Shown here: piece after piece, positions 1 to 64,000 of the stretch
Numbering within the stretch: position 1 is the stretch's first letter
How the letters are laid out: every line of letters begins with the position of its first letter
Program-made: the position numbers and the translations under genes
The notes under the pieces: generated by a model
What the model was told of the DNA's origin: nothing
The model's input: only the letters and a program-made list of their open reading frames with translations
The model's database searches: none
Assembly: GCA_018434685.1 (NCBI GenBank)
Contig: JAHDOV010000004.1
Coordinates: 412,808 to 476,807, forward strand
From: Deltaproteobacteria bacterium
GTDB taxonomy: Bacteria > Desulfobacterota > Desulfomonilia > UBA1062
Direction of reading: 5' to 3'
Length of the DNA: 64,000 nucleotides

Positions 1-1583
1 TTGATCACCTTGGGTATGGCCGTTGTTTCCGTATCGATGAGCCGCAGGCTCAACATCGTGCCTTCGGGCATGTGGAGCAGCGAACCGGTTCCGATAACCT
101 TTGCCGCGAGTACCCGTCCGAGGCGGAGCGCGGTTTCCGGGTCAGCCAGTTCCGAGGAACCAAGATTCAGTTCCTCCAGGAGGCGTTCGATAACCACACG
201 TTCAACCACCTGAACCCTGCCCGAGGCATTGAGCTCTTCGGCGAGCTGGGTGGTCATGACGACCGACAGCCCGTCACGTTCACTCAGGCCCCCTGTTTCC
301 TGAAAATCGACAAAGGTCAGTACCATGGGGCGAGACGTCCAGGTATCTGCAGGGGAAGAGGTAAATATCTTGTTCTGCGAGCGATACCGCTCAGAGAGCT
401 CCTTGACCAGTTTGTCTACACGCTCCCTGTTCTTGGAATCGTTTTGCAGGGCCAGCATCTGCGCAGCCCTGGCGGCAAGGGCCGAAGCAAAGACATCGTC
501 TTTATCGAGAGACTGCCCCTTATTGTACATATCCAGGGCCTTGTCCCACTTGCCCTCTTTTTCGTAGGTGACCCCTTTGTTCGCCATGGCCTCAACGTAA
601 TACGGGTCTATCTGCACAGCCTGATCGTAGAGATCCCGGGACTGGGAAAAGTCTCCGATGCTGGCATAGAGCCGGCCGAGCTTGTTGTATGCCCCTGCCT
701 TCTGAAAGTCTTCGGCTCCGGGGTTCTCTACAGCCTTGGTATATTCGGCCTGTGCCTCGGCTTTTTTGTTCTGGGCGTAGAGGACATCCCCTTTGACGGT
801 ATGGATATAGGCCCTCTCAGGTGCCGCACTCTCCACCGTCGAGGCCATTGCAAGGGCCTTTTCTGATTGGCCTTTTGCTGCATACACGCCTGCAAGGCCT
901 TCCTTGCCGAGGATTTCTCCCTGGCCTTTTTCTTCTGCCAGGGACGCAAATGTCTTTTCAGCCTCGTCCAGCTGGCCTGCCTTCAATGAGGCATACCCTT
1001 TGATCATCTTTGCCCTGGCGTCTTTCGGGTCGTTCTTTATCGCTTCATCACTGAGCGCCTGGGCGATGACGATCTGTTTCTGCTGTAGCTTTCGCTCGGC
1101 CAGTTTGACGAGCATGACATTTGTCGTCTTGCCGCCGCCCTGGAAATAATCGAGGAGTTCGAGATCTGGACCTAGAATGCAGGTAGTGGGCAGGATGAAT
1201 TTGGCCTGATAGGTATCACTCACCCCGGCGTCGTCAAGGAGGATCGGGAAGGTGGGTTTTGTTTTCTTGACAAAGTCAGCCACGCTGTCCTGCGGAGAGC
1301 GCGTGATGCCCCATACCTTCAGATCAATGGTCTGATATCGCTGTGCCAGGTTGTCCATGGTAAGGAGGCTTTCCTGGCTCGGCCGTGATGTGGCATCAAA
1401 AAAGTAGATGATCAGCATAGGCTGGTCTTTCATGGCTGCCAGGTCGTAGGTCGTGCCGTCCATGTCTTTGAGAGAAAAGAGCGGAGCCGGTTCTCCCTCT
1501 TTGACCTGTGAATACCCGGTTCCGGCCATGCACACGATGAGAACCAGGATTAAAAGGGTGAATACGTTCTTACAACAATTCAT
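1..1583 (-). CDS. Thioredoxin-fold / TPR / CsgG-like exported protein, C-terminus off the window
   Basis: The reading frame is open from an ATG preceded by a strong GAGGAGGAAAT ribosome-binding site to the left edge, so the C-terminus is missing. About 527 codons are visible. Residues 1-25 form a signal peptide. Residues ~30-150 resemble a TlpA/AhpC thioredoxin fold, but the usual CxxC site is absent: the active-site loop reads DATSRPS. A helical TPR series follows at ~165-390. The last ~120 residues look like the CsgG/LpoB-type domain, with QVVER, a conserved helix, DPETALRLGRVLAAKVIGTG and then beta strands. Cofactor-less thioredoxin folds usually act as binding modules, so a periplasmic scaffold is inferred. 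It lies behind the T6SS kinase with its own 140-nt leader, so membership in the T6SS programme is possible but unproven. Confidence 0.8.
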   Translation of the reverse strand, partial: MNCCKNVFTLLILVLIVCMAGTGYSQVKEGEPAPLFSLKDMDGTTYDLAAMKDQPMLIIYFFDATSRPSQESLLTMDNLAQRYQTIDLKVWGITRSPQDSVADFVKKTKPTFPILLDDAGVSDTYQAKFILPTTCILGPDLELLDYFQGGGKTTNVMLVKLAERKLQQKQIVIAQALSDEAIKNDPKDARAKMIKGYASLKAGQLDEAEKTFASLAEEKGQGEILGKEGLAGVYAAKGQSEKALAMASTVESAAPERAYIHTVKGDVLYAQNKKAEAQAEYTKAVENPGAEDFQKAGAYNKLGRLYASIGDFSQSRDLYDQAVQIDPYYVEAMANKGVTYEKEGKWDKALDMYNKGQSLDKDDVFASALAARAAQMLALQNDSKNRERVDKLVKELSERYRSQNKIFTSSPADTWTSRPMVLTFVDFQETGGLSERDGLSVVMTTQLAEELNASGRVQVVERVVIERLLEELNLGSSELADPETALRLGRVLAAKVIGTGSLLHMPEGTMLSLRLIDTETTAIPKVI

Positions 1584-1686
1584 CGTATTTCCTCCTCGCC
1601 ATTTTTTCATAGGCTCAATGTTATTGAATGAGAACTACCCTTGTTGTTATCTTATAATGAATTTAAGACACTATCCAGACAATAAT

Positions 1687-1698
1687 GGCATGCATGCC
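1687..1698. promoter_or_regulatory. 12-bp perfect palindrome in the leader of the thioredoxin/TPR/CsgG gene
   Basis: GGCATGCATGCC is a perfect palindrome 27 nt past the kinase stop codon. On the minus strand it is flanked on both sides by ATTGTC. It could be an operator for the downstream gene or a weak hairpin. No T-run follows, so it is not a canonical terminator. Confidence 0.3.
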
Positions 1699-1724
1699 GT
1701 GACAATGCCTGTTTTCAAGCCGTT

Positions 1725-2912
1725 TTATTCTGAGGGAACCAATCGTACGGACAGGGGGATCTCACCTTTTTCCTCCAGCGCAAGCTGTGCTTCCCACTCA
1801 TAGTATTCGGGAAGACTGAGACGAACCTCATGTTTTCCCAAGGGGATATCGAGCTTAAGCGGTGTCTTCCCCCTGAACGAGCCGTCTATGAAAATCTGAG
1901 CACCGATGGGTTCGCTCTCCACGTTCAGGGAAGTCAGCTCGACGATCTCCTGCGTGCCTGCGGGTGCAGTCGATTCTTCATGGTGAGTAGAGATATAGAA
2001 TGCCCCGGCCGAGAAGAGAAGGATGATGAGGGCAAGCCCTGAGATAATGGCTGCATAGGGCGGTTTTTTCGGCACGGCTTCGCGGGCCGCGGCATCGGAA
2101 TCGAGTTTCTTGAGAAAAGCCCTGTAGGCCGCAGCCATCTCCTCTCCGGTCTGGAAACGCTGCGCGGCATCCTTGTTCAGGCCCTTCATAACCAGGGACG
2201 CCAGGGCAGGCGGCATGGAAGGGTTTATCGTGCCCGGGTCTTCAGGGGTGTCCAAGGTGATGGCCCTGAAGATTGCAGCGAGATTCTCTCCCGAATAGGG
2301 CCTCTTGCCTGCAGCAAGCTCATAGAGAATAACCCCGAGCGAATAGAGATCGGACCGGCCGTCGAGCTGTTGCCCCATGACCTGTTCCGGCGACATGTAG
2401 ACCGGGGTTCCCAGGATCTCTCCGGCACGGGTCTGCTGGTTCATGGCCGGATCTTCGATCCGCGCGATGCCGAAGTCGGTCAGTTTCACCTTCCCCTCTG
2501 GCGACAGCATGATGTTGGACGGTTTGATATCCCGGTGAACGATCCCCTTTTTATGGGCATAATCGAGGCATTCCGCCAGCTGTACGGCCAGCTCTGCAAT
2601 CTCGGTGAAGCTCAGGTTCTTTTCACGGATAATATCGTTGAACGGCCTGCCTTCCAAATACTCCATGGCCAGATAGATGGTGTCATGGTCCTGTCCCACA
2701 TCATAGATCGTGACAATGTTCGGATGGGAAAGGCGGCCGATGGCCATGGCTTCCTTGAGAAATCTCTGAACAAAGTCCTCGCTGGTGACCCGGTCTTCGC
2801 GCAGGATCTTGAGTGCAATCGTTCGGTTGATTTGAGGATCCTTGGCCTTGTAGACGACGCCCATGGCACCCTTGCCCAGTTCCTGTAGTATTTCGTAGCG
2901 GCCGTAGTTCAT
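1725..2912 (-). CDS. Membrane-anchored Ser/Thr protein kinase with C-terminal PEGA domain (PpkA-like)
   Basis: Hanks-type kinase of 395 residues. The glycine loop is at 13-20 (GKGAMGVV), with Lys35, the helix-C Glu54, the catalytic HRD loop with Asp128 and the DFG motif at 146-148. A single transmembrane helix at ~286-308 separates the cytoplasmic kinase from an extracytoplasmic PEGA domain at ~326-392. Kinases of this class phosphorylate threonines that are read by FHA proteins, and in Pseudomonas PpkA switches on the H1 T6SS. Here a PP2C phosphatase and an FHA gene lie next door, so the same role is inferred. The ATG has only a distant AAGGA, supplied by the last unit of a heptamer array just upstream, so translation may be weak or coupled to the protease gene. 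Confidence 0.93.
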   Translation of the reverse strand: MNYGRYEILQELGKGAMGVVYKAKDPQINRTIALKILREDRVTSEDFVQRFLKEAMAIGRLSHPNIVTIYDVGQDHDTIYLAMEYLEGRPFNDIIREKNLSFTEIAELAVQLAECLDYAHKKGIVHRDIKPSNIMLSPEGKVKLTDFGIARIEDPAMNQQTRAGEILGTPVYMSPEQVMGQQLDGRSDLYSLGVILYELAAGKRPYSGENLAAIFRAITLDTPEDPGTINPSMPPALASLVMKGLNKDAAQRFQTGEEMAAAYRAFLKKLDSDAAAREAVPKKPPYAAIISGLALIILLFSAGAFYISTHHEESTAPAGTQEIVELTSLNVESEPIGAQIFIDGSFRGKTPLKLDIPLGKHEVRLSLPEYYEWEAQLALEEKGEIPLSVRLVPSE

Positions 2913-2926
2913 TTTTTTATCGATGT

Positions 2927-2989
2927 CCTTCTGCCTTCTGGATACTGAATTCTGTATTTTCCATTCTGTCTTCTGACTACTGACTCCTG
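2927..2989 (-). repeat. Degenerate heptamer array (CAGnAnn)
   Basis: Read on the minus strand, the gap between the protease stop and the kinase start is nine consecutive 7-nt units: CAGGAGT, CAGTAGT, CAGAAGA, CAGAATG, GAAAATA, CAGAATT, CAGTATC, CAGAAGG, CAGAAGG. Eight of nine begin CAG and all keep the seven-base period. The gap is otherwise only about 14 nt, so the array is essentially the whole intergenic region. Confidence 0.75.
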
Positions 2990-2993
2990 GATT

Positions 2994-3935
2994 CTATTTT
3001 ACCATATCCCGCACAAAGGAGATCATGGTTTCACAGGGTATCAGAAAACCCAGGGAATCCGTCCCCTTATGCCGTGCCTTGACCATAGCTACCAGATTCC
3101 CGGAGCCGTCGAAAACAGGGCTTCCGCTGCTCCCGGGATATACCTTCATGCTTGCCTGCCACAGAAAATGGTCGTTTACCGATCTGGGTGGACCGTTAAT
3201 AAACCCCGAGTAGATCGTTCCCCCGAGATTCTCCGGGCACCCGACAGAGTAGACCTTCTGCCCCATTCCCAACAGCCTGATGCCGTCTGCAAGGGAGACA
3301 GAGGCATTGAATTGCTGGTTCACATTGATCAGGGCAAGGTCCCGCTCGTAGTCGATCTTGATAAGCGCCCCGCCCAGTTTCAGGCCGTCAAACAGCGTCA
3401 ATGTCATTGACCTGACGCCCTTGAGGTAATGTGCGGTACAGAGAATCAGGCCGGATGAGTCCACAATGAATCCTGAGAATTGAATGGTATTGTCGTCACC
3501 CAGGTCCGCCGTGATGCACACTACAGATTCTATCCTGGCAAGTACCGGGGTGGGGATGGCGGCATTCGATGCCTCCACATCCGCATCAGATCCGTTGTGG
3601 TAGGCGGACAGGAAGTTCCATAATGTCTGGACGTGGGTGGGATCGGGGCGGTCGTCACGGGTATAAAAAGCCTGGACCTCGGTGGCAAGGGGAGAATTCT
3701 GCCTCAGGAGGATTTCCCAGCTCTCGTTGCCCTTCTGCGCTTTCATTCTGATGAGCCCCGCTTCCATCGCACTGCGATAGACAATAAATCCGGCCTCGGA
3801 CAGCCAGTCGTTTACGATATCCTCCATCTCCGAGCTGGGGACGGGGTATTTCCCCGTGTTCTCCTGGGCAGAAGCCAGTGCAGCGGTTGCAAGCAGCACG
3901 AGGAAAAAAAGGATTGGGGCGGTTATGTACTTCAT
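2994..3935 (-). CDS. Secreted trypsin-like serine protease
   Basis: The protein has 313 residues with a signal peptide at 1-23 (ASA/Q cleavage). A unique region of ~100 residues precedes a chymotrypsin-fold protease domain at ~130-310. The triad is intact: His169 in CTAHY, Asp199 in ERDLAL, Ser270 in GSSGSP. There is no PDZ domain, unlike DegP/HtrA. The start codon overlaps the phosphatase stop by 4 nt (ATGA) and there is no ribosome-binding site of its own, so translation is coupled to the phosphatase. The domain assignment is secure. A role in a signalling or T6SS circuit is inferred only from the coupling to phosphatase and kinase genes. Confidence 0.88.
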   Translation of the reverse strand: MKYITAPILFFLVLLATAALASAQENTGKYPVPSSEMEDIVNDWLSEAGFIVYRSAMEAGLIRMKAQKGNESWEILLRQNSPLATEVQAFYTRDDRPDPTHVQTLWNFLSAYHNGSDADVEASNAAIPTPVLARIESVVCITADLGDDNTIQFSGFIVDSSGLILCTAHYLKGVRSMTLTLFDGLKLGGALIKIDYERDLALINVNQQFNASVSLADGIRLLGMGQKVYSVGCPENLGGTIYSGFINGPPRSVNDHFLWQASMKVYPGSSGSPVFDGSGNLVAMVKARHKGTDSLGFLIPCETMISFVRDMVK

Positions 3936-4669
3936 GATGATTCGATTTGCATCAGGACGACCGTAATATTGTCTTTTCCCCCGCTGTCCTTGGCAAGACC
4001 GATCAGAATATCGACGGCCTCAGGAAGGTCAGGGTACCGGGTAAGTGCTTCGAGGATCGTATCATCGGTGACCATATCGGTCAGGCCGTCCGAGCACAGC
4101 AGGAATAGATCGCCCGGGTATGTCCTGCCCCGTATCAGGTCAAGGGAAGGGCTCTGAGTCGTACCCACTGCACGCAGGATCACATTCCGCTGGAGATGCT
4201 TTGCTGCCTGTTCCCGGGTGATGATCCCCTGGTCAAGCTGCTCCTGCACAAGGGAATGGTCTTTTGTGATCTGTTTCAGCTGGGAGTCCCTCAACCGGTA
4301 TGTCCTGCTGTCGCCCATGTGGCCCAGCACAAAACCTGCATCGGTAATTGCCAGGAGTTCTGCAGTGCACCCCATTCCCTTGTGAGCGGGATTGCTCTGT
4401 ATATGCTCAAGGATCCGCTGATTTGCGAGGGTGAAGGCTTGTTGTACCTGGCCGACCCTGTGTTCCTCGGAAAAAGGGCCCGGTTGCGAAAAGATCTCTG
4501 TCGCGGTTTCTACAAAGATGCTGCTGGCGATCTCTCCGGCAGCTGCGCCGCCCATCCCGTCGGCGACCGTGCAGAACCCGGCATTGATATCCACAGCAAG
4601 GGAATCCTCATTGTTTTTCCGAATGAGCCCGGTATCCGATTTTCCGAAAGTGTGTATACTCAGATCCAT
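3932..4669 (-). CDS. PP2C-type Ser/Thr phosphatase (PppA/Stp-like)
   Basis: A compact 245-residue PPM phosphatase with all metal-site motifs: an NNED box at 19-22, VADGMGG at 35-41, GHMGDSR, CSDGLTD and a terminal GKDNIT. No membrane segment is seen. It starts at an ATG behind GAGGAAAAT. In T6SS clusters such enzymes (PppA in Pseudomonas) reverse kinase-driven phosphorylation of FHA partners. It is first in a leftward set of phosphatase, protease and kinase, divergent from the FHA gene across ~100 bp, so writer, eraser and reader are physically linked. The function as a general PP2C is certain; the T6SS target is inferred. Confidence 0.92.
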   Translation of the reverse strand: MDLSIHTFGKSDTGLIRKNNEDSLAVDINAGFCTVADGMGGAAAGEIASSIFVETATEIFSQPGPFSEEHRVGQVQQAFTLANQRILEHIQSNPAHKGMGCTAELLAITDAGFVLGHMGDSRTYRLRDSQLKQITKDHSLVQEQLDQGIITREQAAKHLQRNVILRAVGTTQSPSLDLIRGRTYPGDLFLLCSDGLTDMVTDDTILEALTRYPDLPEAVDILIGLAKDSGGKDNITVVLMQIESS

Positions 4670-4685
4670 ATTTTCCTCAATTACC

Positions 4686-4715
4686 TTGACAGAAGATCGT
4701 GCATAATTGTAATTT
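4686..4715 (+). promoter_or_regulatory. Candidate sigma-70 promoter for the FHA gene
   Basis: A perfect TTGACA at 4686-4691 is followed after 18 bp by TAATTT at 4710-4715, which matches the -10 consensus weakly. Transcription would begin near 4722. That would exclude the possible GTG start at 4699 and supports the ATG at 4771. Confidence 0.45.
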
Positions 4716-4770
4716 TGTCCCCATCGAAGGGATCTTAAACGAGAAGTCAGGGGAGAGCTCGATAAATCCT

Positions 4771-5703
4771 ATGAAAGATAAACCCGTCATAGTAGTCCAG
4801 CTCATACATATCCAGGGGCCGCTGAAGGGCCAGATCCAGGAAGTTGCCGAAGAGAGCATTTCTATCGGCCGGCATCCTTCCTGCCACGTGCAGTTTCCCA
4901 AGGACCTTTCCACCCTGTCGCGCAGACATGCCGAAATCGTGCGGGAAGGCAACCGGTTCAAGCTTGTCGATCAGAGTACGAACGGCACGTTTGTAAACGG
5001 CAAGCAGGTAAAAGAGGCCTATCTCAAAGACGGCGACGTCCTGATGTTTTCCGAGGGCGGTCCCAAGGCGAGCTTTCTCACCAGGATTCTGGAAGGTCAG
5101 CCTGTGGTGCAACCCGAGAGCCTGGTCGTTCCCGCACCGCCGGAAAGACCTGCTATCCCGGTCCAGAAGCCCGTGGCTGCCGCCCCTGTCCCGGAACCTC
5201 CTCAGCCGCCCGTCAGTACCCCTGCAGCTGCAGCCCCTCAACCGCCCAAGGCAGCAGCGGTGTCTATCCAGAAGGTTCAAAAACCGCTTATTGTTCAATA
5301 TGGCCCCACCTTGAATTCATACAGGGAGCTTCCCGTGACCATCGGATCAGGCCCCGGCAACGACCTTGTTCTCTCTCATCCGGCAATGCTGGACAGCCAT
5401 GCCCAGATCTTTTTCTCCCAGGACCAGTACTGGATCAAGGACCTCACCGGGAAAAACCTTGTCAGTCTCAACGCTGTGCCCATAAGCCTTCAGGCCCCGC
5501 TGAATGCACATGATATTCTGGCACTGAGCCCGCAGGGGCCGCGGTTCACCTTCCTGGGCCAGGGCCGTCTGGCGGAAATCGAAGAGCCTGCCAGGGCACA
5601 GGCACAACCCGCGCCGGAGAAAAAGCACGAGGCGCCCGGGCAGGAAGGTGAGCGCAAGTCCAAGGGAATTGGCGCGCTCTATAAGGATATTTTCAAGAAG
5701 TAG
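4771..5703 (+). CDS. Double-FHA protein, T6SS phosphothreonine reader
   Basis: Residues ~5-95 form a canonical FHA domain with the phosphothreonine-contacting residues in place: Arg34 in IGRH, Ser50 and His53 in SRRH, Asn71 in TNGTFVNG. A proline/alanine-rich linker covers ~110-190. A second FHA-like domain at ~195-265 is degenerate: IGSG replaces IGR and NLVSLN replaces NGTFVN, so it probably does not bind phosphothreonine. A short charged tail ends the protein. Fha1/TagH proteins usually also carry a C-terminal helical domain; that is missing here, and a separate gene at 33.6-34.3 kb resembles it. A GTG 72 nt upstream is an alternative start, but it lies inside the predicted promoter and has no FHA sequence. 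Confidence 0.88.
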   Translation: MKDKPVIVVQLIHIQGPLKGQIQEVAEESISIGRHPSCHVQFPKDLSTLSRRHAEIVREGNRFKLVDQSTNGTFVNGKQVKEAYLKDGDVLMFSEGGPKASFLTRILEGQPVVQPESLVVPAPPERPAIPVQKPVAAAPVPEPPQPPVSTPAAAAPQPPKAAAVSIQKVQKPLIVQYGPTLNSYRELPVTIGSGPGNDLVLSHPAMLDSHAQIFFSQDQYWIKDLTGKNLVSLNAVPISLQAPLNAHDILALSPQGPRFTFLGQGRLAEIEEPARAQAQPAPEKKHEAPGQEGERKSKGIGALYKDIFKK

Positions 5704-5803
5704 CATCTACACCTTCACCGGCATTTAAAGAACATATTTTGTACATAGTGAATTAAGACAGCCTCTATCTGAAACATGTTGAGGTCTGTGTTCAGGAGGA
5801 GAT

Positions 5804-7375
5804 ATGCAGATTCCGTCCATGCCTTTCACTATTGTCGCGTTGGCCCCGTTCACTTCGCTTGATGAGACAGCCTGGAGAAAGGATCCTGTTGTCATAGACG
5901 CCGATACCTTCGATACTGTGATGGGCGGGCTGAAACCAACATTCTCTGTCCCGGTTCCCCGGGAGATCTGCCCGGAGGGCCGCCTGGATATTACCTGCAC
6001 CGGGATGAAAGACTTTCATCCCGACGGCCTTGTCCGGAACAACACGTTTTTAAGAAACCTCCTCGAGGCAAAAAGCTTCATCGAGGACTCTGAACAAGCG
6101 GGCATGGCCGTCGGTGAGATAGTCTCAGGCCTTAAAAAATGGCCCGGCCTCCCTTCCCTGACTGTTCCGGTCAAACCCGGTCCTTCGCAGTGCGCTTCAT
6201 CGAGCGCTCTGGACAATATCCTGAAGATGGTTTCCCTCCCCCAAGACAGTGCTGCCCCTGCGGCAGAGTCTGCCTCGCTTGCTCTCCAGATCGATTCGAT
6301 TGTGCAGCAGAATCTGCGTCATATCTTTTCTCATGATCGGTTCAGAACCGCAGAGGCAACGTGGCGGGGGTTGCAATTCCTGGTGAAGCAGTCCCGGGCT
6401 GAAGCTCCTGTCCATTTTCAGATCGTACCCGTCACTTTAGATACCCTGGAAGAAACCCTCGATGAACTGCAGCCGAAGCTGGTTTCAAATTCCCCGTCTC
6501 TCATCATGGTTGATCTTGGCTTTGACATCAGCGCGAGAAGCCTCGAGCTGCTGGAAACGATCGCCTCTTTTTCAGAGACACTGCTGGTACCCTGCCTCGC
6601 CTGGATCAAACCCGGGTTTTTCCTTGTCGATACCTGGCAGGAGCTGAACACGCTTCCCTACCTGCCTCACTACATGGATGATATGAACTTTGCCAAGTGG
6701 CGCAGTCTTCGGGAAAAGGCACATGCACGATGGCTTTCGCTTACCTGCAACCGGTTCCTCACCCGGTATCCCTATGGCAGCGACAATCCACCCCGCATGA
6801 CCCGGTTCGAGGAAGAAGACCCCCTGTGGATTGCTCCGGTCTGGGCTGCGGGTGCCCTCATGGTGCAGAGCATCGCCAGGTGCGGCTGGCCCACCCGGTT
6901 CAGTGCATGGGGCGAGGTCCGGCTCGAGGATATGGTCATGCACACCGAAGGTGCAACGGGCAAATCCCTGTCCACGGAAATGTATGTTGCCGACGAGCGC
7001 CTCGATCAGCTCATACGCTGCGGCATCATGCCGCTTGCAGGCGCCTATAACGCCGACAGTGCGTGTATCCCCCGCGAGACCACGATAGGTGATGCCAGCC
7101 TGGGCTATCAGTTGTTTGTCTCCATTATCAGCCGGTTCATTCTGTGGTGCAGGGATCATTTCAGCGGAGATATGTCTGCGCCTGAACTTGAAGACACGCT
7201 CAAAAAAGCCTTTTCCCTGTTCTGGCAGCGATCATCACAAGCAGAGCCTGAAGAACTGGAGATTACCGCGACAACGACCGGGGGAGATGAGCGTATAATA
7301 GTCAGTCTTTCCATAAAACCATCCCGCAGGGTACTGCCCTCGGGGAGCAGGGTGGATATGGAGTTCTATTGGTGA
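5804..7375 (+). CDS. TssB-TssC fusion: single-chain T6SS sheath-like paralogue
   Basis: A 523-residue protein behind a clear AGGAGG. Residues ~1-110 match the body of TssB: DPVVIDADTFDTV corresponds to DPVTIDKDNFDEV in this cluster's own TssB, and MKDFHPDGLVRNN to MKDFNPEAIAKNT. The first ~25 TssB residues, which form part of the sheath handshake, are absent. Residues ~150-523 follow TssC throughout: ATWRGLQFLV, then a sheath core with WRSLRE, RYPYGSDNPP, LEDMVMH, LSTEMYV and a C-terminal strand region. Ordinary tssB and tssC are also present at 23-25 kb, so this is an extra copy. It follows the FHA gene on the plus strand and converges on the effector module. It could be a modified sheath, a sheath cap or a baseplate-linked part; which one is not visible. 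Confidence 0.85.
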   Translation: MQIPSMPFTIVALAPFTSLDETAWRKDPVVIDADTFDTVMGGLKPTFSVPVPREICPEGRLDITCTGMKDFHPDGLVRNNTFLRNLLEAKSFIEDSEQAGMAVGEIVSGLKKWPGLPSLTVPVKPGPSQCASSSALDNILKMVSLPQDSAAPAAESASLALQIDSIVQQNLRHIFSHDRFRTAEATWRGLQFLVKQSRAEAPVHFQIVPVTLDTLEETLDELQPKLVSNSPSLIMVDLGFDISARSLELLETIASFSETLLVPCLAWIKPGFFLVDTWQELNTLPYLPHYMDDMNFAKWRSLREKAHARWLSLTCNRFLTRYPYGSDNPPRMTRFEEEDPLWIAPVWAAGALMVQSIARCGWPTRFSAWGEVRLEDMVMHTEGATGKSLSTEMYVADERLDQLIRCGIMPLAGAYNADSACIPRETTIGDASLGYQLFVSIISRFILWCRDHFSGDMSAPELEDTLKKAFSLFWQRSSQAEPEELEITATTTGGDERIIVSLSIKPSRRVLPSGSRVDMEFYW

Positions 7376-7388
7376 TTGTCACGCCCCG

Positions 7389-8165
7389 CTACTTCAGAGA
7401 GACGACAAATACGTCCGCCTCTTCCTCCTGGGAATACTCCCCAAAGAGGATCGATTCGGGGTATCCCTCCACCTTCACAAAATACGAGCTGTCCGGGCCA
7501 AGCTCGTTCTGAACGGCCCAGGCGATATACTCGGTCTGGCCAAGACCAAGCTGCATGTCCTGGATGGGATAATTCAGGGTGGATTTCTCCGGGAGCTGTC
7601 CCTTTGCGCCTACTGCCTGAAACGTGATTTTTGCCCCTGCCACACCGAACAGCGCACCGTTCCAGGTGGAGCCTGTTGGCCCGATCTCGAACCACTGGCC
7701 GATCTGGGGATTGCCGTAGCAGTCCAGGCGGTATTCTGCGGCAGCCTTTTTCGCAGGGGTATGGACCCTGGCAACGAGCTTGGCTCCGAATGCGGGTTTG
7801 TCTGCGGCGAGTATGTCAGCCCCCTGCAACGGGGTGGTAAGCTGCCCGGGAGAAATCGATTCCCCCCCGGAGAGCAGGATCACGATGGGAAAGCCTGGCC
7901 CGCGCTGAGACTGAACCGTGAGGGCCAGAAGCGAGAGCCCGTAGCGGATATTCGGCGATGAGAGGGCCTCGGGCGTGGCGAGGATCGTCCACAGGGCAAC
8001 GTCCTTGTCGAGCATGACATCCCTCGGGCCGATCCATGCCATCTTTTCAAGCTCGTCTGTCCAGAAATGACCCTGCACATCGAGCCCATATCCCTTCAGG
8101 GCGGACATGATTCGAGTCACGTTTTCTTCGGATTTCTCCAGGGAGGTAAGCCATACTTTTTTCAT
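7389..8165 (-). CDS. Unknown protein at the end of the T6SS tip module
   Basis: I do not recognise this 258-residue protein. The start is the ATG at 8165 with AAAGGA 7 nt upstream; an in-frame extension to 8300 only shadows the previous gene. Residues 1-~125 alternate strand and helix (KKVWLTSLEK, an amphipathic helix, ALWTILATPEALSS, a helix, FPIVILLSGG), a layout reminiscent of small Rossmann-like or TIR-like folds, though I see no convincing catalytic residues. Residues ~130-258 are a separate beta-rich half with several Gly and aromatic residues. There is no signal peptide or membrane segment. It follows the PAAR-like gene directly, a position where effectors, adaptors or immunity proteins often sit, so it is a candidate cargo or adaptor. 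Confidence 0.6.
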   Translation of the reverse strand: MKKVWLTSLEKSEENVTRIMSALKGYGLDVQGHFWTDELEKMAWIGPRDVMLDKDVALWTILATPEALSSPNIRYGLSLLALTVQSQRGPGFPIVILLSGGESISPGQLTTPLQGADILAADKPAFGAKLVARVHTPAKKAAAEYRLDCYGNPQIGQWFEIGPTGSTWNGALFGVAGAKITFQAVGAKGQLPEKSTLNYPIQDMQLGLGQTEYIAWAVQNELGPDSSYFVKVEGYPESILFGEYSQEEEADVFVVSLK

Positions 8166-8194
8166 AATTTTATCCTTTCTCCGGCAAGGGCCTT

Positions 8195-8614
8195 TTACGG
8201 GGAGACCAGCACCTTTGTCTGGCTCGGTACCACCTGGGTGCCGGCCGGGGCATTGGCGTTCGTCCCGTTGTGGGAGGTCATGGACGTCAGATGCACGCAC
8301 GGCTGACCTTCGATCTTTACCTTGGAGCTGCCCTTCTTGAACTGCACCTCGCCCATGTTCATGCCCGATACCATGCCGCCGAGGGACCCGGCCTCATCAC
8401 CCATGGATTTGGGGATCTTGGACTTGAGCGTTACCACCTCCTTGCTCACAAACTTAACCTTTGTGGAGGTGCCGGTGGCCTGCATCAGCATGCCCATATT
8501 GGGGTAGGGCACAGGGATTTGTCCCACGGGCGGGGGTGCCGGGGTCTTGCAGACATCGGGCATAGCCATGCACTGCCCCCCTGCCTTGGTCGATCCTGGA
8601 AATATGGCTGCCAT
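8195..8614 (-). CDS. PAAR-like DUF4150 protein, T6SS spike tip
   Basis: A 139-residue protein of the DUF4150/PAAR-like type. Early in the chain it has the family signature PDVCKTP followed by PVPYPNMG; it then has a glycine-rich loop, and near the C-terminus HLTSMTSHNG. It carries no toxin extension, so it is a bare tip. In known systems PAAR proteins sharpen the VgrG spike and carry effectors fused or bound to them. The neighbours VgrG, DUF2169 and DUF3540 are the standard companions of this family. The downstream unknown gene begins 30 nt after the stop codon. Confidence 0.88.
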   Translation of the reverse strand: MAAIFPGSTKAGGQCMAMPDVCKTPAPPPVGQIPVPYPNMGMLMQATGTSTKVKFVSKEVVTLKSKIPKSMGDEAGSLGGMVSGMNMGEVQFKKGSSKVKIEGQPCVHLTSMTSHNGTNANAPAGTQVVPSQTKVLVSP

Positions 8615-8642
8615 ATCAGGTGCTCCCTTCCTTTTTTAACCT

Positions 8643-9440
8643 TCAGCCGAGATGGATCTTCTCGGCCCTGATCTTATAATCCTCTTCGGCCTTTACGAAT
8701 GCCTTGTTGGCTTTGAAGTGGAATGTCTTTTTCACCAGGGTGCGCATCCTGCCGGTCTTGAGCTGGCTCAGCTCTTCCACGCTCTGGAAGAGGTTCTTTG
8801 CCTTTTCGATCATGGTCTGCGCTGCTGTCTCGAGCCGTTCGGCAATGAGTATCACATGCCTGATATTCCCCATGAACTTCTTACCGGCATAGGCGGCCTC
8901 TTCGATCTGAAGAGCTCCCTTTTGTGCCGAGAGCCTGAACTCGTGGCTGTTCATATCCAGGTGCCGGCCGTGGAAAAGGATATCCCGCCCGGATTGGAAA
9001 GAGATGTTCCCGTTTTCCGTGACGAACTCCAGATCGCCCGATGGCATATTCACCCGTGCCTTGCCCGTTGCCTCGTCATATTCGAAGAGCAGCTCCTGCC
9101 GTGGAGAGAACACCTTCATGGACTGCTCACCTGGTTTTCCCGATGTCTCGGCACGAGAGCCGCCGCTCAAGGTGATCGTCCTGGGGGGAAGTGCTGCAGT
9201 TTTTAACACCCCGATGATGTAGAGTTCGTCGGTGTCTTCTCCTGCTGCAAGCACGGTATCACCCGGGGTGAGTTCATGAGGAGGTGCTATCGCAATGGTT
9301 GCCCATGTCCGGGTGTTTCCGGCTGCTGCACGAAGCTGAACCAGCACACGGCCTTCGTTGTCATCCACTTCCAGTACCCGGGCTTCACCCAGGTATCTGG
9401 ACTCTCTCATCCAGGGATATTTCTCAGCGAGGTTCGACAT
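8643..9440 (-). CDS. DUF3540 protein, T6SS spike accessory
   Basis: A 265-residue protein starting at an ATG behind GGAGGAAACC. It resembles the DUF3540 family: an N-terminal OB-like barrel (residues ~15-85, with GEARVLEVDDNEGRVLV and GDTVLAAGEDTDELYIIGVL), a beta-strand stretch at ~115-175 with alternating hydrophobic positions as in a spike helix, then a helical tail rich in Lys and Glu. An in-frame upstream extension is rejected because it lies over the preceding pentapeptide gene and has no ribosome-binding site. DUF3540 genes recur next to DUF2169, DUF4150 and VgrG, so a role as an accessory spike segment or adaptor is likely. No enzymatic motif is visible. Confidence 0.8.
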   Translation of the reverse strand: MSNLAEKYPWMRESRYLGEARVLEVDDNEGRVLVQLRAAAGNTRTWATIAIAPPHELTPGDTVLAAGEDTDELYIIGVLKTAALPPRTITLSGGSRAETSGKPGEQSMKVFSPRQELLFEYDEATGKARVNMPSGDLEFVTENGNISFQSGRDILFHGRHLDMNSHEFRLSAQKGALQIEEAAYAGKKFMGNIRHVILIAERLETAAQTMIEKAKNLFQSVEELSQLKTGRMRTLVKKTFHFKANKAFVKAEEDYKIRAEKIHLG

Positions 9441-9462
9441 GGTTTCCTCCAGAATCTGCTTT

Positions 9463-11493
9463 TTAAGTTTTCGGCGGCGGCGGTGTCCAGTCCTCCGCCT
9501 CTGCACGGTCCTTGTCCGTGTACCGGGCGAGGAGCAGGTTGGCCCCTTTGAATTTTGTTCCGGAATCATTGATCCGGTGAAGCGTGGACTGCCTCAGGTT
9601 TGCCCCGCTAAAGTCTGCGCCGCTGCAATCGGCATGGGAAAAGGTGCTGTACGGCAGGTGCGCGTTATGGAATCGAGCGGCCAACAGGACCGCATTGTTG
9701 AACTCGGCGCGGTCCATTCGCGCGTTTGAAAAATCCGCACCTGGAGCAGAGGCCTTTTCAAACCTGGAAAACCGCAGGTCGGCGCCGGTGAAATTCGTCT
9801 TGTTAAGAATACCCTGCGTAAAATCAGCGGTCCTGCACACGCAGTCCGCCAGGCGGGCGCCAGTGAGATCAGCCTTGGTAAGGTTTGCCTGGGTGAGGGT
9901 TGCCCGGCTCAGATCGGCCTGCTTCAGGTTGGCTCCGGTGAGGTCCGAGTCGGTAAGATTGCAGAGCGAAAGATCCATGCCCTCAAAGGTGCTTCCTTTC
10001 ATACTGCACAGGATAAACTCGGTTTTATCGATACTGGTTGTGGTGAAATCAACCCCGTCAAGGTCTGTCTGGAGCAGCTTTGCTCCGCGCAGAACGGCAC
10101 CCTCCAGCGTGCTTCCATCGAGCTGGCAGTAGTCGAACCGGGCTCCGGTAAAATCCGCGCCGCTCAGGTCCGCCCTGGATGCAAGGGTATCCTTGAGGAG
10201 TGCGCCGGTAAGATTCACCTGTTTCATCCTGGCATTCGTAAAGTCGGCATCGCTCAGGTTGCATCCTGCGAGGTTTGCCCCTGTCATCCGTGCCTGGCTG
10301 AAATCGGCCTCGCTCAGGTCCATGCCGCTCAAATCAATATTTTCCATGGAGCAGTTAAGGAAGATGTGTCCCATCAGCTCGGTTTCCCGCACGGTCGCCC
10401 TGTCCAGATTCGAATCTGAAAATTCGGCGTCAGTGAGAATGCTTGCGGTGAGGTCCGAGCCGGAAATGTCGGACTCTGAAAACCGAGTCTCGCAAAGGTC
10501 TGCCCCGGCAAAGGATGAACCGGCTAGCGTTGACTGTGAGAAAACGCAGCCGGTGAGCTCTCCGCCGGAAAAGTCCTTTTCCGGCAGGCTGCAGTTGATA
10601 AAGGTGGAGAAGGGCATGCTCCTGGGGATGTTTCTGGTGGAGCTCAGATCGATGTCGGTCATCGTTATGCCGCTGACCTCGGCGTTTTCTAAATCAGATT
10701 CAGCAAGTGTGCACTGGTTAAACATTGCTTCCTGGATGAGTGCTGTGGCAAACAGGGCTGCTGTGAGATCTGTGTTCTCGAAGGTGGTCTTTTTGAGCTG
10801 GGCCTGCGAAAGATCGACATGAGACAGGGAGCAACCGATAAAATGTGCACTGCTCAGGTCTGAGCCTGAAAGATCCGCATGGTCAAGCACCGCTTCTTCG
10901 AATGTTGCATCAGCGAACACGGCATTTTTCAAAACAGCACGGTGCATCCTGCAAGCACCCGGGTCAAAATCTGCCTCGGAAATCCCCAGGTCTTCCAGGC
11001 CAATCTCGACGGAATCGGGATTGATCTTTGATGGATCTGTTTTTAGGAGCTCCTGCATCTCGGGCGATAGTTTAATGTCTTTGATATCCCTGGTAAGAAC
11101 CGGGAATGCCGTGAAGGTTGCCAGGGAAAAGTTGGCACCGGTCAGATCTGCATTATCAAGGAGCGTGTTCATGATCGATGCAGATGAAAGATCAGCCCCC
11201 ATGAGTTTTCCACCTGTGAGATCCACCTGGTTCAGCGTCACGCCTGAAAGCCGGGCATTTTCCAGGTCGGCACCTTTCAGGAGAGAGTTCATGATCGTTG
11301 CACTCTCGAGGTTGACGCCCCTCAAGTCCGCGCCTGTGAGATCGATCCCTATAATGACGGCCCCGGCTAGTGATTGGCCCGATTGTATCCTCTCGAGGAT
11401 GTCCTCTCTTTTCAGGAGCCTTTTCCCGAAATTCTTGAAATCCTCGATATCGAAGTTGCTGATCAAGTCTTCGAAGTTATCAAAATCCATCAT
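9463..11493 (-). CDS. Giant pentapeptide-repeat protein of the T6SS tip module
   Basis: A 676-residue protein of which ~600 residues are pentapeptide repeats of the A(D/N)LxX type, predicted to form a right-handed quadrilateral beta-helix roughly 25-30 coils long. The repeat starts near residue 45, after an acidic N-terminal helix region. It is interrupted at ~138-185 by a non-repeat insert (SPEMQELLKTDPSK) and ends in a short Pro-rich tail. No toxin, membrane or enzymatic segment is seen. Pentapeptide proteins accompany DUF2169/DUF3540/PAAR-like modules in T6SS loci; whether they are structural or mimic nucleic acid is unsettled. The C-terminal 31 bp lie just upstream of the DUF3540 start. 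Confidence 0.85.
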   Translation of the reverse strand: MMDFDNFEDLISNFDIEDFKNFGKRLLKREDILERIQSGQSLAGAVIIGIDLTGADLRGVNLESATIMNSLLKGADLENARLSGVTLNQVDLTGGKLMGADLSSASIMNTLLDNADLTGANFSLATFTAFPVLTRDIKDIKLSPEMQELLKTDPSKINPDSVEIGLEDLGISEADFDPGACRMHRAVLKNAVFADATFEEAVLDHADLSGSDLSSAHFIGCSLSHVDLSQAQLKKTTFENTDLTAALFATALIQEAMFNQCTLAESDLENAEVSGITMTDIDLSSTRNIPRSMPFSTFINCSLPEKDFSGGELTGCVFSQSTLAGSSFAGADLCETRFSESDISGSDLTASILTDAEFSDSNLDRATVRETELMGHIFLNCSMENIDLSGMDLSEADFSQARMTGANLAGCNLSDADFTNARMKQVNLTGALLKDTLASRADLSGADFTGARFDYCQLDGSTLEGAVLRGAKLLQTDLDGVDFTTTSIDKTEFILCSMKGSTFEGMDLSLCNLTDSDLTGANLKQADLSRATLTQANLTKADLTGARLADCVCRTADFTQGILNKTNFTGADLRFSRFEKASAPGADFSNARMDRAEFNNAVLLAARFHNAHLPYSTFSHADCSGADFSGANLRQSTLHRINDSGTKFKGANLLLARYTDKDRAEAEDWTPPPPKT

Positions 11494-11533
11494 AAGTTAA
11501 ATGACTCGTTTGTTCCTTGTTACATCATGTTTG

Positions 11534-14044
11534 TCAGGCCAGTTTCGTCATCTTCACATTGGTTCTTTCCATGACGGTCCCTACTATGATCGCATCGAGA
11601 AACTCGGCACCGTACATATTCGAGCCGCTCAGATCGGCCCCGGTTAAGTCGGCCTTTTCAAAGCTTGCCTCAAACAGGTTCATCACCACGAGCCTGGCCT
11701 GCTGCAGATCTGCCTTCATGAAGCGGGCATGTTTCATGTCGGCGGCAGCCATGGTTGCCTGCTGAAGGGATGCCCTGGTAAAGTCAGCACCCTGCATCTT
11801 CGAAAAGGAAAAATCAGCCCTGTCGAGGATGGCATCCTGCCACATGGACTCGAAGCCGGTTGCCTTGACAAAGGTGCATTTTGAGAAGTTGCCGCCTTCA
11901 GAGGCTCGCAGCTCGGTGAGGTCTGCCCCGGTGAAATCCGCATTCATGCAGGTGGCACCTTCGAGGGATGCCGCAGCAAGGGTTGCGCCCCTGAAATCCG
12001 CGCCGTTCAATGTGGCGCCAGTAAAATCAGCGCCCGAGAGGTCGCTGCCCGAGAACTTCGCCCCAGAGAGGTCAGCTTCGGCAAAGTAGGCGCCCCGGGC
12101 GGTTACTTCCTCCAGCAGGGCATTTATCATCTCAGCCTGTTCAAAGAGTGCTTCACTTAAATTCGCACCGGCAAGCCTGGTTTCGGTTAGCCTTGCGCCG
12201 GTGACATCGGCCTCGATGAGCATGGCCTTTTCCAGGTTCGCCCCGGTCAGGTCAGCCCCTGCAAGGAGTGCACGATCAAGCACCGTCCCGGACAGATCCG
12301 CGCCACTCAAGTCGGCCCCGGAAAAGTCGAGCTCTTTCAGATCGAGGCCTGTAAGATCAAGGCCGCTCAAATTCTCTCCTGCAAAGGATTCACCACGTGC
12401 AGAGCGCTCTGCAACAATCTCACGGGTCAGGGTGGAGAGTCCTTCCTTTTTTTTATGTGCTGTTTCCGGGAGATCGAGCTGCTTTTTTGCCGCTTCAATA
12501 ACCGGGGTCAGGTCTTCCGGGTCGATCCCCAACTTCGGCATGAGCGCGCCCAGTATACCCATGAAACCTGCAATCTCGGGATCCTGCATGATCGAGAGAT
12601 CATCAACGCCGAGCTCTTTGAACAGTCTCAATTGTTCGGCCTTTGTCTTGTCATTCGTTAGCGGGAGGTTGTTCACATCGATTCCGGCCTTGGAAAGGGT
12701 ATCGGACATATGCGCCTTCAGATCCTCCTCCCCAATGGCCGCTATCTTATCAGAATCTTTTTGGGTGATACTCTCGATGATTCTGTCCTGATCCTGCCCT
12801 AACTTTTCCCTTTCCGCAGGGGAGAGCCTGTTCAGATCTATGCCGACCTTGGCGAGCAGTGCTGCCGTCTGGACTTCAAGCTGTTTTTTCAGTTCGTCCC
12901 CGGGGATCTCCGGCCCGGTTTCTTCGGGGGCCTCAGGTGGCTCTTCCGGTTCGACCTCCCACTGTGTCTCTTCTTCAGCCAGTGCCGTAAGGAAAAGCTC
13001 GTGGCAGCGAATCAGAGGTTCGCTCTCCTGATCGAGAGATTCCGACATGACGAACAGGTGCGCAATCTCTTGAGCATAATCTTCAGAGGCTGTCTCCATC
13101 ACGCCTCGCCAGACCAGCACCAGCTTCTGAGCATCCATGTCTGCCCAGAGCGTGTCGAGCTTCATGGAGACTTCACGGAAATCAGTTCCGTTCCCTCCTG
13201 CGCCGCCTTCTCTGTTCACAAAGCAGCGCACCCTGATGCCCGGCAGGAATGACTCGTAGCGCGGGTGCTCCGGATGCAGATTCTCGAAGGAGACAGGTTC
13301 ATCCCCTCTCAGATAGCCGTCCATCAGCATCCCGGGAGGAGCGGCATTGAAATACGCATAGTTGAAATCCTCGGCGAACCAGGGCCAGCGTTTTTTCAGG
13401 TAGCTGCCCGAGTATGACCCCAACCGGGAATATCGCTGTTCCCACATCCTGCCTATGGGGCCGAATCCGGCCGGCTCCGGCCTTTTCCCCGGAGAATCGA
13501 TCAGGTCTTGAGGGTCTTCGATATTTGGAAGAAGCCATGATTTCCCTTGTTCAGATTCTTCTTTTCCCGCCCCTTTTCCTATGGGGTTTTTCTTGAACCC
13601 GACTCCACCAAAGCTGTTTTCGTACCGGAGTTCCATCGTTGCGAACGGCTCGGGCTCTGTGATGGTGCGAATCCCGGCCAAATTTTTCCAGAAACGGTCC
13701 CCGAATACATACAGGGTCCTGCTCACCGGCCCGACGCTGAAGGTGACGGGACATGCACTGACGGGTTTCCTTCCCGGGCAGTGGCAGTGACCGGCAAGGA
13801 GCAGGTCTGCACAGGGTTTGTAATACGCAAAATCGGATTCATACCGCGGGGCGCCGATCATATCCACATCTTCAGGAAATAACTCGTCACCAGTAGGGGG
13901 CAGCTGCTCGTCTGAAGGCCTGGCCTTCTTATCAGGCACAAGGTCGAAGGTCCCCTTGACAATCAGGGTAAGCGAATGCCCGGGAAAGTTGATCCTCCCC
14001 GGCAACGGGGCGAACATGAACGGCGTTTTATTTACACTTTCCAA
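11534..14044 (-). CDS. DUF2169 adaptor fused to a pentapeptide-repeat domain
   Basis: An 836-residue two-part protein. Residues ~10-320 are a DUF2169 domain (LIVKGTFDL, the YKPCADLLLAGHCHCPG stretch, YENSFGG, an aromatic stretch RWPWFAEDFNYAYF). Residues ~370-560 form an acidic, helical linker with a recurring GID(L/V)N motif. Residues ~565-836 are pentapeptide repeats like those of the next gene. DUF2169 is strongly linked to T6SS PAAR-type effectors, probably as a loading factor. Initiation is at TTG: GAGG lies 9 nt before it, whereas the first ATG (14017) has no site. It overlaps neither neighbour and starts ~20 nt after vgrG. Confidence 0.85.
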   Translation of the reverse strand: MESVNKTPFMFAPLPGRINFPGHSLTLIVKGTFDLVPDKKARPSDEQLPPTGDELFPEDVDMIGAPRYESDFAYYKPCADLLLAGHCHCPGRKPVSACPVTFSVGPVSRTLYVFGDRFWKNLAGIRTITEPEPFATMELRYENSFGGVGFKKNPIGKGAGKEESEQGKSWLLPNIEDPQDLIDSPGKRPEPAGFGPIGRMWEQRYSRLGSYSGSYLKKRWPWFAEDFNYAYFNAAPPGMLMDGYLRGDEPVSFENLHPEHPRYESFLPGIRVRCFVNREGGAGGNGTDFREVSMKLDTLWADMDAQKLVLVWRGVMETASEDYAQEIAHLFVMSESLDQESEPLIRCHELFLTALAEEETQWEVEPEEPPEAPEETGPEIPGDELKKQLEVQTAALLAKVGIDLNRLSPAEREKLGQDQDRIIESITQKDSDKIAAIGEEDLKAHMSDTLSKAGIDVNNLPLTNDKTKAEQLRLFKELGVDDLSIMQDPEIAGFMGILGALMPKLGIDPEDLTPVIEAAKKQLDLPETAHKKKEGLSTLTREIVAERSARGESFAGENLSGLDLTGLDLKELDFSGADLSGADLSGTVLDRALLAGADLTGANLEKAMLIEADVTGARLTETRLAGANLSEALFEQAEMINALLEEVTARGAYFAEADLSGAKFSGSDLSGADFTGATLNGADFRGATLAAASLEGATCMNADFTGADLTELRASEGGNFSKCTFVKATGFESMWQDAILDRADFSFSKMQGADFTRASLQQATMAAADMKHARFMKADLQQARLVVMNLFEASFEKADLTGADLSGSNMYGAEFLDAIIVGTVMERTNVKMTKLA

Positions 14045-14064
14045 AAAGAAAATACCTCGAATAA

Positions 14065-16707
14065 TTAAGCCATTACTTTTAAATTTTTGCCGGCAATCGA
14101 AACATCTGTCGATTTAAATGTTGAATTGCCAATCTGAATCGTTCCCTTTTTCCCTGAGTCCAGTTTTATGGTCCCACCGGCAGGGATAATAAGTTCAATT
14201 ACCCTTTTCTGGGTTTTGATCTCGGAACTCACCTTGTTTCCCTCTAGTGCACTGAGTGAAACACCTTCTTTATTCAATTCGATTCTGGAATTGTCCTTTG
14301 GCGGAGGGACAGGCACAGCGTTTTTCTTTTCTTTAAAAGCAAGCAGGAGGATTGTCGCTATTGCTCCTATCAGAATTGTTAAGGATGTTGTACCTCCGGC
14401 AGAAGCTGCATCCACTGTCCCTGTTATTGTGTCTCCTTCGACAAATTCCGGGATACAGGTGCCACCGCTGTATAAAGAGGCAGCGCCAAAATGAATAAGC
14501 AAGTTTATCGCGCTCCAGGTCAATCCTTTGCGCCAGGCATTATCGGCTTTTGATTTTCCGTGTTTGCCGTATCTAAGGGCAAGGGAATTCTCTGAGAGGG
14601 AGATCAGAGAATTGTTGTCTTTACCCCCTAAGAGATCTGTTTTTAGTTCTGCATCGATAGTGATATTCTTATTGGAATGCTTATTCCAGTCATCCCACCC
14701 TGCATCGTATTCCGGACCGATAAAGTTTTCGTATTTCGCTCCGATTCCAAAGTTGAAAAGCAGTCCTCCTAAAAGCACCTCGGTTTTTGCATTTAAGAAA
14801 TTGCATTCAAGCCCGCTGCTGAGGACATTAAAGGCTGTCTCGGTGCCTAGCTTTACATTCAGACTGTTTCCAATACGTGTTTCGATTGTGTTTCCACAAA
14901 CATGCTCATATTTATTTCCATTAACGAGTGAAACAGAATCGACATCGACTTTATCAAGAAAATTCCCCCTGCAGGTTGTATCTATATTGTATCCCTCAAT
15001 ATTGATATTCCCTTCATTCTCCCCTCCCTTTGCTTCTGTCATGATATTAATATGCTGGGCACCAGGAGAGAGTGTATTTCCCGTGTTGCCGGTATACAGC
15101 TCGATGCCTCCCAGTGTCTGGATCTTGATGCCGTCGCCGGTTTCCTGATCCTCTATATACGTAGGGTCGTTCGGGGTCCCGATCCTGATGAATGAATTCT
15201 CCTTGGGGCTCTGCATGATGATCCGTTCGGAGCCTGCTTTGTCCTCGATCCTGATCTTGTTGTCTCCCCCGGTCTTTATCACACTCTCACTCTGGTTCTC
15301 TGTATTCACCGGGCTTGCCGTTGCAGGGTTCGGTACGGCAGAGGCGATGATGGGCCGGTCAGGATCGCCGTCTATAAAGGTGAGCAGCACCTCGGTCCCC
15401 TTGTGGAGGGGGAAGTGCATGCCGTATTCGGCACCGGCATAGGGCTGGGCCATGCGAACCCAGCGCGAAGCCCTGCCGTCGTTGTTGCCGCTCAGGTCGA
15501 ACGGCAGGATTATCTTGTAGCGGCCCATTTCATCAAGCTCTGCGTATTTCCCGTCACCTGCGGCATCCACCACGGCGTTCATGGTGCCCTGGATTTTTGG
15601 CCTGGGGGTCGTCCGCTCGGGACGGAACTGAATGCCTGCTTCGATGGCGGTGAATCTGTTCGTGTACGTGCGCGTCTGTTCCTTTTCCGTGAGATCCTCT
15701 CTGAGGCCGGACAGGAACGATGCAGCCTGGATGCCCTCATGCTCGATGTCCAGGATCAGGTATTTCCGGTTGTATCCCTCCCGGTAGTGTTCGGCCAGTT
15801 CAAAGAGGTAGCCGGAAGACAGGTTTGTGGCAGTGCCCTCACCGTGGAACACCGTCGCCCTGCAGGCGATCTCCTCGGCCCTGATCTTTGCTAAAGCACT
15901 TCCCTGCTCGGGTTCCTTGAAGTGTTCGCCGTAGAGGTATACATCCCCGCGTCCCTGCGGGTCCACCTCGGCCTCTGCCTTGAGCTCGAGGGAGGGCTTG
16001 CGGTAGTTGTAGTCCTTTAAGATGACCTTGTTCGGCAGCATCTTCTGCCTGCTGATAAAGGCCTGGATCAGCTCTTCTTCCGGCACCAGGCCCGAGGGCG
16101 GGGCATAGGGGATCACTGCATCGCCCGGTATGTCCTGATGGGCGGTGAAGCTGTCGGTGATGATGAGTTTCTCGTAATCTTCTCTCTGCTCGAAGAAGAA
16201 ATAGATGCCCTCGCGTTCCATCCAGCGCGAGATGAACTCATAGTCGGTCTCCCGGTACTGGCAGATGTACTCCCACTGGGGATACTCCTTTGTCAGTCTC
16301 AGTTCATAGTCCTGGGTGGTGAGCCCGGCCTGTTTCAGGATGTCTTCGATGATGTCCGGAACGGTCGTGGTGAGAAAGAGCTGGTTTTCATGGTACAGGT
16401 TTGAAAGCCACAGCCTCGGCACCAGGACGGCCCGGTAGAAGAAATGGTGCTTTACCTCATGGAGCTGCTCGAACTGGGCGAGGATTCCATGGACAGGCAG
16501 ATCCTGATGATCGCCACGAATGGTCAGGGTCGCCGGGTTCTGCAATATCTCTTTCAGATCGATCTCCGGGTCGTCACTCACCAGGGTGATGTCGAATGAA
16601 TAGAGCTTCGATATGCCCTCGGTTCCCTTGAAGCGTACGGCCCCGAACGTGTCTTCCGGCAATGCCTTGGAAACGAAAGAGAAATTATTCGCGTTTTCAA
16701 AATCCAT
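14065..16707 (-). CDS. vgrG: VgrG spike protein (TssI) with C-terminal extension
   Basis: An 880-residue VgrG. The gp27-like part (residues ~1-370, with GTEGISKLYSFDI, REDYEK and the WEYICQYRETDYEFISRWMEREG motif) and the gp5 OB-fold (~395-470, with YAGAEYGMHFPLHKGTEVLLTF split over two strands) are typical. From ~residue 550 the sequence leaves the core: a beta-rich stretch, two hydrophobic segments at ~730-748 and ~773-792, a KEKK stop-transfer-like cluster and a final beta domain of ~85 residues. The DNA encoding this part (about 14065-15060) is clearly AT-richer than its surroundings, pointing to an exchanged module. It could be an effector extension or an adaptor; no catalytic motif is recognised. 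It starts 2 nt after the clpV stop codon. Confidence 0.93.
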   Translation of the reverse strand: MDFENANNFSFVSKALPEDTFGAVRFKGTEGISKLYSFDITLVSDDPEIDLKEILQNPATLTIRGDHQDLPVHGILAQFEQLHEVKHHFFYRAVLVPRLWLSNLYHENQLFLTTTVPDIIEDILKQAGLTTQDYELRLTKEYPQWEYICQYRETDYEFISRWMEREGIYFFFEQREDYEKLIITDSFTAHQDIPGDAVIPYAPPSGLVPEEELIQAFISRQKMLPNKVILKDYNYRKPSLELKAEAEVDPQGRGDVYLYGEHFKEPEQGSALAKIRAEEIACRATVFHGEGTATNLSSGYLFELAEHYREGYNRKYLILDIEHEGIQAASFLSGLREDLTEKEQTRTYTNRFTAIEAGIQFRPERTTPRPKIQGTMNAVVDAAGDGKYAELDEMGRYKIILPFDLSGNNDGRASRWVRMAQPYAGAEYGMHFPLHKGTEVLLTFIDGDPDRPIIASAVPNPATASPVNTENQSESVIKTGGDNKIRIEDKAGSERIIMQSPKENSFIRIGTPNDPTYIEDQETGDGIKIQTLGGIELYTGNTGNTLSPGAQHINIMTEAKGGENEGNINIEGYNIDTTCRGNFLDKVDVDSVSLVNGNKYEHVCGNTIETRIGNSLNVKLGTETAFNVLSSGLECNFLNAKTEVLLGGLLFNFGIGAKYENFIGPEYDAGWDDWNKHSNKNITIDAELKTDLLGGKDNNSLISLSENSLALRYGKHGKSKADNAWRKGLTWSAINLLIHFGAASLYSGGTCIPEFVEGDTITGTVDAASAGGTTSLTILIGAIATILLLAFKEKKNAVPVPPPKDNSRIELNKEGVSLSALEGNKVSSEIKTQKRVIELIIPAGGTIKLDSGKKGTIQIGNSTFKSTDVSIAGKNLKVMA

Positions 16708-16709
16708 GA

Positions 16710-19343
16710 TTACGCTCCATCAAATTTGATTTTGAAGGACCCGTCCTTTGCCACATCCAGACGAACCTCGGAGGGAAGACTCCCCTCGCTCATCCGTGAA
16801 AGGATCTCCTGTGACATGCGGGGCATGATCGTGCCGCTCATGATGTAATCGATGTTTCTGGCCCCGGTTTCAACCTCGGTGCACCTCGCAGTGATCTGGT
16901 CCACGACCTTTGGAGAATAGGTGAGTTTCATCCGGTGGGTCGTCTCGAGGCGCTTGACCATCTTGTTCATCTTCAGTTTTACAATGTCCTTGAGAATATC
17001 AGGCGGCAGGGTGAAAAACGGCACCACGTTCATCCGGGCCAGAAGTGCCGGTTTGAAATGGTTGCTCAGGATCGGCCTTATGGCGGCAGCCACCGTCTCG
17101 GCATCAGGCCGTTCGTCACCGGTGCACAACTCGGTGATCACGTCGGTTGCCAGATTGCTGGTCAGGAAGATCACCGTGTTCTTGAAATCGATTGCACGCC
17201 CTTCGCCGTCCGAGAGGATGCCCTTGTCAAAGACCTGGTAAAAGAGGTTCATGACCTCCAGGTGACCTTTTTCCACCTCGTCCAGCAGGACCACGGAATA
17301 GGGGCGCTGGCGCACGGCCTCAGACAGCACTCCCCCTTCTCCGTACCCGACATATCCGGGCGGCGACCCGATGAGGCGGCTCACGGTGTGCTTTTCCTGG
17401 AATTCGCTCATATTGATGGTCACCATGAAGTTCTCGCCCCCGAAGAGGAGATCCGCGATGGCCAGGCCGGTCTCGGTCTTGCCCACGCCGCTGGGACCTA
17501 CCAGCAGGAATACCCCCAGGGGCTGGTTCGGGTCCTTGATGCCGGCTTTTGCTGATTTGAGGACCTGGGTGATCACGCTTATTGCCTCATCCTGGCCCTT
17601 GATCCGTTCTTTGAGGTTTCCCTCCAGTCTGATAATGTTCAGTGCGTCGTCGCGCATTACGTTGCCGAGCGGGATGCCGGTCCAGTCCGATACCACCTTG
17701 GAGACAACATCCGGATCCACCTCGATCTTTACCAGGGGAGTACCTCCCTGCAATTTTTCCAGCTCAGCCGAGGTCTTTGCGATGAGCGCCTGGAGTTCTT
17801 CCTTTTTGGCTCCCTCCGGATTTTCACCGCTGTTCAGCTCAAACAGAGATTTTCTCGTTTCAATAATCTCCCCGGCCAGCTTCTGCTCCTTGAGCCAGCG
17901 GTCTTTGAGCACGGCCAGTTCGTCGCTTAAGGTTTTCAGTTCCGCTTCGATCTCCCCGGCACGCTCGGTTTCGATCTCGAGGCCGTGCATCCTGTCACGC
18001 TCCAGGGCCTTCTCTTCCCGCTGGAGGGCCTGGATGGAGCGTTCCTTGTCTTCGACCACGTCAGGCTTGGCACTCAGTAGAACCTTTACCCGGGCTGCTG
18101 CCGTGTCCAGAAGGTCCACGGCCTTGTCGGGCAGTTGGCGGCCTGATATGTAGCGGCTGGAGAGTGAGGCCGCTGCGACAATGGCGTCGTCACGCACCAC
18201 GACATTGTGGGCTGCCTCGTATTTGCTCTTGAGTCCCCTCAGGATCAGCACCGCGGTCTCCTCGGACGGCTCGTCCAGCTTGACCAGCTGGAAACGTCGG
18301 GCCAGGGCCGCATCCTTTTCAAAATACTTCTTGTATTCAGACCAGGTGGTGGCTGCAACGGTGCGGAGTTCTCCGCGGGCCAGGGCAGGTTTCAAAAGGT
18401 TCGCCGCATCGCTCATGCCTGCAGCCCCGCCTGCACCGATCAGGGTGTGTGCCTCGTCGATGAACAGGATGATGGGCTTTTCCGATGCCTTGATCTCATT
18501 GATCACCGATTTCAGGCGGTTTTCAAATTCCCCCTTCATGCCGGCACCGGCCTGCAGCAAGCCCATATCGAGGCCGAGGATCGAGACATCGCGCAACAGC
18601 TCGGGAACATCCCCCTCCACGACCCTGAGCGCCAGGCCTTCGACAACCGCGGTCTTGCCGACGCCTGCCTCACCCACGACGATCGGGTTGTTTTTGCGCC
18701 TGCGGGCGAGGATATCCACCATCTGGCGGATCTCCCGGTCGCGGCCGAATACCGGATCGATCTCGCCGGCTGATGCCTTTGCGGTAAAATCTTCACAGAA
18801 CCGGCCGATCGCCGTGCCGTCGCCTGCCGGCCTCTCAGAGGGTGCCGGCTCCCGGGCAGTGCCGGGCTCCTCGACCGATCCCTTCACCATCGTGCCGAAC
18901 TGGGCAATCAGGGTTTCTTTGCTGATGGTCGTCAGGAGATCTACATAGCCTCCTGCGGCAAATTGCGTGGGCTTCTGTAAAAACGCTGCCAGCAGTGCGC
19001 CTGAGCGTATACGTTGCGATTCAAAATCAACCGATGCCATGAGCCATGATTCCTGAAACAGCTCCATGAGCAGCGGGGAAAAGACCGGCTTGGAGGCATT
19101 GCCGGTGCGGAATTCCTCGATGGTCTGCTCCAGCGCCTTTTTTACCCTGCCGGCCTCTATATCGAAGTGGCGAAAGATCAGAGGAAGGTCGGACTGGGGG
19201 TTCTCAAGCAGCTTCACCAGAAAATGTTCAATGGTTACCTCGTAATGGCTTCGTGAAACACACAGCCCTGCAGACCCTTCGAGTGAACTGGTGCAGTAAG
19301 AATTAAGGCGGCCTAGTAACGATTTAATATCAACAGTGATCAT
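16710..19343 (-). CDS. clpV: ClpV, T6SS sheath-disassembly AAA+ ATPase (TssH)
   Basis: An 877-residue Hsp100-type unfoldase with N-terminal Clp repeats, two AAA+ modules and a coiled-coil middle domain (~400-540). Walker A motifs read GEAGVGKTA and GPSGVGKTE; Walker B motifs include ILFIDEAHT and VVLLDEVEK. It recycles contracted TssBC sheaths in the cytoplasm. The position between tssG and vgrG and the T6SS-type N-terminus separate it from ClpB. A strong GGAGGAG precedes the ATG. Confidence 0.95.
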   Translation of the reverse strand: MITVDIKSLLGRLNSYCTSSLEGSAGLCVSRSHYEVTIEHFLVKLLENPQSDLPLIFRHFDIEAGRVKKALEQTIEEFRTGNASKPVFSPLLMELFQESWLMASVDFESQRIRSGALLAAFLQKPTQFAAGGYVDLLTTISKETLIAQFGTMVKGSVEEPGTAREPAPSERPAGDGTAIGRFCEDFTAKASAGEIDPVFGRDREIRQMVDILARRRKNNPIVVGEAGVGKTAVVEGLALRVVEGDVPELLRDVSILGLDMGLLQAGAGMKGEFENRLKSVINEIKASEKPIILFIDEAHTLIGAGGAAGMSDAANLLKPALARGELRTVAATTWSEYKKYFEKDAALARRFQLVKLDEPSEETAVLILRGLKSKYEAAHNVVVRDDAIVAAASLSSRYISGRQLPDKAVDLLDTAAARVKVLLSAKPDVVEDKERSIQALQREEKALERDRMHGLEIETERAGEIEAELKTLSDELAVLKDRWLKEQKLAGEIIETRKSLFELNSGENPEGAKKEELQALIAKTSAELEKLQGGTPLVKIEVDPDVVSKVVSDWTGIPLGNVMRDDALNIIRLEGNLKERIKGQDEAISVITQVLKSAKAGIKDPNQPLGVFLLVGPSGVGKTETGLAIADLLFGGENFMVTINMSEFQEKHTVSRLIGSPPGYVGYGEGGVLSEAVRQRPYSVVLLDEVEKGHLEVMNLFYQVFDKGILSDGEGRAIDFKNTVIFLTSNLATDVITELCTGDERPDAETVAAAIRPILSNHFKPALLARMNVVPFFTLPPDILKDIVKLKMNKMVKRLETTHRMKLTYSPKVVDQITARCTEVETGARNIDYIMSGTIMPRMSQEILSRMSEGSLPSEVRLDVAKDGSFKIKFDGA

Positions 19344-19360
19344 AATCTCCTCCTGCTATG

Positions 19361-20341
19361 TCATGATTGAGGGGAAAAGACTGCCCTCATCTCTGCCGGA
19401 GCATCACCTGAAAACATCCAGGTGTCCATGCCGAGTGCAGACCATCTGGGTGCGCCAAGACACACCGGAGAAATCTGCACGGATGACAGGATACACTCCA
19501 CGTCATACGTGAGCGGTTCCGTCAGATAGAAATTCGTTAAGAAGGTGAGCAGCTGGTACTTCTGGGCCCCGGGAAGAAATTCCTGATAGTGGTCCTGCTG
19601 CAGGGGGCCTATGTGGATTCGGAATTTGCTCGTTCGATCGAGGATCTCATCACCGAGGAAGCTGTCCTCCCCCAGAGAACACGCGGATATTCCGAGCTGA
19701 AATCTCTGTTCCTCCGGAATAGCTGTCATGGCCCCGACACAGGGGATAATTTCCAGGGGAATCCCCCCCAGGGCATCCTTCAGCAGTGTTCTAAGGCCAA
19801 GAGAGGATCTCGGATACTGGGTAAGGAGACCGGCGTAGCGGATAAGAGGATACGGCTCGGGAAGGTCTTGCCTGAAGGCCTTCTCTCCGAGACCCACAAG
19901 GCAGAAAAGCCTTTCTAAGTACAGGGGGTCTCGCTCCTCGACGACCTTGATGTGCTGGCGATACTTGCTCCAGCACTTGAACAGCAGCAGAAAAAGGCGG
20001 TGATTGAAGATATCCAGGAAGTCCCTGGACACTGATTCGTCCGAGGAAGCCTCCTCCATGAGATCTTCGGTGTAGAAGACCGGCAGGGGAGAAGATGTGC
20101 CGTAGAGACCTAAGAAGGTGGTGTTTACCAGGAAACGGGGTTCTTCCCCGTCAAGTTCTTCGATGCTGTCCACATCAGCCGGGGGGAAGGCCAGGGAGAG
20201 TTTCGGGCGTATCCTGATGTGCCCGGTATCGGTGATGTCGGCATTACTGTAGGCACCGGTTGTACGTTCGAGCTGGCGCAGCAGCCGGATAACCTGGAAA
20301 AAGGAAAACCTGCGTCCATGACGCAGAAGGTCGTGCTTCAT
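19361..20341 (-). CDS. tssG: TssG, T6SS baseplate component
   Basis: A 326-residue protein of the ImpH/VasB family. It has the family's early motif RFSFFQVIRLLRQLE, then RPKLSLAFPPADV, FLGLYGTSSPLPVFY and a DIFNHRLFLLLFKCW helix. The ATG overlaps the tssF stop codon as ATGA, so the two wedge subunits are translationally coupled. An upstream in-frame extension (to 20374) is discarded because it runs over tssF. In known systems TssG and two TssF copies build the baseplate wedge with TssK and TssE. Confidence 0.93.
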   Translation of the reverse strand: MKHDLLRHGRRFSFFQVIRLLRQLERTTGAYSNADITDTGHIRIRPKLSLAFPPADVDSIEELDGEEPRFLVNTTFLGLYGTSSPLPVFYTEDLMEEASSDESVSRDFLDIFNHRLFLLLFKCWSKYRQHIKVVEERDPLYLERLFCLVGLGEKAFRQDLPEPYPLIRYAGLLTQYPRSSLGLRTLLKDALGGIPLEIIPCVGAMTAIPEEQRFQLGISACSLGEDSFLGDEILDRTSKFRIHIGPLQQDHYQEFLPGAQKYQLLTFLTNFYLTEPLTYDVECILSSVQISPVCLGAPRWSALGMDTWMFSGDAPAEMRAVFSPQS

Positions 20342-22071
20342 AGCAGGGGGTGGTCTCCTATCCGTACCGGCCACTGATAGGTGTCACCTCTCGATATCTC
20401 CTGCACGACAAAACGGGTGTAGGTATTGATTGATCCATAGGAGGAGAGGAACTCGTCGAGTATGCATCCGAACAGGTAGAGGTCTCCATAGGAGGCGAAA
20501 TGATCCTGGCGTACTCTCAGTGTTATATCCTGACCTCTCATCATGGCCCCGCCGACAATCCTGGAGGCCGGCGTCGCCTTGACCTCTTCAATGCCTGCTA
20601 TCCTTTTCTTGATGGCGAGCAGGGCTGAACGGTCTCTCGCAGACGGGAAGGTGTAGAGTTCCAGCAGGGCCTTGAGGTTTTGCGCACTGGCGAGGGACAG
20701 GTAGTTGAGAGAAAGATGAGACTGCAGGCGCCACAACAGGTTCGTTCCTAAAGGAGGAAGGACATATGAGGTGGTGGGCCTGATATTCTTGAATTCCACA
20801 GATTCAGGAGATGAGCTGGTGGGCACGCAGATATCCCCCGCCCGGAGACTCTCGGGCAGTGTTCCGTTGGTGCACTGCAGTTTCATGGAAAGGGTTTCTT
20901 TTTCCGGCAGCTCCTCTCCGGGAGGATATGCCGGAGACAGATACACAGTGAGCGTCTCTTCAACGGGTGATTGTTTTATTATCGTGTGGTAGACCGGATT
21001 TTCTTCGGTCCTCGGATTAAAAAGCTCGAAGGGCGCATACACCTTCTGCTCGGCGGTGCCGTGTTTCAATCCCACCACCTTGTCCACAGTGTATACCTGG
21101 TAATGAGAGGAATTTGACCCGGTGGGCCGGACCAGATACTCTGTCTTTGTATGATCGAAACGGATCGGATCGGCTTCATGAGGGAAGATGTTTATGACCG
21201 GAGTGGCAAAGAGGACAAAACTCTCTGCCTTCACCTTCGGCGGTGTGAAATGGAAATCATCGAGTTCGAAGGTTATGTCGAAGCGTGATCCGTCCCCCCT
21301 GTCCCTCCAGTGCTCCAGCCCGGTAAGATCGAAAAAGAGGAATTTTTCCGGCAGAATAAAATATTCCTGCAGGATCCGGTACCCCGGGAACGAGTTTGAG
21401 GGATAGGGAATCAGGGTCTCCCTCTCAGAAAAGCCTGCGGGCTTCAGGCTGTCGCTTCGAAGAACACGCTCCAGACCGCCGTCTTTTGGAGACAGTACAA
21501 TCCTCTTCACATGACTGCGCAGGAGGAGATAGAGATCTGCACAGGCGGTAAACTCCCCCGCAAGGTGAAGGCGGAGCTTGTCTATCTTCCAGTCCGACAG
21601 CTTCAGGCCGTTCAGCTCGAGCTGGAGCCTGATGGATGGCGGTTTTCCCGCCTGCTCGACAAAGGAGGCCTTTTTAATGCTTACAGGATGAACCTCGACC
21701 TCATAGCAGGTATGAAAGAAACACGAAGTCCCCTCAACGGGCAGCGACCCCAGCTGGATGCCTGCAGGAATCTTCAGGGGTTCCTTGAGCATGGGTTTCG
21801 GGCTGAAGGCCACGATGGTGGAGGCGGGGACAGGCCGCAGATAGTGAGGCCAGATCAGCTGGATGAGTTCATGGATAATCTCCGGAAACTCATCATCCAG
21901 TTTCTGCCGCAGCTGGGCTGTGAGGAAGGCCACCCCCTCCAGCAGACGCTCCACATCAGGATCCGCCGAGGGCCCGCTTAACATGGAGGCCACTGCCGGA
22001 TGTGCCTTGGAAAAGTCTGCTCCGAGATCTTTGAGCGAGTCTATCTCGGATTGGAAGTATTTTTTGAACAT
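20338..22071 (-). CDS. tssF: TssF, T6SS baseplate component
   Basis: A 577-residue ImpG/VasA-family protein. Recognisable parts are the N-terminal YFQSEIDSLKDLGADFSKAHP region, EIIHELIQLIWPHYLRPVPA, the central GYRILQEYFILPEKFLFFDL, and the C-terminal GRDI-like strand region. The ATG at 22071 with GAGGAAACC upstream is preferred to an in-frame start 24 nt earlier, which has no site. It follows tssE in the same unit. Confidence 0.93.
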   Translation of the reverse strand: MFKKYFQSEIDSLKDLGADFSKAHPAVASMLSGPSADPDVERLLEGVAFLTAQLRQKLDDEFPEIIHELIQLIWPHYLRPVPASTIVAFSPKPMLKEPLKIPAGIQLGSLPVEGTSCFFHTCYEVEVHPVSIKKASFVEQAGKPPSIRLQLELNGLKLSDWKIDKLRLHLAGEFTACADLYLLLRSHVKRIVLSPKDGGLERVLRSDSLKPAGFSERETLIPYPSNSFPGYRILQEYFILPEKFLFFDLTGLEHWRDRGDGSRFDITFELDDFHFTPPKVKAESFVLFATPVINIFPHEADPIRFDHTKTEYLVRPTGSNSSHYQVYTVDKVVGLKHGTAEQKVYAPFELFNPRTEENPVYHTIIKQSPVEETLTVYLSPAYPPGEELPEKETLSMKLQCTNGTLPESLRAGDICVPTSSSPESVEFKNIRPTTSYVLPPLGTNLLWRLQSHLSLNYLSLASAQNLKALLELYTFPSARDRSALLAIKKRIAGIEEVKATPASRIVGGAMMRGQDITLRVRQDHFASYGDLYLFGCILDEFLSSYGSINTYTRFVVQEISRGDTYQWPVRIGDHPLL

Positions 22072-22138
22072 AGTGGTTTCCTCTTCATGAACCAATCGAT
22101 CAGCACTAGGATTTTATAGAGACCATGGGGAAAGAGAA

Positions 22139-22552
22139 TTACTGTTTCACCTCTATCTTTCCGTCAGTGCCCACGTGAGATTCGAACTGCACCGGGATCT
22201 TTTCATTATCAAGGGCGAGCTGGGCCGCAATCTGAAACCGTAGCGCAAGAACCTCTTCGTCGGGGGGGAGGAAGTGAACGCGGATTGCCTTCAGACGGGG
22301 TTCATACTTTTGGATCATCTGTCGGATCGCACGTTCACAGTCCCGTACGGATTCGGGATAATTCCGCAGGGCATCCGTAAAGTCGGGAACCCCGTAGTCT
22401 TCGGCAATGGGAACACTGCCCTGCCTGGTATTGAGGATCCGCTGCAAGTGGCTGACCACGGAATCTATGGTCTTTTTCGGGTCCTCCCTGGATCGCTTTG
22501 CAGGCTCTTGTTCCCAGGACCGGATGCGTTCAAGGAGTCGTTGTTCCCGCAT
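22139..22552 (-). CDS. tssE: TssE, gp25-like T6SS baseplate protein
   Basis: A 137-residue gp25-like protein: an N-terminal LLERI box, the DSVVSHLQRILNTRQGS motif, GVPDFTD, and the conserved IRQMIQKYEPRL. TssE-like proteins bind the base of the sheath and nucleate its assembly. The ribosome-binding site is weak, 15 nt after the hcp stop, so coupling to hcp is likely. Confidence 0.92.
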   Translation of the reverse strand: MREQRLLERIRSWEQEPAKRSREDPKKTIDSVVSHLQRILNTRQGSVPIAEDYGVPDFTDALRNYPESVRDCERAIRQMIQKYEPRLKAIRVHFLPPDEEVLALRFQIAAQLALDNEKIPVQFESHVGTDGKIEVKQ

Positions 22553-22567
22553 GGCCGCTCAGAGATA

Positions 22568-23053
22568 CTACTTGGGTACTGCCCAGGAGTCTTCTGATTC
22601 GATGCCGTCGGGCTCCCAGGTCCATTTGATCTTCGAATAGGTGAACGATACCTCTTCCATGTGGCGGTAGGGCTCGTTCTCGGGTACAAAGGCGATCGGC
22701 ATGTAAGGCTTCATGCCTACCACGATCGCGTCTTCCAGGGTATGGGTGAAGTAGTGCTCTTCCGTACCGGTTGGATCGATCCGGTACCACTTTATCACCA
22801 CAGACTTCATGTGTTCGCCGGTGCACAGCGCCTGGTAGAGCTTCGGCGATGCCTTGTCGTATTCCTTTACGATGGAAAGCGGACCGTGGATCCTCTTCCC
22901 GCTGGGGAGACCGCTCTGGGGGTCGCGCGGAATATGCACGTCATGGTCCATCGCATAGACCAGTATTGTTCCTTCTCTCCCTTCCATTATGCAGGAACCG
23001 TCAATCTTGCCCTGGTTCTGCCCTTCAACCTCTAAATGACACGGCATTGGCAT
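22568..23053 (-). CDS. hcp: Hcp, T6SS inner tube protein (TssD)
   Basis: A 161-residue Hcp with the family landmarks HLEVEGQNQGKIDG, a central HGPLSIVKEYDKASPKLYQAL helix and EEVSFTYSKIKWTWEPDG at the C-terminus. Hexamers stack to form the tube expelled by sheath contraction. A strong AAAGGAGG lies 8 nt upstream of the ATG. This is the only hcp in the window. Confidence 0.95.
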   Translation of the reverse strand: MPMPCHLEVEGQNQGKIDGSCIMEGREGTILVYAMDHDVHIPRDPQSGLPSGKRIHGPLSIVKEYDKASPKLYQALCTGEHMKSVVIKWYRIDPTGTEEHYFTHTLEDAIVVGMKPYMPIAFVPENEPYRHMEEVSFTYSKIKWTWEPDGIESEDSWAVPK

Positions 23054-23091
23054 GGTAACTTCCTCCTTTGATTGTTATAATAGGTAATCTC

Positions 23092-24576
23092 TTATTCCTT
23101 ATCGAGTTTCCCCACGAGCGACAGGGTGAAAAAAGCCCCCATGTATTTGAAATGGGGTCTGACCTGGAGACCGACGCGATACCACCCCGGCTCGCCGGCC
23201 ACATCTTCCACGGTGACCTTTGCCTGGCGCAGCGGTCTGCGGCTTCTCACACCGGGCATGGGATTGTCCATGTCGGCGACATACTGGCGGATCCAGTTGT
23301 TCAGCTCGCGATCCAGATCCACCCGTTCCTTCCAGGTGCCGATATTCTCCCGCTGGATCACCTTCAAATAGTGCGCGAGCCGGTTGACGACAAACATGTA
23401 CGGCAGTTGCAATCCCAGCTTGTAGTTGAGCTCTGCCTCTTTGCCCTCTTTGCTGATGCCGAAGAATTTCGGTTTCTGAACGGAGTTGGCAGAGAAGAAC
23501 GCGGCATTATCGCTTCCCTTGCGCATGGTGAGCGCGATAAATCCTTCCTCGGCAAGTTCAAACTCCCTGCGTTCCGAGACAAGTATCTCGGTGGGGATTT
23601 TGGTCTGTATGGCCCCCATTGCCTCAAACTGGTGGAGCGGCAGGTCTTCGACTGCTCCGCCGCCCTGGGGACCGATAATGTTTGCACACCACCGGTATTT
23701 TGCAAAGCTGTCCGTGAGCTTCGAGGCAAAGGCAAAGGCGGTGTTCCCCCACAGATACTGATCGTGACCGTCAGAGACATTCTCCTTGTAGTTAAAGGCC
23801 TTTACGGGCTGCGTGTCGGGGCCGTACGGGAGACGCAGGAGAAATCTCGGCAGCGTGAGACCCACATAGCGGGCATCTTCAGACTCTCTGAATGAATTCC
23901 ACTTGGTGTACTGGGGGCCTTCAAAGACCGATTTGAGGTCCTTGAGCTGCGGCAGGTTGGTGAAATCATCAAGCCCGAAGAACTGGGGCCCTGCAGCTGA
24001 AATAAAGGGTGCGTGGGCCATGGCCGCAACGCTGGCGACATTCTGCAAAAGTTTGATGTCCTGGGGGCCCGGTCCGAAATCGTAATTCCCGATCATGGCA
24101 GCATAGGGCTGGCCGCCGAACTGACCGTATTCTGCGGTATACACCGTCTTGTACAACCCGGATTTGGGGATCTCCGGTGCGTCTTCAAAATCCTCCAGGA
24201 GGTCGTCCTTGCTTACATTGAGAAGCTCCAGTTTGACGTTTTCCCGAAAATCTGTCCGGTCCACCAGGAATCTCAGGGATCGCCAGGCCGATTCGATTTC
24301 CTGGACCTTGGGATTGTGGAGAATGGCGTCGAGCTGTCGGCTCAGTTTCTCATCCACCTCCGCAATCATGTCGTCCACAACGGCTTTTGAGATCTTCTCG
24401 ACTTTGTTGCCGGGTTCTATGAGCTGTGCGATCAGGGCCTCAACGCCCTTTTTCGCGAGTGAATACGAATCATCGCTAGGCTTTAATTTGGTAGCGGTTA
24501 CTATTTCATCCAGCAGCGAAACCTCCTGGGTGGACTGTTGCTGTTCTGCCTGGACTTGTTCTTTTTCCTCAGCCAT
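23092..24576 (-). CDS. tssC: TssC, large sheath subunit
   Basis: A 494-residue EvpB-type sheath protein. Signatures include QEIESAWRSLRFLVDRTDF, GNYDFGPGPQDI, NLPQLKDLKSVFEGPQYTKW, RLPYGPDTQPV, the EDLPLH loop and IPTEILVSERREFELAEEGF. AGGAGG lies 8 nt before the chosen ATG; a GTG 9 nt upstream overlaps that site and is rejected. With TssB it forms the contractile sheath. It provides the reference for the fused TssB-TssC paralogue at 5.8-7.4 kb. Confidence 0.96.
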   Translation of the reverse strand: MAEEKEQVQAEQQQSTQEVSLLDEIVTATKLKPSDDSYSLAKKGVEALIAQLIEPGNKVEKISKAVVDDMIAEVDEKLSRQLDAILHNPKVQEIESAWRSLRFLVDRTDFRENVKLELLNVSKDDLLEDFEDAPEIPKSGLYKTVYTAEYGQFGGQPYAAMIGNYDFGPGPQDIKLLQNVASVAAMAHAPFISAAGPQFFGLDDFTNLPQLKDLKSVFEGPQYTKWNSFRESEDARYVGLTLPRFLLRLPYGPDTQPVKAFNYKENVSDGHDQYLWGNTAFAFASKLTDSFAKYRWCANIIGPQGGGAVEDLPLHQFEAMGAIQTKIPTEILVSERREFELAEEGFIALTMRKGSDNAAFFSANSVQKPKFFGISKEGKEAELNYKLGLQLPYMFVVNRLAHYLKVIQRENIGTWKERVDLDRELNNWIRQYVADMDNPMPGVRSRRPLRQAKVTVEDVAGEPGWYRVGLQVRPHFKYMGAFFTLSLVGKLDKE

Positions 24577-24593
24577 GAGAGGCACCTCCTTTC

Positions 24594-25079
24594 TTATTTT
24601 TCAACCCCGAGCTCTTTAAGCAGGAGTTCGCGGGTCTTTTCGTCCTTGATGAGTTCCTGGATCTTTTTCCGGAATTCAGGGATATTACTCAGAGGTCCCT
24701 TCAGTGCGGTGAGCGATTCCCTCAACTCGAGAAGGCGGTTCAGTTCGGGCGTGTTCTTCGCAATAGCCTCCGGATTGAAGTCCTTCATGGATTCGAACTT
24801 CAAAGAGACCTTCATCTCGTCATCGGCCTTGCCGGAAAGCTTGTTGGGGACCGTGACGTCCAGTTTGATATTGCGTGCCTTTAAGACCTCATCGAAGTTG
24901 TCCTTGTCAATGGTTACCGGATCGCGCTCCTCAACTGGCCTGTCATCTCTCTGCCCGGTAAAATCACCCATTACCAGAACCTTGAGCGGGAGTTCCACCT
25001 CTTCCTTTGCATCTCCCGTAGCCGGGCGATACACAATGTTTACCCTTTCTTTCGGGGCAACGGTTGCTTCCTTTGCCAT
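24594..25079 (-). CDS. tssB: TssB, small sheath subunit
   Basis: A 161-residue VipA-type sheath protein with the RVNIVYRP start, DPVTIDKDNFDEVL, LKFESMKDFNPEAIAK and the C-terminal helix bearing LRELLLKELG-type residues. A strong AAAGGAGG site precedes the ATG. It lies 17 nt upstream of tssC in the usual tssBC arrangement. Confidence 0.96.
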   Translation of the reverse strand: MAKEATVAPKERVNIVYRPATGDAKEEVELPLKVLVMGDFTGQRDDRPVEERDPVTIDKDNFDEVLKARNIKLDVTVPNKLSGKADDEMKVSLKFESMKDFNPEAIAKNTPELNRLLELRESLTALKGPLSNIPEFRKKIQELIKDEKTRELLLKELGVEK

Positions 25080-25106
25080 GATTTACTGTCCTCCTTTTTC
25101 CTGATT

Positions 25107-26687
25107 TTATTTCTTTACCAGCAGAAGCGCTTGTTTCGGACTGAGTTTCGCGATTCTGTTCAGGGCATCGATTGAGGTGTTCTGGGACACGTCCGATGGA
25201 TGCATGGAAAAACCCCTCCACACCATACTCAGTGCTCTCAGGGCCAGAGCGGGCTCCCATTCTTCCAGCCGGTACAGCTCGATTGTATGCCGCAGCTCTT
25301 CGAGATGGGGCAGGGCCGTCTCAAGTTTTTTTGCACTGAGGAGTATCTCGCTCAGCGCGAGCCGCCAGAGCATCCTCTCCTTTTGAGAAACACTTCTGAT
25401 CAGTTCTTCCTGGATTGCTTCAACCGCCTCGAGAAGGTTGTTCTTGCCTGCAAGGGTTTTGGCATGGTTGATCTTTTCCGCCATCTCGTCTTCACCCGGG
25501 CCGTGGGTGGAGGTTTGCATGGGGGCCGGTTCGATGCCGACACCGGTGCCTCCCAGTGAGATGAGCCTCAGCCAGTCCCTGGTGTTCTGGTCGGCAAAGG
25601 GGGTACCGTCAGAGAAGGTCAGGTCGGTGAGCCCTGAAAGCCGGTCCACAAAAAAGGCTGTTTCCTGACATACCGCATCATGCGCGCTGCGGTAGCGGCC
25701 ACCCATATTCTCAAGGGAGAGTGCCACGAACCGGTTCAGATCGAGACAGAAGATAAACTGGTTCAGCCGGCGTTCTGCCGATTTCAAAAGAGCCTCCCAA
25801 TCTCCCTTCGCATGCAGGTCATGCAGGATCTTCATGATTTTGGGATCTGGGGGCGGGATACGCGTCTTGTTGTTTTCACTGGGCGGCGTCGCCTCCACAG
25901 AAGACCAGGCAGCGGTGCGGGAACATCTGTAGGTCAGTGCATTTTCCGGCGACGTTTCCAGAAAATACGCTGCTACCTTCCGCAGTTCCTGGAGACCCGA
26001 GCGAAGAACTCGCCACGCGTCCTTTTCGGATTCTATGCCCTCGGTTCTCTGCGGTGGTTGCGGCTGTTCACTTTTTGGCGCGGGTATGGGCTCTGGTTGA
26101 GGTTCTTGTACCTGCTGTTGAATCTCTTTTGCCGGTTCGGGGTTTCCCTCGGCCTTGATCGTAAAACCTTCCAGTGACCGCTTGACGGCACTTATCGAAG
26201 GGGAATCTTCGAGGTAACCCTTAAGGAGGGAATCTATTGTGTCGAGGGACTCCAGGCTGTCCTGCATCTGCTCGGGAGAGAAAGCGCCCTTATCGAGCTG
26301 TTTGAGTGCAATCTCGGTTTTCTCAACCCACCACTGGATGGCCCCTATGCGGCCCCGCATACGTTTTTTTGACGGGAAGAGATCGTCCCAGAAATGCTCG
26401 ATTACATCGCGATAGATGTGCACACCCTTGAGAAAGCCCTCGACCCTGGCACAATAGATCTGTGATACCGCCAGATAGCCTGCCACGAGAATGTCCTTTG
26501 ACTTGTCTTTAAGGATTCCTGATGAGAGGGCGTTTACCTTTTTCCAGTCAACACCGCTCGATGCCGAGGGCGAAGTCAGCTTGTCGATCTCGGCCTGCAG
26601 CCTGTCAAACTCTGGTTCGTAGCGGGCATCGGCCCCGGCGGGCTGATCGGGATGAATGGGAGTTGTTCCCAGCGACACCATATCCAT
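25107..26687 (-). CDS. tssA: TssA, T6SS assembly and sheath-cap protein
   Basis: A 526-residue protein with an N-terminal ImpA_N domain (residues ~20-150, with DWKKVNALSSGILKDKSKDI and YRDVIEHFWDDLFPSKKRMRGR), a Pro/Gln-rich linker at ~185-215, and a VasJ-like C-terminal half (~230-526, with LRKVAAYFLETSPENALTYR). This long form with VasJ marks a cap-type TssA, which primes and holds the distal end of the growing tail. Confidence 0.93.
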   Translation of the reverse strand: MDMVSLGTTPIHPDQPAGADARYEPEFDRLQAEIDKLTSPSASSGVDWKKVNALSSGILKDKSKDILVAGYLAVSQIYCARVEGFLKGVHIYRDVIEHFWDDLFPSKKRMRGRIGAIQWWVEKTEIALKQLDKGAFSPEQMQDSLESLDTIDSLLKGYLEDSPSISAVKRSLEGFTIKAEGNPEPAKEIQQQVQEPQPEPIPAPKSEQPQPPQRTEGIESEKDAWRVLRSGLQELRKVAAYFLETSPENALTYRCSRTAAWSSVEATPPSENNKTRIPPPDPKIMKILHDLHAKGDWEALLKSAERRLNQFIFCLDLNRFVALSLENMGGRYRSAHDAVCQETAFFVDRLSGLTDLTFSDGTPFADQNTRDWLRLISLGGTGVGIEPAPMQTSTHGPGEDEMAEKINHAKTLAGKNNLLEAVEAIQEELIRSVSQKERMLWRLALSEILLSAKKLETALPHLEELRHTIELYRLEEWEPALALRALSMVWRGFSMHPSDVSQNTSIDALNRIAKLSPKQALLLVKK

Positions 26688-26700
26688 GATTTATCTCCTC

Positions 26701-27435
26701 CTAATTTTCATAGAAAGAACTCCCGGACCACAGCTCTGCAAAATCTGCCGGCTGCAGCGACCTGTTGTAGATTACGAGGCAGCTCCTCTGTGGAATCCCC
26801 CCGAGAAATACTGCATTGGGCAAAGGGCTGTTTCCCGGTGGCAGTCCATTGAGCCACCGGGCGGCATCCACACAAGGAGTATCGCCCGCAGTGACATGAT
26901 GCAGGACACCCTCTTTTTTGGTATGGATTTCAGCATCGTTCAGATAAGCCCTGGTATCTGGATGATCATCGCGCTCGAATGCCTTGTGCGCGGGAAAAGC
27001 GGTGTGCACAGGTCGCAGTCTGCTGAGTTCGCCGGTCAGCTCATGTAAGGTTTTAAGACCCTTGAGGAAGAGATCTTCCATGGAGCTCCAGGTTTCTTCA
27101 AGGACAACAGGGAGCTCCTTCCAGTTATCTTCCCAGTCTGCAAGATATCCTGTCCCGATAATCAGGCAGGGAAACGGCCTGCCGATACTGTCGTGGCTGT
27201 CTCTCACAAGACCGCAGACGAGGTGGCATTTTTTTGTCCCCCTGGCCCAGAACCGCCAGGAGTTCAAGCTGTGATTATCCCCATGTCTCATCATCCCAAA
27301 ACCGGTTTCAACCCAGGTGCAGAAGGCATTAAAGAGCGGCACATCCGACCCGAGCCGGATAAAATCGCGAGCTACCGGATGTTTGCCGAATGCTGCCCAT
27401 ACCCAGTCCTTGTTTGATCTCAGCGATCCCAGCAT
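26701..27435 (-). CDS. tagF: TagF-like T6SS accessory protein
   Basis: A 244-residue protein of the TagF/ImpM family: FGKHPVARDFIR, then FNAFCTWVETG, SWRFWARG and the FPCLIIG strand. In Pseudomonas, TagF acts as a post-translational repressor that is relieved by PppA or Fha signals. The start lies 16 nt inside the end of tssM, in another frame, so translation is coupled. Its presence beside a kinase, phosphatase and FHA set fits a phospho-controlled T6SS. Confidence 0.9.
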   Translation of the reverse strand: MLGSLRSNKDWVWAAFGKHPVARDFIRLGSDVPLFNAFCTWVETGFGMMRHGDNHSLNSWRFWARGTKKCHLVCGLVRDSHDSIGRPFPCLIIGTGYLADWEDNWKELPVVLEETWSSMEDLFLKGLKTLHELTGELSRLRPVHTAFPAHKAFERDDHPDTRAYLNDAEIHTKKEGVLHHVTAGDTPCVDAARWLNGLPPGNSPLPNAVFLGGIPQRSCLVIYNRSLQPADFAELWSGSSFYEN

Positions 27436-30400
27436 GGAGCGATAGTCTCGGGAACATTCCCCGGCCCGGATGCCAGCAGGTTCAATACCGGAGTGCTGCC
27501 CACGATCCGGTACTGCACCTTGATATACTGAATTTTCATGCTTCTCAGAGAGGCCTTCTCCCTGGGGAAATCATCCGGAGAAAACGTGTGTTGACCGGAT
27601 TTGAAATCCTCAAGGAACCTGGCAAAGGCTAAAGACCCCGAGTAGCGTTTTGTCAGGACAAGATTGCCCACCTCTATGGAAAACACAACATCGCCGCAGC
27701 TTCCCGGTATCCACTCGAAGACCTTGCGGACCGGATAATTGAGATTCGACAGATTCGTTGTAGTCCCGGCGCACTGAAGTTCGAGATGGGTGGCATGAGG
27801 CTTCATGGTTGCCTTGGGGTTCACGTCTGTGGGCAGTCCGGTGATGGTGACGCTATAGCTGGACTGTACACTGCGGGGTCCTTTCGTGAGAAACGTCATG
27901 AAGGACTTTTCAAACGGGACGCTTCTTCCCAGGACCTCCTTTGCAAAATAACCCTTGGCCGGAGACCTGCTGATGAAGGCAGAGGCGTCACCTTTTACGA
28001 ACTGTATTGCATAGCCGTCTTTTTCTAAAAGGATATTGTTCACCGTGAGGGGGTCCGCTACCCCTTTGACCTCCATGAGGACATCCTTTGCCCACAGCGA
28101 CTGAAGGTGACAGGCCGTCTCCTGGCACGAGTAGGCCCAGAGATAATCAAGAGGGCCTCGCACCACCTTCCAGAACTCCTCGCGTGCAGGCACGCCGCTT
28201 GCCTCGATAAGGCTGTTCAGTGCAGAGTGTGCTGCGTGGAATTGAGAGGAGCTGCCCGATGGTTCGTCTTTGAAGGTCAGCGTGGTCAACTCAAAGGCGC
28301 CTTTCCGGGAGGCAGTTACCAAAGGGGCAATCTCTTTTATGGCACTGAAGTATTCCAGATATGCCTTTGCCGCAGCGAGCTGTGAATCAAACGGTATGTC
28401 ATCGGAGGCGGTCCCCACCTTTTTCTGAATCGTATTCTTGAGCTTGGCCCCTTTCTTCGTTGCCTGGGCAAGAACCCCGTCTTTGGCGATATCCAGCTTG
28501 GACGCCATGGTTTTCACTGCCTTAAAGTCTTTTATGAGCCGCAGCCAGTTCGGCACATCATCTTTGTCACAAAACGGCTCCAGTTCGTACACCATTTTAT
28601 CAAGCAGGGCGAGATATGGTCCTTCACCGGCTGCAACCCTCGACGCTGCCTGCATCCATTCATCCTGTCCCTTGAGCCGGTCTGCGCCGTCGGAAAAAGA
28701 GAGGCCGAACGTGTGCCATGCCTCGACATAGGCCCTGGCATACCACTGTTCAAAGGCCTGCCGCCCCGGGGAGATCACGAGCGGATCAGCCAGCGCTGAT
28801 TCCATTTCCTTCAAGAACGTTTCGATCTGATCTCTTCCTGCGCGGGTCAGCGAGGGAGACACGACTGCTTGACCGTCTACGTCCAGGCTTCCACCCCAGA
28901 AATCGACCATCTTCACTTTCGGCAGGTCTGATGTCTCATTTACCCAGGCTGCAAGCCAGTTGAGGTTGGTGCTTTTCACGGTCACGATATGGGCCAGCAC
29001 CTTCTCCAGATCGAGCTTCTCGGAGTTGAGAGTTCCCAGGTCACTCTCCCAGGCAATGCTGTACAGATACAGGGCAGAAAAACTCTGGCTCAGTTCATCC
29101 ACAAATTCCTGACCGGTCAGACCCGGTTCGAAGGTAGGTTGCGGGAGTTGGGTCAGATCCTGAAGTTCTCCTCCATCGAGCCGGGCTTTCAGCAGGTTGA
29201 TTCTCCTGACAAGATGGGCCACAGAGACACCGAGCAGCACATCGGGAGTAGCTTCGGAAAAGCCCGACACGCCATCGGTCATACGTTTATCGAATGGTTT
29301 TAGCAGTTGCCCTCTGAACTGCGAGGAGCAGGTATTCTTAAGACTGGTTTCCACCTCCTTGCTCTTGCTCAGACCAAGCCTTGGTATCCACCATCCGGCA
29401 TTATGGCCCTCAACACGGACTGCAGCCTCTCGGAAACGGTCCATAATCCCGACATCGGCCAGCAGTTCACCCTTTAAGACCGGGGGATGAGAGAATTCAC
29501 GGGAGATTGTTCTCAGGGCAGTCAGGTTCTTTACGAAAGAAAAACTCAGCAGACCGCACAAGGCAATGATCAGTGCCATGCATGCGACGAGCCCCAGGTT
29601 TCTCGTGAGCCTGTTCCAGGCGAGAGAGGTTTGGGTGGGTGCAAAGAGATCCCGCTGGCTCGGGAGGATTTTTGCAAAGATGTCGTGGAGGAACAACCCT
29701 TTATTGGTTCCCGGCAGGATCTCCCGCTCTTCGATGAGGTTGAGTTCACTCAAGAAATGCGAATAGGGTGTCCCCTCCTGGCGGCCGCTGCTGAAGTAGA
29801 GACCTTGAAGGATTGGAGTCTCCTGGTACGGATTTTCCTGGAAGGCCCCCTTCATGAAGGCCTTGAGGCCGGGGCCTACCCGTTCGAATTCTTCCGGGAA
29901 AAGCAACAGCGTCGGATCGAGGTCACCTGAGGAGGGTTTATGGAAAAGGAGCAGCCTGATGCTTCTCAGGCGCTGTCCCACCGTAAGGAGCACGCGCTCG
30001 GTAAAGGCAACAGGGTCCTTAGAGCCTGCATGGTTGATGGATCCCATGGCCTGTTCGAGATCTTCCTCGGAGAGTTGCTGGGAAAAACTGGTCATTCCCT
30101 GAATCAGATCGCACTTGGTTACCAGGACATATACGGGGAATTTGCTTCCCAGAACACGCATCAGCTCATTGATACGCTGCCTGATGGTGCGGCCGTCGTC
30201 CTCGAGCACGGAAGACTGGGAGTCGAACAGCTTGTCCGCTGCCAGGGAAATCACCAGCCCGTTTAAGGGTTCCTTCCTGCGATACCTGGCGAGCAGGGAG
30301 AGGAATTTCTGCCATTCCTCCTTGTCTCGGCCCTCGTCGACAGGGATGGCATACCTGCCCGCTGCATCAAGGATGATCGCCTGCTCGGAAAACCACCAGT

Positions 30401-30875
30401 CTATGTTCTTCGTCCCGGAAAGGCCGGAGACGTGGTGAACCTCGGCAAAGGGGGAAGAAAGCCTGGCGCTCGTGATGGCCGTGGTTTTCCCCGAACCGCT
30501 CTCGCCGAGGATCAGGTACCAGGGCAGCACATACATCGGATTCCCGTATTTTTTCAGATGCGATGACCTGAGCGTATCCATGGCATCTTTCCAGTTCTGC
30601 TGGAGATCCGCTGACGACTGGCGCTCATCCGATTGTAAGGACCGCGCATAGGATTCATCCTGCTCGATGATCTGGCTGACAAAGCGCTGTTCGCGTTTCC
30701 TCAGCAGTATCTTCCGGAGAAAGATCAGTGCCACTCCGATACCGAAAAGTCCGAACAGGATAAAGATGCCCACCCACCAGGGCCAGTCTATGACCAGGAC
30801 GATTCCGAAGATCAGGAGAACGATCAGTATGACCGGGGCGACTATAAGAGCTGCTTTTATCATTTTCGCAATCAT
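27420..30875 (-). CDS. tssM: TssM (IcmF), T6SS inner-membrane complex protein
   Basis: A 1151-residue IcmF protein. Two transmembrane helices lie at ~5-55 (LIVAPVILIVLLIFG and WVGIFILFGLFGIGVALIF), followed by a cytoplasmic P-loop domain with GESGSGKTTA at ~125, and a third helix at ~430 (LVACMALIIALCGLLSF). A large periplasmic part of ~700 residues follows, which in other species contacts TssJ. The Walker A motif is intact, so ATP binding is possible. The ATG at 30875 follows GAGG by 6 nt; a TTG 12 nt further upstream overlaps this site and is not used. Confidence 0.95.
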   Translation of the reverse strand: MIAKMIKAALIVAPVILIVLLIFGIVLVIDWPWWVGIFILFGLFGIGVALIFLRKILLRKREQRFVSQIIEQDESYARSLQSDERQSSADLQQNWKDAMDTLRSSHLKKYGNPMYVLPWYLILGESGSGKTTAITSARLSSPFAEVHHVSGLSGTKNIDWWFSEQAIILDAAGRYAIPVDEGRDKEEWQKFLSLLARYRRKEPLNGLVISLAADKLFDSQSSVLEDDGRTIRQRINELMRVLGSKFPVYVLVTKCDLIQGMTSFSQQLSEEDLEQAMGSINHAGSKDPVAFTERVLLTVGQRLRSIRLLLFHKPSSGDLDPTLLLFPEEFERVGPGLKAFMKGAFQENPYQETPILQGLYFSSGRQEGTPYSHFLSELNLIEEREILPGTNKGLFLHDIFAKILPSQRDLFAPTQTSLAWNRLTRNLGLVACMALIIALCGLLSFSFVKNLTALRTISREFSHPPVLKGELLADVGIMDRFREAAVRVEGHNAGWWIPRLGLSKSKEVETSLKNTCSSQFRGQLLKPFDKRMTDGVSGFSEATPDVLLGVSVAHLVRRINLLKARLDGGELQDLTQLPQPTFEPGLTGQEFVDELSQSFSALYLYSIAWESDLGTLNSEKLDLEKVLAHIVTVKSTNLNWLAAWVNETSDLPKVKMVDFWGGSLDVDGQAVVSPSLTRAGRDQIETFLKEMESALADPLVISPGRQAFEQWYARAYVEAWHTFGLSFSDGADRLKGQDEWMQAASRVAAGEGPYLALLDKMVYELEPFCDKDDVPNWLRLIKDFKAVKTMASKLDIAKDGVLAQATKKGAKLKNTIQKKVGTASDDIPFDSQLAAAKAYLEYFSAIKEIAPLVTASRKGAFELTTLTFKDEPSGSSSQFHAAHSALNSLIEASGVPAREEFWKVVRGPLDYLWAYSCQETACHLQSLWAKDVLMEVKGVADPLTVNNILLEKDGYAIQFVKGDASAFISRSPAKGYFAKEVLGRSVPFEKSFMTFLTKGPRSVQSSYSVTITGLPTDVNPKATMKPHATHLELQCAGTTTNLSNLNYPVRKVFEWIPGSCGDVVFSIEVGNLVLTKRYSGSLAFARFLEDFKSGQHTFSPDDFPREKASLRSMKIQYIKVQYRIVGSTPVLNLLASGPGNVPETIAPCWDR

Positions 30876-30883
30876 GGGTATCC

Positions 30884-31561
30884 TCAAGGTGCTACGCTTA
30901 GGATTGTTTCGCCGATATTATGCAGAATGAACCGGTACAGGATGAAGAGAACAAAGTAGAGCGCCACGGGCAGGCCCAGGCAGGAGATGGTGAACAGCGA
31001 AAACCTGGAGGGTTTCCTGTCCGGGGAGGCGGCCTGTGAAGCGGCAGGATATGCCTCGGGAAAGAGCTCCCCTTTCTCTAACGCCGGAATCCCCACGGAG
31101 CTTGCCAGGAGAACCTTCAAGTTGGAGGTCTTCAATTGTTCGAGCAGGTATGCGTCGTCAACATTACCGTAACGGCCCTTAAATCCCATTGCCAGGCACA
31201 GATAGTACACCTCTCTCACATCATTCTGGTGCGGCCCGATGGCATTGAGACGGTCAAAGAAGAGCTCTCCTGCATTCGTGGTCTGATAGTAGAGGCGCTG
31301 AAGGGGCTCCCTCTGCCAGCGGAGTCTGTCGTTCCATGGAGAATTCATGATGGCCTCATCAATCCACGCACACATCGCAAAACGTGCCGAGACATAATCC
31401 TCCTCGGCCGCAGTGCCCGGGGATATACTCTGACGGCTCTGGGTCATCAGGCGTTCGATATCCAGGCGTACCTGGTCAAAGCCGGGCTGTTTTTTCGCCA
31501 CGGTCTTGAGGAAATATACGACATAGGCAATGAGTTCTACGAAACAATCACTTAAGTGCAT
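30884..31561 (-). CDS. tssL: TssL (DotU), T6SS inner-membrane anchor
   Basis: A 225-residue DotU-type protein with the cytoplasmic helical domain (VSARFAMCAWIDEAIMNSPW, FFDRLNAIG, EVYYLCLAMGFKGRYG) and a single C-terminal transmembrane helix (LGLPVALYFVLFILYRFIL). There is no peptidoglycan-binding OmpA extension, so cell-wall anchoring must come from another protein. The ATG at 31561 is 2 nt after the tssK stop, with GGGAG 9 nt upstream. Confidence 0.94.
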   Translation of the reverse strand: MHLSDCFVELIAYVVYFLKTVAKKQPGFDQVRLDIERLMTQSRQSISPGTAAEEDYVSARFAMCAWIDEAIMNSPWNDRLRWQREPLQRLYYQTTNAGELFFDRLNAIGPHQNDVREVYYLCLAMGFKGRYGNVDDAYLLEQLKTSNLKVLLASSVGIPALEKGELFPEAYPAASQAASPDRKPSRFSLFTISCLGLPVALYFVLFILYRFILHNIGETILSVAP

Positions 31562-31563
31562 GA

Positions 31564-32949
31564 TCAACTTCTCCCTACTACCATGAGTTCAACCGATAAA
31601 TCCTCGGGTGCCGTATCCCAGTACAGTGCCAGGTTTTTCACCTTTTGCACGCTGGTCCACTGATCGTTGTGATGGTCGATCTGAAAGTACAGGGCGCCTG
31701 CGCGGCGCGGGAGTTCCTGGGGGGGGGAGGAGAGATGTTTCAGGGCGATGGCCGGAAGGGCCCGCACAATCAGGAGAGGGAGCTGTTCTCTGGAGCTCAG
31801 TTTTGCGCCGGTGTCCAGAGAGCTGAGCACTGATCCCTGCTCCTGTTCGGTCTCGATAACCAGATAAAAGCGGTTTTTTCCTTCGAATATCGCAGGCGGG
31901 AGTTCAGCGAAATAGTAGGTGCCGTCGTAGTCAAGCTGAAACACATATTCGGGCCCGGCAGTGATCTCGTCTAATAAAGAGGTGATCATACTCTGTGCCC
32001 GGGAAAAACATTCTCCGAGATTCTTGTGGTGATATCCCATCCCCGGGGTTTTCTTCTCTGCGGTCTCACCCGTGACCGATATGGTGTTCGAGAAGGAGGA
32101 GAGCTCGCCGATCAAAGACCGCAGGTGGCCATAGACCATCCAGGGATGAACCGATTTTTCATCGGTCAGATGAAAGAGCCCGGGGATATAGCGATTGAGC
32201 GTTCTCTGGGCGAGCAGATAGACCATGTCACGCGCCCCGAATTCAGCACTATGGATGCCCCGCCCGCGCTTATATTCCTCGAGCTGGTGCCCGCGGGCCG
32301 AGACCTGATCCCTGATTTCCCTGACAATCTTCTCGAGCAGGTCAGAGGCGGAGATGGTAAGGCACGGAGGGATGAAGGTCTTGGAAAGTACAATCTCGCT
32401 GCCGCTTCTTTCCAGTTGAGCCAGGGGAATGATCTCATAGTCCCCGAAACGGTCCTGTTCGGTTTCCCAGAATATCTTCAGAACATAACTCAGCCTCTTG
32501 AGCTGTGCGGATGGCCCGTCCTGGTAGAGATCCCGGACCTCTTCTGGCTCTGCCGGCGCGACGAACCTGGTCGTCACCGCAGAGAGGCCTTCATTGGCGG
32601 TAAGAGCGGTCACATTCTCACCGTGATTCGTCCATTTTTTCAGCCCGAGATATATGGTGAAAGGTTTACCGCCCTCCACCCACTCATCTTCAAAATACCG
32701 TGATTGGACGAGCGCATTTTCAGGCAGAACCACATAGGTTGCATCGGGGAATATGAATTCTCCGGCCAGGAGTTGAAAGCTCTTTGTGCCTAACGCGGTA
32801 CGCTGAATTTCCATATTCGCAACTCCCCACATATGGGGGTTGGGATAGCGGTACAGAGGGGTCAGGAGAGATTGGTAATAGCGGTCCGAGAGCTGAAAAT
32901 GCTGTGGCTGGAGAAAGAGCCCCTGATGCCATAAGAGTTGTCGTTCCAT
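31564..32949 (-). CDS. tssK: TssK, T6SS baseplate-membrane adaptor
   Basis: A 461-residue TssK with the N-terminal family block WHQGLFLQPQHFQLSDRYYQ, the YFEDEW motif and a C-terminal domain with YFQIDHHNDQW. TssK trimers connect the baseplate to TssL and TssM. The ribosome-binding site GGGAG overlaps the end of the tssJ reading frame. Confidence 0.94.
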   Translation of the reverse strand: MERQLLWHQGLFLQPQHFQLSDRYYQSLLTPLYRYPNPHMWGVANMEIQRTALGTKSFQLLAGEFIFPDATYVVLPENALVQSRYFEDEWVEGGKPFTIYLGLKKWTNHGENVTALTANEGLSAVTTRFVAPAEPEEVRDLYQDGPSAQLKRLSYVLKIFWETEQDRFGDYEIIPLAQLERSGSEIVLSKTFIPPCLTISASDLLEKIVREIRDQVSARGHQLEEYKRGRGIHSAEFGARDMVYLLAQRTLNRYIPGLFHLTDEKSVHPWMVYGHLRSLIGELSSFSNTISVTGETAEKKTPGMGYHHKNLGECFSRAQSMITSLLDEITAGPEYVFQLDYDGTYYFAELPPAIFEGKNRFYLVIETEQEQGSVLSSLDTGAKLSSREQLPLLIVRALPAIALKHLSSPPQELPRRAGALYFQIDHHNDQWTSVQKVKNLALYWDTAPEDLSVELMVVGRS

Positions 32950-32953
32950 AAAA

Positions 32954-33475
32954 CTATTCTCCCTTGGGTGTTAATATCTGTTGTGGTCCCAGCACAAGGT
33001 TGATATCCATCTTCTTGGGAACCGATTTTCTGCTCACCCCCACCTTCTGTGTCGGGATCTTGTAAAAACGAACGATCATGTTCTTGTCGATGGTGTAATA
33101 CCCGGCTACTATGGCGATATACTTTGCCCCTTCCGCCCGGTCCAGGGTCTCATTGAGCTCCTGACCCGGATGGACGATCAGCCTCTTGGTAACCGCCACA
33201 CTGGCATCAAAGATGCTGCAGTCCAGGAGTTGGTATATGCCGTCAGGATCGTCTGAGAGTTGATGGAAGGTGTTGGGATCTTTGAGCTGATACACACACA
33301 CCGACAGGGTGTGCGATGTGCCGTCCTTGAAATTTAATTTCTCATCGGCATTGAGATGGAGAGTTATGGCGTCTTGTTCATACTCCCATCTCGGGGGGGT
33401 GCGCGAGGCACAGGAGCAGACAAGGGGAAGGATAAAAGCAAGCAGCATTATGCCGAGGATAAACCTTTTTACCAT
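32954..33475 (-). CDS. tssJ: TssJ outer-membrane lipoprotein, copy in the T6SS operon
   Basis: A 173-residue lipoprotein: a signal peptide ending in the lipobox VCSC with a mature N-terminal Cys-Ala, then PPRWEYEQDAITLHLNADE, the loop LSVCVYQLKDPNTF and the FYKIP strand. It tethers the TssLM complex to the outer membrane. The ATG at 33475 follows AAGGAGGT; an in-frame extension upstream has no site. A second copy of similar sequence is at 40.5-41.1 kb. Confidence 0.94.
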   Translation of the reverse strand: MVKRFILGIMLLAFILPLVCSCASRTPPRWEYEQDAITLHLNADEKLNFKDGTSHTLSVCVYQLKDPNTFHQLSDDPDGIYQLLDCSIFDASVAVTKRLIVHPGQELNETLDRAEGAKYIAIVAGYYTIDKNMIVRFYKIPTQKVGVSRKSVPKKMDINLVLGPQQILTPKGE

Positions 33476-33589
33476 GATACCACCTCCTTGGTAACCGCTT
33501 GTGCAGCCGACGGTTATTTTGGGGCTACAAACTCTAGAGCAGTCTCTGACCAATACTGTCCTGCATACCGTAACGATCCGGGCGGGATA

Positions 33590-34300
33590 CTATTTCACGA
33601 ATAATTTCTGGCAATTCTTTTCAAACTCCCGCAGGAAATCTTCCATGAATCGGCCTGATTCATACCACTGCTTGAACTGATGAAACGTTTTTTCATACAG
33701 ATCAAAGGATTCCGCCTTTTTCAAGGGGCCAAACTTCAACGAGCCGCCTGTTTTCGATGATATGTTCTGCGGGTCCAGCTCGGCGAGGATTTTGTCCAAT
33801 GAGGTGGATGCGGCGATTTTAAAGGCCTGCTGTGTAACGAGGAAGGCCTTCTTGATCTGTCCGAGGTGCTCCTCCAGGGGTTGAGCCGGGCCTTCTCCCT
33901 CCAGGTTCTCTCCAATGACGTGTCGAATGGTCTCGTTGCCTGCCGGGCATGTTGCAAACGTAGAGTTGATCACCCCGATGAGCTGGTTGACGATATCGAA
34001 GATGGTGTTTAAGGATAACGCCAGACGCTCGAGGACCTCGGGGGAAGAGAGATCTTCCCTGCCTGCGGTTTTGCCCAGGACGAGCCGTACCACACGGTCG
34101 ACGACTTCCTGTTCCGAATGAACGCTTGCAGGTACCGGGAGGAATCTGGCACCGAGGTCCTGTATCACCGATAGCCGCTGCTCAAGGGGCAGCTCGTTGA
34201 GTTCGGCGTCCAGATAGTCTTCAATCGTCCGGGAGGCATCCCGGGGTGAGGATGCATAGAGCTTCGATATCTCTTCGATAAGCGTCTGGGTGGAAGTCAC
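33590..34300 (-). CDS. Stand-alone domain resembling the TagH C-terminus
   Basis: A 236-residue soluble, helical protein starting at GTG behind AAAGGA. The C-terminal half (LEEHLGQIKKAFLVTQQAF, DKILAELDPQN, YEKTFHQFKQWYE, FLREFEKNCQKLF) matches the pattern of the helical domain found behind the FHA domain in T6SS TagH/Fha proteins. There is no FHA domain. The double-FHA protein at 4.8-5.7 kb lacks this domain, so the pair may be one protein split in two. The gene starts 3 nt after the preceding stop codon. The family assignment is by motif only. Confidence 0.65.
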   Translation of the reverse strand: MTSTQTLIEEISKLYASSPRDASRTIEDYLDAELNELPLEQRLSVIQDLGARFLPVPASVHSEQEVVDRVVRLVLGKTAGREDLSSPEVLERLALSLNTIFDIVNQLIGVINSTFATCPAGNETIRHVIGENLEGEGPAQPLEEHLGQIKKAFLVTQQAFKIAASTSLDKILAELDPQNISSKTGGSLKFGPLKKAESFDLYEKTFHQFKQWYESGRFMEDFLREFEKNCQKLFVK

Positions 34301-34303
34301 AGC

Positions 34304-36601
34304 CTATCCTTTGTCAGGCTTGAGGATAATCGTTTCAGCCAGGAAGTCTTCTTCATCGGCACTACCCCCCATGTCGCCACGATCCGGTGTATCCGATGGT
34401 TCGCTTTTTGGGAGATTCGGGTTCATGATAACGGTCTGGTCGCCGGCATCGCTGTGGAGAATGACCGTTTCGGCAAGATCGACATCCCGGGCAGGGTCTT
34501 GCGGACCCTCGTGTTTGTGAGGGGGCGATGGTTGCTCAGATTCACCGCTATTGAGATCGTTGCCTCCTGCTCTTGTATTGACCGGGTCTGTTCCGGATTC
34601 AGGATTCAGGATTACCGTTTCATCCAGATCTTCTTCAAGACCTCCAGGAGTCACGTGCGAGCCTGCATCCGGGGCCGGCTCTTCGGGCTCACCTGTGCCC
34701 GGGACATGTTGGCCCGATTGCATCATGATGGTCTCAGTGATGATGTCATCGATTTTCCGCGGAGGTTCCACACGCACTTCATCGCTGGAGAGGATAACGG
34801 TCTCCAGTACATCTTCTTCATCTCCGCAGCGTGTGCCGGGGTCTGTATCGGTTGCCTGGAGGATGAGTGTTTCTTCCGGTTCATTCGCAATGGCCGGTTC
34901 GGGTTGGGCAGGCTCAGGTGCGCCCCCTGTCAGCACAACCGTTTCGGCAAATTCTTCTTCCCCGGCCTCGGGCTGTGCAGACCATCTTGAGAGAATCTGC
35001 CCGAGGATCTCATGAATTGCGTCATTGGCGGGCGGGCCTGCTTTTTCGGCAGCACTTTCCGATCCGGGCTGGAACAGGGTGTTACGGATTTCTCCCCGGA
35101 GTTTATCAAATGCCTTCCAGAAATCGCCCTCAGACAACCGGGACTCATCAGAAACAGAGCTCTTGAGCAAAGCCCATCCCAATCCGAGGGCGTCACGCCA
35201 GAGGCCGGACCATTTCTCCGGAACGGACTTTCCCTTAGGGGTCCAGAAGATGTTCTCAGGGCTGAACAGGTGGGAATACTCCTCCATCACAGAGGTCTCG
35301 GTAAAGGTTGCGGTGAGGGCATCGGTGCGCGTAAGGCCTGTTGCCAGCACGGCAGGTATGTCCCCCGCCTTCAGGGCCTGATTCCCTAAAAGGCCGTGAA
35401 ACCATACTGTGCCGAGAAAATAGTTTGCTGCCAGCGGAGGTGCACTCGGCAGATGCTTGAGCGGAACCCCGCCGATATCGATCAGGTTCGCCTGAAAATT
35501 CCAGAAGAAAGGCAGGAGGTTCTCCTCGTGCGTGAGGCTGATCCAGACCCTGTCGAGGCAGATATTAAAGGGGGTGTTCCGGCAGGATGTGATGCCCGAA
35601 AAAACGATACGGGCAAGTTGACCCAGGAAGGATAGTTTCAGGTATAGGATCTCGAGGAAAGACCGTTGGTCCTTATCAAACAGGAACGGGGTTGCTTGTG
35701 CTGCCTGAAGGGCAACGGCATCGACAGAGGGAATTCTGCCAAACTGCCTGGTTGCGTTGAGCCGGTCACGGAGTTCCCCGAAGGATGCCCCACAGAGCAC
35801 GGCAAGAAAGTCAAAGGCATTGATGGAGGCAGACTCAAGGATGAGCAGGTGAAAGGGGTAAAAGGAAAAGGGGATGATCCTGGTGAGTGCCAGATTACGC
35901 TGATCGTAACACTCGCCCTTCAGTGGGCACCGGGTGCAGGGGAACTGATCGCTTTCTGCCTCATCCAGGGAGCCGAATCCCGTTATCAGCTGATGAGGAT
36001 CTTTTATGCATTGCGGATCGGTATGATCAAGGGCAGATGCATAGAAATCCGTACGCCCTTTGTTTTGCAGACAATCCGGACAGTACAGGTAGCGTCTCAG
36101 GGATGATGGATATGCCTGAAGCCCGCAGGAGATGAGTAGGTCATCATCTTTGCAGAGCGCAAGAGAAGTGCCGCAGTGCGGGCAGGGGGGATGAAAGAAG
36201 ATCTCACGGGACCGGCAGTAGAAGAGCGGCTGAAATTGCTGTATCCGGCCGTCTTCACCGACCTGGTCTGCCAGCAGTATAGCGGAGCTGCCCAGGCTGC
36301 AGCGCTCGTATGCCTCCTGCCAGCATTGCTCCACCAGCTCATTGTTCAGCCCGGTGCTCTCGTTATTGGCCTGAGGATAGGTGTCTTTGTCGAGCAGGAG
36401 AAAAACCCGCTTTATGATACTGCCATGATCGCTTTCAATCCGGGCCTGGATGATGCGCGTAAAGGGACCGGATTCACTTATGATGGCGAAAGGAAAACGC
36501 AGCGCTCCACCAGGGGTGGTCTGGTGGGGAGTACGGGAGATATCGAGGCGGGAGATAGCCTTCCCGGGGTTGATATATGGCAGTAATGAAGGCATAACCA
36601 T
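34304..36601 (-). CDS. Unknown Zn-finger protein with eight FHA-ligand-like ETVIL motifs, first gene of the T6SS operon
   Basis: A 765-residue protein I do not recognise. Residues ~1-520 form a globular region with cysteine pairs CPHC (~140), CPDC (~175) and CTRC with a further Cys (~220), consistent with one or two zinc-binding ribbons. Residues ~540-765 are disordered, acidic and proline-rich, with eight short motifs of the form [EQ]-T-[VLI]-[VIM]-[LM], their Thr at about 554, 578, 601, 624, 662, 712, 723 and 757. Each offers a threonine with Leu or Met at +3, the residue type favoured by several FHA domains. With a kinase, phosphatase and FHA protein in the same cluster, this looks like a multi-site phospho-scaffold. 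No signal peptide or membrane segment is seen. The ribosome-binding site is weak. Confidence 0.8.
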   Translation of the reverse strand: MVMPSLLPYINPGKAISRLDISRTPHQTTPGGALRFPFAIISESGPFTRIIQARIESDHGSIIKRVFLLLDKDTYPQANNESTGLNNELVEQCWQEAYERCSLGSSAILLADQVGEDGRIQQFQPLFYCRSREIFFHPPCPHCGTSLALCKDDDLLISCGLQAYPSSLRRYLYCPDCLQNKGRTDFYASALDHTDPQCIKDPHQLITGFGSLDEAESDQFPCTRCPLKGECYDQRNLALTRIIPFSFYPFHLLILESASINAFDFLAVLCGASFGELRDRLNATRQFGRIPSVDAVALQAAQATPFLFDKDQRSFLEILYLKLSFLGQLARIVFSGITSCRNTPFNICLDRVWISLTHEENLLPFFWNFQANLIDIGGVPLKHLPSAPPLAANYFLGTVWFHGLLGNQALKAGDIPAVLATGLTRTDALTATFTETSVMEEYSHLFSPENIFWTPKGKSVPEKWSGLWRDALGLGWALLKSSVSDESRLSEGDFWKAFDKLRGEIRNTLFQPGSESAAEKAGPPANDAIHEILGQILSRWSAQPEAGEEEFAETVVLTGGAPEPAQPEPAIANEPEETLILQATDTDPGTRCGDEEDVLETVILSSDEVRVEPPRKIDDIITETIMMQSGQHVPGTGEPEEPAPDAGSHVTPGGLEEDLDETVILNPESGTDPVNTRAGGNDLNSGESEQPSPPHKHEGPQDPARDVDLAETVILHSDAGDQTVIMNPNLPKSEPSDTPDRGDMGGSADEEDFLAETIILKPDKG

Positions 36602-37072
36602 AGGATTTTAAAAGCAAATTGCAGTATAAAAACAGGTCAAATTATAAGACAGCTCCGCCATTCAAGGTGAAATCGATGCATAAAAGATTCTTTTTTCAGG
36701 CGCGAAGTGATATGCCCCTCTCGTTTAACACAACTACAAAAACTTGAAAATTTTCTATGGTCCATATTGAAGAGTACCTGCCGGAATGTCAAGCTGTTTG
36801 TGGCAGTTAGACCCAGTATTGACTGGAATAATAAGGCTTTTTGTTAGTTGTCAACAATGCCTGATCATACAGAAGCTGACTTTTCAGGACAGCCATGTAT
36901 CTTCTCTGTTCGGGGTTGATAACGAGAGACAACAGCACTCTTGAAGATAGATCCATCAGGGAACAAACGACAGTGCTGCCTTTCCCCCCAAAAATCTAAA
37001 GAGACCGATTGAAACGCTAAAATGGTTGCCCTGTGCGGGGACTCGGTGCGCCCCGGTTCGATAAGCCCGGAA
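36602..37072. other. 471-bp upstream region of the T6SS operon
   Basis: No convincing gene is present. Read leftward it contains three candidate promoter elements: TTGACA at 36849-36854 with TATTCC 18 bp on; the TTGACA at 36787-36792 described separately; and a perfect TATAAT at 36641-36646 with only a poor -35. No clear hemW terminator was found. Confidence 0.6.
36764..36792 (-). promoter_or_regulatory. Candidate main promoter of the T6SS operon
   Basis: Read leftward: TTGACA (36792-36787), a 17-bp spacer holding GGCAGG, then CAATAT. The start point would be near 36757, giving a leader of ~155 nt. The same arrangement occurs before the orphan tssJ (41252-41280), including TTGACAT, GGCAGG, AC and TT at the same offsets. 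Confidence 0.5.
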
Positions 37073-38203
37073 TTACAGCATGGCCAGGCTGTCCGCCACG
37101 GCCATGCCGGCCCGGGTGGGTCTGAGGCGGCCGTCGAAGATCTCGATGAGGCCTGAGGCGCACAGTTCTTTCAGCAGCAGGGCCTTGTCCTCCATGAGGT
37201 CGAAGCCGTATTGTCGGCGATACCTTTCCAGGTCGATCCCTTGTTTCGTCCTGAGCCCGAGGAACAGGGCCTCCATGCCCAGCTGTTCGTCATCGAGGGT
37301 CTCGGCGTCGTCGATGGGCAGCCTGTCTCCCTCGAGATCCAGCAAGTACCTGTCGAGGGCGCCGTGATTCCACCAGCGGCGCCGGTCTCTGAAGGAATGG
37401 GCCGACGGTCCGACACCGAGGTAGGGCGTATGGTCCCAGTACTTCTGGTTGTGCCGGGACGCATGATCCATGTCCATGGCGAAGTTGGAAACCTCGTAAT
37501 GGATGTATCCCGATTCCTCAAGAAACTCGGACGTCCTCATGAAGAAATCCCGCTGCGTCTCTTCCGGGGGGCGTGAGAATTCCCCTTTTTTGTAGCGGCG
37601 CCCGAGCGGTGTTCCATCCTTGATCTCCAGTTCGTAGCAGGACAGGTGGGCAGGGGAAAAGGTCAGGGCCTGACGGAGAGAGGCAAACCACCCCTGAAGG
37701 GTCTGGCCCGGCAGGCCGTAGATCAGGTCGATGCCGATATTGGTGAACCCGGCATGCAGGGCATCCTCGAGGGTCCGCAGGGCCTGTTTCCGGTCGTGCC
37801 GTCTGCCCAGAAGGAGCAGCTCCTGATCGTCAAGGGACTGGATGCCGATGCTGAGGCGGTTGATACCCAGGCCGTGCACCTCGCCCAGGGCCTCTCGGTC
37901 CCAATCGGCCGGGTTGACCTCGATGGTGGTCTCGGCATCGGGCACGATGGTGAAGACCTGGCGGATCGTGTCCATGAGGGCCCCGATCTGGGCTATGGAA
38001 AGGAGAGAGGGTGTTCCCCCTCCGAGATATACCGTGTCGAAGGAGGTGAACTCGTCGCGATATGCCTCGAGCTCCTTAAGAAGTGCATCGAGGTAGCGCG
38101 GGATGAGGCCGGTGTCCGTGACGGAATAGAAGTCGCAGTATGCACAACGGGACCGGCAGAACGGGATATGGAGGTACAGCCCGGGGACCGGGGCCTCTTC
38201 CAT
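37073..38203 (-). CDS. hemW: HemW-type radical SAM protein
   Basis: A 376-residue radical-SAM protein of the HemW/HemN-like family. The cluster-binding CxxxCxxC is at 16-23 (FCRSRCAYC), followed by GGGTPS and the C-terminal HemN_C domain. Such proteins act as haem chaperones and lack the coproporphyrinogen-oxidase N-terminal element of HemN, which is absent here as well. It lies 5 nt after lepA, forming a lepA-hemW pair common in bacteria. Confidence 0.92.
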   Translation of the reverse strand: MEEAPVPGLYLHIPFCRSRCAYCDFYSVTDTGLIPRYLDALLKELEAYRDEFTSFDTVYLGGGTPSLLSIAQIGALMDTIRQVFTIVPDAETTIEVNPADWDREALGEVHGLGINRLSIGIQSLDDQELLLLGRRHDRKQALRTLEDALHAGFTNIGIDLIYGLPGQTLQGWFASLRQALTFSPAHLSCYELEIKDGTPLGRRYKKGEFSRPPEETQRDFFMRTSEFLEESGYIHYEVSNFAMDMDHASRHNQKYWDHTPYLGVGPSAHSFRDRRRWWNHGALDRYLLDLEGDRLPIDDAETLDDEQLGMEALFLGLRTKQGIDLERYRRQYGFDLMEDKALLLKELCASGLIEIFDGRLRPTRAGMAVADSLAML

Positions 38204-38208
38204 GATCG

Positions 38209-40005
38209 TCAGTCCGTGTCGGACTTCAGGATCGCCAGGAAGGCGCTCTGGGGGATGCTGACCGAGCCGATCATCTTCATGCGCTTCTTTCCCTTCTTCT
38301 GCTTTTCAAGGAGCTTTCGTTTGCGGGTGATATCACCACCGTAGCACTTGGCTGTGACGTCTTTACGGAAGGCCGAGATCGTGGAGCGGGAGATGATCTC
38401 GCCGCCGATGGCCCCCTGGATGGCAATCTTGAACATCTGCCGGGGGATCTCGTCTCTGAGCCGGTCGCATGCCTGGACACCCCGGGCCCGGGCCCGCTCG
38501 CGGTGCACGATCTGGGACAGGGCATCGACCTTCTCGCCGTTGACGAGGATATCCAGGAGCACGAGGTGGCTCTCCCGGTAGTCGATGAGGTCGTAATCGA
38601 AGGAACCATAGCCCTGGGTCACGGATTTGAAACGATCGTAGAAATCGAAGATGACCTCGGCCAGGGGCATTTCAAAAGTCAGCTCGGCCCGGCCGGGGCT
38701 CGTGTAGCGCAGACTGGAATTGACGCCGCGCTTCTCGATGCACAGGGACATCACGGCACCGAGATAACGGTCCGGCATCATCATGGCAGCGCGTATATAG
38801 GGTTCCTCTGACTTTTCGATCGTGGTGATCTCCGGATAGTGGGAGGGATTGTCCACATCGATGACGCTTGAGTTCTTCAGGGTGAACCGGTAGCGGACGC
38901 TCGGCACGGTGAGGATGATGGACAGGTCATACTCCCGTTCGAGGCGTTCCTGGACGATGTCGAGGTGCAGGAGGCCGAGGAACCCGCACCGGAAACCCTG
39001 TCCCAGGGCGACCGAGGAGTCTTTCTCGTAGATAAAGGCCGCATCGTTGAGCTCGTATTTTTCCAGGGCCACGGCCAGGTCTTCGTAATCATCCGAGGCG
39101 ATGGGATAGATGGAGGCGAAAACCACCGGCTTGACTTCCTTGAACCCTGGCAGGGGCTTGTCGCAGGGCCGTTCATCCAGGGTGATCGTATCGCCGATAC
39201 TCACGTCGGAGACCGTCTTCACGCCGGCGATGATGTAGCCGACCTCGCCGGCACTAAGCTGATCCTTCTTCTCGCGCGAGAGGAGGAAATGTCCGACCTC
39301 CTCCACACGGTAGGCTGAATCATTGAACATGAACCGGATGATATCGCCGCTCCTGACGGTTCCCTCGAAGATGCGGCAGTGGATAACGGTACCGCGGAAG
39401 GAGTCGTAGTGAGCATCGAAAATCAGGGCAGCAAGCGGTGATCGGGCGTCGCCCCTGGGAGGTGGTACCCGGTGGACAACGGCCTCCAGGATTTCATCGA
39501 TCCCGGTCCCTTCCTTGGCAGAACACTTAAGGTGGGTGTCAGGGTCAAGCCCGAGTTCCGTGTCGATCTGTTCGAGGACCCGGTCAACGTCTGCAGAGGG
39601 GAGGTCGATCTTGTTGATGACCGGGATGATTTCAAGATCGTGTTCCATGGCGAGGTAGAGATTGGCAAGGGTCTGGGCCTGAACACCCTGTGCGGCATCG
39701 ATCAGGAGCAGGACACCCTCACAGGAAGCCAGAGAGCGGGACACCTCATAGGAGAAATCCACATGTCCCGGGGTATCGATGAGGTTCAGGTAATAGAGCT
39801 TGCCATCTTCGGCCTGATACGGCAGGGTGATGGCCTGGCTCTTGATCGTAATTCCCCGCTCCCGTTCGATATCCATGTTGTCGAGCATCTGGTCCCGGTA
39901 GGTCCGTGCGTTACAGATCCCGGTCTTCTGGATCAGGCGGTCGGCAAGGGTTGACTTGCCATGGTCGATATGGGCAATGATGCTGAAATTACGAATGTTT
40001 TCCAT
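38209..40005 (-). CDS. lepA: LepA, elongation factor 4
   Basis: A 598-residue translational GTPase with AHIDHGKST as P-loop, DTPGHVDF, NKIDLP, and the LepA-specific C-terminal end (GDITRKRKLLEKQKKGKKRMK). It back-translocates stalled ribosomes. The start MENIRNFSI is chosen over a GTG 18 nt upstream because it matches the conserved LepA N-terminus. Confidence 0.96.
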   Translation of the reverse strand: MENIRNFSIIAHIDHGKSTLADRLIQKTGICNARTYRDQMLDNMDIERERGITIKSQAITLPYQAEDGKLYYLNLIDTPGHVDFSYEVSRSLASCEGVLLLIDAAQGVQAQTLANLYLAMEHDLEIIPVINKIDLPSADVDRVLEQIDTELGLDPDTHLKCSAKEGTGIDEILEAVVHRVPPPRGDARSPLAALIFDAHYDSFRGTVIHCRIFEGTVRSGDIIRFMFNDSAYRVEEVGHFLLSREKKDQLSAGEVGYIIAGVKTVSDVSIGDTITLDERPCDKPLPGFKEVKPVVFASIYPIASDDYEDLAVALEKYELNDAAFIYEKDSSVALGQGFRCGFLGLLHLDIVQERLEREYDLSIILTVPSVRYRFTLKNSSVIDVDNPSHYPEITTIEKSEEPYIRAAMMMPDRYLGAVMSLCIEKRGVNSSLRYTSPGRAELTFEMPLAEVIFDFYDRFKSVTQGYGSFDYDLIDYRESHLVLLDILVNGEKVDALSQIVHRERARARGVQACDRLRDEIPRQMFKIAIQGAIGGEIISRSTISAFRKDVTAKCYGGDITRKRKLLEKQKKGKKRMKMIGSVSIPQSAFLAILKSDTD

Positions 40006-40547
40006 ATAGTATATTTGTTCCACCTTCTATGTGTAGTGTGTTGAAATCACTCGGAACAGCCCTCTGCACTCTTGAGAGAACACCCGTCCTCATCCAAAAT
40101 AATATGTCCTGCTGCCCCGGCCTTGTGCCAGGGTCTTCCCGGGACCATCGGTGATCCACAGGGATCGCCGGTACCAGGGGCAATGCCTTTGCGCTCCTGT
40201 AAGGATTTCCCTGCCGCCGGTGTGTCTGTTTTGCTGTAGTAAATGCCGCGGGGTTTGTCAATGGCTGCTTCGTCCCGGGCGTCATGCCGGAGGGCGCGGC
40301 ACCGGAATCGGCTGGAGCGGGGGGCAGGGCTGCAACGGTTGACTACCGCCTCGATACATCGAAAAAAGGCGTGGCCGATGACCGGCAACGCTGCCGTTTC
40401 CTCTCCGGCTGGCCGTCGTACCGTCAAGGAGGGATCAGCCCCCTGGTAATAAAGAAAACAGGGTCTGGTAACCAGGTCCCAGGAGTGTTCTTCGAACATC
40501 CCGGGCCCGGAGAGTATTCTTATGGAGATCTCCCGGTATCGCCTGCG
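40006..40547. other. Gap of ~540 bp between lepA and orphan tssJ, no gene recognised
   Basis: Both strands contain only short overlapping frames without family similarity or ribosome-binding sites; the longest (40047-40499 on the minus strand) has no recognisable motif. No repeat, tRNA or strong hairpin was noticed. The stretch may hold decayed sequence. Confidence 0.5.
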
Positions 40548-41066
40548 CTAGCGTCCCTGGGGGGTCAAGATCTTATTCCTGCCAAGGATCAGGGTGATGT
40601 TCATCTTCCCCGGGACATTGGTCCGGTGGAGGCCTTTCTTGACCACCGGGATCTTGTAGAAGCGTATGCTGCCGGCTTTGTCCATGCCGGAGTAGCCGGC
40701 CACGATGCCGATATATTTCACCCCCACTTCCCGGTCAAGCGTCATGGTCAGCTCCTGATCCGGGTGCACGATCACCCGCCTGGTGCCTGCCACGCTGGGG
40801 TCGAAAATACCACACTCGGAAAGCTGAAGCAGGCCGTCCTGCTGGTCGGCGAACCGTTGGAAGGCCTTGGGATCTTTGAGCTGATAGACACACACCGACA
40901 GGGTGTGCGCTGCCTCGTCATGCAAGTTGAGCTGTTTGTCCGCCCTGAGATTGATTGTTATGGCGTCGGGCTCATACACCCACCGCGGCGGGTTATGTTT
41001 TGCACAAGAGAAGAGCAGGAAAAGACTACAGATTAGCAGGATTGCCACGGAAACAGATCTTTTCAT
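40548..41066 (-). CDS. TssJ, second copy outside the T6SS operon
   Basis: A 172-residue lipoprotein very like the operon copy: lipobox FSC with Cys-Ala, then NPPRWVYEPDAITINL, TLSVCVYQLKDPKAF, IFDPSVA, IVHPDQEL and the FYKIP strand. By eye the mature parts share around half their residues, and some DNA segments are nearly identical. It starts at an ATG behind TTAGGAGG. An orphan tssJ might supply an alternative outer-membrane anchor, or be a recent duplicate. No other T6SS gene is nearby. Confidence 0.9.
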   Translation of the reverse strand: MKRSVSVAILLICSLFLLFSCAKHNPPRWVYEPDAITINLRADKQLNLHDEAAHTLSVCVYQLKDPKAFQRFADQQDGLLQLSECGIFDPSVAGTRRVIVHPDQELTMTLDREVGVKYIGIVAGYSGMDKAGSIRFYKIPVVKKGLHRTNVPGKMNITLILGRNKILTPQGR

Positions 41067-41251
41067 CCTAGAGCCTCCTAACGTCTCACAAGGGATATCG
41101 AACTCCTGCAAGAGATCCTCACTGGTGCCACGATTGAGCGATGTGTCGAACCGCTCTTTGATCTCTTCGTGTCCTCAATTATCCGTGCGAAGCAATGATA
41201 CCCTTTCATCGCAAAAACAAACACCTGGAACCGTGCAGCATCAATGGTGTG

Positions 41252-41280
41252 ATAATTAAACGTGCCTGCCAATATGTCAA
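41252..41280 (-). promoter_or_regulatory. Candidate promoter of the orphan tssJ
   Basis: Read leftward: TTGACA (41280-41275), 17 bp including GGCAGG, then AATTAT (four of six -10 matches). The predicted leader is ~180 nt. It resembles the candidate T6SS operon promoter at 36764-36792 beyond the -35 and -10 boxes. Confidence 0.55.
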
Positions 41281-41353
41281 GATAATTGTGGCCCCCAGTC
41301 GGTGTACCGATAAGCCCCCGGGAGGCTTCGGGGCGGGAAAGAGGGGAGAACGG

Positions 41354-42178
41354 TCAATATATGACTGCAGCCAGATACCCCACCACCGATGCCTTGTCTC
41401 CGGTGATGTGCCCTGAATGGGCATAGTGCAGGATCTTCGAGGTCTTCCTGCCGATGGCCCTGGCGTAAAGCAGTGCTGTCATGATCGGACCTCCACCGCA
41501 CGCCTCGCACTCACTGCGGTCAAGGTCGCGGCGCAGTCCCGCGGGGTCGAATTCCTCGATCCGTCTGACCACCCTGGAATCCATGTCCTCGGCCTTGGCG
41601 GCCGAGTGGAAATGCGATAGATCGGAGCTTGCCACCACGAGAACCTCTCCGGGATCTTCAATCTGTGTTGCAAGGCTATGGGCAAGGGCTTCACACAGGG
41701 TAAAGTCCTGCTGACCCATGATGAGCCCGCAGAGTCTGAAGGACTTCACTACGGACTGGAGGAAGGGGAGCTGGATCTCGAGGGCATGTTCTGCGGTGTG
41801 GGGACGCCTGTCATCCTGTATGTCCGGTGAGGAGTGCAGGAGCCTGTCGCAGAGATCCTCGTCCACGTCGATGATCCCCAGGGGGGTTTCGAACCCCCCC
41901 CTGGCCCAGACCGAAACGAAAGGGAAATAGGTCCGGTGGGAAGGGCTTATTACCACGACCGTGGAATAGTCATGGCCAAAGAGTGTCTTGTAGGCATACG
42001 CAGCAACCGGTCCGGAGTACAGGTAGCCGGCATGGGGACTGATGATGGCCGCGGGTTTCTCGGCTATTTCCGGGATGGCCGCATCTTTCAGATAGCGGGA
42101 GATGTCGTTCCTGAGGGTGCTGGGGTTATCCGGATACCAGCTGCCCGCAATCACGGGTTTTCGGATCGGACCATTCAT
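41354..42178 (-). CDS. MEMO-family protein (AmmeMemoRadiSam protein B)
   Basis: A 274-residue MEMO1-type protein starting at the ATG behind AAAGGAGG. Typical features: the IRKPVIAGSWYP start, ISPHAGYLYSGPVAAYAY, ISPSHR, EHALEIQLPFLQ, SSDLSHF and the CGGGPI loop. The family is related to extradiol dioxygenases but metal use varies. In many genomes it is adjacent to AMMECR1 and a radical SAM enzyme; neither is visible here. The biochemical role is not established. Confidence 0.92.
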   Translation of the reverse strand: MNGPIRKPVIAGSWYPDNPSTLRNDISRYLKDAAIPEIAEKPAAIISPHAGYLYSGPVAAYAYKTLFGHDYSTVVVISPSHRTYFPFVSVWARGGFETPLGIIDVDEDLCDRLLHSSPDIQDDRRPHTAEHALEIQLPFLQSVVKSFRLCGLIMGQQDFTLCEALAHSLATQIEDPGEVLVVASSDLSHFHSAAKAEDMDSRVVRRIEEFDPAGLRRDLDRSECEACGGGPIMTALLYARAIGRKTSKILHYAHSGHITGDKASVVGYLAAVIY

Positions 42179-42196
42179 CGTGGACCTCCTTTCAGA

Positions 42197-42224
42197 CCAG
42201 GGTATGAGGTGTACGGTATAAGGT
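42197..42224 (+). repeat. Heptamer array, left arm (NNNRGGT)
   Basis: Four consecutive 7-nt units: CCAGGGT, ATGAGGT, GTACGGT, ATAAGGT, each ending GGT. They lie 18 nt upstream of the MEMO start codon. On the minus strand they read as ACC-initiated heptamers. Confidence 0.65.
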
Positions 42225-42292
42225 TTATGAATCAAATGAAAAAAACAGGGCACCTACTACAGGACAGAATAAAAAGATCCGTATCCCGGTTA

Positions 42293-42320
42293 ACCTTGTA
42301 CCCTGGACCCTGTACCTAAT
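42293..42320 (+). repeat. Heptamer array, right arm, inverted (ACCNNNN)
   Basis: Units ACCTTGT, ACCCTGG, ACCCTGT, ACCTAAT, all with ACC at the same phase. This is the inverse of the left arm ~70 bp away: reverse-complemented it gives ATTAGGT, ACAGGGT, CCAGGGT, ACAAGGT. The two arms could pair imperfectly. The argC stop codon is at 42330. Confidence 0.65.
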
Positions 42321-42329
42321 AGAACTAAG

Positions 42330-43361
42330 TTACGGGAATACCGGGATGGAGTCAAGGCCGTCGGTCTCGGGCAAGCCGAACATGAGATTCATGTTCTGAA
42401 CTGCCTGGCCCGATGCCCCCTTGGTGAGATTGTCGATGACGCTCACGATGACGGCCCTCGAGGTCGCCTGGTTCCTGGCCAGCCCGATGATGCACCTGTT
42501 CGTTGCCCGTACATCCTTTGTGGAAGGGAATCCCTCCTGGAGGACATGGACAAAGGGGCAGTCCTGGTAAAACGTGCTCAGACAGTCCCGCAGGATCTTT
42601 TCGTCATGGGTCGTGTGGAAGTAGATCGTGGAGAGCATGCCCCGGGAGATGGGGAGGAGATGGGGGGTGAACTCGATGGTGACCGGAGCTGCAGCGGCAA
42701 TGGTGAGCTCCTGCTCGATCTCCGGGATGTGCCGGTGGGACCTGCCCACCTTGTAGGCCGAGAAGCTCTCTCCCGACTCGCAGATATGGGTGGACAGGCT
42801 CAAGCCCCTGCCGGCACCGGAAACCCCGCTCTTGCTGTCTGCGATGATTCCCGAATGATCGGCAAGACCTTCCCTGAGCAGCGGGACAAGGGGCAGGAGG
42901 ATGCTCGTGGGGTAGCAGCCTGGATTGGCAACGAGGGATGCCCCGGCAATCTCGCTTCGGTATACCTCGCTGAGGCCATAGACAGCGGCAGCAAGGAGTT
43001 CTGCACAGGCGTGCTCGGTATACCATGATGCATAGGTCTGCTCGTCCTTGATCCTGAAGTCTGCGCTGAGATCTATGACCTTGACCGAATCGATGATCTC
43101 GGAGATAAACCCCATGCCGGCACCGTGGGGGAGACAGGAGAAGATAACGTCGCAGCGGTTGACAATGGCCTGCGCATCGAATTCCTCGAGCACGAAGTCC
43201 GCACTGCCCCGGAGAAATCCGAGCACCTGTGATATACTCTTTCCATTGTATTGACGGGACGAACAGTAGGTGATCCTGGCCCGGGGGTGACGATGCAGAA
43301 GCCTTATGAGTTCTGCCCCGGTATACCCGGTAGCACCCAGGATACCTACTGAGAGAGACAA
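42330..43361 (-). CDS. argC: ArgC, N-acetyl-gamma-glutamyl-phosphate reductase
   Basis: A 343-residue enzyme for the third step of arginine biosynthesis: the Rossmann motif GILGATGYTGAELIR, the catalytic Cys in ANPGCYPT and the C-terminal dimer domain. Translation starts at TTG, 9 nt after a GAGG that overlaps the rpsI stop codon, so it is coupled to the ribosomal-protein genes. No other arg gene is in the window. Confidence 0.95.
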   Translation of the reverse strand: MSLSVGILGATGYTGAELIRLLHRHPRARITYCSSRQYNGKSISQVLGFLRGSADFVLEEFDAQAIVNRCDVIFSCLPHGAGMGFISEIIDSVKVIDLSADFRIKDEQTYASWYTEHACAELLAAAVYGLSEVYRSEIAGASLVANPGCYPTSILLPLVPLLREGLADHSGIIADSKSGVSGAGRGLSLSTHICESGESFSAYKVGRSHRHIPEIEQELTIAAAAPVTIEFTPHLLPISRGMLSTIYFHTTHDEKILRDCLSTFYQDCPFVHVLQEGFPSTKDVRATNRCIIGLARNQATSRAVIVSVIDNLTKGASGQAVQNMNLMFGLPETDGLDSIPVFP

Positions 43362-43367
43362 CGGTAG

Positions 43368-43760
43368 TTACCTCTTGGAGAACTGAGGTCTCTTGCGCGC
43401 CTTGTGGAGGCCGAACTTTTTCCGCTCAACCATTCTGGGATCACGGGTGAGAAACCCTGCAGCCTTGAGCCTCGAGCGGTATCTTTCGATATCGAACTCG
43501 GCCAGCGCCCTGGAAATACCGTGACGGATCGCACCGGCCTGGCCTGAGATGCCGCCGCCCTTGACCGTTGCAAGGATATCGAACTGCCCGGAGGTCTCCG
43601 TGATATCAAAGGGCTGCATGGCAGACATCTTCAATGTTTCCCTGTCAAAGTATTCATTCATGGGTTTTCCGTTAACCGTGAACTGCCCTTTTCCGGGAGA
43701 TAACCACACCCGTGCGGTAGCATTCTTCCTTCTTCCGGTGGCATAAATCCTTTCTGCCAT
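43368..43760 (-). CDS. rpsI: Ribosomal protein S9
   Basis: A 130-residue S9 with the conserved [12 protein letters not shown] start, NGKPMNEYF and the basic C-terminal tail ending KRPQFSKR, which reaches the P site. It follows rplM by 12 nt in the usual rplM-rpsI order. Confidence 0.97.
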
Positions 43761-43772
43761 AAATTTCCTCTC

Positions 43773-44201
43773 TTATAGATTGATCGTTTGAGGCATCTGA
43801 GCTTCGTGCGGGTGATGCTCGCCTGCATATACCTTGAGCTTCTTGAACATCGATCTTCCAAGGCTGTTCTTCGGGAGCATCCCTTTGACAGCATGCTTGA
43901 TGACATCTTCGGGTTTCTTCTCGAGCAGCTGCTTTGCCGTCTGTTCCCTGAGGCCCCCCATGTACCCGCTGTGGTGGTAGTACATCTTCTGATCGAGTTT
44001 ATTGCCCGTGAGCTTGATCTTGTCTGCATTGACGATCACGACAAAATCGCCGACATCGATGTGAGGGGTATACTCCGGCTTTGTTTTTCCCCGCAGGATG
44101 GATGCAACATCGGCTGCAAGCCTTCCAAGAACCTTGTCCGTTGCATCGATGAGTACCCAATTCCTGGAGACTTCACCCTTTTTTGCGCTGAATGAACTCA
44201 T
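43773..44201 (-). CDS. rplM: Ribosomal protein L13
   Basis: A 142-residue L13 with [32 protein letters not shown]-like residues (here [11 protein letters not shown]), and the [10 protein letters not shown] motif. The ATG at 44201 has AAGGAG 8 nt upstream; an ATG six bases earlier is too close to the site. First gene of rplM-rpsI-argC. Confidence 0.97.
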
Positions 44202-44234
44202 ACACATTACTCCTTAACTACTAAATAGGGCTCG

Positions 44235-44264
44235 GATATAGCTGATGTAAGGGGTGGCTGTCAA
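44235..44264 (-). promoter_or_regulatory. Promoter of rplM-rpsI-argC
   Basis: Leftward: TTGACA (44264-44259), an 18-bp spacer and TATATC (44240-44235). Start point ~44228, leaving a leader of under 30 nt. Confidence 0.6.
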
Positions 44265-44339
44265 GTGCTGATAAAGAAATCATGCTGCGGGAAGCCATCT
44301 TTCTCATAATAGTGAGCCGGAAAGGAAAGTCATTGCCCT

Positions 44340-45356
44340 TCAGATCCGTCCTTCCTCGATCGCGTGACAGGCAACGAGCCTGCCTGAATCGTGCCGGCAC
44401 AACCTCGGCACCTCTGCCGTGCACCGTGCAAACACATGCGGGCAGCGTTTGTGGAACACGCAGCCCGGCGGCAGCTCGATGGGGGTGGGGACCTCGCCTT
44501 TCAGCTTGATGTGGGCAGCCCTCTTGCTGCCCAGGACCGGGATGGCGCTCAGGAGTGCCTGGGTGTAGGGATGGCGGGGCGCCCTGAAGAGATCGTCTGT
44601 CCTGGCGAGTTCGCAGATGGTACCCAGGTACATCACCGCAACGCGGGTGCTGATGTGTTTCACCACGGACATGTCGTGGGTTATGAACAGGTAGGTAAGC
44701 CCTCGCATCTCCTGGGCATCCATGAACAGATTGAGGATCTGTGCCTGGATGGATACATCCAGGGCGGAGATGGGTTCGTCTGCCACGATGAATTCAGGCT
44801 CCACCATGAGGGCCCTGGCAATGCTGATCCGCTGACGCTGTCCCCCGGAAAACTCATGGGGATACCTCGATGCCCAGCCCGGATCGACCCCCACCTGTTC
44901 CATGACCGCGGCCATCTTGTCCTTTGCCTCGGCAAGGGACATGCCGGGATTGTGAAAGAGCATCGGTTCCAGGAGGATCTGTTCCACCTTCATGCGGGGG
45001 TTGAGCGATGCATAGGGATCCTGGAAAACCATCTGCATCTTTCGCCGGTACGGGAGCATCTCCCGGGCATTCTTGGTATCGATCCGGTCGCCGGAGTAGA
45101 TGACCCGGCCACCGTCAACGGGATACAGTCGGAGAACAGCCCTGCCGAGGGTCGATTTGCCGCAGCCGGATTCGCCTACCACGGAAAAGGTTTCTCCCGG
45201 GGAGATGGAGAAGCTCACGTCGTTGAGTGCATGGACAATGGTCTTCTTCCGGGTGATGTGCATCTTTTCCAGGCGGAGCTGTTCCAGCAGGCCGCCCGAT
45301 ATATCGAAGTGTTTGATGAGGTTGTGCACCTCGACAAGCGGTGTGGTCACGTTCAT
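44340..45356 (-). CDS. Oligopeptide-type ABC transporter ATPase (OppF-like)
   Basis: A 338-residue ATPase with GESGCGKSTLGR, the signature HEFSGGQRQRI, EFIVADEPISALDV, and the C-terminal peptide-transporter extension containing a Cys-rich loop (CVFHKRCPHVFARC), which in OppD/DppF relatives binds a [4Fe-4S] cluster. It starts at an ATG overlapping the upstream stop codon (ATGA). Last gene of the transporter set. Confidence 0.93.
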   Translation of the reverse strand: MNVTTPLVEVHNLIKHFDISGGLLEQLRLEKMHITRKKTIVHALNDVSFSISPGETFSVVGESGCGKSTLGRAVLRLYPVDGGRVIYSGDRIDTKNAREMLPYRRKMQMVFQDPYASLNPRMKVEQILLEPMLFHNPGMSLAEAKDKMAAVMEQVGVDPGWASRYPHEFSGGQRQRISIARALMVEPEFIVADEPISALDVSIQAQILNLFMDAQEMRGLTYLFITHDMSVVKHISTRVAVMYLGTICELARTDDLFRAPRHPYTQALLSAIPVLGSKRAAHIKLKGEVPTPIELPPGCVFHKRCPHVFARCTAEVPRLCRHDSGRLVACHAIEEGRI

Positions 45357-46339
45357 AGGTCCCCCCCGGAGAGCTGCTCCATTACGTGACACGCGACCTC
45401 CCTCGAGAACTTCTCATAGTACAGGAGTTCGGGGATCTGCTGAGCGCAGACAGCCACTCTCAAGGGGCATCTCGGGTGAAAGGAACACCCGGGAGGTATG
45501 CTCATCAGGTTCGGCATCATGCCGGGAATCTGGTTGAGCCGTTTGCCGAGGTGTTCGCTTCCCGGCAGGGCATTGATCAGTCCCTGGGTATAGGGGTGCT
45601 TCGGCTGGGATATGATCCGGGTCGTGTCACCCATTTCAACGATCTTGCCTGCATACATGACCGCGATCTTCTGTGTTACCTGGGAAACCACGGCGAGATC
45701 ATGGGTGATGAGGATGAGCCCGGTTTTCTCGGACTCGCACAGCTCGAGCAGGAGATCGAGTATTTCGGCCTGGATGGTGACATCGAGCGCTGTCGTGGGC
45801 TCATCGGCAATAATCAGGGCCGGGTCTGTCAGGAGGGCGATGGCGATGACGATCCGCTGCCTCATCCCGCCGGAAAATTCATGGGGATACTGGATAAGAC
45901 GTTTTTCCGGAGAGGGGATATGGACCTTCCGCAACTTCTCGAGGGCTATACCGTGTGCCTCTTCGTCGCTGATGTCCCTGTGCGCCTGCAGGGTCTCCAC
46001 CATCTGGGTCCCTATGGTGAGCACCGGGTTGAGGGTCATCATGGGGTCCTGAAAGATCATGCTGATCCTGTTGCCCCGGATGATCCGCAGCTCCTCTTCG
46101 CTCAGGCCGGCCAGGTCCTTGCCCTCGAAGAGGATGCGGCCTGACGAGATGTATCCGGGTTTGCTGATGAGGTCGATGATGGAAAACCCGGTTACGGATT
46201 TTCCGGCCCCGCTTTCTCCCACCAGCCCCATGCGTTCGCCTCTGTTGAGCGAGAAGCTCACCCCGTCCACTGCGGTCAGATCGCCGGATCGAAGTGCAAA
46301 CCTGATAACGACGTCTTGAAGTTCCAGCAGGTGTTCCAT
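45353..46339 (-). CDS. Oligopeptide-type ABC transporter ATPase (OppD-like)
   Basis: A 328-residue ATPase with GESGAGKSVTGF as Walker A, HEFSGGMRQRIVIAIAL, ALIIADEPTTALDV and a C-terminal Cys loop (CSFHPRCPLRVAVC). Energises import together with the OppF-like partner. An AAGGGA-type site from the end of the permease gene serves its ATG. Confidence 0.94.
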   Translation of the reverse strand: MEHLLELQDVVIRFALRSGDLTAVDGVSFSLNRGERMGLVGESGAGKSVTGFSIIDLISKPGYISSGRILFEGKDLAGLSEEELRIIRGNRISMIFQDPMMTLNPVLTIGTQMVETLQAHRDISDEEAHGIALEKLRKVHIPSPEKRLIQYPHEFSGGMRQRIVIAIALLTDPALIIADEPTTALDVTIQAEILDLLLELCESEKTGLILITHDLAVVSQVTQKIAVMYAGKIVEMGDTTRIISQPKHPYTQGLINALPGSEHLGKRLNQIPGMMPNLMSIPPGCSFHPRCPLRVAVCAQQIPELLYYEKFSREVACHVMEQLSGGDL

Positions 46340-46342
46340 GGT

Positions 46343-47260
46343 CTATCCCTTGTACAACTTCGGGTTGAGGACATCCCTGAGCCAGTCGCCCAGGAGATTG
46401 ATGACGAGGATGAGCACGATGAGGAAGACCCCGGGGAACAGGGTGATCCACCATGAGCCGGAGAAGATGAATTCAAATCCCGAGTTGATGAGCGAACCGA
46501 GCGACGGCCGTGTAACAGGCATGCCGAGACCGAGAAACGACAGGGCGGCCTCGCTCATGATGGCATTGGCCACCTGGACCGTGGAGATCACGAGGACCGG
46601 CGAGAGCGTGTTCGGCAGGATATGGCGCCACATGATCCGGTATGCGTTCAGCCCGATAACCCGTGCAGCCTCGATGTACTCTTTCTCTTTTTCCGCCAGG
46701 ACAGATGCCCGGACGGTCCGCGCATACTGGGGCCATTCCGCAAGGCCGATCACCAACACGAGCAGGGGAACGGCAAACTCCTCGTACATGGAGACACCGA
46801 AGGCAGCCTGGAAGATGGCGCCCAAGAAGATCGCCACCATCATGGTGGAAAACGAGAGCTGCACGTCCGCCAGGCGCATGAGGAACGAGTCGACCCTGCC
46901 GCCTATATATCCGGAGAGGAGCCCGATGATCACCCCCAGGAAGGCCTGCATGACCACGGCACAGCAGCCGATGATAATGGAGATGCGCATGCCGTAGAGC
47001 AGGGTGCTCAAGAGGTCTCGTCCCTGGCTGTCGGTTCCCAGGATGAAATCGGGGGTGCCCCCGCTCATCCACATGGGAGGGGTTTCTGCGTTGAGCACAT
47101 TGATGGAAGCCCCCTCGTAGGGATTATAGGGTGCAAGTACCGGGGAGAGAAAACTCACCAGTATGAGCAGGCACAGGATGATGAAACAGGGCATGGCCAC
47201 AGGATCCCTCAGGAAGCTGTAGAGCATGTAGGATTCCCTGATGCGTCTGAGCCGTCCCAT
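46343..47260 (-). CDS. ABC transporter permease, DppC/OppC type
   Basis: A 305-residue permease with an N-terminal helix (MPCFIILCLLILVSFLSPVLAPYNPY), the GTDSQGRDLLSTLLYG motif and an EAA loop (EAARVIGLNAYRIMWRHILPN). Five or six membrane helices are seen. The start is the ATG at 47260, overlapping the dppB stop by 1 nt (TAATG); the longer open frame to 47683 only continues over dppB in another frame. Confidence 0.93.
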   Translation of the reverse strand: MGRLRRIRESYMLYSFLRDPVAMPCFIILCLLILVSFLSPVLAPYNPYEGASINVLNAETPPMWMSGGTPDFILGTDSQGRDLLSTLLYGMRISIIIGCCAVVMQAFLGVIIGLLSGYIGGRVDSFLMRLADVQLSFSTMMVAIFLGAIFQAAFGVSMYEEFAVPLLVLVIGLAEWPQYARTVRASVLAEKEKEYIEAARVIGLNAYRIMWRHILPNTLSPVLVISTVQVANAIMSEAALSFLGLGMPVTRPSLGSLINSGFEFIFSGSWWITLFPGVFLIVLILVINLLGDWLRDVLNPKLYKG

Positions 47261-48234
47261 TACTTGCTCCCCTGTATTCTCACCATGGGGTTGACGAGGC
47301 CGTAGACGATATCCACGAGGGTATTCACCACGACGAATATGACCCCGACCACCATGAGGTATGCCACGAGCAGTGTCGTGTCTGCACGCTCGACAGCCTC
47401 GATGAAGAGGAACCCGAGCCCCTGCCACTGAAAGACCGTCTCGGTCAGGATGGTGAAGGCGATCATGGTGCCCAGCTGCACGCCGCCCACGGTGATCACG
47501 GGCAGCAGGGTGTTCTTGAAGGCGTGTACGAACCAGATGCGCTTGCGGTGAAGGCCCTTTGCCCAGGCGAACTTGATGTAGTCGGTCTCGAGGACCTCCA
47601 TCATCTGGGAGCGTATGAGCCGGATGAACAGCGGGAGCATGATGGAGGACAGGGCGATGCTCGGCAGGATCAGGTGTTTCCATCCGTCGAGCGTAAGCAG
47701 CCCGGTGCGCCAGGGGCCGATTTGGACGAGCTGGCCCCTCCCGTAGGAGGGGAGCCAGTGAAGCTCCACTGAAAAGATATAGATGAGTATGATGGCGGTG
47801 AGAAAGACCGGGATGGACACCCCCACGATGCTCAGCCCCATGATGATCCGGGACAGGATTTTTCTGGGATTGATGGCGCAGTAGATCCCGAGCGGGATGG
47901 AGACAAAGATAATGATGATGGAGCTTATGAACACGAGTTCGAGGGTTGCCGGCGCCTTTGCGAGGATGACACTCAGTGCGGGTTTCTTGAAAAAGAACGA
48001 CATGCCCACGTCGCCATGGACCGCCTTGCCGAGAAACCTCACGTACTGGGTGAGAAACGGGTCGTTAAGCCCCATTTTATCCCGCAGGGCCTCCCGCTCG
48101 GCAGTGGAAACCGATATCCCGACGATATCACGGACAGGATCGCCTATCTGGTGCTGTATGGTGAAACACAGAAAGCTGATCACGAGCATCACGAAGATGC
48201 CCTGGGCTATCCTTCTTACAGTGAATGCAAACAT
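47260..48234 (-). CDS. ABC transporter permease, DppB/OppB type
   Basis: A 324-residue permease. An N-terminal membrane helix (RRIAQGIFVMLVISFLCFTI), the GDPVRDIVG loop, further helices and the EAA-like loop (DYIKFAWAKGLHRKRIWFVHAFKN). Pairs with the DppC-type partner to form the membrane pore. Its ribosome-binding site is weak and it lies after a strong hairpin behind the binding-protein gene. Confidence 0.93.
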   Translation of the reverse strand: MFAFTVRRIAQGIFVMLVISFLCFTIQHQIGDPVRDIVGISVSTAEREALRDKMGLNDPFLTQYVRFLGKAVHGDVGMSFFFKKPALSVILAKAPATLELVFISSIIIIFVSIPLGIYCAINPRKILSRIIMGLSIVGVSIPVFLTAIILIYIFSVELHWLPSYGRGQLVQIGPWRTGLLTLDGWKHLILPSIALSSIMLPLFIRLIRSQMMEVLETDYIKFAWAKGLHRKRIWFVHAFKNTLLPVITVGGVQLGTMIAFTILTETVFQWQGLGFLFIEAVERADTTLLVAYLMVVGVIFVVVNTLVDIVYGLVNPMVRIQGSK

Positions 48235-48259
48235 CTATTCGTTGTCTCGTTGCAGAACA

Positions 48260-48289
48260 AGGGGCATATACCCGCAGGTATATGCCCCT
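48260..48289 (-). terminator. Strong hairpin between binding-protein and permease genes
   Basis: A 13-bp perfect stem (48260-48272 with 48277-48289) and a 4-nt loop. On the minus strand only a short T-rich run follows, so it is probably an attenuator or 3' mRNA stabiliser that leaves the binding-protein transcript more abundant than the downstream genes, as in many ABC operons. Confidence 0.6.
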
Positions 48290-48320
48290 GTGTCAGAGTC
48301 TGTATTCCCTTTACCCACGT

Positions 48321-49904
48321 TTACTCTATTACCATGTCTCCAAAATACGGGAAATTCATCACGTTGACAATAGGCTCTATGTTGAGGTTCTTCTTGCCGG
48401 CCCAGGAGAGGTTCTCCCAGTGGAGCGGAACATAGGCCGCTTCATCGTAGAGGATCTGTTCCACTTCCTGGAGCATGGCGGAGCGCTTGACCTGGTCGGT
48501 CTCCGGCTGGCTCGCGAGCACGAGCTCGTCCACCTTGGTGTTGCAGTAATTGCCGCTGTTGTACTGGCCGTAGCCGGTTTCCTTGTTCGGGCACATCACA
48601 AGGAACTCCGAGTAGTTGGCAGAATCCTCGGTATCGGGATGCCATCCGATCATCTGGATGTCGGCCACCTGGGCATCGAACTGATCCCAGTACTGGGCTT
48701 TCGGCATGGTTTGGAGGTTTACCTTGATATTGATTCTGGCGAGCATGGAAACCACCGCCTCGGCGATCTTCTCGTCGTTGACGTAGCGGTTGTTGGGCGC
48801 GATCATGGAACAGGTGAAGCCGTTCTCATAGCCGGCCTCTTTCATGAGCGCCTGTGCCTTTTCCAGGTCATACCGGGGTGTGAGGGTCGCTTTGTATCCG
48901 GCGAATCCCTCGGGGGCCTGCTGGCCTGCCGCGGTTGCCGTCCCCTTCATGATGCTCTCCACGATGCCCTCGTTGTTGATGGCATACACGATGGCCAGCC
49001 GAACCCGGGCATCCTTGAATTCTGCCCGCCTGTTCTGGTTGAGCTGGAAGGTGATGATGCGGCTTCCGGGCATTGCTATGAGCTGGGAGTTTTCGCTCGT
49101 GGCCACCCGTTCGTAATCCTGGGGTGGAACCGGCATGATGAAATCCACATCGCCGGAGAGCAGGGCGGCAACGCGTGTCGCATCGTTCTTGATGGGGGTA
49201 AGGATGATCTTGCCCACATTGCCGGGGGAAGCGGTATCCCAGTAGTCCGCGAACTGTTCGAAGACGGTCTCCACTCCCTGCTCGCGCTTGGTTACCATGT
49301 ATTTGCCGGTCCCGGATTCATGGTTCAGGGCAAAGGAAGGCCCTGTCTTGACAATGGCATCCTTGGGGTTTCCCGTCTCGTCCGTGCCCGTGTAGAATAC
49401 GCTGTCCATGGGGAAGATATAGGTTGCCATGCTGAGTACGAGCGAATAGGGTTTCTTGGTCACGAGGTCGCAGGTATAGTCATCGATGACATTGACCCCG
49501 ACAAATGGTTCGAACAGGCCCTTGAAGTCCTGGCTCTTCTTCAGCCGTTCGACGGTCCACTTTACATCCTTTGCCGTCAGGGGATTCCCGGAGTGAAATT
49601 TCACCCCCTGGCGCAGGTAGAACCTCATGGTGTTCTCATCGATAAGTTCCCACTTTGTCGCCAGTCTCGGCTCCAGCTGCATATCCTTGGTCCAGCGGAT
49701 GAGCGGATCAAACACCATATGGGAGTATTGGAGCATGCCCCCGGAAAGCTGTACGTGAGGGTCCAGGGATACCGGATCGGCATCCATGGCCAGTTTCAGG
49801 GTCTTTCCCAGGGTCGCTGTTTCTTCTCCCTTTTTTTGTGTCACCATCACAACGATGACGGCTATGATGATTACCCCGACAATAAACCATAAAAACTTTT
49901 TCAT
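48321..49904 (-). CDS. Family 5 substrate-binding protein of the peptide/nickel ABC transporter
   Basis: A 527-residue solute-binding protein: MDADPVSLDPH, MVFDPLIRWTKDMQLEPRLATKWE, LRQGVKFHSGNPLTAKDVKWT and the C-terminal YEAAYVPL strand region typical of family 5. It starts at ATG behind AGAGGAGGTATTAGG. The N-terminus is a hydrophobic segment (FIVGVIIIAVIVVMV) ending in QKKGE with no lipobox and no clear signal-peptidase site, so it may stay membrane-anchored. The ligand cannot be told; peptides are the commonest for this family. Confidence 0.93.
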   Translation of the reverse strand: MKKFLWFIVGVIIIAVIVVMVTQKKGEETATLGKTLKLAMDADPVSLDPHVQLSGGMLQYSHMVFDPLIRWTKDMQLEPRLATKWELIDENTMRFYLRQGVKFHSGNPLTAKDVKWTVERLKKSQDFKGLFEPFVGVNVIDDYTCDLVTKKPYSLVLSMATYIFPMDSVFYTGTDETGNPKDAIVKTGPSFALNHESGTGKYMVTKREQGVETVFEQFADYWDTASPGNVGKIILTPIKNDATRVAALLSGDVDFIMPVPPQDYERVATSENSQLIAMPGSRIITFQLNQNRRAEFKDARVRLAIVYAINNEGIVESIMKGTATAAGQQAPEGFAGYKATLTPRYDLEKAQALMKEAGYENGFTCSMIAPNNRYVNDEKIAEAVVSMLARINIKVNLQTMPKAQYWDQFDAQVADIQMIGWHPDTEDSANYSEFLVMCPNKETGYGQYNSGNYCNTKVDELVLASQPETDQVKRSAMLQEVEQILYDEAAYVPLHWENLSWAGKKNLNIEPIVNVMNFPYFGDMVIE

Positions 49905-49953
49905 CCTAATACCTCCTCTTTTTTACAAGCGAGAATGATTCTATGTTATTAGA

Positions 49954-49982
49954 TAAGTACGCTGACATATCGGCAATGTCAA
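49954..49982 (-). promoter_or_regulatory. Candidate promoter of the ABC transporter operon
   Basis: Leftward: TTGACA (49982-49977), 17 bp, then TACTTA, a poor -10. The -35 is perfect; the -10 is uncertain. Confidence 0.35.
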
Positions 49983-50070
49983 GGTTTAGCAGCCCGGAAA
50001 CAATGCATAAAGGGCAGATCGGGAGACACGCTGTCGAAGGTACGGGTGTGGTTGCCTACCAGAGGTTTCC

Positions 50071-50937
50071 TCAGGGCCTGTTTGTGAGGAAGGCCCCTGT
50101 AGTCACCAGGAAAACCCCGAGGACGAGGGAGACATCCAGCTCTTCTCCGAGCATGATGCAGGCCAGGATGATGGCGCTGACCGGAACGAAGTTGATGAAC
50201 ACCCCGGATCTCGTCGGCCCGATGGTCTTGATTCCCTCGTAGAACCAGGTGAACCCGATGACCGTGCCGAACAGGGAGAGATAGAGGATGCCCATCCAGG
50301 TCGTGAAGGAGTACCGGCAGATGTCCCCCGAGAGGCCCTCGAGACCGGCAGGCAGCAGGAGGAAGGCCGTTCCGAAGAGGGCAGAGTAGGTAACGGCCGC
50401 CAGGGGAGAGAGCTCGTGCATGAGCTTCTTGCCGATGAGCGAATAGGAAACCCAGCTGGCTACGCAGCCGAATATGAGCACCTCCCCGTGGCCGAAGGCA
50501 CCCTGCCAGATCATGGCGGGATCGCCGCGGGTTATGGCAATGATGGCACCGGTGAGGCTCAGAAGGATCCCGGTCACCTTTTTGAGATTGAGCTGTTCCT
50601 TGAAGAACAGTGCAGACAAGAGGGCAAGGAATACCGGATTGTTCGCGATGATGACGGAGGCCCTTCCGGCGGGAACGGTCTTCAGCCCTGCCAGGAAAAG
50701 GACATTGTACGCAAACACCCCGGTGAGTCCGAGCAGGATCGCGGGGATGATCTGGCTGCGCGTCAGCCTCGGCAGGCCGCCGTCGATCGTCTGGGTGCAG
50801 ACCAGCAGAAGGGCAGAGGCGAACAGAAACCGGAGAAAGGCCCCTGAAAAAGGCCCGATATCCGCTGCAATGATCCTCCCGGCGATGAATGTGCCGCCCC
50901 AGAACACCGCGGTCAGGAGGAGTTTTACATAGATCAT
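50071..50937 (-). CDS. EamA/DMT-family permease
   Basis: A 288-residue protein with ten predicted transmembrane helices as two EamA repeats. Landmarks: FWGGTFIAGRIIA at the N-terminus and GPTRSGVFINFVPVSAI at the start of the last two helices. DMT transporters usually export amino acids or metabolites; the substrate is not evident. No partner gene is adjacent. Confidence 0.9.
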   Translation of the reverse strand: MIYVKLLLTAVFWGGTFIAGRIIAADIGPFSGAFLRFLFASALLLVCTQTIDGGLPRLTRSQIIPAILLGLTGVFAYNVLFLAGLKTVPAGRASVIIANNPVFLALLSALFFKEQLNLKKVTGILLSLTGAIIAITRGDPAMIWQGAFGHGEVLIFGCVASWVSYSLIGKKLMHELSPLAAVTYSALFGTAFLLLPAGLEGLSGDICRYSFTTWMGILYLSLFGTVIGFTWFYEGIKTIGPTRSGVFINFVPVSAIILACIMLGEELDVSLVLGVFLVTTGAFLTNRP

Positions 50938-51065
50938 TCTTTGGCGTTCTACCAGGATTGGTTTGATGAAAGCAACTGCCGATATTTGTACCGGTTATTG
51001 CGACGGGTCAGGCTGACAGGATTGAGGTGGCCTGCAGCCGAAGCAACCCGTGCTATTAAACGAAA

Positions 51066-51389
51066 TCACAGGAATTTGTCTGCAAGCCAGAACAGGGCCA
51101 TTCCCACGATCACGGTTCCGCCCAGAGAGCGTGTCTTGAGGGCAAACAGAAAGGTGGGGATGGCAACGAGGAATGCCGGCTGCAGGAAGTCAACCCCTCC
51201 GGTTTCAGGGTCGATGACGATGGAGGGAAAGATCAGGGCGCTCAGGATGCAGGCAGGGACATAGGTCAGCCATTCCACGAGCCACAGGGGCAGACGCCTG
51301 TCTGAAAGGCAAAACAGGGGCAGCCAGCGGGGAATGTAGGTGACCAGACCCATGCCGAGTATGCACAGAAGGTATGCCTCGCTCGTCAT
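51066..51389 (-). CDS. azlD: AzlD-like small subunit of a branched-chain amino acid exporter
   Basis: A 107-residue protein with four hydrophobic segments and the family motifs LGMGLVTYIPRWLP and a short LVEWLTYVPACILSALIFP stretch. It starts inside the azlC stop codon (ATGA). Such two-gene permeases export branched-chain or related amino acids. Confidence 0.88.
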   Translation of the reverse strand: MTSEAYLLCILGMGLVTYIPRWLPLFCLSDRRLPLWLVEWLTYVPACILSALIFPSIVIDPETGGVDFLQPAFLVAIPTFLFALKTRSLGGTVIVGMALFWLADKFL

Positions 51390-52123
51390 GGTTCCCCCGA
51401 AGTTCTCTTCTTGTGGAGGTAGCAGCTCTTTATGACCACCCCGGTCGTGGCGGCCAGGACAGACGAGAGGATCACGTAGGAATTGCCGGGTATGGCAAGA
51501 AAGAAGATGACGGAGAGGACCCCGGCCACTGCCGAGACAAAGACATAGAGGCGGCCCTTGAGCTGAAACACGAGCAGGCAGAGGAACATGGCAGTGAGGG
51601 CATAGTCGATTCCGAAGGCCCCCTCGGGTATGAAGCTGCCTGCATAGCCGCCTAGGATGGTGCTCATCACCCAGAAGAAATTGGCTACATGATTGACCAC
51701 GAGTGCATGCTTGAGCGACCAGGTCCCCTCTGAGAATTTCCCGAGATTTACGGCAAAACTCTCATCGGTAACCCCGTAGGCGAAGAGTGAGAGCATGGAT
51801 TTGCGTTCTCCCCTGAGGTGAAGCGTCAGGGAGGAACTCATGAGGATGTGTCTGAGATTGACCATGAAGGTGGTGGCGATCACGGAGAGCACCGATGCGC
51901 CGGCGCTTATCATGGATACGGCAATGAACTGGGCCGAGCCGGCAAAAACCACCAGGGACATGAGCGCGATCTGATACACCGCAAACCCTGCCTGCCGTGC
52001 GAGGACCCCGAAGGCAAGGCCTATGGCAAGGTATCCCAGGCAGATCGGCCATGCCGCGGCAAAAGCCCGGGGCAGGTACACTCCGGTGGCTGTCGAGTCT
52101 GTAGTCATCTTCATCAATGGCAC
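51386..52123 (-). CDS. azlC: AzlC-like large subunit of a branched-chain amino acid exporter
   Basis: A 245-residue membrane protein with the AzlC motif AAWPICLGYLAIGLAFGVLA, VFAGSAQFIA, RHILMSSSL and GVTDESFAV. Translation may begin at GTG (52123, with GGGA 4 nt upstream) or the ATG at 52114; the choice is unsettled. Confidence 0.9.
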   Translation of the reverse strand: MPLMKMTTDSTATGVYLPRAFAAAWPICLGYLAIGLAFGVLARQAGFAVYQIALMSLVVFAGSAQFIAVSMISAGASVLSVIATTFMVNLRHILMSSSLTLHLRGERKSMLSLFAYGVTDESFAVNLGKFSEGTWSLKHALVVNHVANFFWVMSTILGGYAGSFIPEGAFGIDYALTAMFLCLLVFQLKGRLYVFVSAVAGVLSVIFFLAIPGNSYVILSSVLAATTGVVIKSCYLHKKRTSGEP

Positions 52124-52144
52124 GCATTCCCGGTAATGAGAGAT

Positions 52145-52173
52145 GCTCTAGTTGTATCCGGAGGATATGTCAA
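52145..52173 (-). promoter_or_regulatory. Candidate promoter of azlCD
   Basis: Leftward: TTGACA (52173-52168), 17 bp and TAGAGC (three of six -10 matches). Start point about 52138, just ahead of the azlC start. Confidence 0.4.
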
Positions 52174-52359
52174 GGGCCCAGGGACAGGCCGGTCATGGTT
52201 GATGAGAGACCGCAGGAGACTGCCTGCTGGAGTCATGGCAGGGCCGGCAGAGTCGGGATGAGGGTCTTCGGCTGCGGTGGGATCTTTTTGCCGCGATGTC
52301 CCCTTTCACGGCAATTTGCTCTCTTGACAGAGAAAATTTTTTAAGGTCATACCAAAGAC

Positions 52360-53307
52360 ATGGGAATAGACGCTGTTATCGCTGCGGGAGACGGGAAGGC
52401 GGCACGGAAGGTATTCAAGAGAAACAAGGCACTGCTCGACGTTGCGGGTAAACCGATTATCAGGCACATCGTCGAGGTGCTCCTTGCCTGTGACGACATA
52501 GACCGCATCGTGGTGGTGGGACCCAAGGCCAAGTTCGAAGAGGTCATCGGCGACCTGGGAGTGGATATCGTCGAACAGAAGAGGAGTCTCGCGGAAAACG
52601 GCTGGGAGGGTTTTCTCCAGACCCTGCCCGAGTACCGGCAGACCCCGGAGGTGACCTACGATATCATCAATACCCACCGGGACAAGCATGTGCTGTTCCT
52701 TTCCGGCGATATCCCGCTGCTGTCCGTGAGAGAATTGAAAGAGTTCTTGTCCCAGTGCGACATGAGCGGCTACGACTACGTGGCCGGCATTACCTCCGAG
52801 GAGATCCTGAAGTTCTTCGGCCCCAGAAAAGGGAGACCGGGGATCAAGATGGCCACCTTCCACACCTGGGACGGGAATTTCAGACAGAACAATCTTCACA
52901 TGGCGCGGCCTTTCATGCTCATAGAGAGCATCGACCTGGTGCTCAAGGCCTATGAATTCCGGTATCAGAAAGAATTCTACAACATCGTCAAGACCCTCAT
53001 CGAGATCATCAGGCTCGGTCCGGGCAATATCGGGAAGACGCTGGGCATCTACCTGCTCCTTCAGCTCTCCGCCGGACTGGCCTCCGTGGGAATGGACACC
53101 GCGGCACACCTCATAAGCTTTCCGGTGACACTGGAGAGGGTGGAACGGATGCTTTCCAACCTTCTTGGGGCCCGCTGCAAGATCGTTGAGACCACCGTGG
53201 GCGGAGCGGCACTGGACGTGGACAACGAGAAGGACTTCATGATCCTCTCGGTCATGTACCGGGACTGGCTCAACCAGATCACCGAAGGTGGTCGCAGCCT
53301 GGCGTAG
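52360..53307 (+). CDS. MobA-like nucleotidyltransferase of unknown substrate
   Basis: A 315-residue protein whose first ~175 residues are a GT-A-type nucleotidyltransferase: an IDAVIAAGDGKA loop, KALLDVAGKPII, and LFLSGDIPLL containing the metal-binding Asp. The C-terminal ~140 residues (EFYNIVKTLIEII, LLLQLSAGLASVGMDTAA) are not a known acyltransferase or left-handed helix and I do not recognise them. It stands alone on the plus strand, so the substrate (molybdopterin, sugar or lipid headgroup) cannot be told. The ATG follows AAGGT at a long spacing. Confidence 0.8.
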   Translation: MGIDAVIAAGDGKAARKVFKRNKALLDVAGKPIIRHIVEVLLACDDIDRIVVVGPKAKFEEVIGDLGVDIVEQKRSLAENGWEGFLQTLPEYRQTPEVTYDIINTHRDKHVLFLSGDIPLLSVRELKEFLSQCDMSGYDYVAGITSEEILKFFGPRKGRPGIKMATFHTWDGNFRQNNLHMARPFMLIESIDLVLKAYEFRYQKEFYNIVKTLIEIIRLGPGNIGKTLGIYLLLQLSAGLASVGMDTAAHLISFPVTLERVERMLSNLLGARCKIVETTVGGAALDVDNEKDFMILSVMYRDWLNQITEGGRSLA

Positions 53308-53432
53308 TGAGCCCCCGGGTTCTCCCGGCCACCTTCAAGACGCCGGGAAGCCCTTTGAACCACCTGCAGAACGGGGGGTCCTCTTGTACCTATGCTGTGA
53401 GGGAACAGATCACGGCAGGGATCTGCCGGAGG

Positions 53433-55379
53433 CTATTCTTCGAGATAATCCTCGAAACCCGGGTTGTCCGGGAGGGAAGGACTCGAAGCGGAGATGCCTT
53501 TGCTTATCTCCCGATGCTGCTGATCGAGGTAGTCTTCGAACCCCGGGGTGGGTTGGCTGGATACCCCGGCCCGGGGTGCCTGCTCCTGTCTGGGCGCGGT
53601 GCCGGATTTATCGTCGAGGTAGTCTTCGAAACCGGAGAGGCTGTCGGGCGGCGGGGCCTGGTTGGCGGCCTGGCATCCCCTGCGTCCCGGATTATCAGGT
53701 CTGGAGGCCTGGTGGATATCGAGCATCTTCTCATCCTTGACATAGCTGGTTTCCACCACATCCGAAATCTCGAGCATCTTCTTTACCACGGTCTTTATCT
53801 TGATCGTCTCATTCTTGATGCCCTGGAGGCCGTCGCTGACGGATTTGCTCAGGTTGCCGTCCTTTATGAGCATATCCAGCTTGAGGAGGATGGTGGTCAG
53901 TGGGGAGTTGATCTCGTGGTTGGCGGCGATGGCGGTCTTGGATACCGCTGCAAGCCGCTGGGATTTTATATTCCTGGTCATGAGCATTGCCCTCTGGATT
54001 GCCTGGGCGCCGACCTCTGCTATGGTTCTCAGCATGAGCGTCTTCTGGCTCAGCTCTTCAGGGCTCGCCTGTTCCTGGGGCAGGGCCTCGATAACGCCGA
54101 TGATTTTGTTTTCAACCTTCAGGGGGGCGTAGACAATAGTCATGCCCTTGGGATAGGTCCCGTTGGTTCGGTCCAGGAGTTCTTTCGTGGCACTTGCCAT
54201 GCCGCTGCGCGTCTGGGCTGAATTGGTCAGCCAGAACGATTCGGTAACCATGATGCGCAGGTTGTTCAGACGCATGAGGCACCTGGTCTTCCGGCAGTCG
54301 AGGATGGTGAGGCTGTTGAGGGTGAGGATATTGGTGATGTCGGAGAGTTTCATGGATGACTGCAGCTGGCTGCTCATCTGGTTCAGGCTCGAGAGTTCAA
54401 CGGTCCTGCGCTCCAGGGCCATCTTCTTCTGTTCGAGGTCGAGGCTCAGCTTTCCGAGCTGCGCGTTGGCGAACTGCAGGACCTCGAAATAGGTTTTCGG
54501 CTCGGCCTTGGGTATCCCCATCTCCTCGCTTATATGGGCGATGCTGTCTTTCAAGGTGATGGAAATATCCTGGATATCCTGGCTGGTCAGATTGAGCTGC
54601 TTCAGGAGAGCCGGGTCGACATATCCTCCCTGGGCCTGGCTGAGGCCAAGTCCCAGATGATTGGTGACGATATCGGCCACATGGATGATGGAGCAGAGTT
54701 TCTTCGTCAGGTCATCATCGGTTATCCCGGCGAGATTGTGGTGAAAGGCAATGGTCTTGCTGAGCTGGGCCGGGAGATTCCATTTTTCCAGGAGATATTT
54801 GCCGATGGTTGCATGATCGATCCCGACGATGCTGTTCTCTACCTCAATGATGTCGGAGGTCGAACGGTTCATGACCGCGAGGACCTCTTCGTATTCCCCG
54901 TTGCGGCAGATGAGCTGGTCTGCAACCACCTTCCCGAGGTCATGGAGCAGTCCTGCGATAAAGGCATCCTCGGCAGACGAAGGGAGCACCTTGCTCGCAA
55001 TGGCCTTGGCACACACCGCGCAGGCGATGCTGTGCTGCCAGAACTTGTAGAAGTCCAGTGCCCGCCGGTCCTTGCCGTTGAAGAGATTGATCACGCTGAT
55101 GCTCAGGACGATGCTCTTGAGTACATTGAATCCGAGCAGCACCACTGCGCCGCGGATGGTGGAGATCTCCTTTATTCTCCGGTAGAAGGGTGAATTGGCA
55201 ACCCGGAGCACCTTGAGGGCGAGGGCCTGGTCTTTCTCCACCATTTGCGCAATCTGGCGGGCATTCACCTGCGAGTCGAGGGTCTTCTCCATGATCGTGG
55301 TGGCGATGGAGGGGAGCGTAGGGATATCGCCAAGATCATTCAAGAGAGATTCGATCTCTGCCGGGGCAATTCTTTTCAT
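53433..55379 (-). CDS. HDOD-GAF-HisKA regulator with three GFEDYL motifs
   Basis: A 648-residue cytoplasmic protein. An HDOD domain spans ~10-210 (DIPTLPSIATTIME, DQALALKVLRVANSPFY, LLHDLGKVVADQL). A helical stretch and a GAF-like domain follow at ~330-450. A HisKA-like dimerisation helix near 485-550 (NHEINSPLTTILLKLDML) has the phospho-acceptor His, but no ATPase domain follows. The last ~70 residues are disordered and hold three GFEDYL motifs at ~583, 613 and 641, the last next to the C-terminus. HDOD proteins regulate motility, virulence and the cell cycle in other bacteria. Here the histidine-kinase core seems truncated and replaced by the repeat tail. Confidence 0.88.
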   Translation of the reverse strand: MKRIAPAEIESLLNDLGDIPTLPSIATTIMEKTLDSQVNARQIAQMVEKDQALALKVLRVANSPFYRRIKEISTIRGAVVLLGFNVLKSIVLSISVINLFNGKDRRALDFYKFWQHSIACAVCAKAIASKVLPSSAEDAFIAGLLHDLGKVVADQLICRNGEYEEVLAVMNRSTSDIIEVENSIVGIDHATIGKYLLEKWNLPAQLSKTIAFHHNLAGITDDDLTKKLCSIIHVADIVTNHLGLGLSQAQGGYVDPALLKQLNLTSQDIQDISITLKDSIAHISEEMGIPKAEPKTYFEVLQFANAQLGKLSLDLEQKKMALERRTVELSSLNQMSSQLQSSMKLSDITNILTLNSLTILDCRKTRCLMRLNNLRIMVTESFWLTNSAQTRSGMASATKELLDRTNGTYPKGMTIVYAPLKVENKIIGVIEALPQEQASPEELSQKTLMLRTIAEVGAQAIQRAMLMTRNIKSQRLAAVSKTAIAANHEINSPLTTILLKLDMLIKDGNLSKSVSDGLQGIKNETIKIKTVVKKMLEISDVVETSYVKDEKMLDIHQASRPDNPGRRGCQAANQAPPPDSLSGFEDYLDDKSGTAPRQEQAPRAGVSSQPTPGFEDYLDQQHREISKGISASSPSLPDNPGFEDYLEE

Positions 55380-55447
55380 CGATGATCTTATCGTTTAAAC
55401 CGGTTACAATCTTGAGTCTTAGTATTGAATATGATACTCAATGCTGA

Positions 55448-56512
55448 ATGACTCTTCATCGAGAGGGCACAAGAAGGATTTATGTAGGGGAGGTCCCGGT
55501 TGGTGATGGTGCTCCGGTGAGCATTCAGTCCATGACCAACACGTCGACCAGGGATGCGGGGGAAACCCTGTCCCAGATCCGGGCCCTCGAGCAGGCAGGG
55601 TGCGATATCGTGCGGGTGAGCATTCCCGACGGGGAATCGCTGGCTGCCTTCGGCGAGATAAAGGCGGGTGCGCACGTACCGGTTATTGCCGATATCCATT
55701 TTGACTACCGGCTGGCCATCGGCGCGATAGCTGCCGGAGCCGACGGTATCCGGATCAATCCGGGCAATATCGGGAACAGGCAGAAGGTGCGCCTGGTTGC
55801 GCGGGCGGCAATCGATGCGGGCATTCCCATTCGCGTGGGGGTGAACCTCGGATCGGTGAAGAAGACCCTGCTGGAGAAGTACGGCCCCGACAGGGTCGGG
55901 GCCCTGGTGGAGAATGCGCGGGAATATGTCGAAACGCTCGAAGACATGGGGGTTCAGGCCATCAAGGTCTCGCTGAAGTCCTCGGATGTCCTGGAAACCG
56001 TCGAGTCATACCGGCGATTTGCAGATATTTCCCAGTGGCCGCTGCACCTCGGGGTGACAGAGGCGGGCCCCCTGTTCTCGGGACTCATCAGGTCCTCGGT
56101 GGGGATCGGGTCGCTGCTGCTCGAGGGGATCGGAGACACCATACGGATCTCTCTGTCGGCGGATCCGCTCCAGGAAGTCATGGCAGCCAGGGTGCTGCTA
56201 GAAAGCATCGGCCTGAGGAAAGAAGGCGTCCGGGTCATTTCCTGCCCTACCTGTGCCCGGGCGAATGCCGATGTGGCCTCCATTGCGACAGAGGTGGAGG
56301 ATGCACTGAAAGAGGTGCGGCATCACCTGACCGTGGCGATCATGGGATGTGCGGTCAATGGACCGGGTGAGGCGAGGATTGCCGATCTCGGTGTTGCCTG
56401 TGACAAAGACGGCGCGATCCTGTTTGCCCATGGAAAACCGCTGAGACGGATACAGACCTCAGAGATTATAGAGAGCCTCATGAGCGAGATAGAAAAGGAG
56501 ATTGGGAAATGA
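55448..56512 (+). CDS. ispG: IspG, 4-hydroxy-3-methylbut-2-enyl diphosphate synthase
   Basis: A 354-residue enzyme of the MEP isoprenoid pathway. Features: TRRIYVGEVPVGDGAP, SMTNTSTRD, a TIM-barrel with DIHFDYRLA, and the [4Fe-4S] cysteines in SCPTCAR and GCAVNGPGEA. Length matches the short bacterial form. First gene of ispG-proS-rel; proS starts inside its stop codon (ATGA). Confidence 0.96.
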   Translation: MTLHREGTRRIYVGEVPVGDGAPVSIQSMTNTSTRDAGETLSQIRALEQAGCDIVRVSIPDGESLAAFGEIKAGAHVPVIADIHFDYRLAIGAIAAGADGIRINPGNIGNRQKVRLVARAAIDAGIPIRVGVNLGSVKKTLLEKYGPDRVGALVENAREYVETLEDMGVQAIKVSLKSSDVLETVESYRRFADISQWPLHLGVTEAGPLFSGLIRSSVGIGSLLLEGIGDTIRISLSADPLQEVMAARVLLESIGLRKEGVRVISCPTCARANADVASIATEVEDALKEVRHHLTVAIMGCAVNGPGEARIADLGVACDKDGAILFAHGKPLRRIQTSEIIESLMSEIEKEIGK

Positions 56513-58230
56513 AGTTTTCATCGATGTTCCTGTACACCATGAAGGAAGTGCCCCGCGAAGCCGAGGTCATAAGCCATAAGCTGATGCTCAGGGCGGGCAT
56601 GATCAAAAAGCTCGCATCCGGGATCTATTCCTACCTGCCTTACGGACTCAAGGCGCTCAGACGCGTGGAGACGATCATTCGCGAGGAGATGAATGCAGCC
56701 GGCGCCCAGGAGGTGCTCCTGCCCGGGGTACAGCCTTCCGAGCTCTGGAAGGAGAGCGGCAGGTGGAACGTGTACGGCAAGGAACTGCTGAGACTCATCG
56801 ACCGGAAGGGGGGCGAGTTTGCACTGGGCCCGACCCATGAAGAGGTGATCACGGACATCGTGCGCGATCAGATCCACTCCTATAAGGAGCTTCCCGTCAA
56901 CCTCTACCAGATACAGACGAAGTTCCGGGATGAGATCCGGCCCCGGTTCGGCATCATGCGTGCACGGGAATTCATCATGAAGGATGCCTATTCGTTCGAT
57001 GCCGACGACCGGGGAGCGGAAAAAAGCTACGAGGCCATGTACCGCGCATACGAAAGGATCTTCAGCCGGTGCGGGCTGAAATTCAAGGCCGTGGAAGCGG
57101 ACTCGGGACCCATCGGGGGGAACTTCTCCCACGAGTTCATGGTCCTTGCAGAAACGGGCGAGGATGTCATCCTGAGCTGTTCCTCCTGCAAGTATGCCGC
57201 AAACCTGGAAAAGGCCGAGATAGCGAAACCGGCCTCGCTTGCATTTCAGGATGCCCCGGCAGGGACGTTCGAACGGGTGCATACCCCCGGGGCCCGTACC
57301 GTGGAAGAGGTCTGCGAGTTTCTCGGTGTCGAACCGCGCAATCTCGTCAAGACCCTCATCTACACCTCTGACAAGGGCGTGTTTGCAGCCCTGGTCAGAG
57401 GGGATCACGAGGTGAACGAGGCGAAGCTCAGGCGGGTTCTCGGCTGCGATGCCCTGGAACTGGCAGACGAGGCAACGATCGAGAAGCATACCTCGGCCCC
57501 CCGGGGTTTTGCCGGGCCGGTCGGCCTGTCGATCCGCATGATCGCCGACAGCGCCCTGATGGAAGCCGGACCCTATGTGGTCGGTGGCAACCTCGAGGAT
57601 CACCACCTGAAAAACGTGTGGCTTTCCCGGGATGTGGCAGCAGTCACCCTCGACGATATCAGGGATGCCCGGCAGGGAGATCCCTGTCCCCGGTGTGCTG
57701 CAGGATCGCTCGAGGCCATACGGGGCATCGAGGTGGGCCATGTATTCAAGCTGGGAACGAAGTATTCCCAGGCCATGAACGCCATGTTTCTCGATGAGAA
57801 CGGGGTGCTGCAACCCATGATAATGGGCTGCTACGGGATCGGGGTCGGCAGGGTGGTCGCCGCGGCCATCGAGCAGCACGCCGACGAGGCCGGCATGACA
57901 CTGCCCGTATCCATCGCACCGTACCCGGTCATGGTGCTCCCCATAAACGTTACTGCCGGTGACGTCATGGAGACTGCCACCGCGATCTATAACGAGCTGC
58001 AGAGGCAGGGCATAGAAACGATCCTGGATGACCGGGATGTGCGTCCCGGGGTGAAATTCATGGATGCCGACCTTCTCGGGGTCCCGTACCGGATCACGGT
58101 GGGGGCGAAGGGGTTGAAGGAGGGCATTGTCGAGGTCAAGGAGCGCTCTACCGGCACTGTCGAGAAGGTGTCCCCGCAGGAGATTGTAGCCTATTGTTCA
58201 GCAAGGCTCTCAGGTAGGAATAATTATTGA
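56509..58230 (+). CDS. proS: Prolyl-tRNA synthetase
   Basis: A 573-residue class II synthetase of the bacterial type: motif 1 region with LRRVETIIREEMNAAGAQEVLLP, the LGPTHEEVITDIVRD motif, FRDEIRPRFGIMRAREF (motif 2), an inserted editing domain in the middle (~220-390), and motif 3 (GCYGIGVGR) before the anticodon domain. Charges tRNA-Pro. Confidence 0.97.
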   Translation: MKFSSMFLYTMKEVPREAEVISHKLMLRAGMIKKLASGIYSYLPYGLKALRRVETIIREEMNAAGAQEVLLPGVQPSELWKESGRWNVYGKELLRLIDRKGGEFALGPTHEEVITDIVRDQIHSYKELPVNLYQIQTKFRDEIRPRFGIMRAREFIMKDAYSFDADDRGAEKSYEAMYRAYERIFSRCGLKFKAVEADSGPIGGNFSHEFMVLAETGEDVILSCSSCKYAANLEKAEIAKPASLAFQDAPAGTFERVHTPGARTVEEVCEFLGVEPRNLVKTLIYTSDKGVFAALVRGDHEVNEAKLRRVLGCDALELADEATIEKHTSAPRGFAGPVGLSIRMIADSALMEAGPYVVGGNLEDHHLKNVWLSRDVAAVTLDDIRDARQGDPCPRCAAGSLEAIRGIEVGHVFKLGTKYSQAMNAMFLDENGVLQPMIMGCYGIGVGRVVAAAIEQHADEAGMTLPVSIAPYPVMVLPINVTAGDVMETATAIYNELQRQGIETILDDRDVRPGVKFMDADLLGVPYRITVGAKGLKEGIVEVKERSTGTVEKVSPQEIVAYCSARLSGRNNY

Positions 58231-60332
58231 CCGTACGAATCAATGACATACTCGATGAGGTGTCTGCATACATCCCCGATGCAGACATGCGGATCATTGA
58301 GAAGGCCTACGTCTTTTCTGCCAGGGTGCACCAGGGACAGACCAGGCTGAGCGGTGAGCCTTACCTCAACCACCCGCTGGAGGTCGCCTATCTCATCGCC
58401 CAGATGCAGCTGGATGTCACCGCGGTGACGGCCGCCCTTCTCCACGATGCCATAGAGGACAGCCTTACGAAGGTGGAGGATATCCAGGCGGAATTCGGGG
58501 ATGAGGTGGCCCTGGTCGTGGATGGCCTCACCAAGATCAGCAAGATCAATTTCCGCTCGGAAGAAGAACAGCAGGCAGAGAATTTCCGCAAGATGATCCT
58601 TGCCATGAGCAAGGATCTGAGGATCCTGCTCATCAAGCTTACCGACCGGGTGCACAATATGCGCACCCTGGAATTTCACAGCCGGAACTCCCAGCAGCGG
58701 ATCGCCCGCGAGACCCTCGATATCTACGCGCCGCTCGCCAACAGGCTCGGGATTCACTGGCTCCAGGTGGAACTCGAGGAACTGAGCCTCAAGTATCTCG
58801 ACCCCCAGGGGTACAAGACCCTGAAGACCAAGCTCGACACCATCGAGAAGGAAAAGGAGGAAGACCTCAGGAACATCATGGGGCAGATCCAGGCCAAGCT
58901 TGTCGAGTCGGGGCTGAAGGCAGAGGTGAAGGGCCGGATAAAGCACATCTACAGTGTGTACCAGAAGCTGAAACGCCAGGGCATCCCCTTCGAGGACGTC
59001 TACGATGTCCTGGGAACACGGATTATTCTCAATACCGTGGCGGAATGTTACGAGACGCTGGGCATCATCCATTCCATCTGGAAACCGATCCAGGCGAGAA
59101 TCAAGGACTTCATTGCCATGCCCAAGGCCAATATGTACCAGTCTCTCCACACAACGGTATTCGGCCCCGGGGGGGAACGGATCGAGATACAGATACGGAC
59201 CAGGGAGATGGACTATATCGCCAACGAGGGTATTGCCGCCCACTGGCGCTACAAGGACGGGAGCAGGATCAGCGATCAGGACGGGGAGAAGCTCTCCTGG
59301 CTCAGGCAGCTCCTCGAGTGGCAGAAGGAACTCAAGGATCCGCGGGAATTTCTCCAGAGCGTCAAGATCGACCTCTATCCGGAAGATGTCTATGTCTTCA
59401 CGCCCAAAGGCGATGTCAGACGCTTTCCCGTAGGGGCGACCCCGCTGGATTTTGCCTACAGCGTCCATACCCAGCTGGGAAACCAGTGCGTTGGTGCCAA
59501 GGTGAACGGAAAGATCGTGCCGCTGCGGTACAAGCTCAACAGCGGGGATGTCATCGAGATTCTCCGGTCGGCAAAACAGCACCCCAGCAAGGACTGGATG
59601 CGGATTGCGAAGACATCCAGGGCAAAGACAAAGATCCGCACCTGGCTGAGAACCCAGGAGAACGAACAGAGCATCGCCCTGGGAAGAGAGATCCTCGACA
59701 AGAAGATCAAGAACCTGCACCTGCCAAAAGATATCGATTACGAGGAGCTAGCCAGGGACTTTTCGTTCAAGAGTGCGGAGAACCTCTATGCCGCCATCGG
59801 GTTCGGACGTCTGTCCGTAAACCAGGTTATTCACAAGATAGCCCCGGAGGAGCAGAAGAAGGTACCCGATGAACCGGTCAAGAAAAAGAAGCAGGATATA
59901 TCGAGCATTCTCGTCAAGGGAGTGGAGGATCTCCTCGTGCGCTATGCCCGGTGCTGCAGGCCTATCCCCGGCGATAAGGTGGTTGGTTTCATCACCCGGG
60001 GCAGGGGGATAACCGTACACCGGTTGAACTGCCCCTATGTCTCCGAGGTCGATGCGCAGCGCCTCGTCCCGGTGGAATGGGATGTGAAAGTGGCCCAGAG
60101 CCATGAGATAGAATTTACGGTCGTCTGTGAAGACAAGCCGGGCATGCTCGGCCTCATCACGGCGACCATCGGTGCACGGAACATCAATATCTCAAAAATG
60201 AAGGCACATTCCACTGCCACGGGCAACTCGATCTGCATATTCCGGGTAATGATCACGGACCTCTCCGAACTCGATGGCCTTTTTCATGATATCAGGAGGT
60301 TGAAGGGTGTGGAAAATATCGAGCGGCAATAG
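58227..60332 (+). CDS. rel: Bifunctional (p)ppGpp synthetase/hydrolase (Rel)
   Basis: A 701-residue RelA/SpoT homologue with an HD hydrolase (HDAIEDS, LTDRVHNMRT), a synthetase domain (IKDFIAMPKANMYQSLHTTV), TGS (VYVFTPKGDVRRFPVGATPLDFAYS), a zinc-finger/RIS region with YARCCRPIPGD, and a C-terminal ACT domain. Both catalytic halves look intact, so it both makes and removes the alarmone. It starts at TTG overlapping the proS stop by 3 nt, with AGGAAT upstream, suggesting coupled translation. Confidence 0.95.
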   Translation: MTVRINDILDEVSAYIPDADMRIIEKAYVFSARVHQGQTRLSGEPYLNHPLEVAYLIAQMQLDVTAVTAALLHDAIEDSLTKVEDIQAEFGDEVALVVDGLTKISKINFRSEEEQQAENFRKMILAMSKDLRILLIKLTDRVHNMRTLEFHSRNSQQRIARETLDIYAPLANRLGIHWLQVELEELSLKYLDPQGYKTLKTKLDTIEKEKEEDLRNIMGQIQAKLVESGLKAEVKGRIKHIYSVYQKLKRQGIPFEDVYDVLGTRIILNTVAECYETLGIIHSIWKPIQARIKDFIAMPKANMYQSLHTTVFGPGGERIEIQIRTREMDYIANEGIAAHWRYKDGSRISDQDGEKLSWLRQLLEWQKELKDPREFLQSVKIDLYPEDVYVFTPKGDVRRFPVGATPLDFAYSVHTQLGNQCVGAKVNGKIVPLRYKLNSGDVIEILRSAKQHPSKDWMRIAKTSRAKTKIRTWLRTQENEQSIALGREILDKKIKNLHLPKDIDYEELARDFSFKSAENLYAAIGFGRLSVNQVIHKIAPEEQKKVPDEPVKKKKQDISSILVKGVEDLLVRYARCCRPIPGDKVVGFITRGRGITVHRLNCPYVSEVDAQRLVPVEWDVKVAQSHEIEFTVVCEDKPGMLGLITATIGARNINISKMKAHSTATGNSICIFRVMITDLSELDGLFHDIRRLKGVENIERQ

Positions 60333-60387
60333 ACGCCCCGGCGGAGTCTTGATCTGTCCTGGTTGGATCTTCCCTGCGCGAGGATCG

Positions 60388-60858
60388 CTATAGTCGAGCC
60401 CGGATCTTTCCCAGGAACTCATTCTCGATAACACCCAGGGACAGGCACTCGTGCCACTCACGGGTGACATTCTTGTCATAGGCCTCGATACGGGCGGTTA
60501 TCCGGACCTTGGTGCTCATGTCGGTTATGGGTGTTATGTGAATGGTCAGCTTGTATCCCACCTGAGACCAGATAGCCATGCGGGGGTCATAAGGTCTGCG
60601 GGCGATGCATTCGAGGCCGTGATGGGCCTGCGGGCCTGCGGAGTAATGTACAAACCTCGTGGTGATGAGACCTTTCTCCCTGTCCATGGAATCGACGGAG
60701 ATCGAATCGTGCCGGAGGGTTTCCAGGGTGGTCTCCCAGACGTTGTCGAAACGGGCGAGATAGAATTCGGTGTCTTGCCTGGGTTTGTCTTCGGGCGTGC
60801 CCGCGCAGCCGTACAGTGCGCAGAGGCATACGATCACCATAATATACAAGTGCTTCAT
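60388..60858 (-). CDS. Small lipoprotein of unknown function
   Basis: A 156-residue protein starting at the ATG behind GAGGAGACC. The signal peptide ends in the lipobox LYGCAG, so the mature N-terminus is a lipidated Cys followed by Ala. The body has VWETTLETLRHDSISVDSMD and a strand-rich C-terminal part with RITARIEAYDKN. The family is not recognised. It converges on rel. The ~55-bp space between them shows no terminator. Confidence 0.75.
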   Translation of the reverse strand: MKHLYIMVIVCLCALYGCAGTPEDKPRQDTEFYLARFDNVWETTLETLRHDSISVDSMDREKGLITTRFVHYSAGPQAHHGLECIARRPYDPRMAIWSQVGYKLTIHITPITDMSTKVRITARIEAYDKNVTREWHECLSLGVIENEFLGKIRARL

Positions 60859-61059
60859 GAACGGTCTCCTCAATGCATGGACAAATATAGTGGATCAAAC
60901 AGGTTAGGTACCATGAACCCCGGCATGCATTCAAGCACAAACATGGATACTGCTGCGGTTGCAGCCTGAAGTGCGCAGAACATCCAGCAGGAGGTATTTC
61001 TTCTTGCCCGGGATGCCGACCTCAGGCATCGGCTGGTGAAGGGTATCTCACGGCTATAA

Positions 61060-61088
61060 AGTTCTCCTCACGAAAGAAAAGGAGAACT
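61060..61088 (-). terminator. Probable terminator downstream of rpmB
   Basis: A 9-bp inverted repeat (61060-61068 with 61080-61088) with an 11-nt loop. On the minus strand the stem is followed by TTTAT. It lies ~45 bp beyond the rpmB stop codon and closes the tRNA-rpmB unit. Confidence 0.6.
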
Positions 61089-61130
61089 CTGTATGCCGAG
61101 AGTACTGATTTCTCTGGGGATACTGAGGCG

Positions 61131-61325
61131 TTAAGCGACGTGTTTTTCGATTCTCCCAGACTTGATGCACTGGGTACAAACCTTGAGTCTCTTGATGCCC
61201 TCGGCCGTATCGACTCTCACCTTCTGCAGATTCGGAAGCCAGACCCTTTTTGTCTTGTTCATTGCATGGGAAACGTTATTGCCGGTCTGTGGGCCTTTTC
61301 CACATATTTCACACTTTCTTGCCAT
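61131..61325 (-). CDS. rpmB: Ribosomal protein L28
   Basis: A 64-residue L28 with both CxxC pairs (CEIC near the start and CTQC near the end), the zinc-binding form. The motifs [13 protein letters not shown] and WLPNLQKV are present. It follows the tRNA-Leu gene by 40 bp on the same strand and the two probably share a promoter. Confidence 0.95.
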
Positions 61326-61365
61326 GTATCGTATGTCTCACTTTCTCGTGATTTTTGTCTTGTTG

Positions 61366-61452
61366 TGGTGCCGAAGCCGGGATTTGAACCCGGACGGGAG
61401 TTACCCACCACCCCCTCAAGATGGCGTGTCTACCAAATTCCACCACTTCGGC
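61366..61452 (-). tRNA. tRNA-Leu (anticodon GAG)
   Basis: An 87-nt gene on the minus strand: acceptor arms GCCGAAG and CTTCGGC, a D-arm with GGTAGAC, an anticodon stem CCATC/GGTGG around the loop TTGAGGG (anticodon GAG), the long leucine variable arm, T-arm CCGGG-TTCAAAT-CCCGG, and an encoded ACCA 3' end. Confidence 0.95.
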
Positions 61453-61465
61453 AAAGTACTGCATG

Positions 61466-61494
61466 TTAATAACAACCTAAAATCTGACTGTCAA
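61466..61494 (-). promoter_or_regulatory. Promoter of tRNA-Leu and rpmB
   Basis: Leftward: TTGACA (61494-61489), a 17-bp spacer and TATTAA (61471-61466). The start point lands ~7 nt ahead of the tRNA 5' end. Confidence 0.7.
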
Positions 61495-61572
61495 TACTGA
61501 AAATAACAATTCATCGTGGCCGGATTGATTATCCAGGCACGTGCGTTATATTATATATGAATAAAAAATTGG

Positions 61573-61601
61573 TTGACATCAAGCAGTTAAGATAATAATA
61601 G
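61573..61601 (+). promoter_or_regulatory. Promoter of the oxidative-stress operon
   Basis: TTGACA (61573-61578), 17 bp, then TAATAG (61596-61601). It lies 37 bp ahead of the desulfoferrodoxin start and is overlapped by the Fur-like palindrome. Confidence 0.5.
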
Positions 61602-61612
61602 GAATGATTATC
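61591..61612. promoter_or_regulatory. Fur/PerR-like operator
   Basis: An imperfect palindrome GATAAT-AT ... AT-ATTATC, covering the predicted -10 box. The half-sites match the Fur consensus (GATAATGATAATC) better than the PerR consensus. Occupancy would block transcription of the superoxide reductase and ferritin genes, which suits an iron- or peroxide-responsive repressor. Confidence 0.55.
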
Positions 61613-61637
61613 AATAAACCTACACAGGAGGTACCAT

Positions 61638-62012
61638 ATGGCGAAAAGATTGGAGATCTATAAGTGCGAGGTGTGCGGCAACATAGTGGAGGTGCTCCAT
61701 GAGGGCAAGGGGGAGCTGGTCTGCTGTGGGGAGCCGATGAAGCTGCTCAAGGAGAACACCACGGATGCGGCGAAAGAAAAACACGTGCCGGTCATCGAGA
61801 AGACCCCTGATGGATTCAAGGTCAAGGTAGGCAGCGTCAGTCATCCCATGGAGGAGAAGCACTACATAGAATGGATAGAGGTCATTGCCGACGGGAAGGC
61901 ATACCGCAAGTTCCTCAAGCCCGGTGATGCCCCGGAAGCGGTCTTCTGTATCGACGCGAACGAGATAACAGCGAGGGAATATTGCAACCTCCATGGCCTC
62001 TGGAAGGCTTAA
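61638..62012 (+). CDS. dfx: Desulfoferrodoxin (superoxide reductase)
   Basis: A 124-residue two-domain desulfoferrodoxin. The N-terminal desulforedoxin domain has CEVC and a CC pair near 29-30. The catalytic domain has the Fe(His)4Cys ligands in [15 protein letters not shown] and CNLHGLW. It reduces superoxide to peroxide without releasing oxygen, a typical enzyme of strict anaerobes. AGGAGG precedes the start and a Fur-like operator overlaps its promoter. Confidence 0.96.
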
Positions 62013-62033
62013 GACAGGAAAGGGGAGCATAAC

Positions 62034-62549
62034 ATGATCAGTAAGAAGGTCGAGGAGGCATTGAACAGGCAGATCAATGCCGAGCTGTACTCGGCATATC
62101 TCTACCTTTCCATGAATGCCTATTTCCTTTCGATCAACCTGGCGGGGTTCGCCAACTGGATGCGCGTGCAGGCACTGGAAGAGACGACCCATGCGGACAA
62201 ATTCTATGGTTTTCTCAATGACCGGGGCGGGAGGGTGATCCTGGCCCCCATCGAAGGGCCGCCCCATGACTGGTCATCGCCGCTGGCTGCATTCGAAGAT
62301 GCGTACCGGCACGAGCAGAAGGTGACAGCCATGATCAACGCCCTGATGGATCTCGCCATAGAGGAAAAGGATCATGCAACGGCAAGCATGCTGAGCTGGT
62401 TTGTCGATGAGCAGGTGGAAGAGGAGTCGAATGCAGACGGTATCGTCAGACAGCTGAAGCTCGTCGGCGATAACAGTGGCGGCTTGTTCATGCTCGATCG
62501 AGAACTTTCCGCCCGTGCCTTCACTCCACCCGCTGCTTCGCCGGAGTGA
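62034..62549 (+). CDS. Ferritin (FtnA-type)
   Basis: A 171-residue non-haem ferritin with the four-helix-bundle diiron centre: NAELYSAYLYLSM, RVQALEETTHADKFY and a C-terminal helix with WFVDEQVEEESNADG. It stores iron safely and limits Fenton chemistry. Located 21 nt after dfx, probably co-transcribed. Confidence 0.94.
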   Translation: MISKKVEEALNRQINAELYSAYLYLSMNAYFLSINLAGFANWMRVQALEETTHADKFYGFLNDRGGRVILAPIEGPPHDWSSPLAAFEDAYRHEQKVTAMINALMDLAIEEKDHATASMLSWFVDEQVEEESNADGIVRQLKLVGDNSGGLFMLDRELSARAFTPPAASPE

Positions 62550-62629
62550 ACAGGGATAGCCTGATCACGGCAACAAGTTGCAGAAACTCCACGCCCCATG
62601 ATTGAGCGATAGACAAAGGGAGGATACGT

Positions 62630-63112
62630 ATGCTCAAAGGCATCAATGCAGAAGAGATTTTCGAAATGGCGCTCGGCCTCGAGAAGCAGGGGGTAGAGTT
62701 CTATACCAGGGCCTCGGAGATCTTTGACGATCCCCTGATCAAAAACATGCTGGCTGGCCTTGCATCGATGGAGGCCGATCATGCACGGATATTCTCTGCC
62801 ATGAGAGACCGTCTCGTGGGAGATGAGTTCTACAGTGACGGTTTCGACCCGGAACACCTTGCCGCCAGGTACCTGCGGGCAATGACCGCTGGCGCGGTCT
62901 TCGAACCCATGGTGCCGCTATCCGGGACGGAAACCCTGGCCGACATCCTGAAAAAAGGCATCGAGGCGGAAAAGAACTCCATCGTGTTCTATACGGGTCT
63001 TCGGGGTATAGTCCCTGAGGATCTCGGCAGGGACAAGGTCGATGCCATCATCGAGGAGGAGATGAAACACATCGTACTCTTAAGCGACAGGCTCTCGTCG
63101 CTCAAGAGTTGA
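62630..63112 (+). CDS. Rubrerythrin-like ferritin-family protein
   Basis: A 160-residue diiron-type protein with two helix pairs: EIFEMALGLEKQGVEFYTRA with MEADHARIF, and a second set IEAEKNSIVFYTGL with EEEMKHIVLL. There is no rubredoxin domain, so it is a sulerythrin-like or simple ferritin-fold relative. It is likely a peroxide-reducing or iron-handling member of this operon. Confidence 0.88.
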   Translation: MLKGINAEEIFEMALGLEKQGVEFYTRASEIFDDPLIKNMLAGLASMEADHARIFSAMRDRLVGDEFYSDGFDPEHLAARYLRAMTAGAVFEPMVPLSGTETLADILKKGIEAEKNSIVFYTGLRGIVPEDLGRDKVDAIIEEEMKHIVLLSDRLSSLKS

Positions 63113-63127
63113 GGCAAAGGAGAAGGT

Positions 63128-64000
63128 ATGCCAGGAATATACAAAGCGATCAAGGTCAGTGAGCATGTATACTGGGTCGGCGCGGTGGACTGGACCATCC
63201 GCGATTTTCACGGCTATACGACAAAGCGGGGAAGCACCTACAATGCCTACCTCGTTGTCGCAGACAAGATCACGCTCATCGATACGGTCAAGGCCCCGTT
63301 CAGGCAGGAACTGCTCAGTCGCATAGCCTCGGTGGTGGACCCTTCCCGTATCGACTACATCATTTCCAATCACTCCGAGATGGATCACTCCGGGTGCCTT
63401 GCCGATATTATCCGCGAGGTATCGCCCGAGAAGGTCTTTGCATCGGTAATGGGCGCCAAGACCCTGAAGGAGCACTTTGCCATCGAGAGGGAGATTATCC
63501 CGCTCAAAGACGGGACCGAGCTCTCCCTGGGGAACATGACGCTTACGTTCATGGAAACGCGCATGCTCCACTGGCCGGACAGCATGTTCAGCTACCTGAA
63601 GGAAGACGGGCTCCTCTTCTCGCAGGATGCCTTCGGCATGCACCTGGCCACGGTGGAGCGGTTTGCCGACGAGGTGGAGGAATCGATCCTGAATTATGAG
63701 GCGGCGACGTACTATGCCAACATTCTCCTGCCCTACTCGCCGCTGATCCTGAACCTTATCGACAAGGTGGACAGATCCGGACTGGATATCAGGATCATTG
63801 CCCCGGATCATGGTCCCCTGTGGCGGAAAGACCTGGGAAAGATCCTCGGGTCCTACGGCACATGGGCTCAGCAGAAACCCACCAGCAAGGCCATTGTCCT
63901 GTTCCATACCATGTGGCACAGCACCGAGCTCATGGCGCGGGCCATAGAAGAGGGTCTGATCGCCGGCGGGGCGAGGGTGAAGGTCATGTCCATGGAAGCG
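63128..64000 (+). CDS. Flavodiiron protein (FprA/Roo), C-terminus off the window
   Basis: The visible 291 residues cover the metallo-beta-lactamase-like domain and the start of the flavodoxin domain. Diiron ligands are present: NHSEMDH (His, Glu, Asp, His), HWPDSMF, SQDAFG and APDHGP. The flavodoxin part begins at SKAIVLFHTMWHSTE, with an FMN-binding loop. It reduces oxygen to water or NO to N2O. The ATG follows AGGAGAAGGT. The gene continues beyond 64000, so the end is unknown. Confidence 0.95.
   Translation, partial: MPGIYKAIKVSEHVYWVGAVDWTIRDFHGYTTKRGSTYNAYLVVADKITLIDTVKAPFRQELLSRIASVVDPSRIDYIISNHSEMDHSGCLADIIREVSPEKVFASVMGAKTLKEHFAIEREIIPLKDGTELSLGNMTLTFMETRMLHWPDSMFSYLKEDGLLFSQDAFGMHLATVERFADEVEESILNYEAATYYANILLPYSPLILNLIDKVDRSGLDIRIIAPDHGPLWRKDLGKILGSYGTWAQQKPTSKAIVLFHTMWHSTELMARAIEEGLIAGGARVKVMSMEA

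Follow-up and report, generated by a model that had tools for sequence, protein, structure and literature searches.

In the classical T6SS threonine-phosphorylation pathway (PpkA/PppA/Fha of Pseudomonas aeruginosa, Agrobacterium tumefaciens and Acidovorax citrulli), a single protein, Fha, holds the FHA domain, the phosphorylated threonine and the C-terminal domain, and in P. aeruginosa its gene, fha1, stands directly before tssJ-K-L-M-tagF. Repeated threonine motifs that lie in a disordered region and are read by FHA domains are characteristic of eukaryotic SQ/TQ cluster proteins, which have a different motif and serve a different process from those described below, and to which we propose no relation. 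In A. citrulli, Fha is described as a phosphorylated scaffold that recruits T6SS parts and forms condensates with PpkA, its Thr640 being required (PMC12607579), and in Agrobacterium the FHA domain binds TssL that is phosphorylated at Thr14 (PMC3953482). Most work on when and where a T6SS assembles has addressed one Fha architecture.

The whole stretch of DNA analysed here (the window) comprises 64,000 nucleotides of contig JAHDOV010000004.1 of a Deltaproteobacteria bacterium, and contains a core T6SS cluster, a linked Ser/Thr kinase and PP2C phosphatase, and an FHA domain with intact phosphothreonine-binding residues, three of the features by which a T6SS threonine-phosphorylation pathway is recognized. 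It has in common with the PpkA/PppA/Fha pathway that kinase, PP2C and FHA protein are tied to the T6SS cluster, as well as a threonine acceptor (a candidate in this case), TagF, and an Fha C-terminal domain protein encoded just before TssJ-K-L-M. It differs in that Fha is split, with the FHA domain on a separate, two-FHA protein, and in that one to eight candidate sites are carried, here and in relatives, by a scaffold protein of predicted pseudokinase fold (SCAF) as opposed to the single TssL Thr14 (PMC3953482) or Fha Thr640 (PMC12607579). No multi-site T6SS phosphorylation scaffold like SCAF was found in the literature searched, nor any paper that mentions ETVIL or treats FHA control of a Desulfobacter T6SS, although such absence is weak evidence.

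We consider it likely that SCAF serves as a scaffold for assembly in a threonine-phosphorylation pathway specific to the T6SS, one in which the Fha switch has been divided among three proteins and its phosphothreonine replicated. Under this hypothesis, the role of the Fha C-terminal domain would fall to the product of the next gene (33590-34300) and that of phosphothreonine reader to the two-FHA protein (4699-5703), the phosphothreonines being repeated along the tail of the kinase-fold scaffold, which has a zinc-type insert. A Ser/Thr kinase would phosphorylate the tail threonines, the FHA protein would bind pT-x-x-[LIM], multiple sites would add avidity or promote clustering at the membrane complex, and the phosphorylation of the tail would be reset by PP2C. 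Tail phosphorylation, FHA binding, the clustering or graded effect and the effect on assembly are what we infer from the evidence given below. An earlier note on this DNA had proposed a phospho-switch, an interpretation that is, as a whole, partly supported; it missed the kinase-fold N-terminus, the Fha-C gene next door (i.e., the split Fha) and the existence of free-standing tail genes.

Gene order of the T6SS operon

34304-36601, minus strand: SCAF, 765 aa, predicted pseudokinase-fold N-terminal domain plus multi-threonine tail (ORF, homologue searches)
33590-34300, minus strand: Fha-C protein, 236 aa, carrying the C-terminal domain of T6SS Fha (PF20232) but lacking an FHA domain (Pfam)
32954-33553, minus strand: TssJ (TIGR03352)
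31564-32949, minus strand: TssK (TIGR03353)
30884-31567, minus strand: TssL, short (TIGR03349)
27420-30887, minus strand: TssM (TIGR03348, below its cut-off; conserved position)
26701-27435, minus strand: TagF (PF09867)
25107-26687, minus strand: TssA (PF06812, PF16989)
16710-25079, minus strand: TssB, TssC, Hcp, TssF, TssG and ClpV (Pfam matches)

As the earlier note had stated, SCAF heads the T6SS operon, being the first gene of a minus-strand run that continues with Fha-C, TssJ, TssK, TssL, TssM, TagF, TssA, TssB, TssC, Hcp, TssF, TssG, ClpV and VgrG. Since P. aeruginosa fha1 directly precedes tssJ-K-L-M-tagF, the SCAF and Fha-C genes together sit where fha stands. An FHA domain and PF20232 were not encountered in one polypeptide here; the 33590-34300 product matches PF20232 only and SCAF matches neither. 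PF20232 is matched by 28 of the 30 Fha-C homologues, weakly (best E 6.5e-6), and is too insensitive for proving that Fha-C is absent (it missed the gene in G132); for that purpose, sequences were instead compared directly with the Fha-C protein of the window.

SCAF gave no useful match in Pfam, NCBIfam or PDB sequence searches. Homologues of its N-terminal domain (query, the N-terminal 520 residues) were detected in 13 of 148 genomes comprising its own and those of relatives, in 21 genomes of a phylum-wide sample of 395, and at 65 loci in the GTDB collection, the record names of which refer to Desulfobacterota-type bacteria, Nitrospirota, Geobacter, Deferribacteres and one Planctomycetia bin. 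Many carriers are sulfate reducers or their relatives, and cultured ones include Desulfospira joergensenii and Desulfosarcina widdelii (L102 and L103). That homologues should lie in T6SS operons, as the phospho-switch interpretation implied, proved correct for nearly all continuing contigs, along which the order SCAF-FhaC-TssJ-K-L-M-TagF-TssA is retained. The exception is locus L090, the contig of which continues without TssJ; it has SCAF, Fha-C, FHA, PP2C and kinase genes, and TssB is found elsewhere in that genome.

Tail motifs and their conservation

34982-35029, minus strand: helix xxILxxIxx[RK]W, residues 525-540, just before the tail and retained in free-standing tails
34307-34981, minus strand: tail, predicted disordered, residues 541-765, eight candidate phosphothreonine motifs (motif scan; low pLDDT)

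All eight [EQ]T[VLI][VIM][LM] motifs of SCAF lie within its last 213 residues and span about 205 of them, reading, in order, ETVVL, ETLIL, ETVIL, ETIMM, ETVIL, ETVIL, QTVIM and ETIIL (starts at residues 553, 577, 600, 623, 661, 711, 722 and 756), in a tail whose pLDDT was mostly below 40 in a first prediction from nine full-length sequences. The eight motifs, reported before, are confirmed and are far above chance, with 20,000 shuffles of the 240-residue tail yielding a mean of 0.0056 motifs and a maximum of one per shuffle. Further, among the 1,623 stop-to-stop frames of at least 100 aa in 464 kb of the same genome (including 400 kb beside the window), SCAF alone has at least two [EQK]T[VI][IV][LIM] motifs.

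The motif persists among homologues: it occurs in 63 of 64 tails, missing only from one of 15 residues, the median copy number is four, and the 64 tails (10,935 residues) together hold 259 motifs vs. 3.8 expected by shuffling. The consensus is acidic at -4 to -7, has Leu/Ile/Met at -3 and mostly Glu at -1, followed by Thr, Val/Ile, Ile/Val and Leu/Ile/Met at +3, and Ser-Pro often comes after the +3 position. The earlier note would have been contradicted by conserved motifs lacking Thr; when x[VI][IV][LIM] triplets are counted, which makes no demand for Thr, this residue precedes 220 of the 222 triplets in the tails, Asp and Ile one each, and Ser and Val none. Because Ser and Thr are equally frequent in the tails (7.9% vs. 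7.5% of residues) yet Ser never takes the place of Thr, it is Thr itself that is selected in the motif, and the absence of Ser is expected given that FHA domains are specific for pThr (PMC3953482). The acidic context and hydrophobic +3 position also resemble those of the Mycobacterium tuberculosis Thr sites lost on PknA depletion, which have acidic residues at -1 and -3 to -6 and Leu/Val at +3 (PMC7164672).

The tail also occurs by itself. In five genomes (G048, G085, G190, G262 and G283), a protein of ~120 aa without the N-terminal domain is encoded before Fha-C and consists of just the short helix (xxILxxIxxxW) with two to three motifs, and a motif-bearing frame was found upstream of Fha-C in all 25 readable cases among the 26 phylum genomes with Fha-C. 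Judged by these sequences, the motif tail is a unit of its own. Two apparent counterexamples were rejected: G372 seemed tail-less upstream of Fha-C until an overlapping frame was found to have hidden the tail, and G014 seemed to have a tail without motifs, the motif tail sitting in another frame of the same locus. At the latter (L026:8770-11318, minus strand), the N-terminal domain and the motif tail are in different frames, which represents a frameshift or an assembly error.

It is tempting to speculate, albeit tentatively, that the number of phosphorylated sites determines the amount of FHA protein that is gathered, together with the Fha-C domain and the membrane complex, into an assembly focus, the tail of the pseudokinase scaffold acting as a multivalent platform; if true, such a tunable platform would be a bacterial counterpart of eukaryotic multi-site phospho-scaffolds. 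Alternatively, the motifs might be phosphorylated and FHA-read with the C-terminal copy alone mattering, the others representing drift in a disordered tail with no multivalent or graded effect. In 53 of 63 tails, the last motif is indeed located at most 17 residues from the C-terminus; copy number varies from one to eight, and, since some homologues have no more than two motifs, multiplicity cannot be a general requirement. However, the median of four copies, the fact that Thr is no less strictly conserved in internal copies than in the last, and the persistence of copies in families with N-terminal domains only 29-53% identical to that of SCAF make this alternative unlikely.

Candidate reader, eraser and writer

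4699-5703, plus strand: protein with two FHA domains, candidate reader (PF00498, alignment, co-occurrence)
3932-4669, minus strand: PP2C phosphatase, candidate eraser (PF13672; near the FHA gene in relatives)
1725-2912, minus strand: Ser/Thr kinase with a PEGA domain, with HRD, DFG and the VAIK-type Lys present, candidate writer (PF00069)

The earlier note spoke of the kinase as a neighbour of the tail-bearing gene; the set of kinase, PP2C and FHA protein is co-inherited with the tail, but it is not adjacent to it in the window, lying at the far end of the cluster, ~30 kb off. Orthologues of the two-FHA protein (E <= 1e-20) were found in 12 of 146 genomes, corresponding to 12 of the 15 tail-bearing genomes vs. 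none of the other 131, and, among genomes with TssB, to 12 of 14 tail-bearing vs. none of three tail-less ones, with the caveat that the genomes counted are related to each other and the counts are not independent events. The three tail-less genomes with TssB (G066, G080 and G127) have no two-FHA orthologue, and neither Fha-C nor a multi-motif frame was found when their T6SS stretches were read. The protein is also present in 10 of 12 genomes reached through homologous loci. Across the 21 orthologues aligned, G56, R57, S73, R74, H76, N94 and T96 of the first FHA domain (FHA-A) are invariant, and the Arg position is not retained in the second.

It is also conceivable that the reader is another FHA protein and that the co-occurrence reflects the transfer of the cluster as a whole. 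Among the 15 tail carriers, G001 (79% complete), G009 and G132 lack a detected two-FHA orthologue, and a repeat search of the tail-bearing G009, G132, G150 and G157 found none either (in G150, TssB was likewise not found); these five are draft or metagenome assemblies. Further, genomes of this kind contain unrelated FHA genes at other places. Nonetheless, the almost complete separation of tail-bearing from tail-less genomes, including among those with TssB, renders this explanation rather improbable. Hence, we favor the two-FHA protein of the cluster as the reader of the scaffold tail.

PP2C, a trypsin-like protein and a kinase are encoded near the two-FHA gene in most loci fetched, and kinase architecture varies by locus (CHASE2, PEGA or other). 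Because the kinases differ between loci, writer and target are no fixed pair. In several relatives, unlike the window, a kinase gene is immediately upstream of the SCAF gene. Ser/Thr kinases with CHASE2 sensors are encoded upstream of the scaffold gene at L019:11424-13673 (minus strand; directly upstream) and L064:6558-9149 (plus strand), which suggests extracytoplasmic input to the switch. The trypsin-like protein of the window (2994-3935, minus strand) has a signal-like N-terminus and is encoded between kinase and PP2C, a place kept in many FHA/PP2C clusters of relatives.

The N-terminal domain of SCAF

35072-36601, minus strand: N-terminal domain of predicted kinase fold, residues 1-510, no conserved HRD-type Asp (AlphaFold2, VIA-align, column counts)
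35909-36217, minus strand: zinc-type insertion, residues 129-231, eight invariant Cys (alignment of 60 homologues; zinc inferred)

AlphaFold2 modelling of the N-terminal 541 residues with 60 homologues (mean pLDDT 85.5, pTM 0.86) superseded the first, nine-sequence prediction (mean pLDDT 45.7). The best VIA-align match of the predicted model is the IRAK3 pseudokinase (Z 14.7, rmsd 3.5, 246 aligned residues), and protein kinases recur throughout the 50 matches listed; Foldseek with the same model returned no match below E 0.001 (best E 0.086). Column counts over the 60 homologues revealed no conserved Asp at the HRD position and a DFG-like Asp in 40 of 60; midway along the b3-like strand, Lys is not conserved, although residue 72 further on is Lys/Arg. 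The HRD, DFG and VAIK positions were set by predicted strands, not by superposed coordinates. The domain is thus probably a pseudokinase that, on this model, looks catalytically dead.

This part of SCAF had previously been read as zinc ribbons. The Cys pairs concerned (CPHC, CPDC and CTRC) are present, but the domain is mainly a predicted kinase fold, and in the model the Cys insertion follows the aC-like helix and precedes the strands that come next. Cys 129, 140, 143, 174, 177, 222, 225 and 231 are invariant in the 60 homologues, including the three CxxC knuckles C140/C143, C174/C177 and C222/C225, a zinc ribbon requiring two. No Pfam zinc-ribbon family matched SCAF above its cut-off; the insertion may bind zinc.

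A pseudokinase-fold protein and FHA domains are likewise part of one secretion machine in type VIIb secretion (EssB/YukC and EssC), in which the FHA domains of EssC, devoid of phosphate-binding residues, contact the pseudokinase domain directly (PMC10765036). In our case, the FHA domain has an intact site and its candidate target is the tail. It is quite improbable that the ETVIL motifs provide phosphate-independent beta-strand docking for a T6SS subunit, with Thr kept for its strand propensity: Thr-Val-Ile-Leu does favour beta strands and the pseudokinase EssB binds FHA domains that have no phosphate-binding residues (PMC10765036), but Val or Ile should then replace Thr, which Ile does once and Val, like Ser, never in the 222 triplets, and the co-inherited FHA protein retains its full phosphate-binding site. 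A merely structural role for Thr was set aside, since Val and Ile fail to replace it.

Implications

The likeliest reading of the locus is a split and multiplied Fha, and with it a variant form of the T6SS threonine-phosphorylation pathway. With the Fha parts separated by evolution, scaffold, reader and C-terminal domain become testable one by one, and the natural series of one to eight sites could be used to probe what multiplicity does. The tail may also reveal which short peptide motif a bacterial FHA domain recognizes, and the locus brings a protein of pseudokinase fold together with an intact FHA protein in one secretion pathway.

Other genes in the window

A gene beside that of the two-FHA protein (5804-7375, plus strand) has a TssB-like N-terminal (PF05591) and a TssC-like C-terminal (PF05943) stretch, with a similar gene at that place in several relatives; from these matches, its product appears to be a fused or sheath-like T6SS accessory. 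Separate from the TssJ gene of the operon, a second gene for a TssJ-like lipoprotein (40548-41111, minus strand) lies upstream of LepA and HemW. Finally, two large pentapeptide-repeat proteins, one fused to DUF2169, are encoded behind VgrG (9463-14044, minus strand) with a DUF3540 protein next to them, and these could possibly be effector or loading genes.
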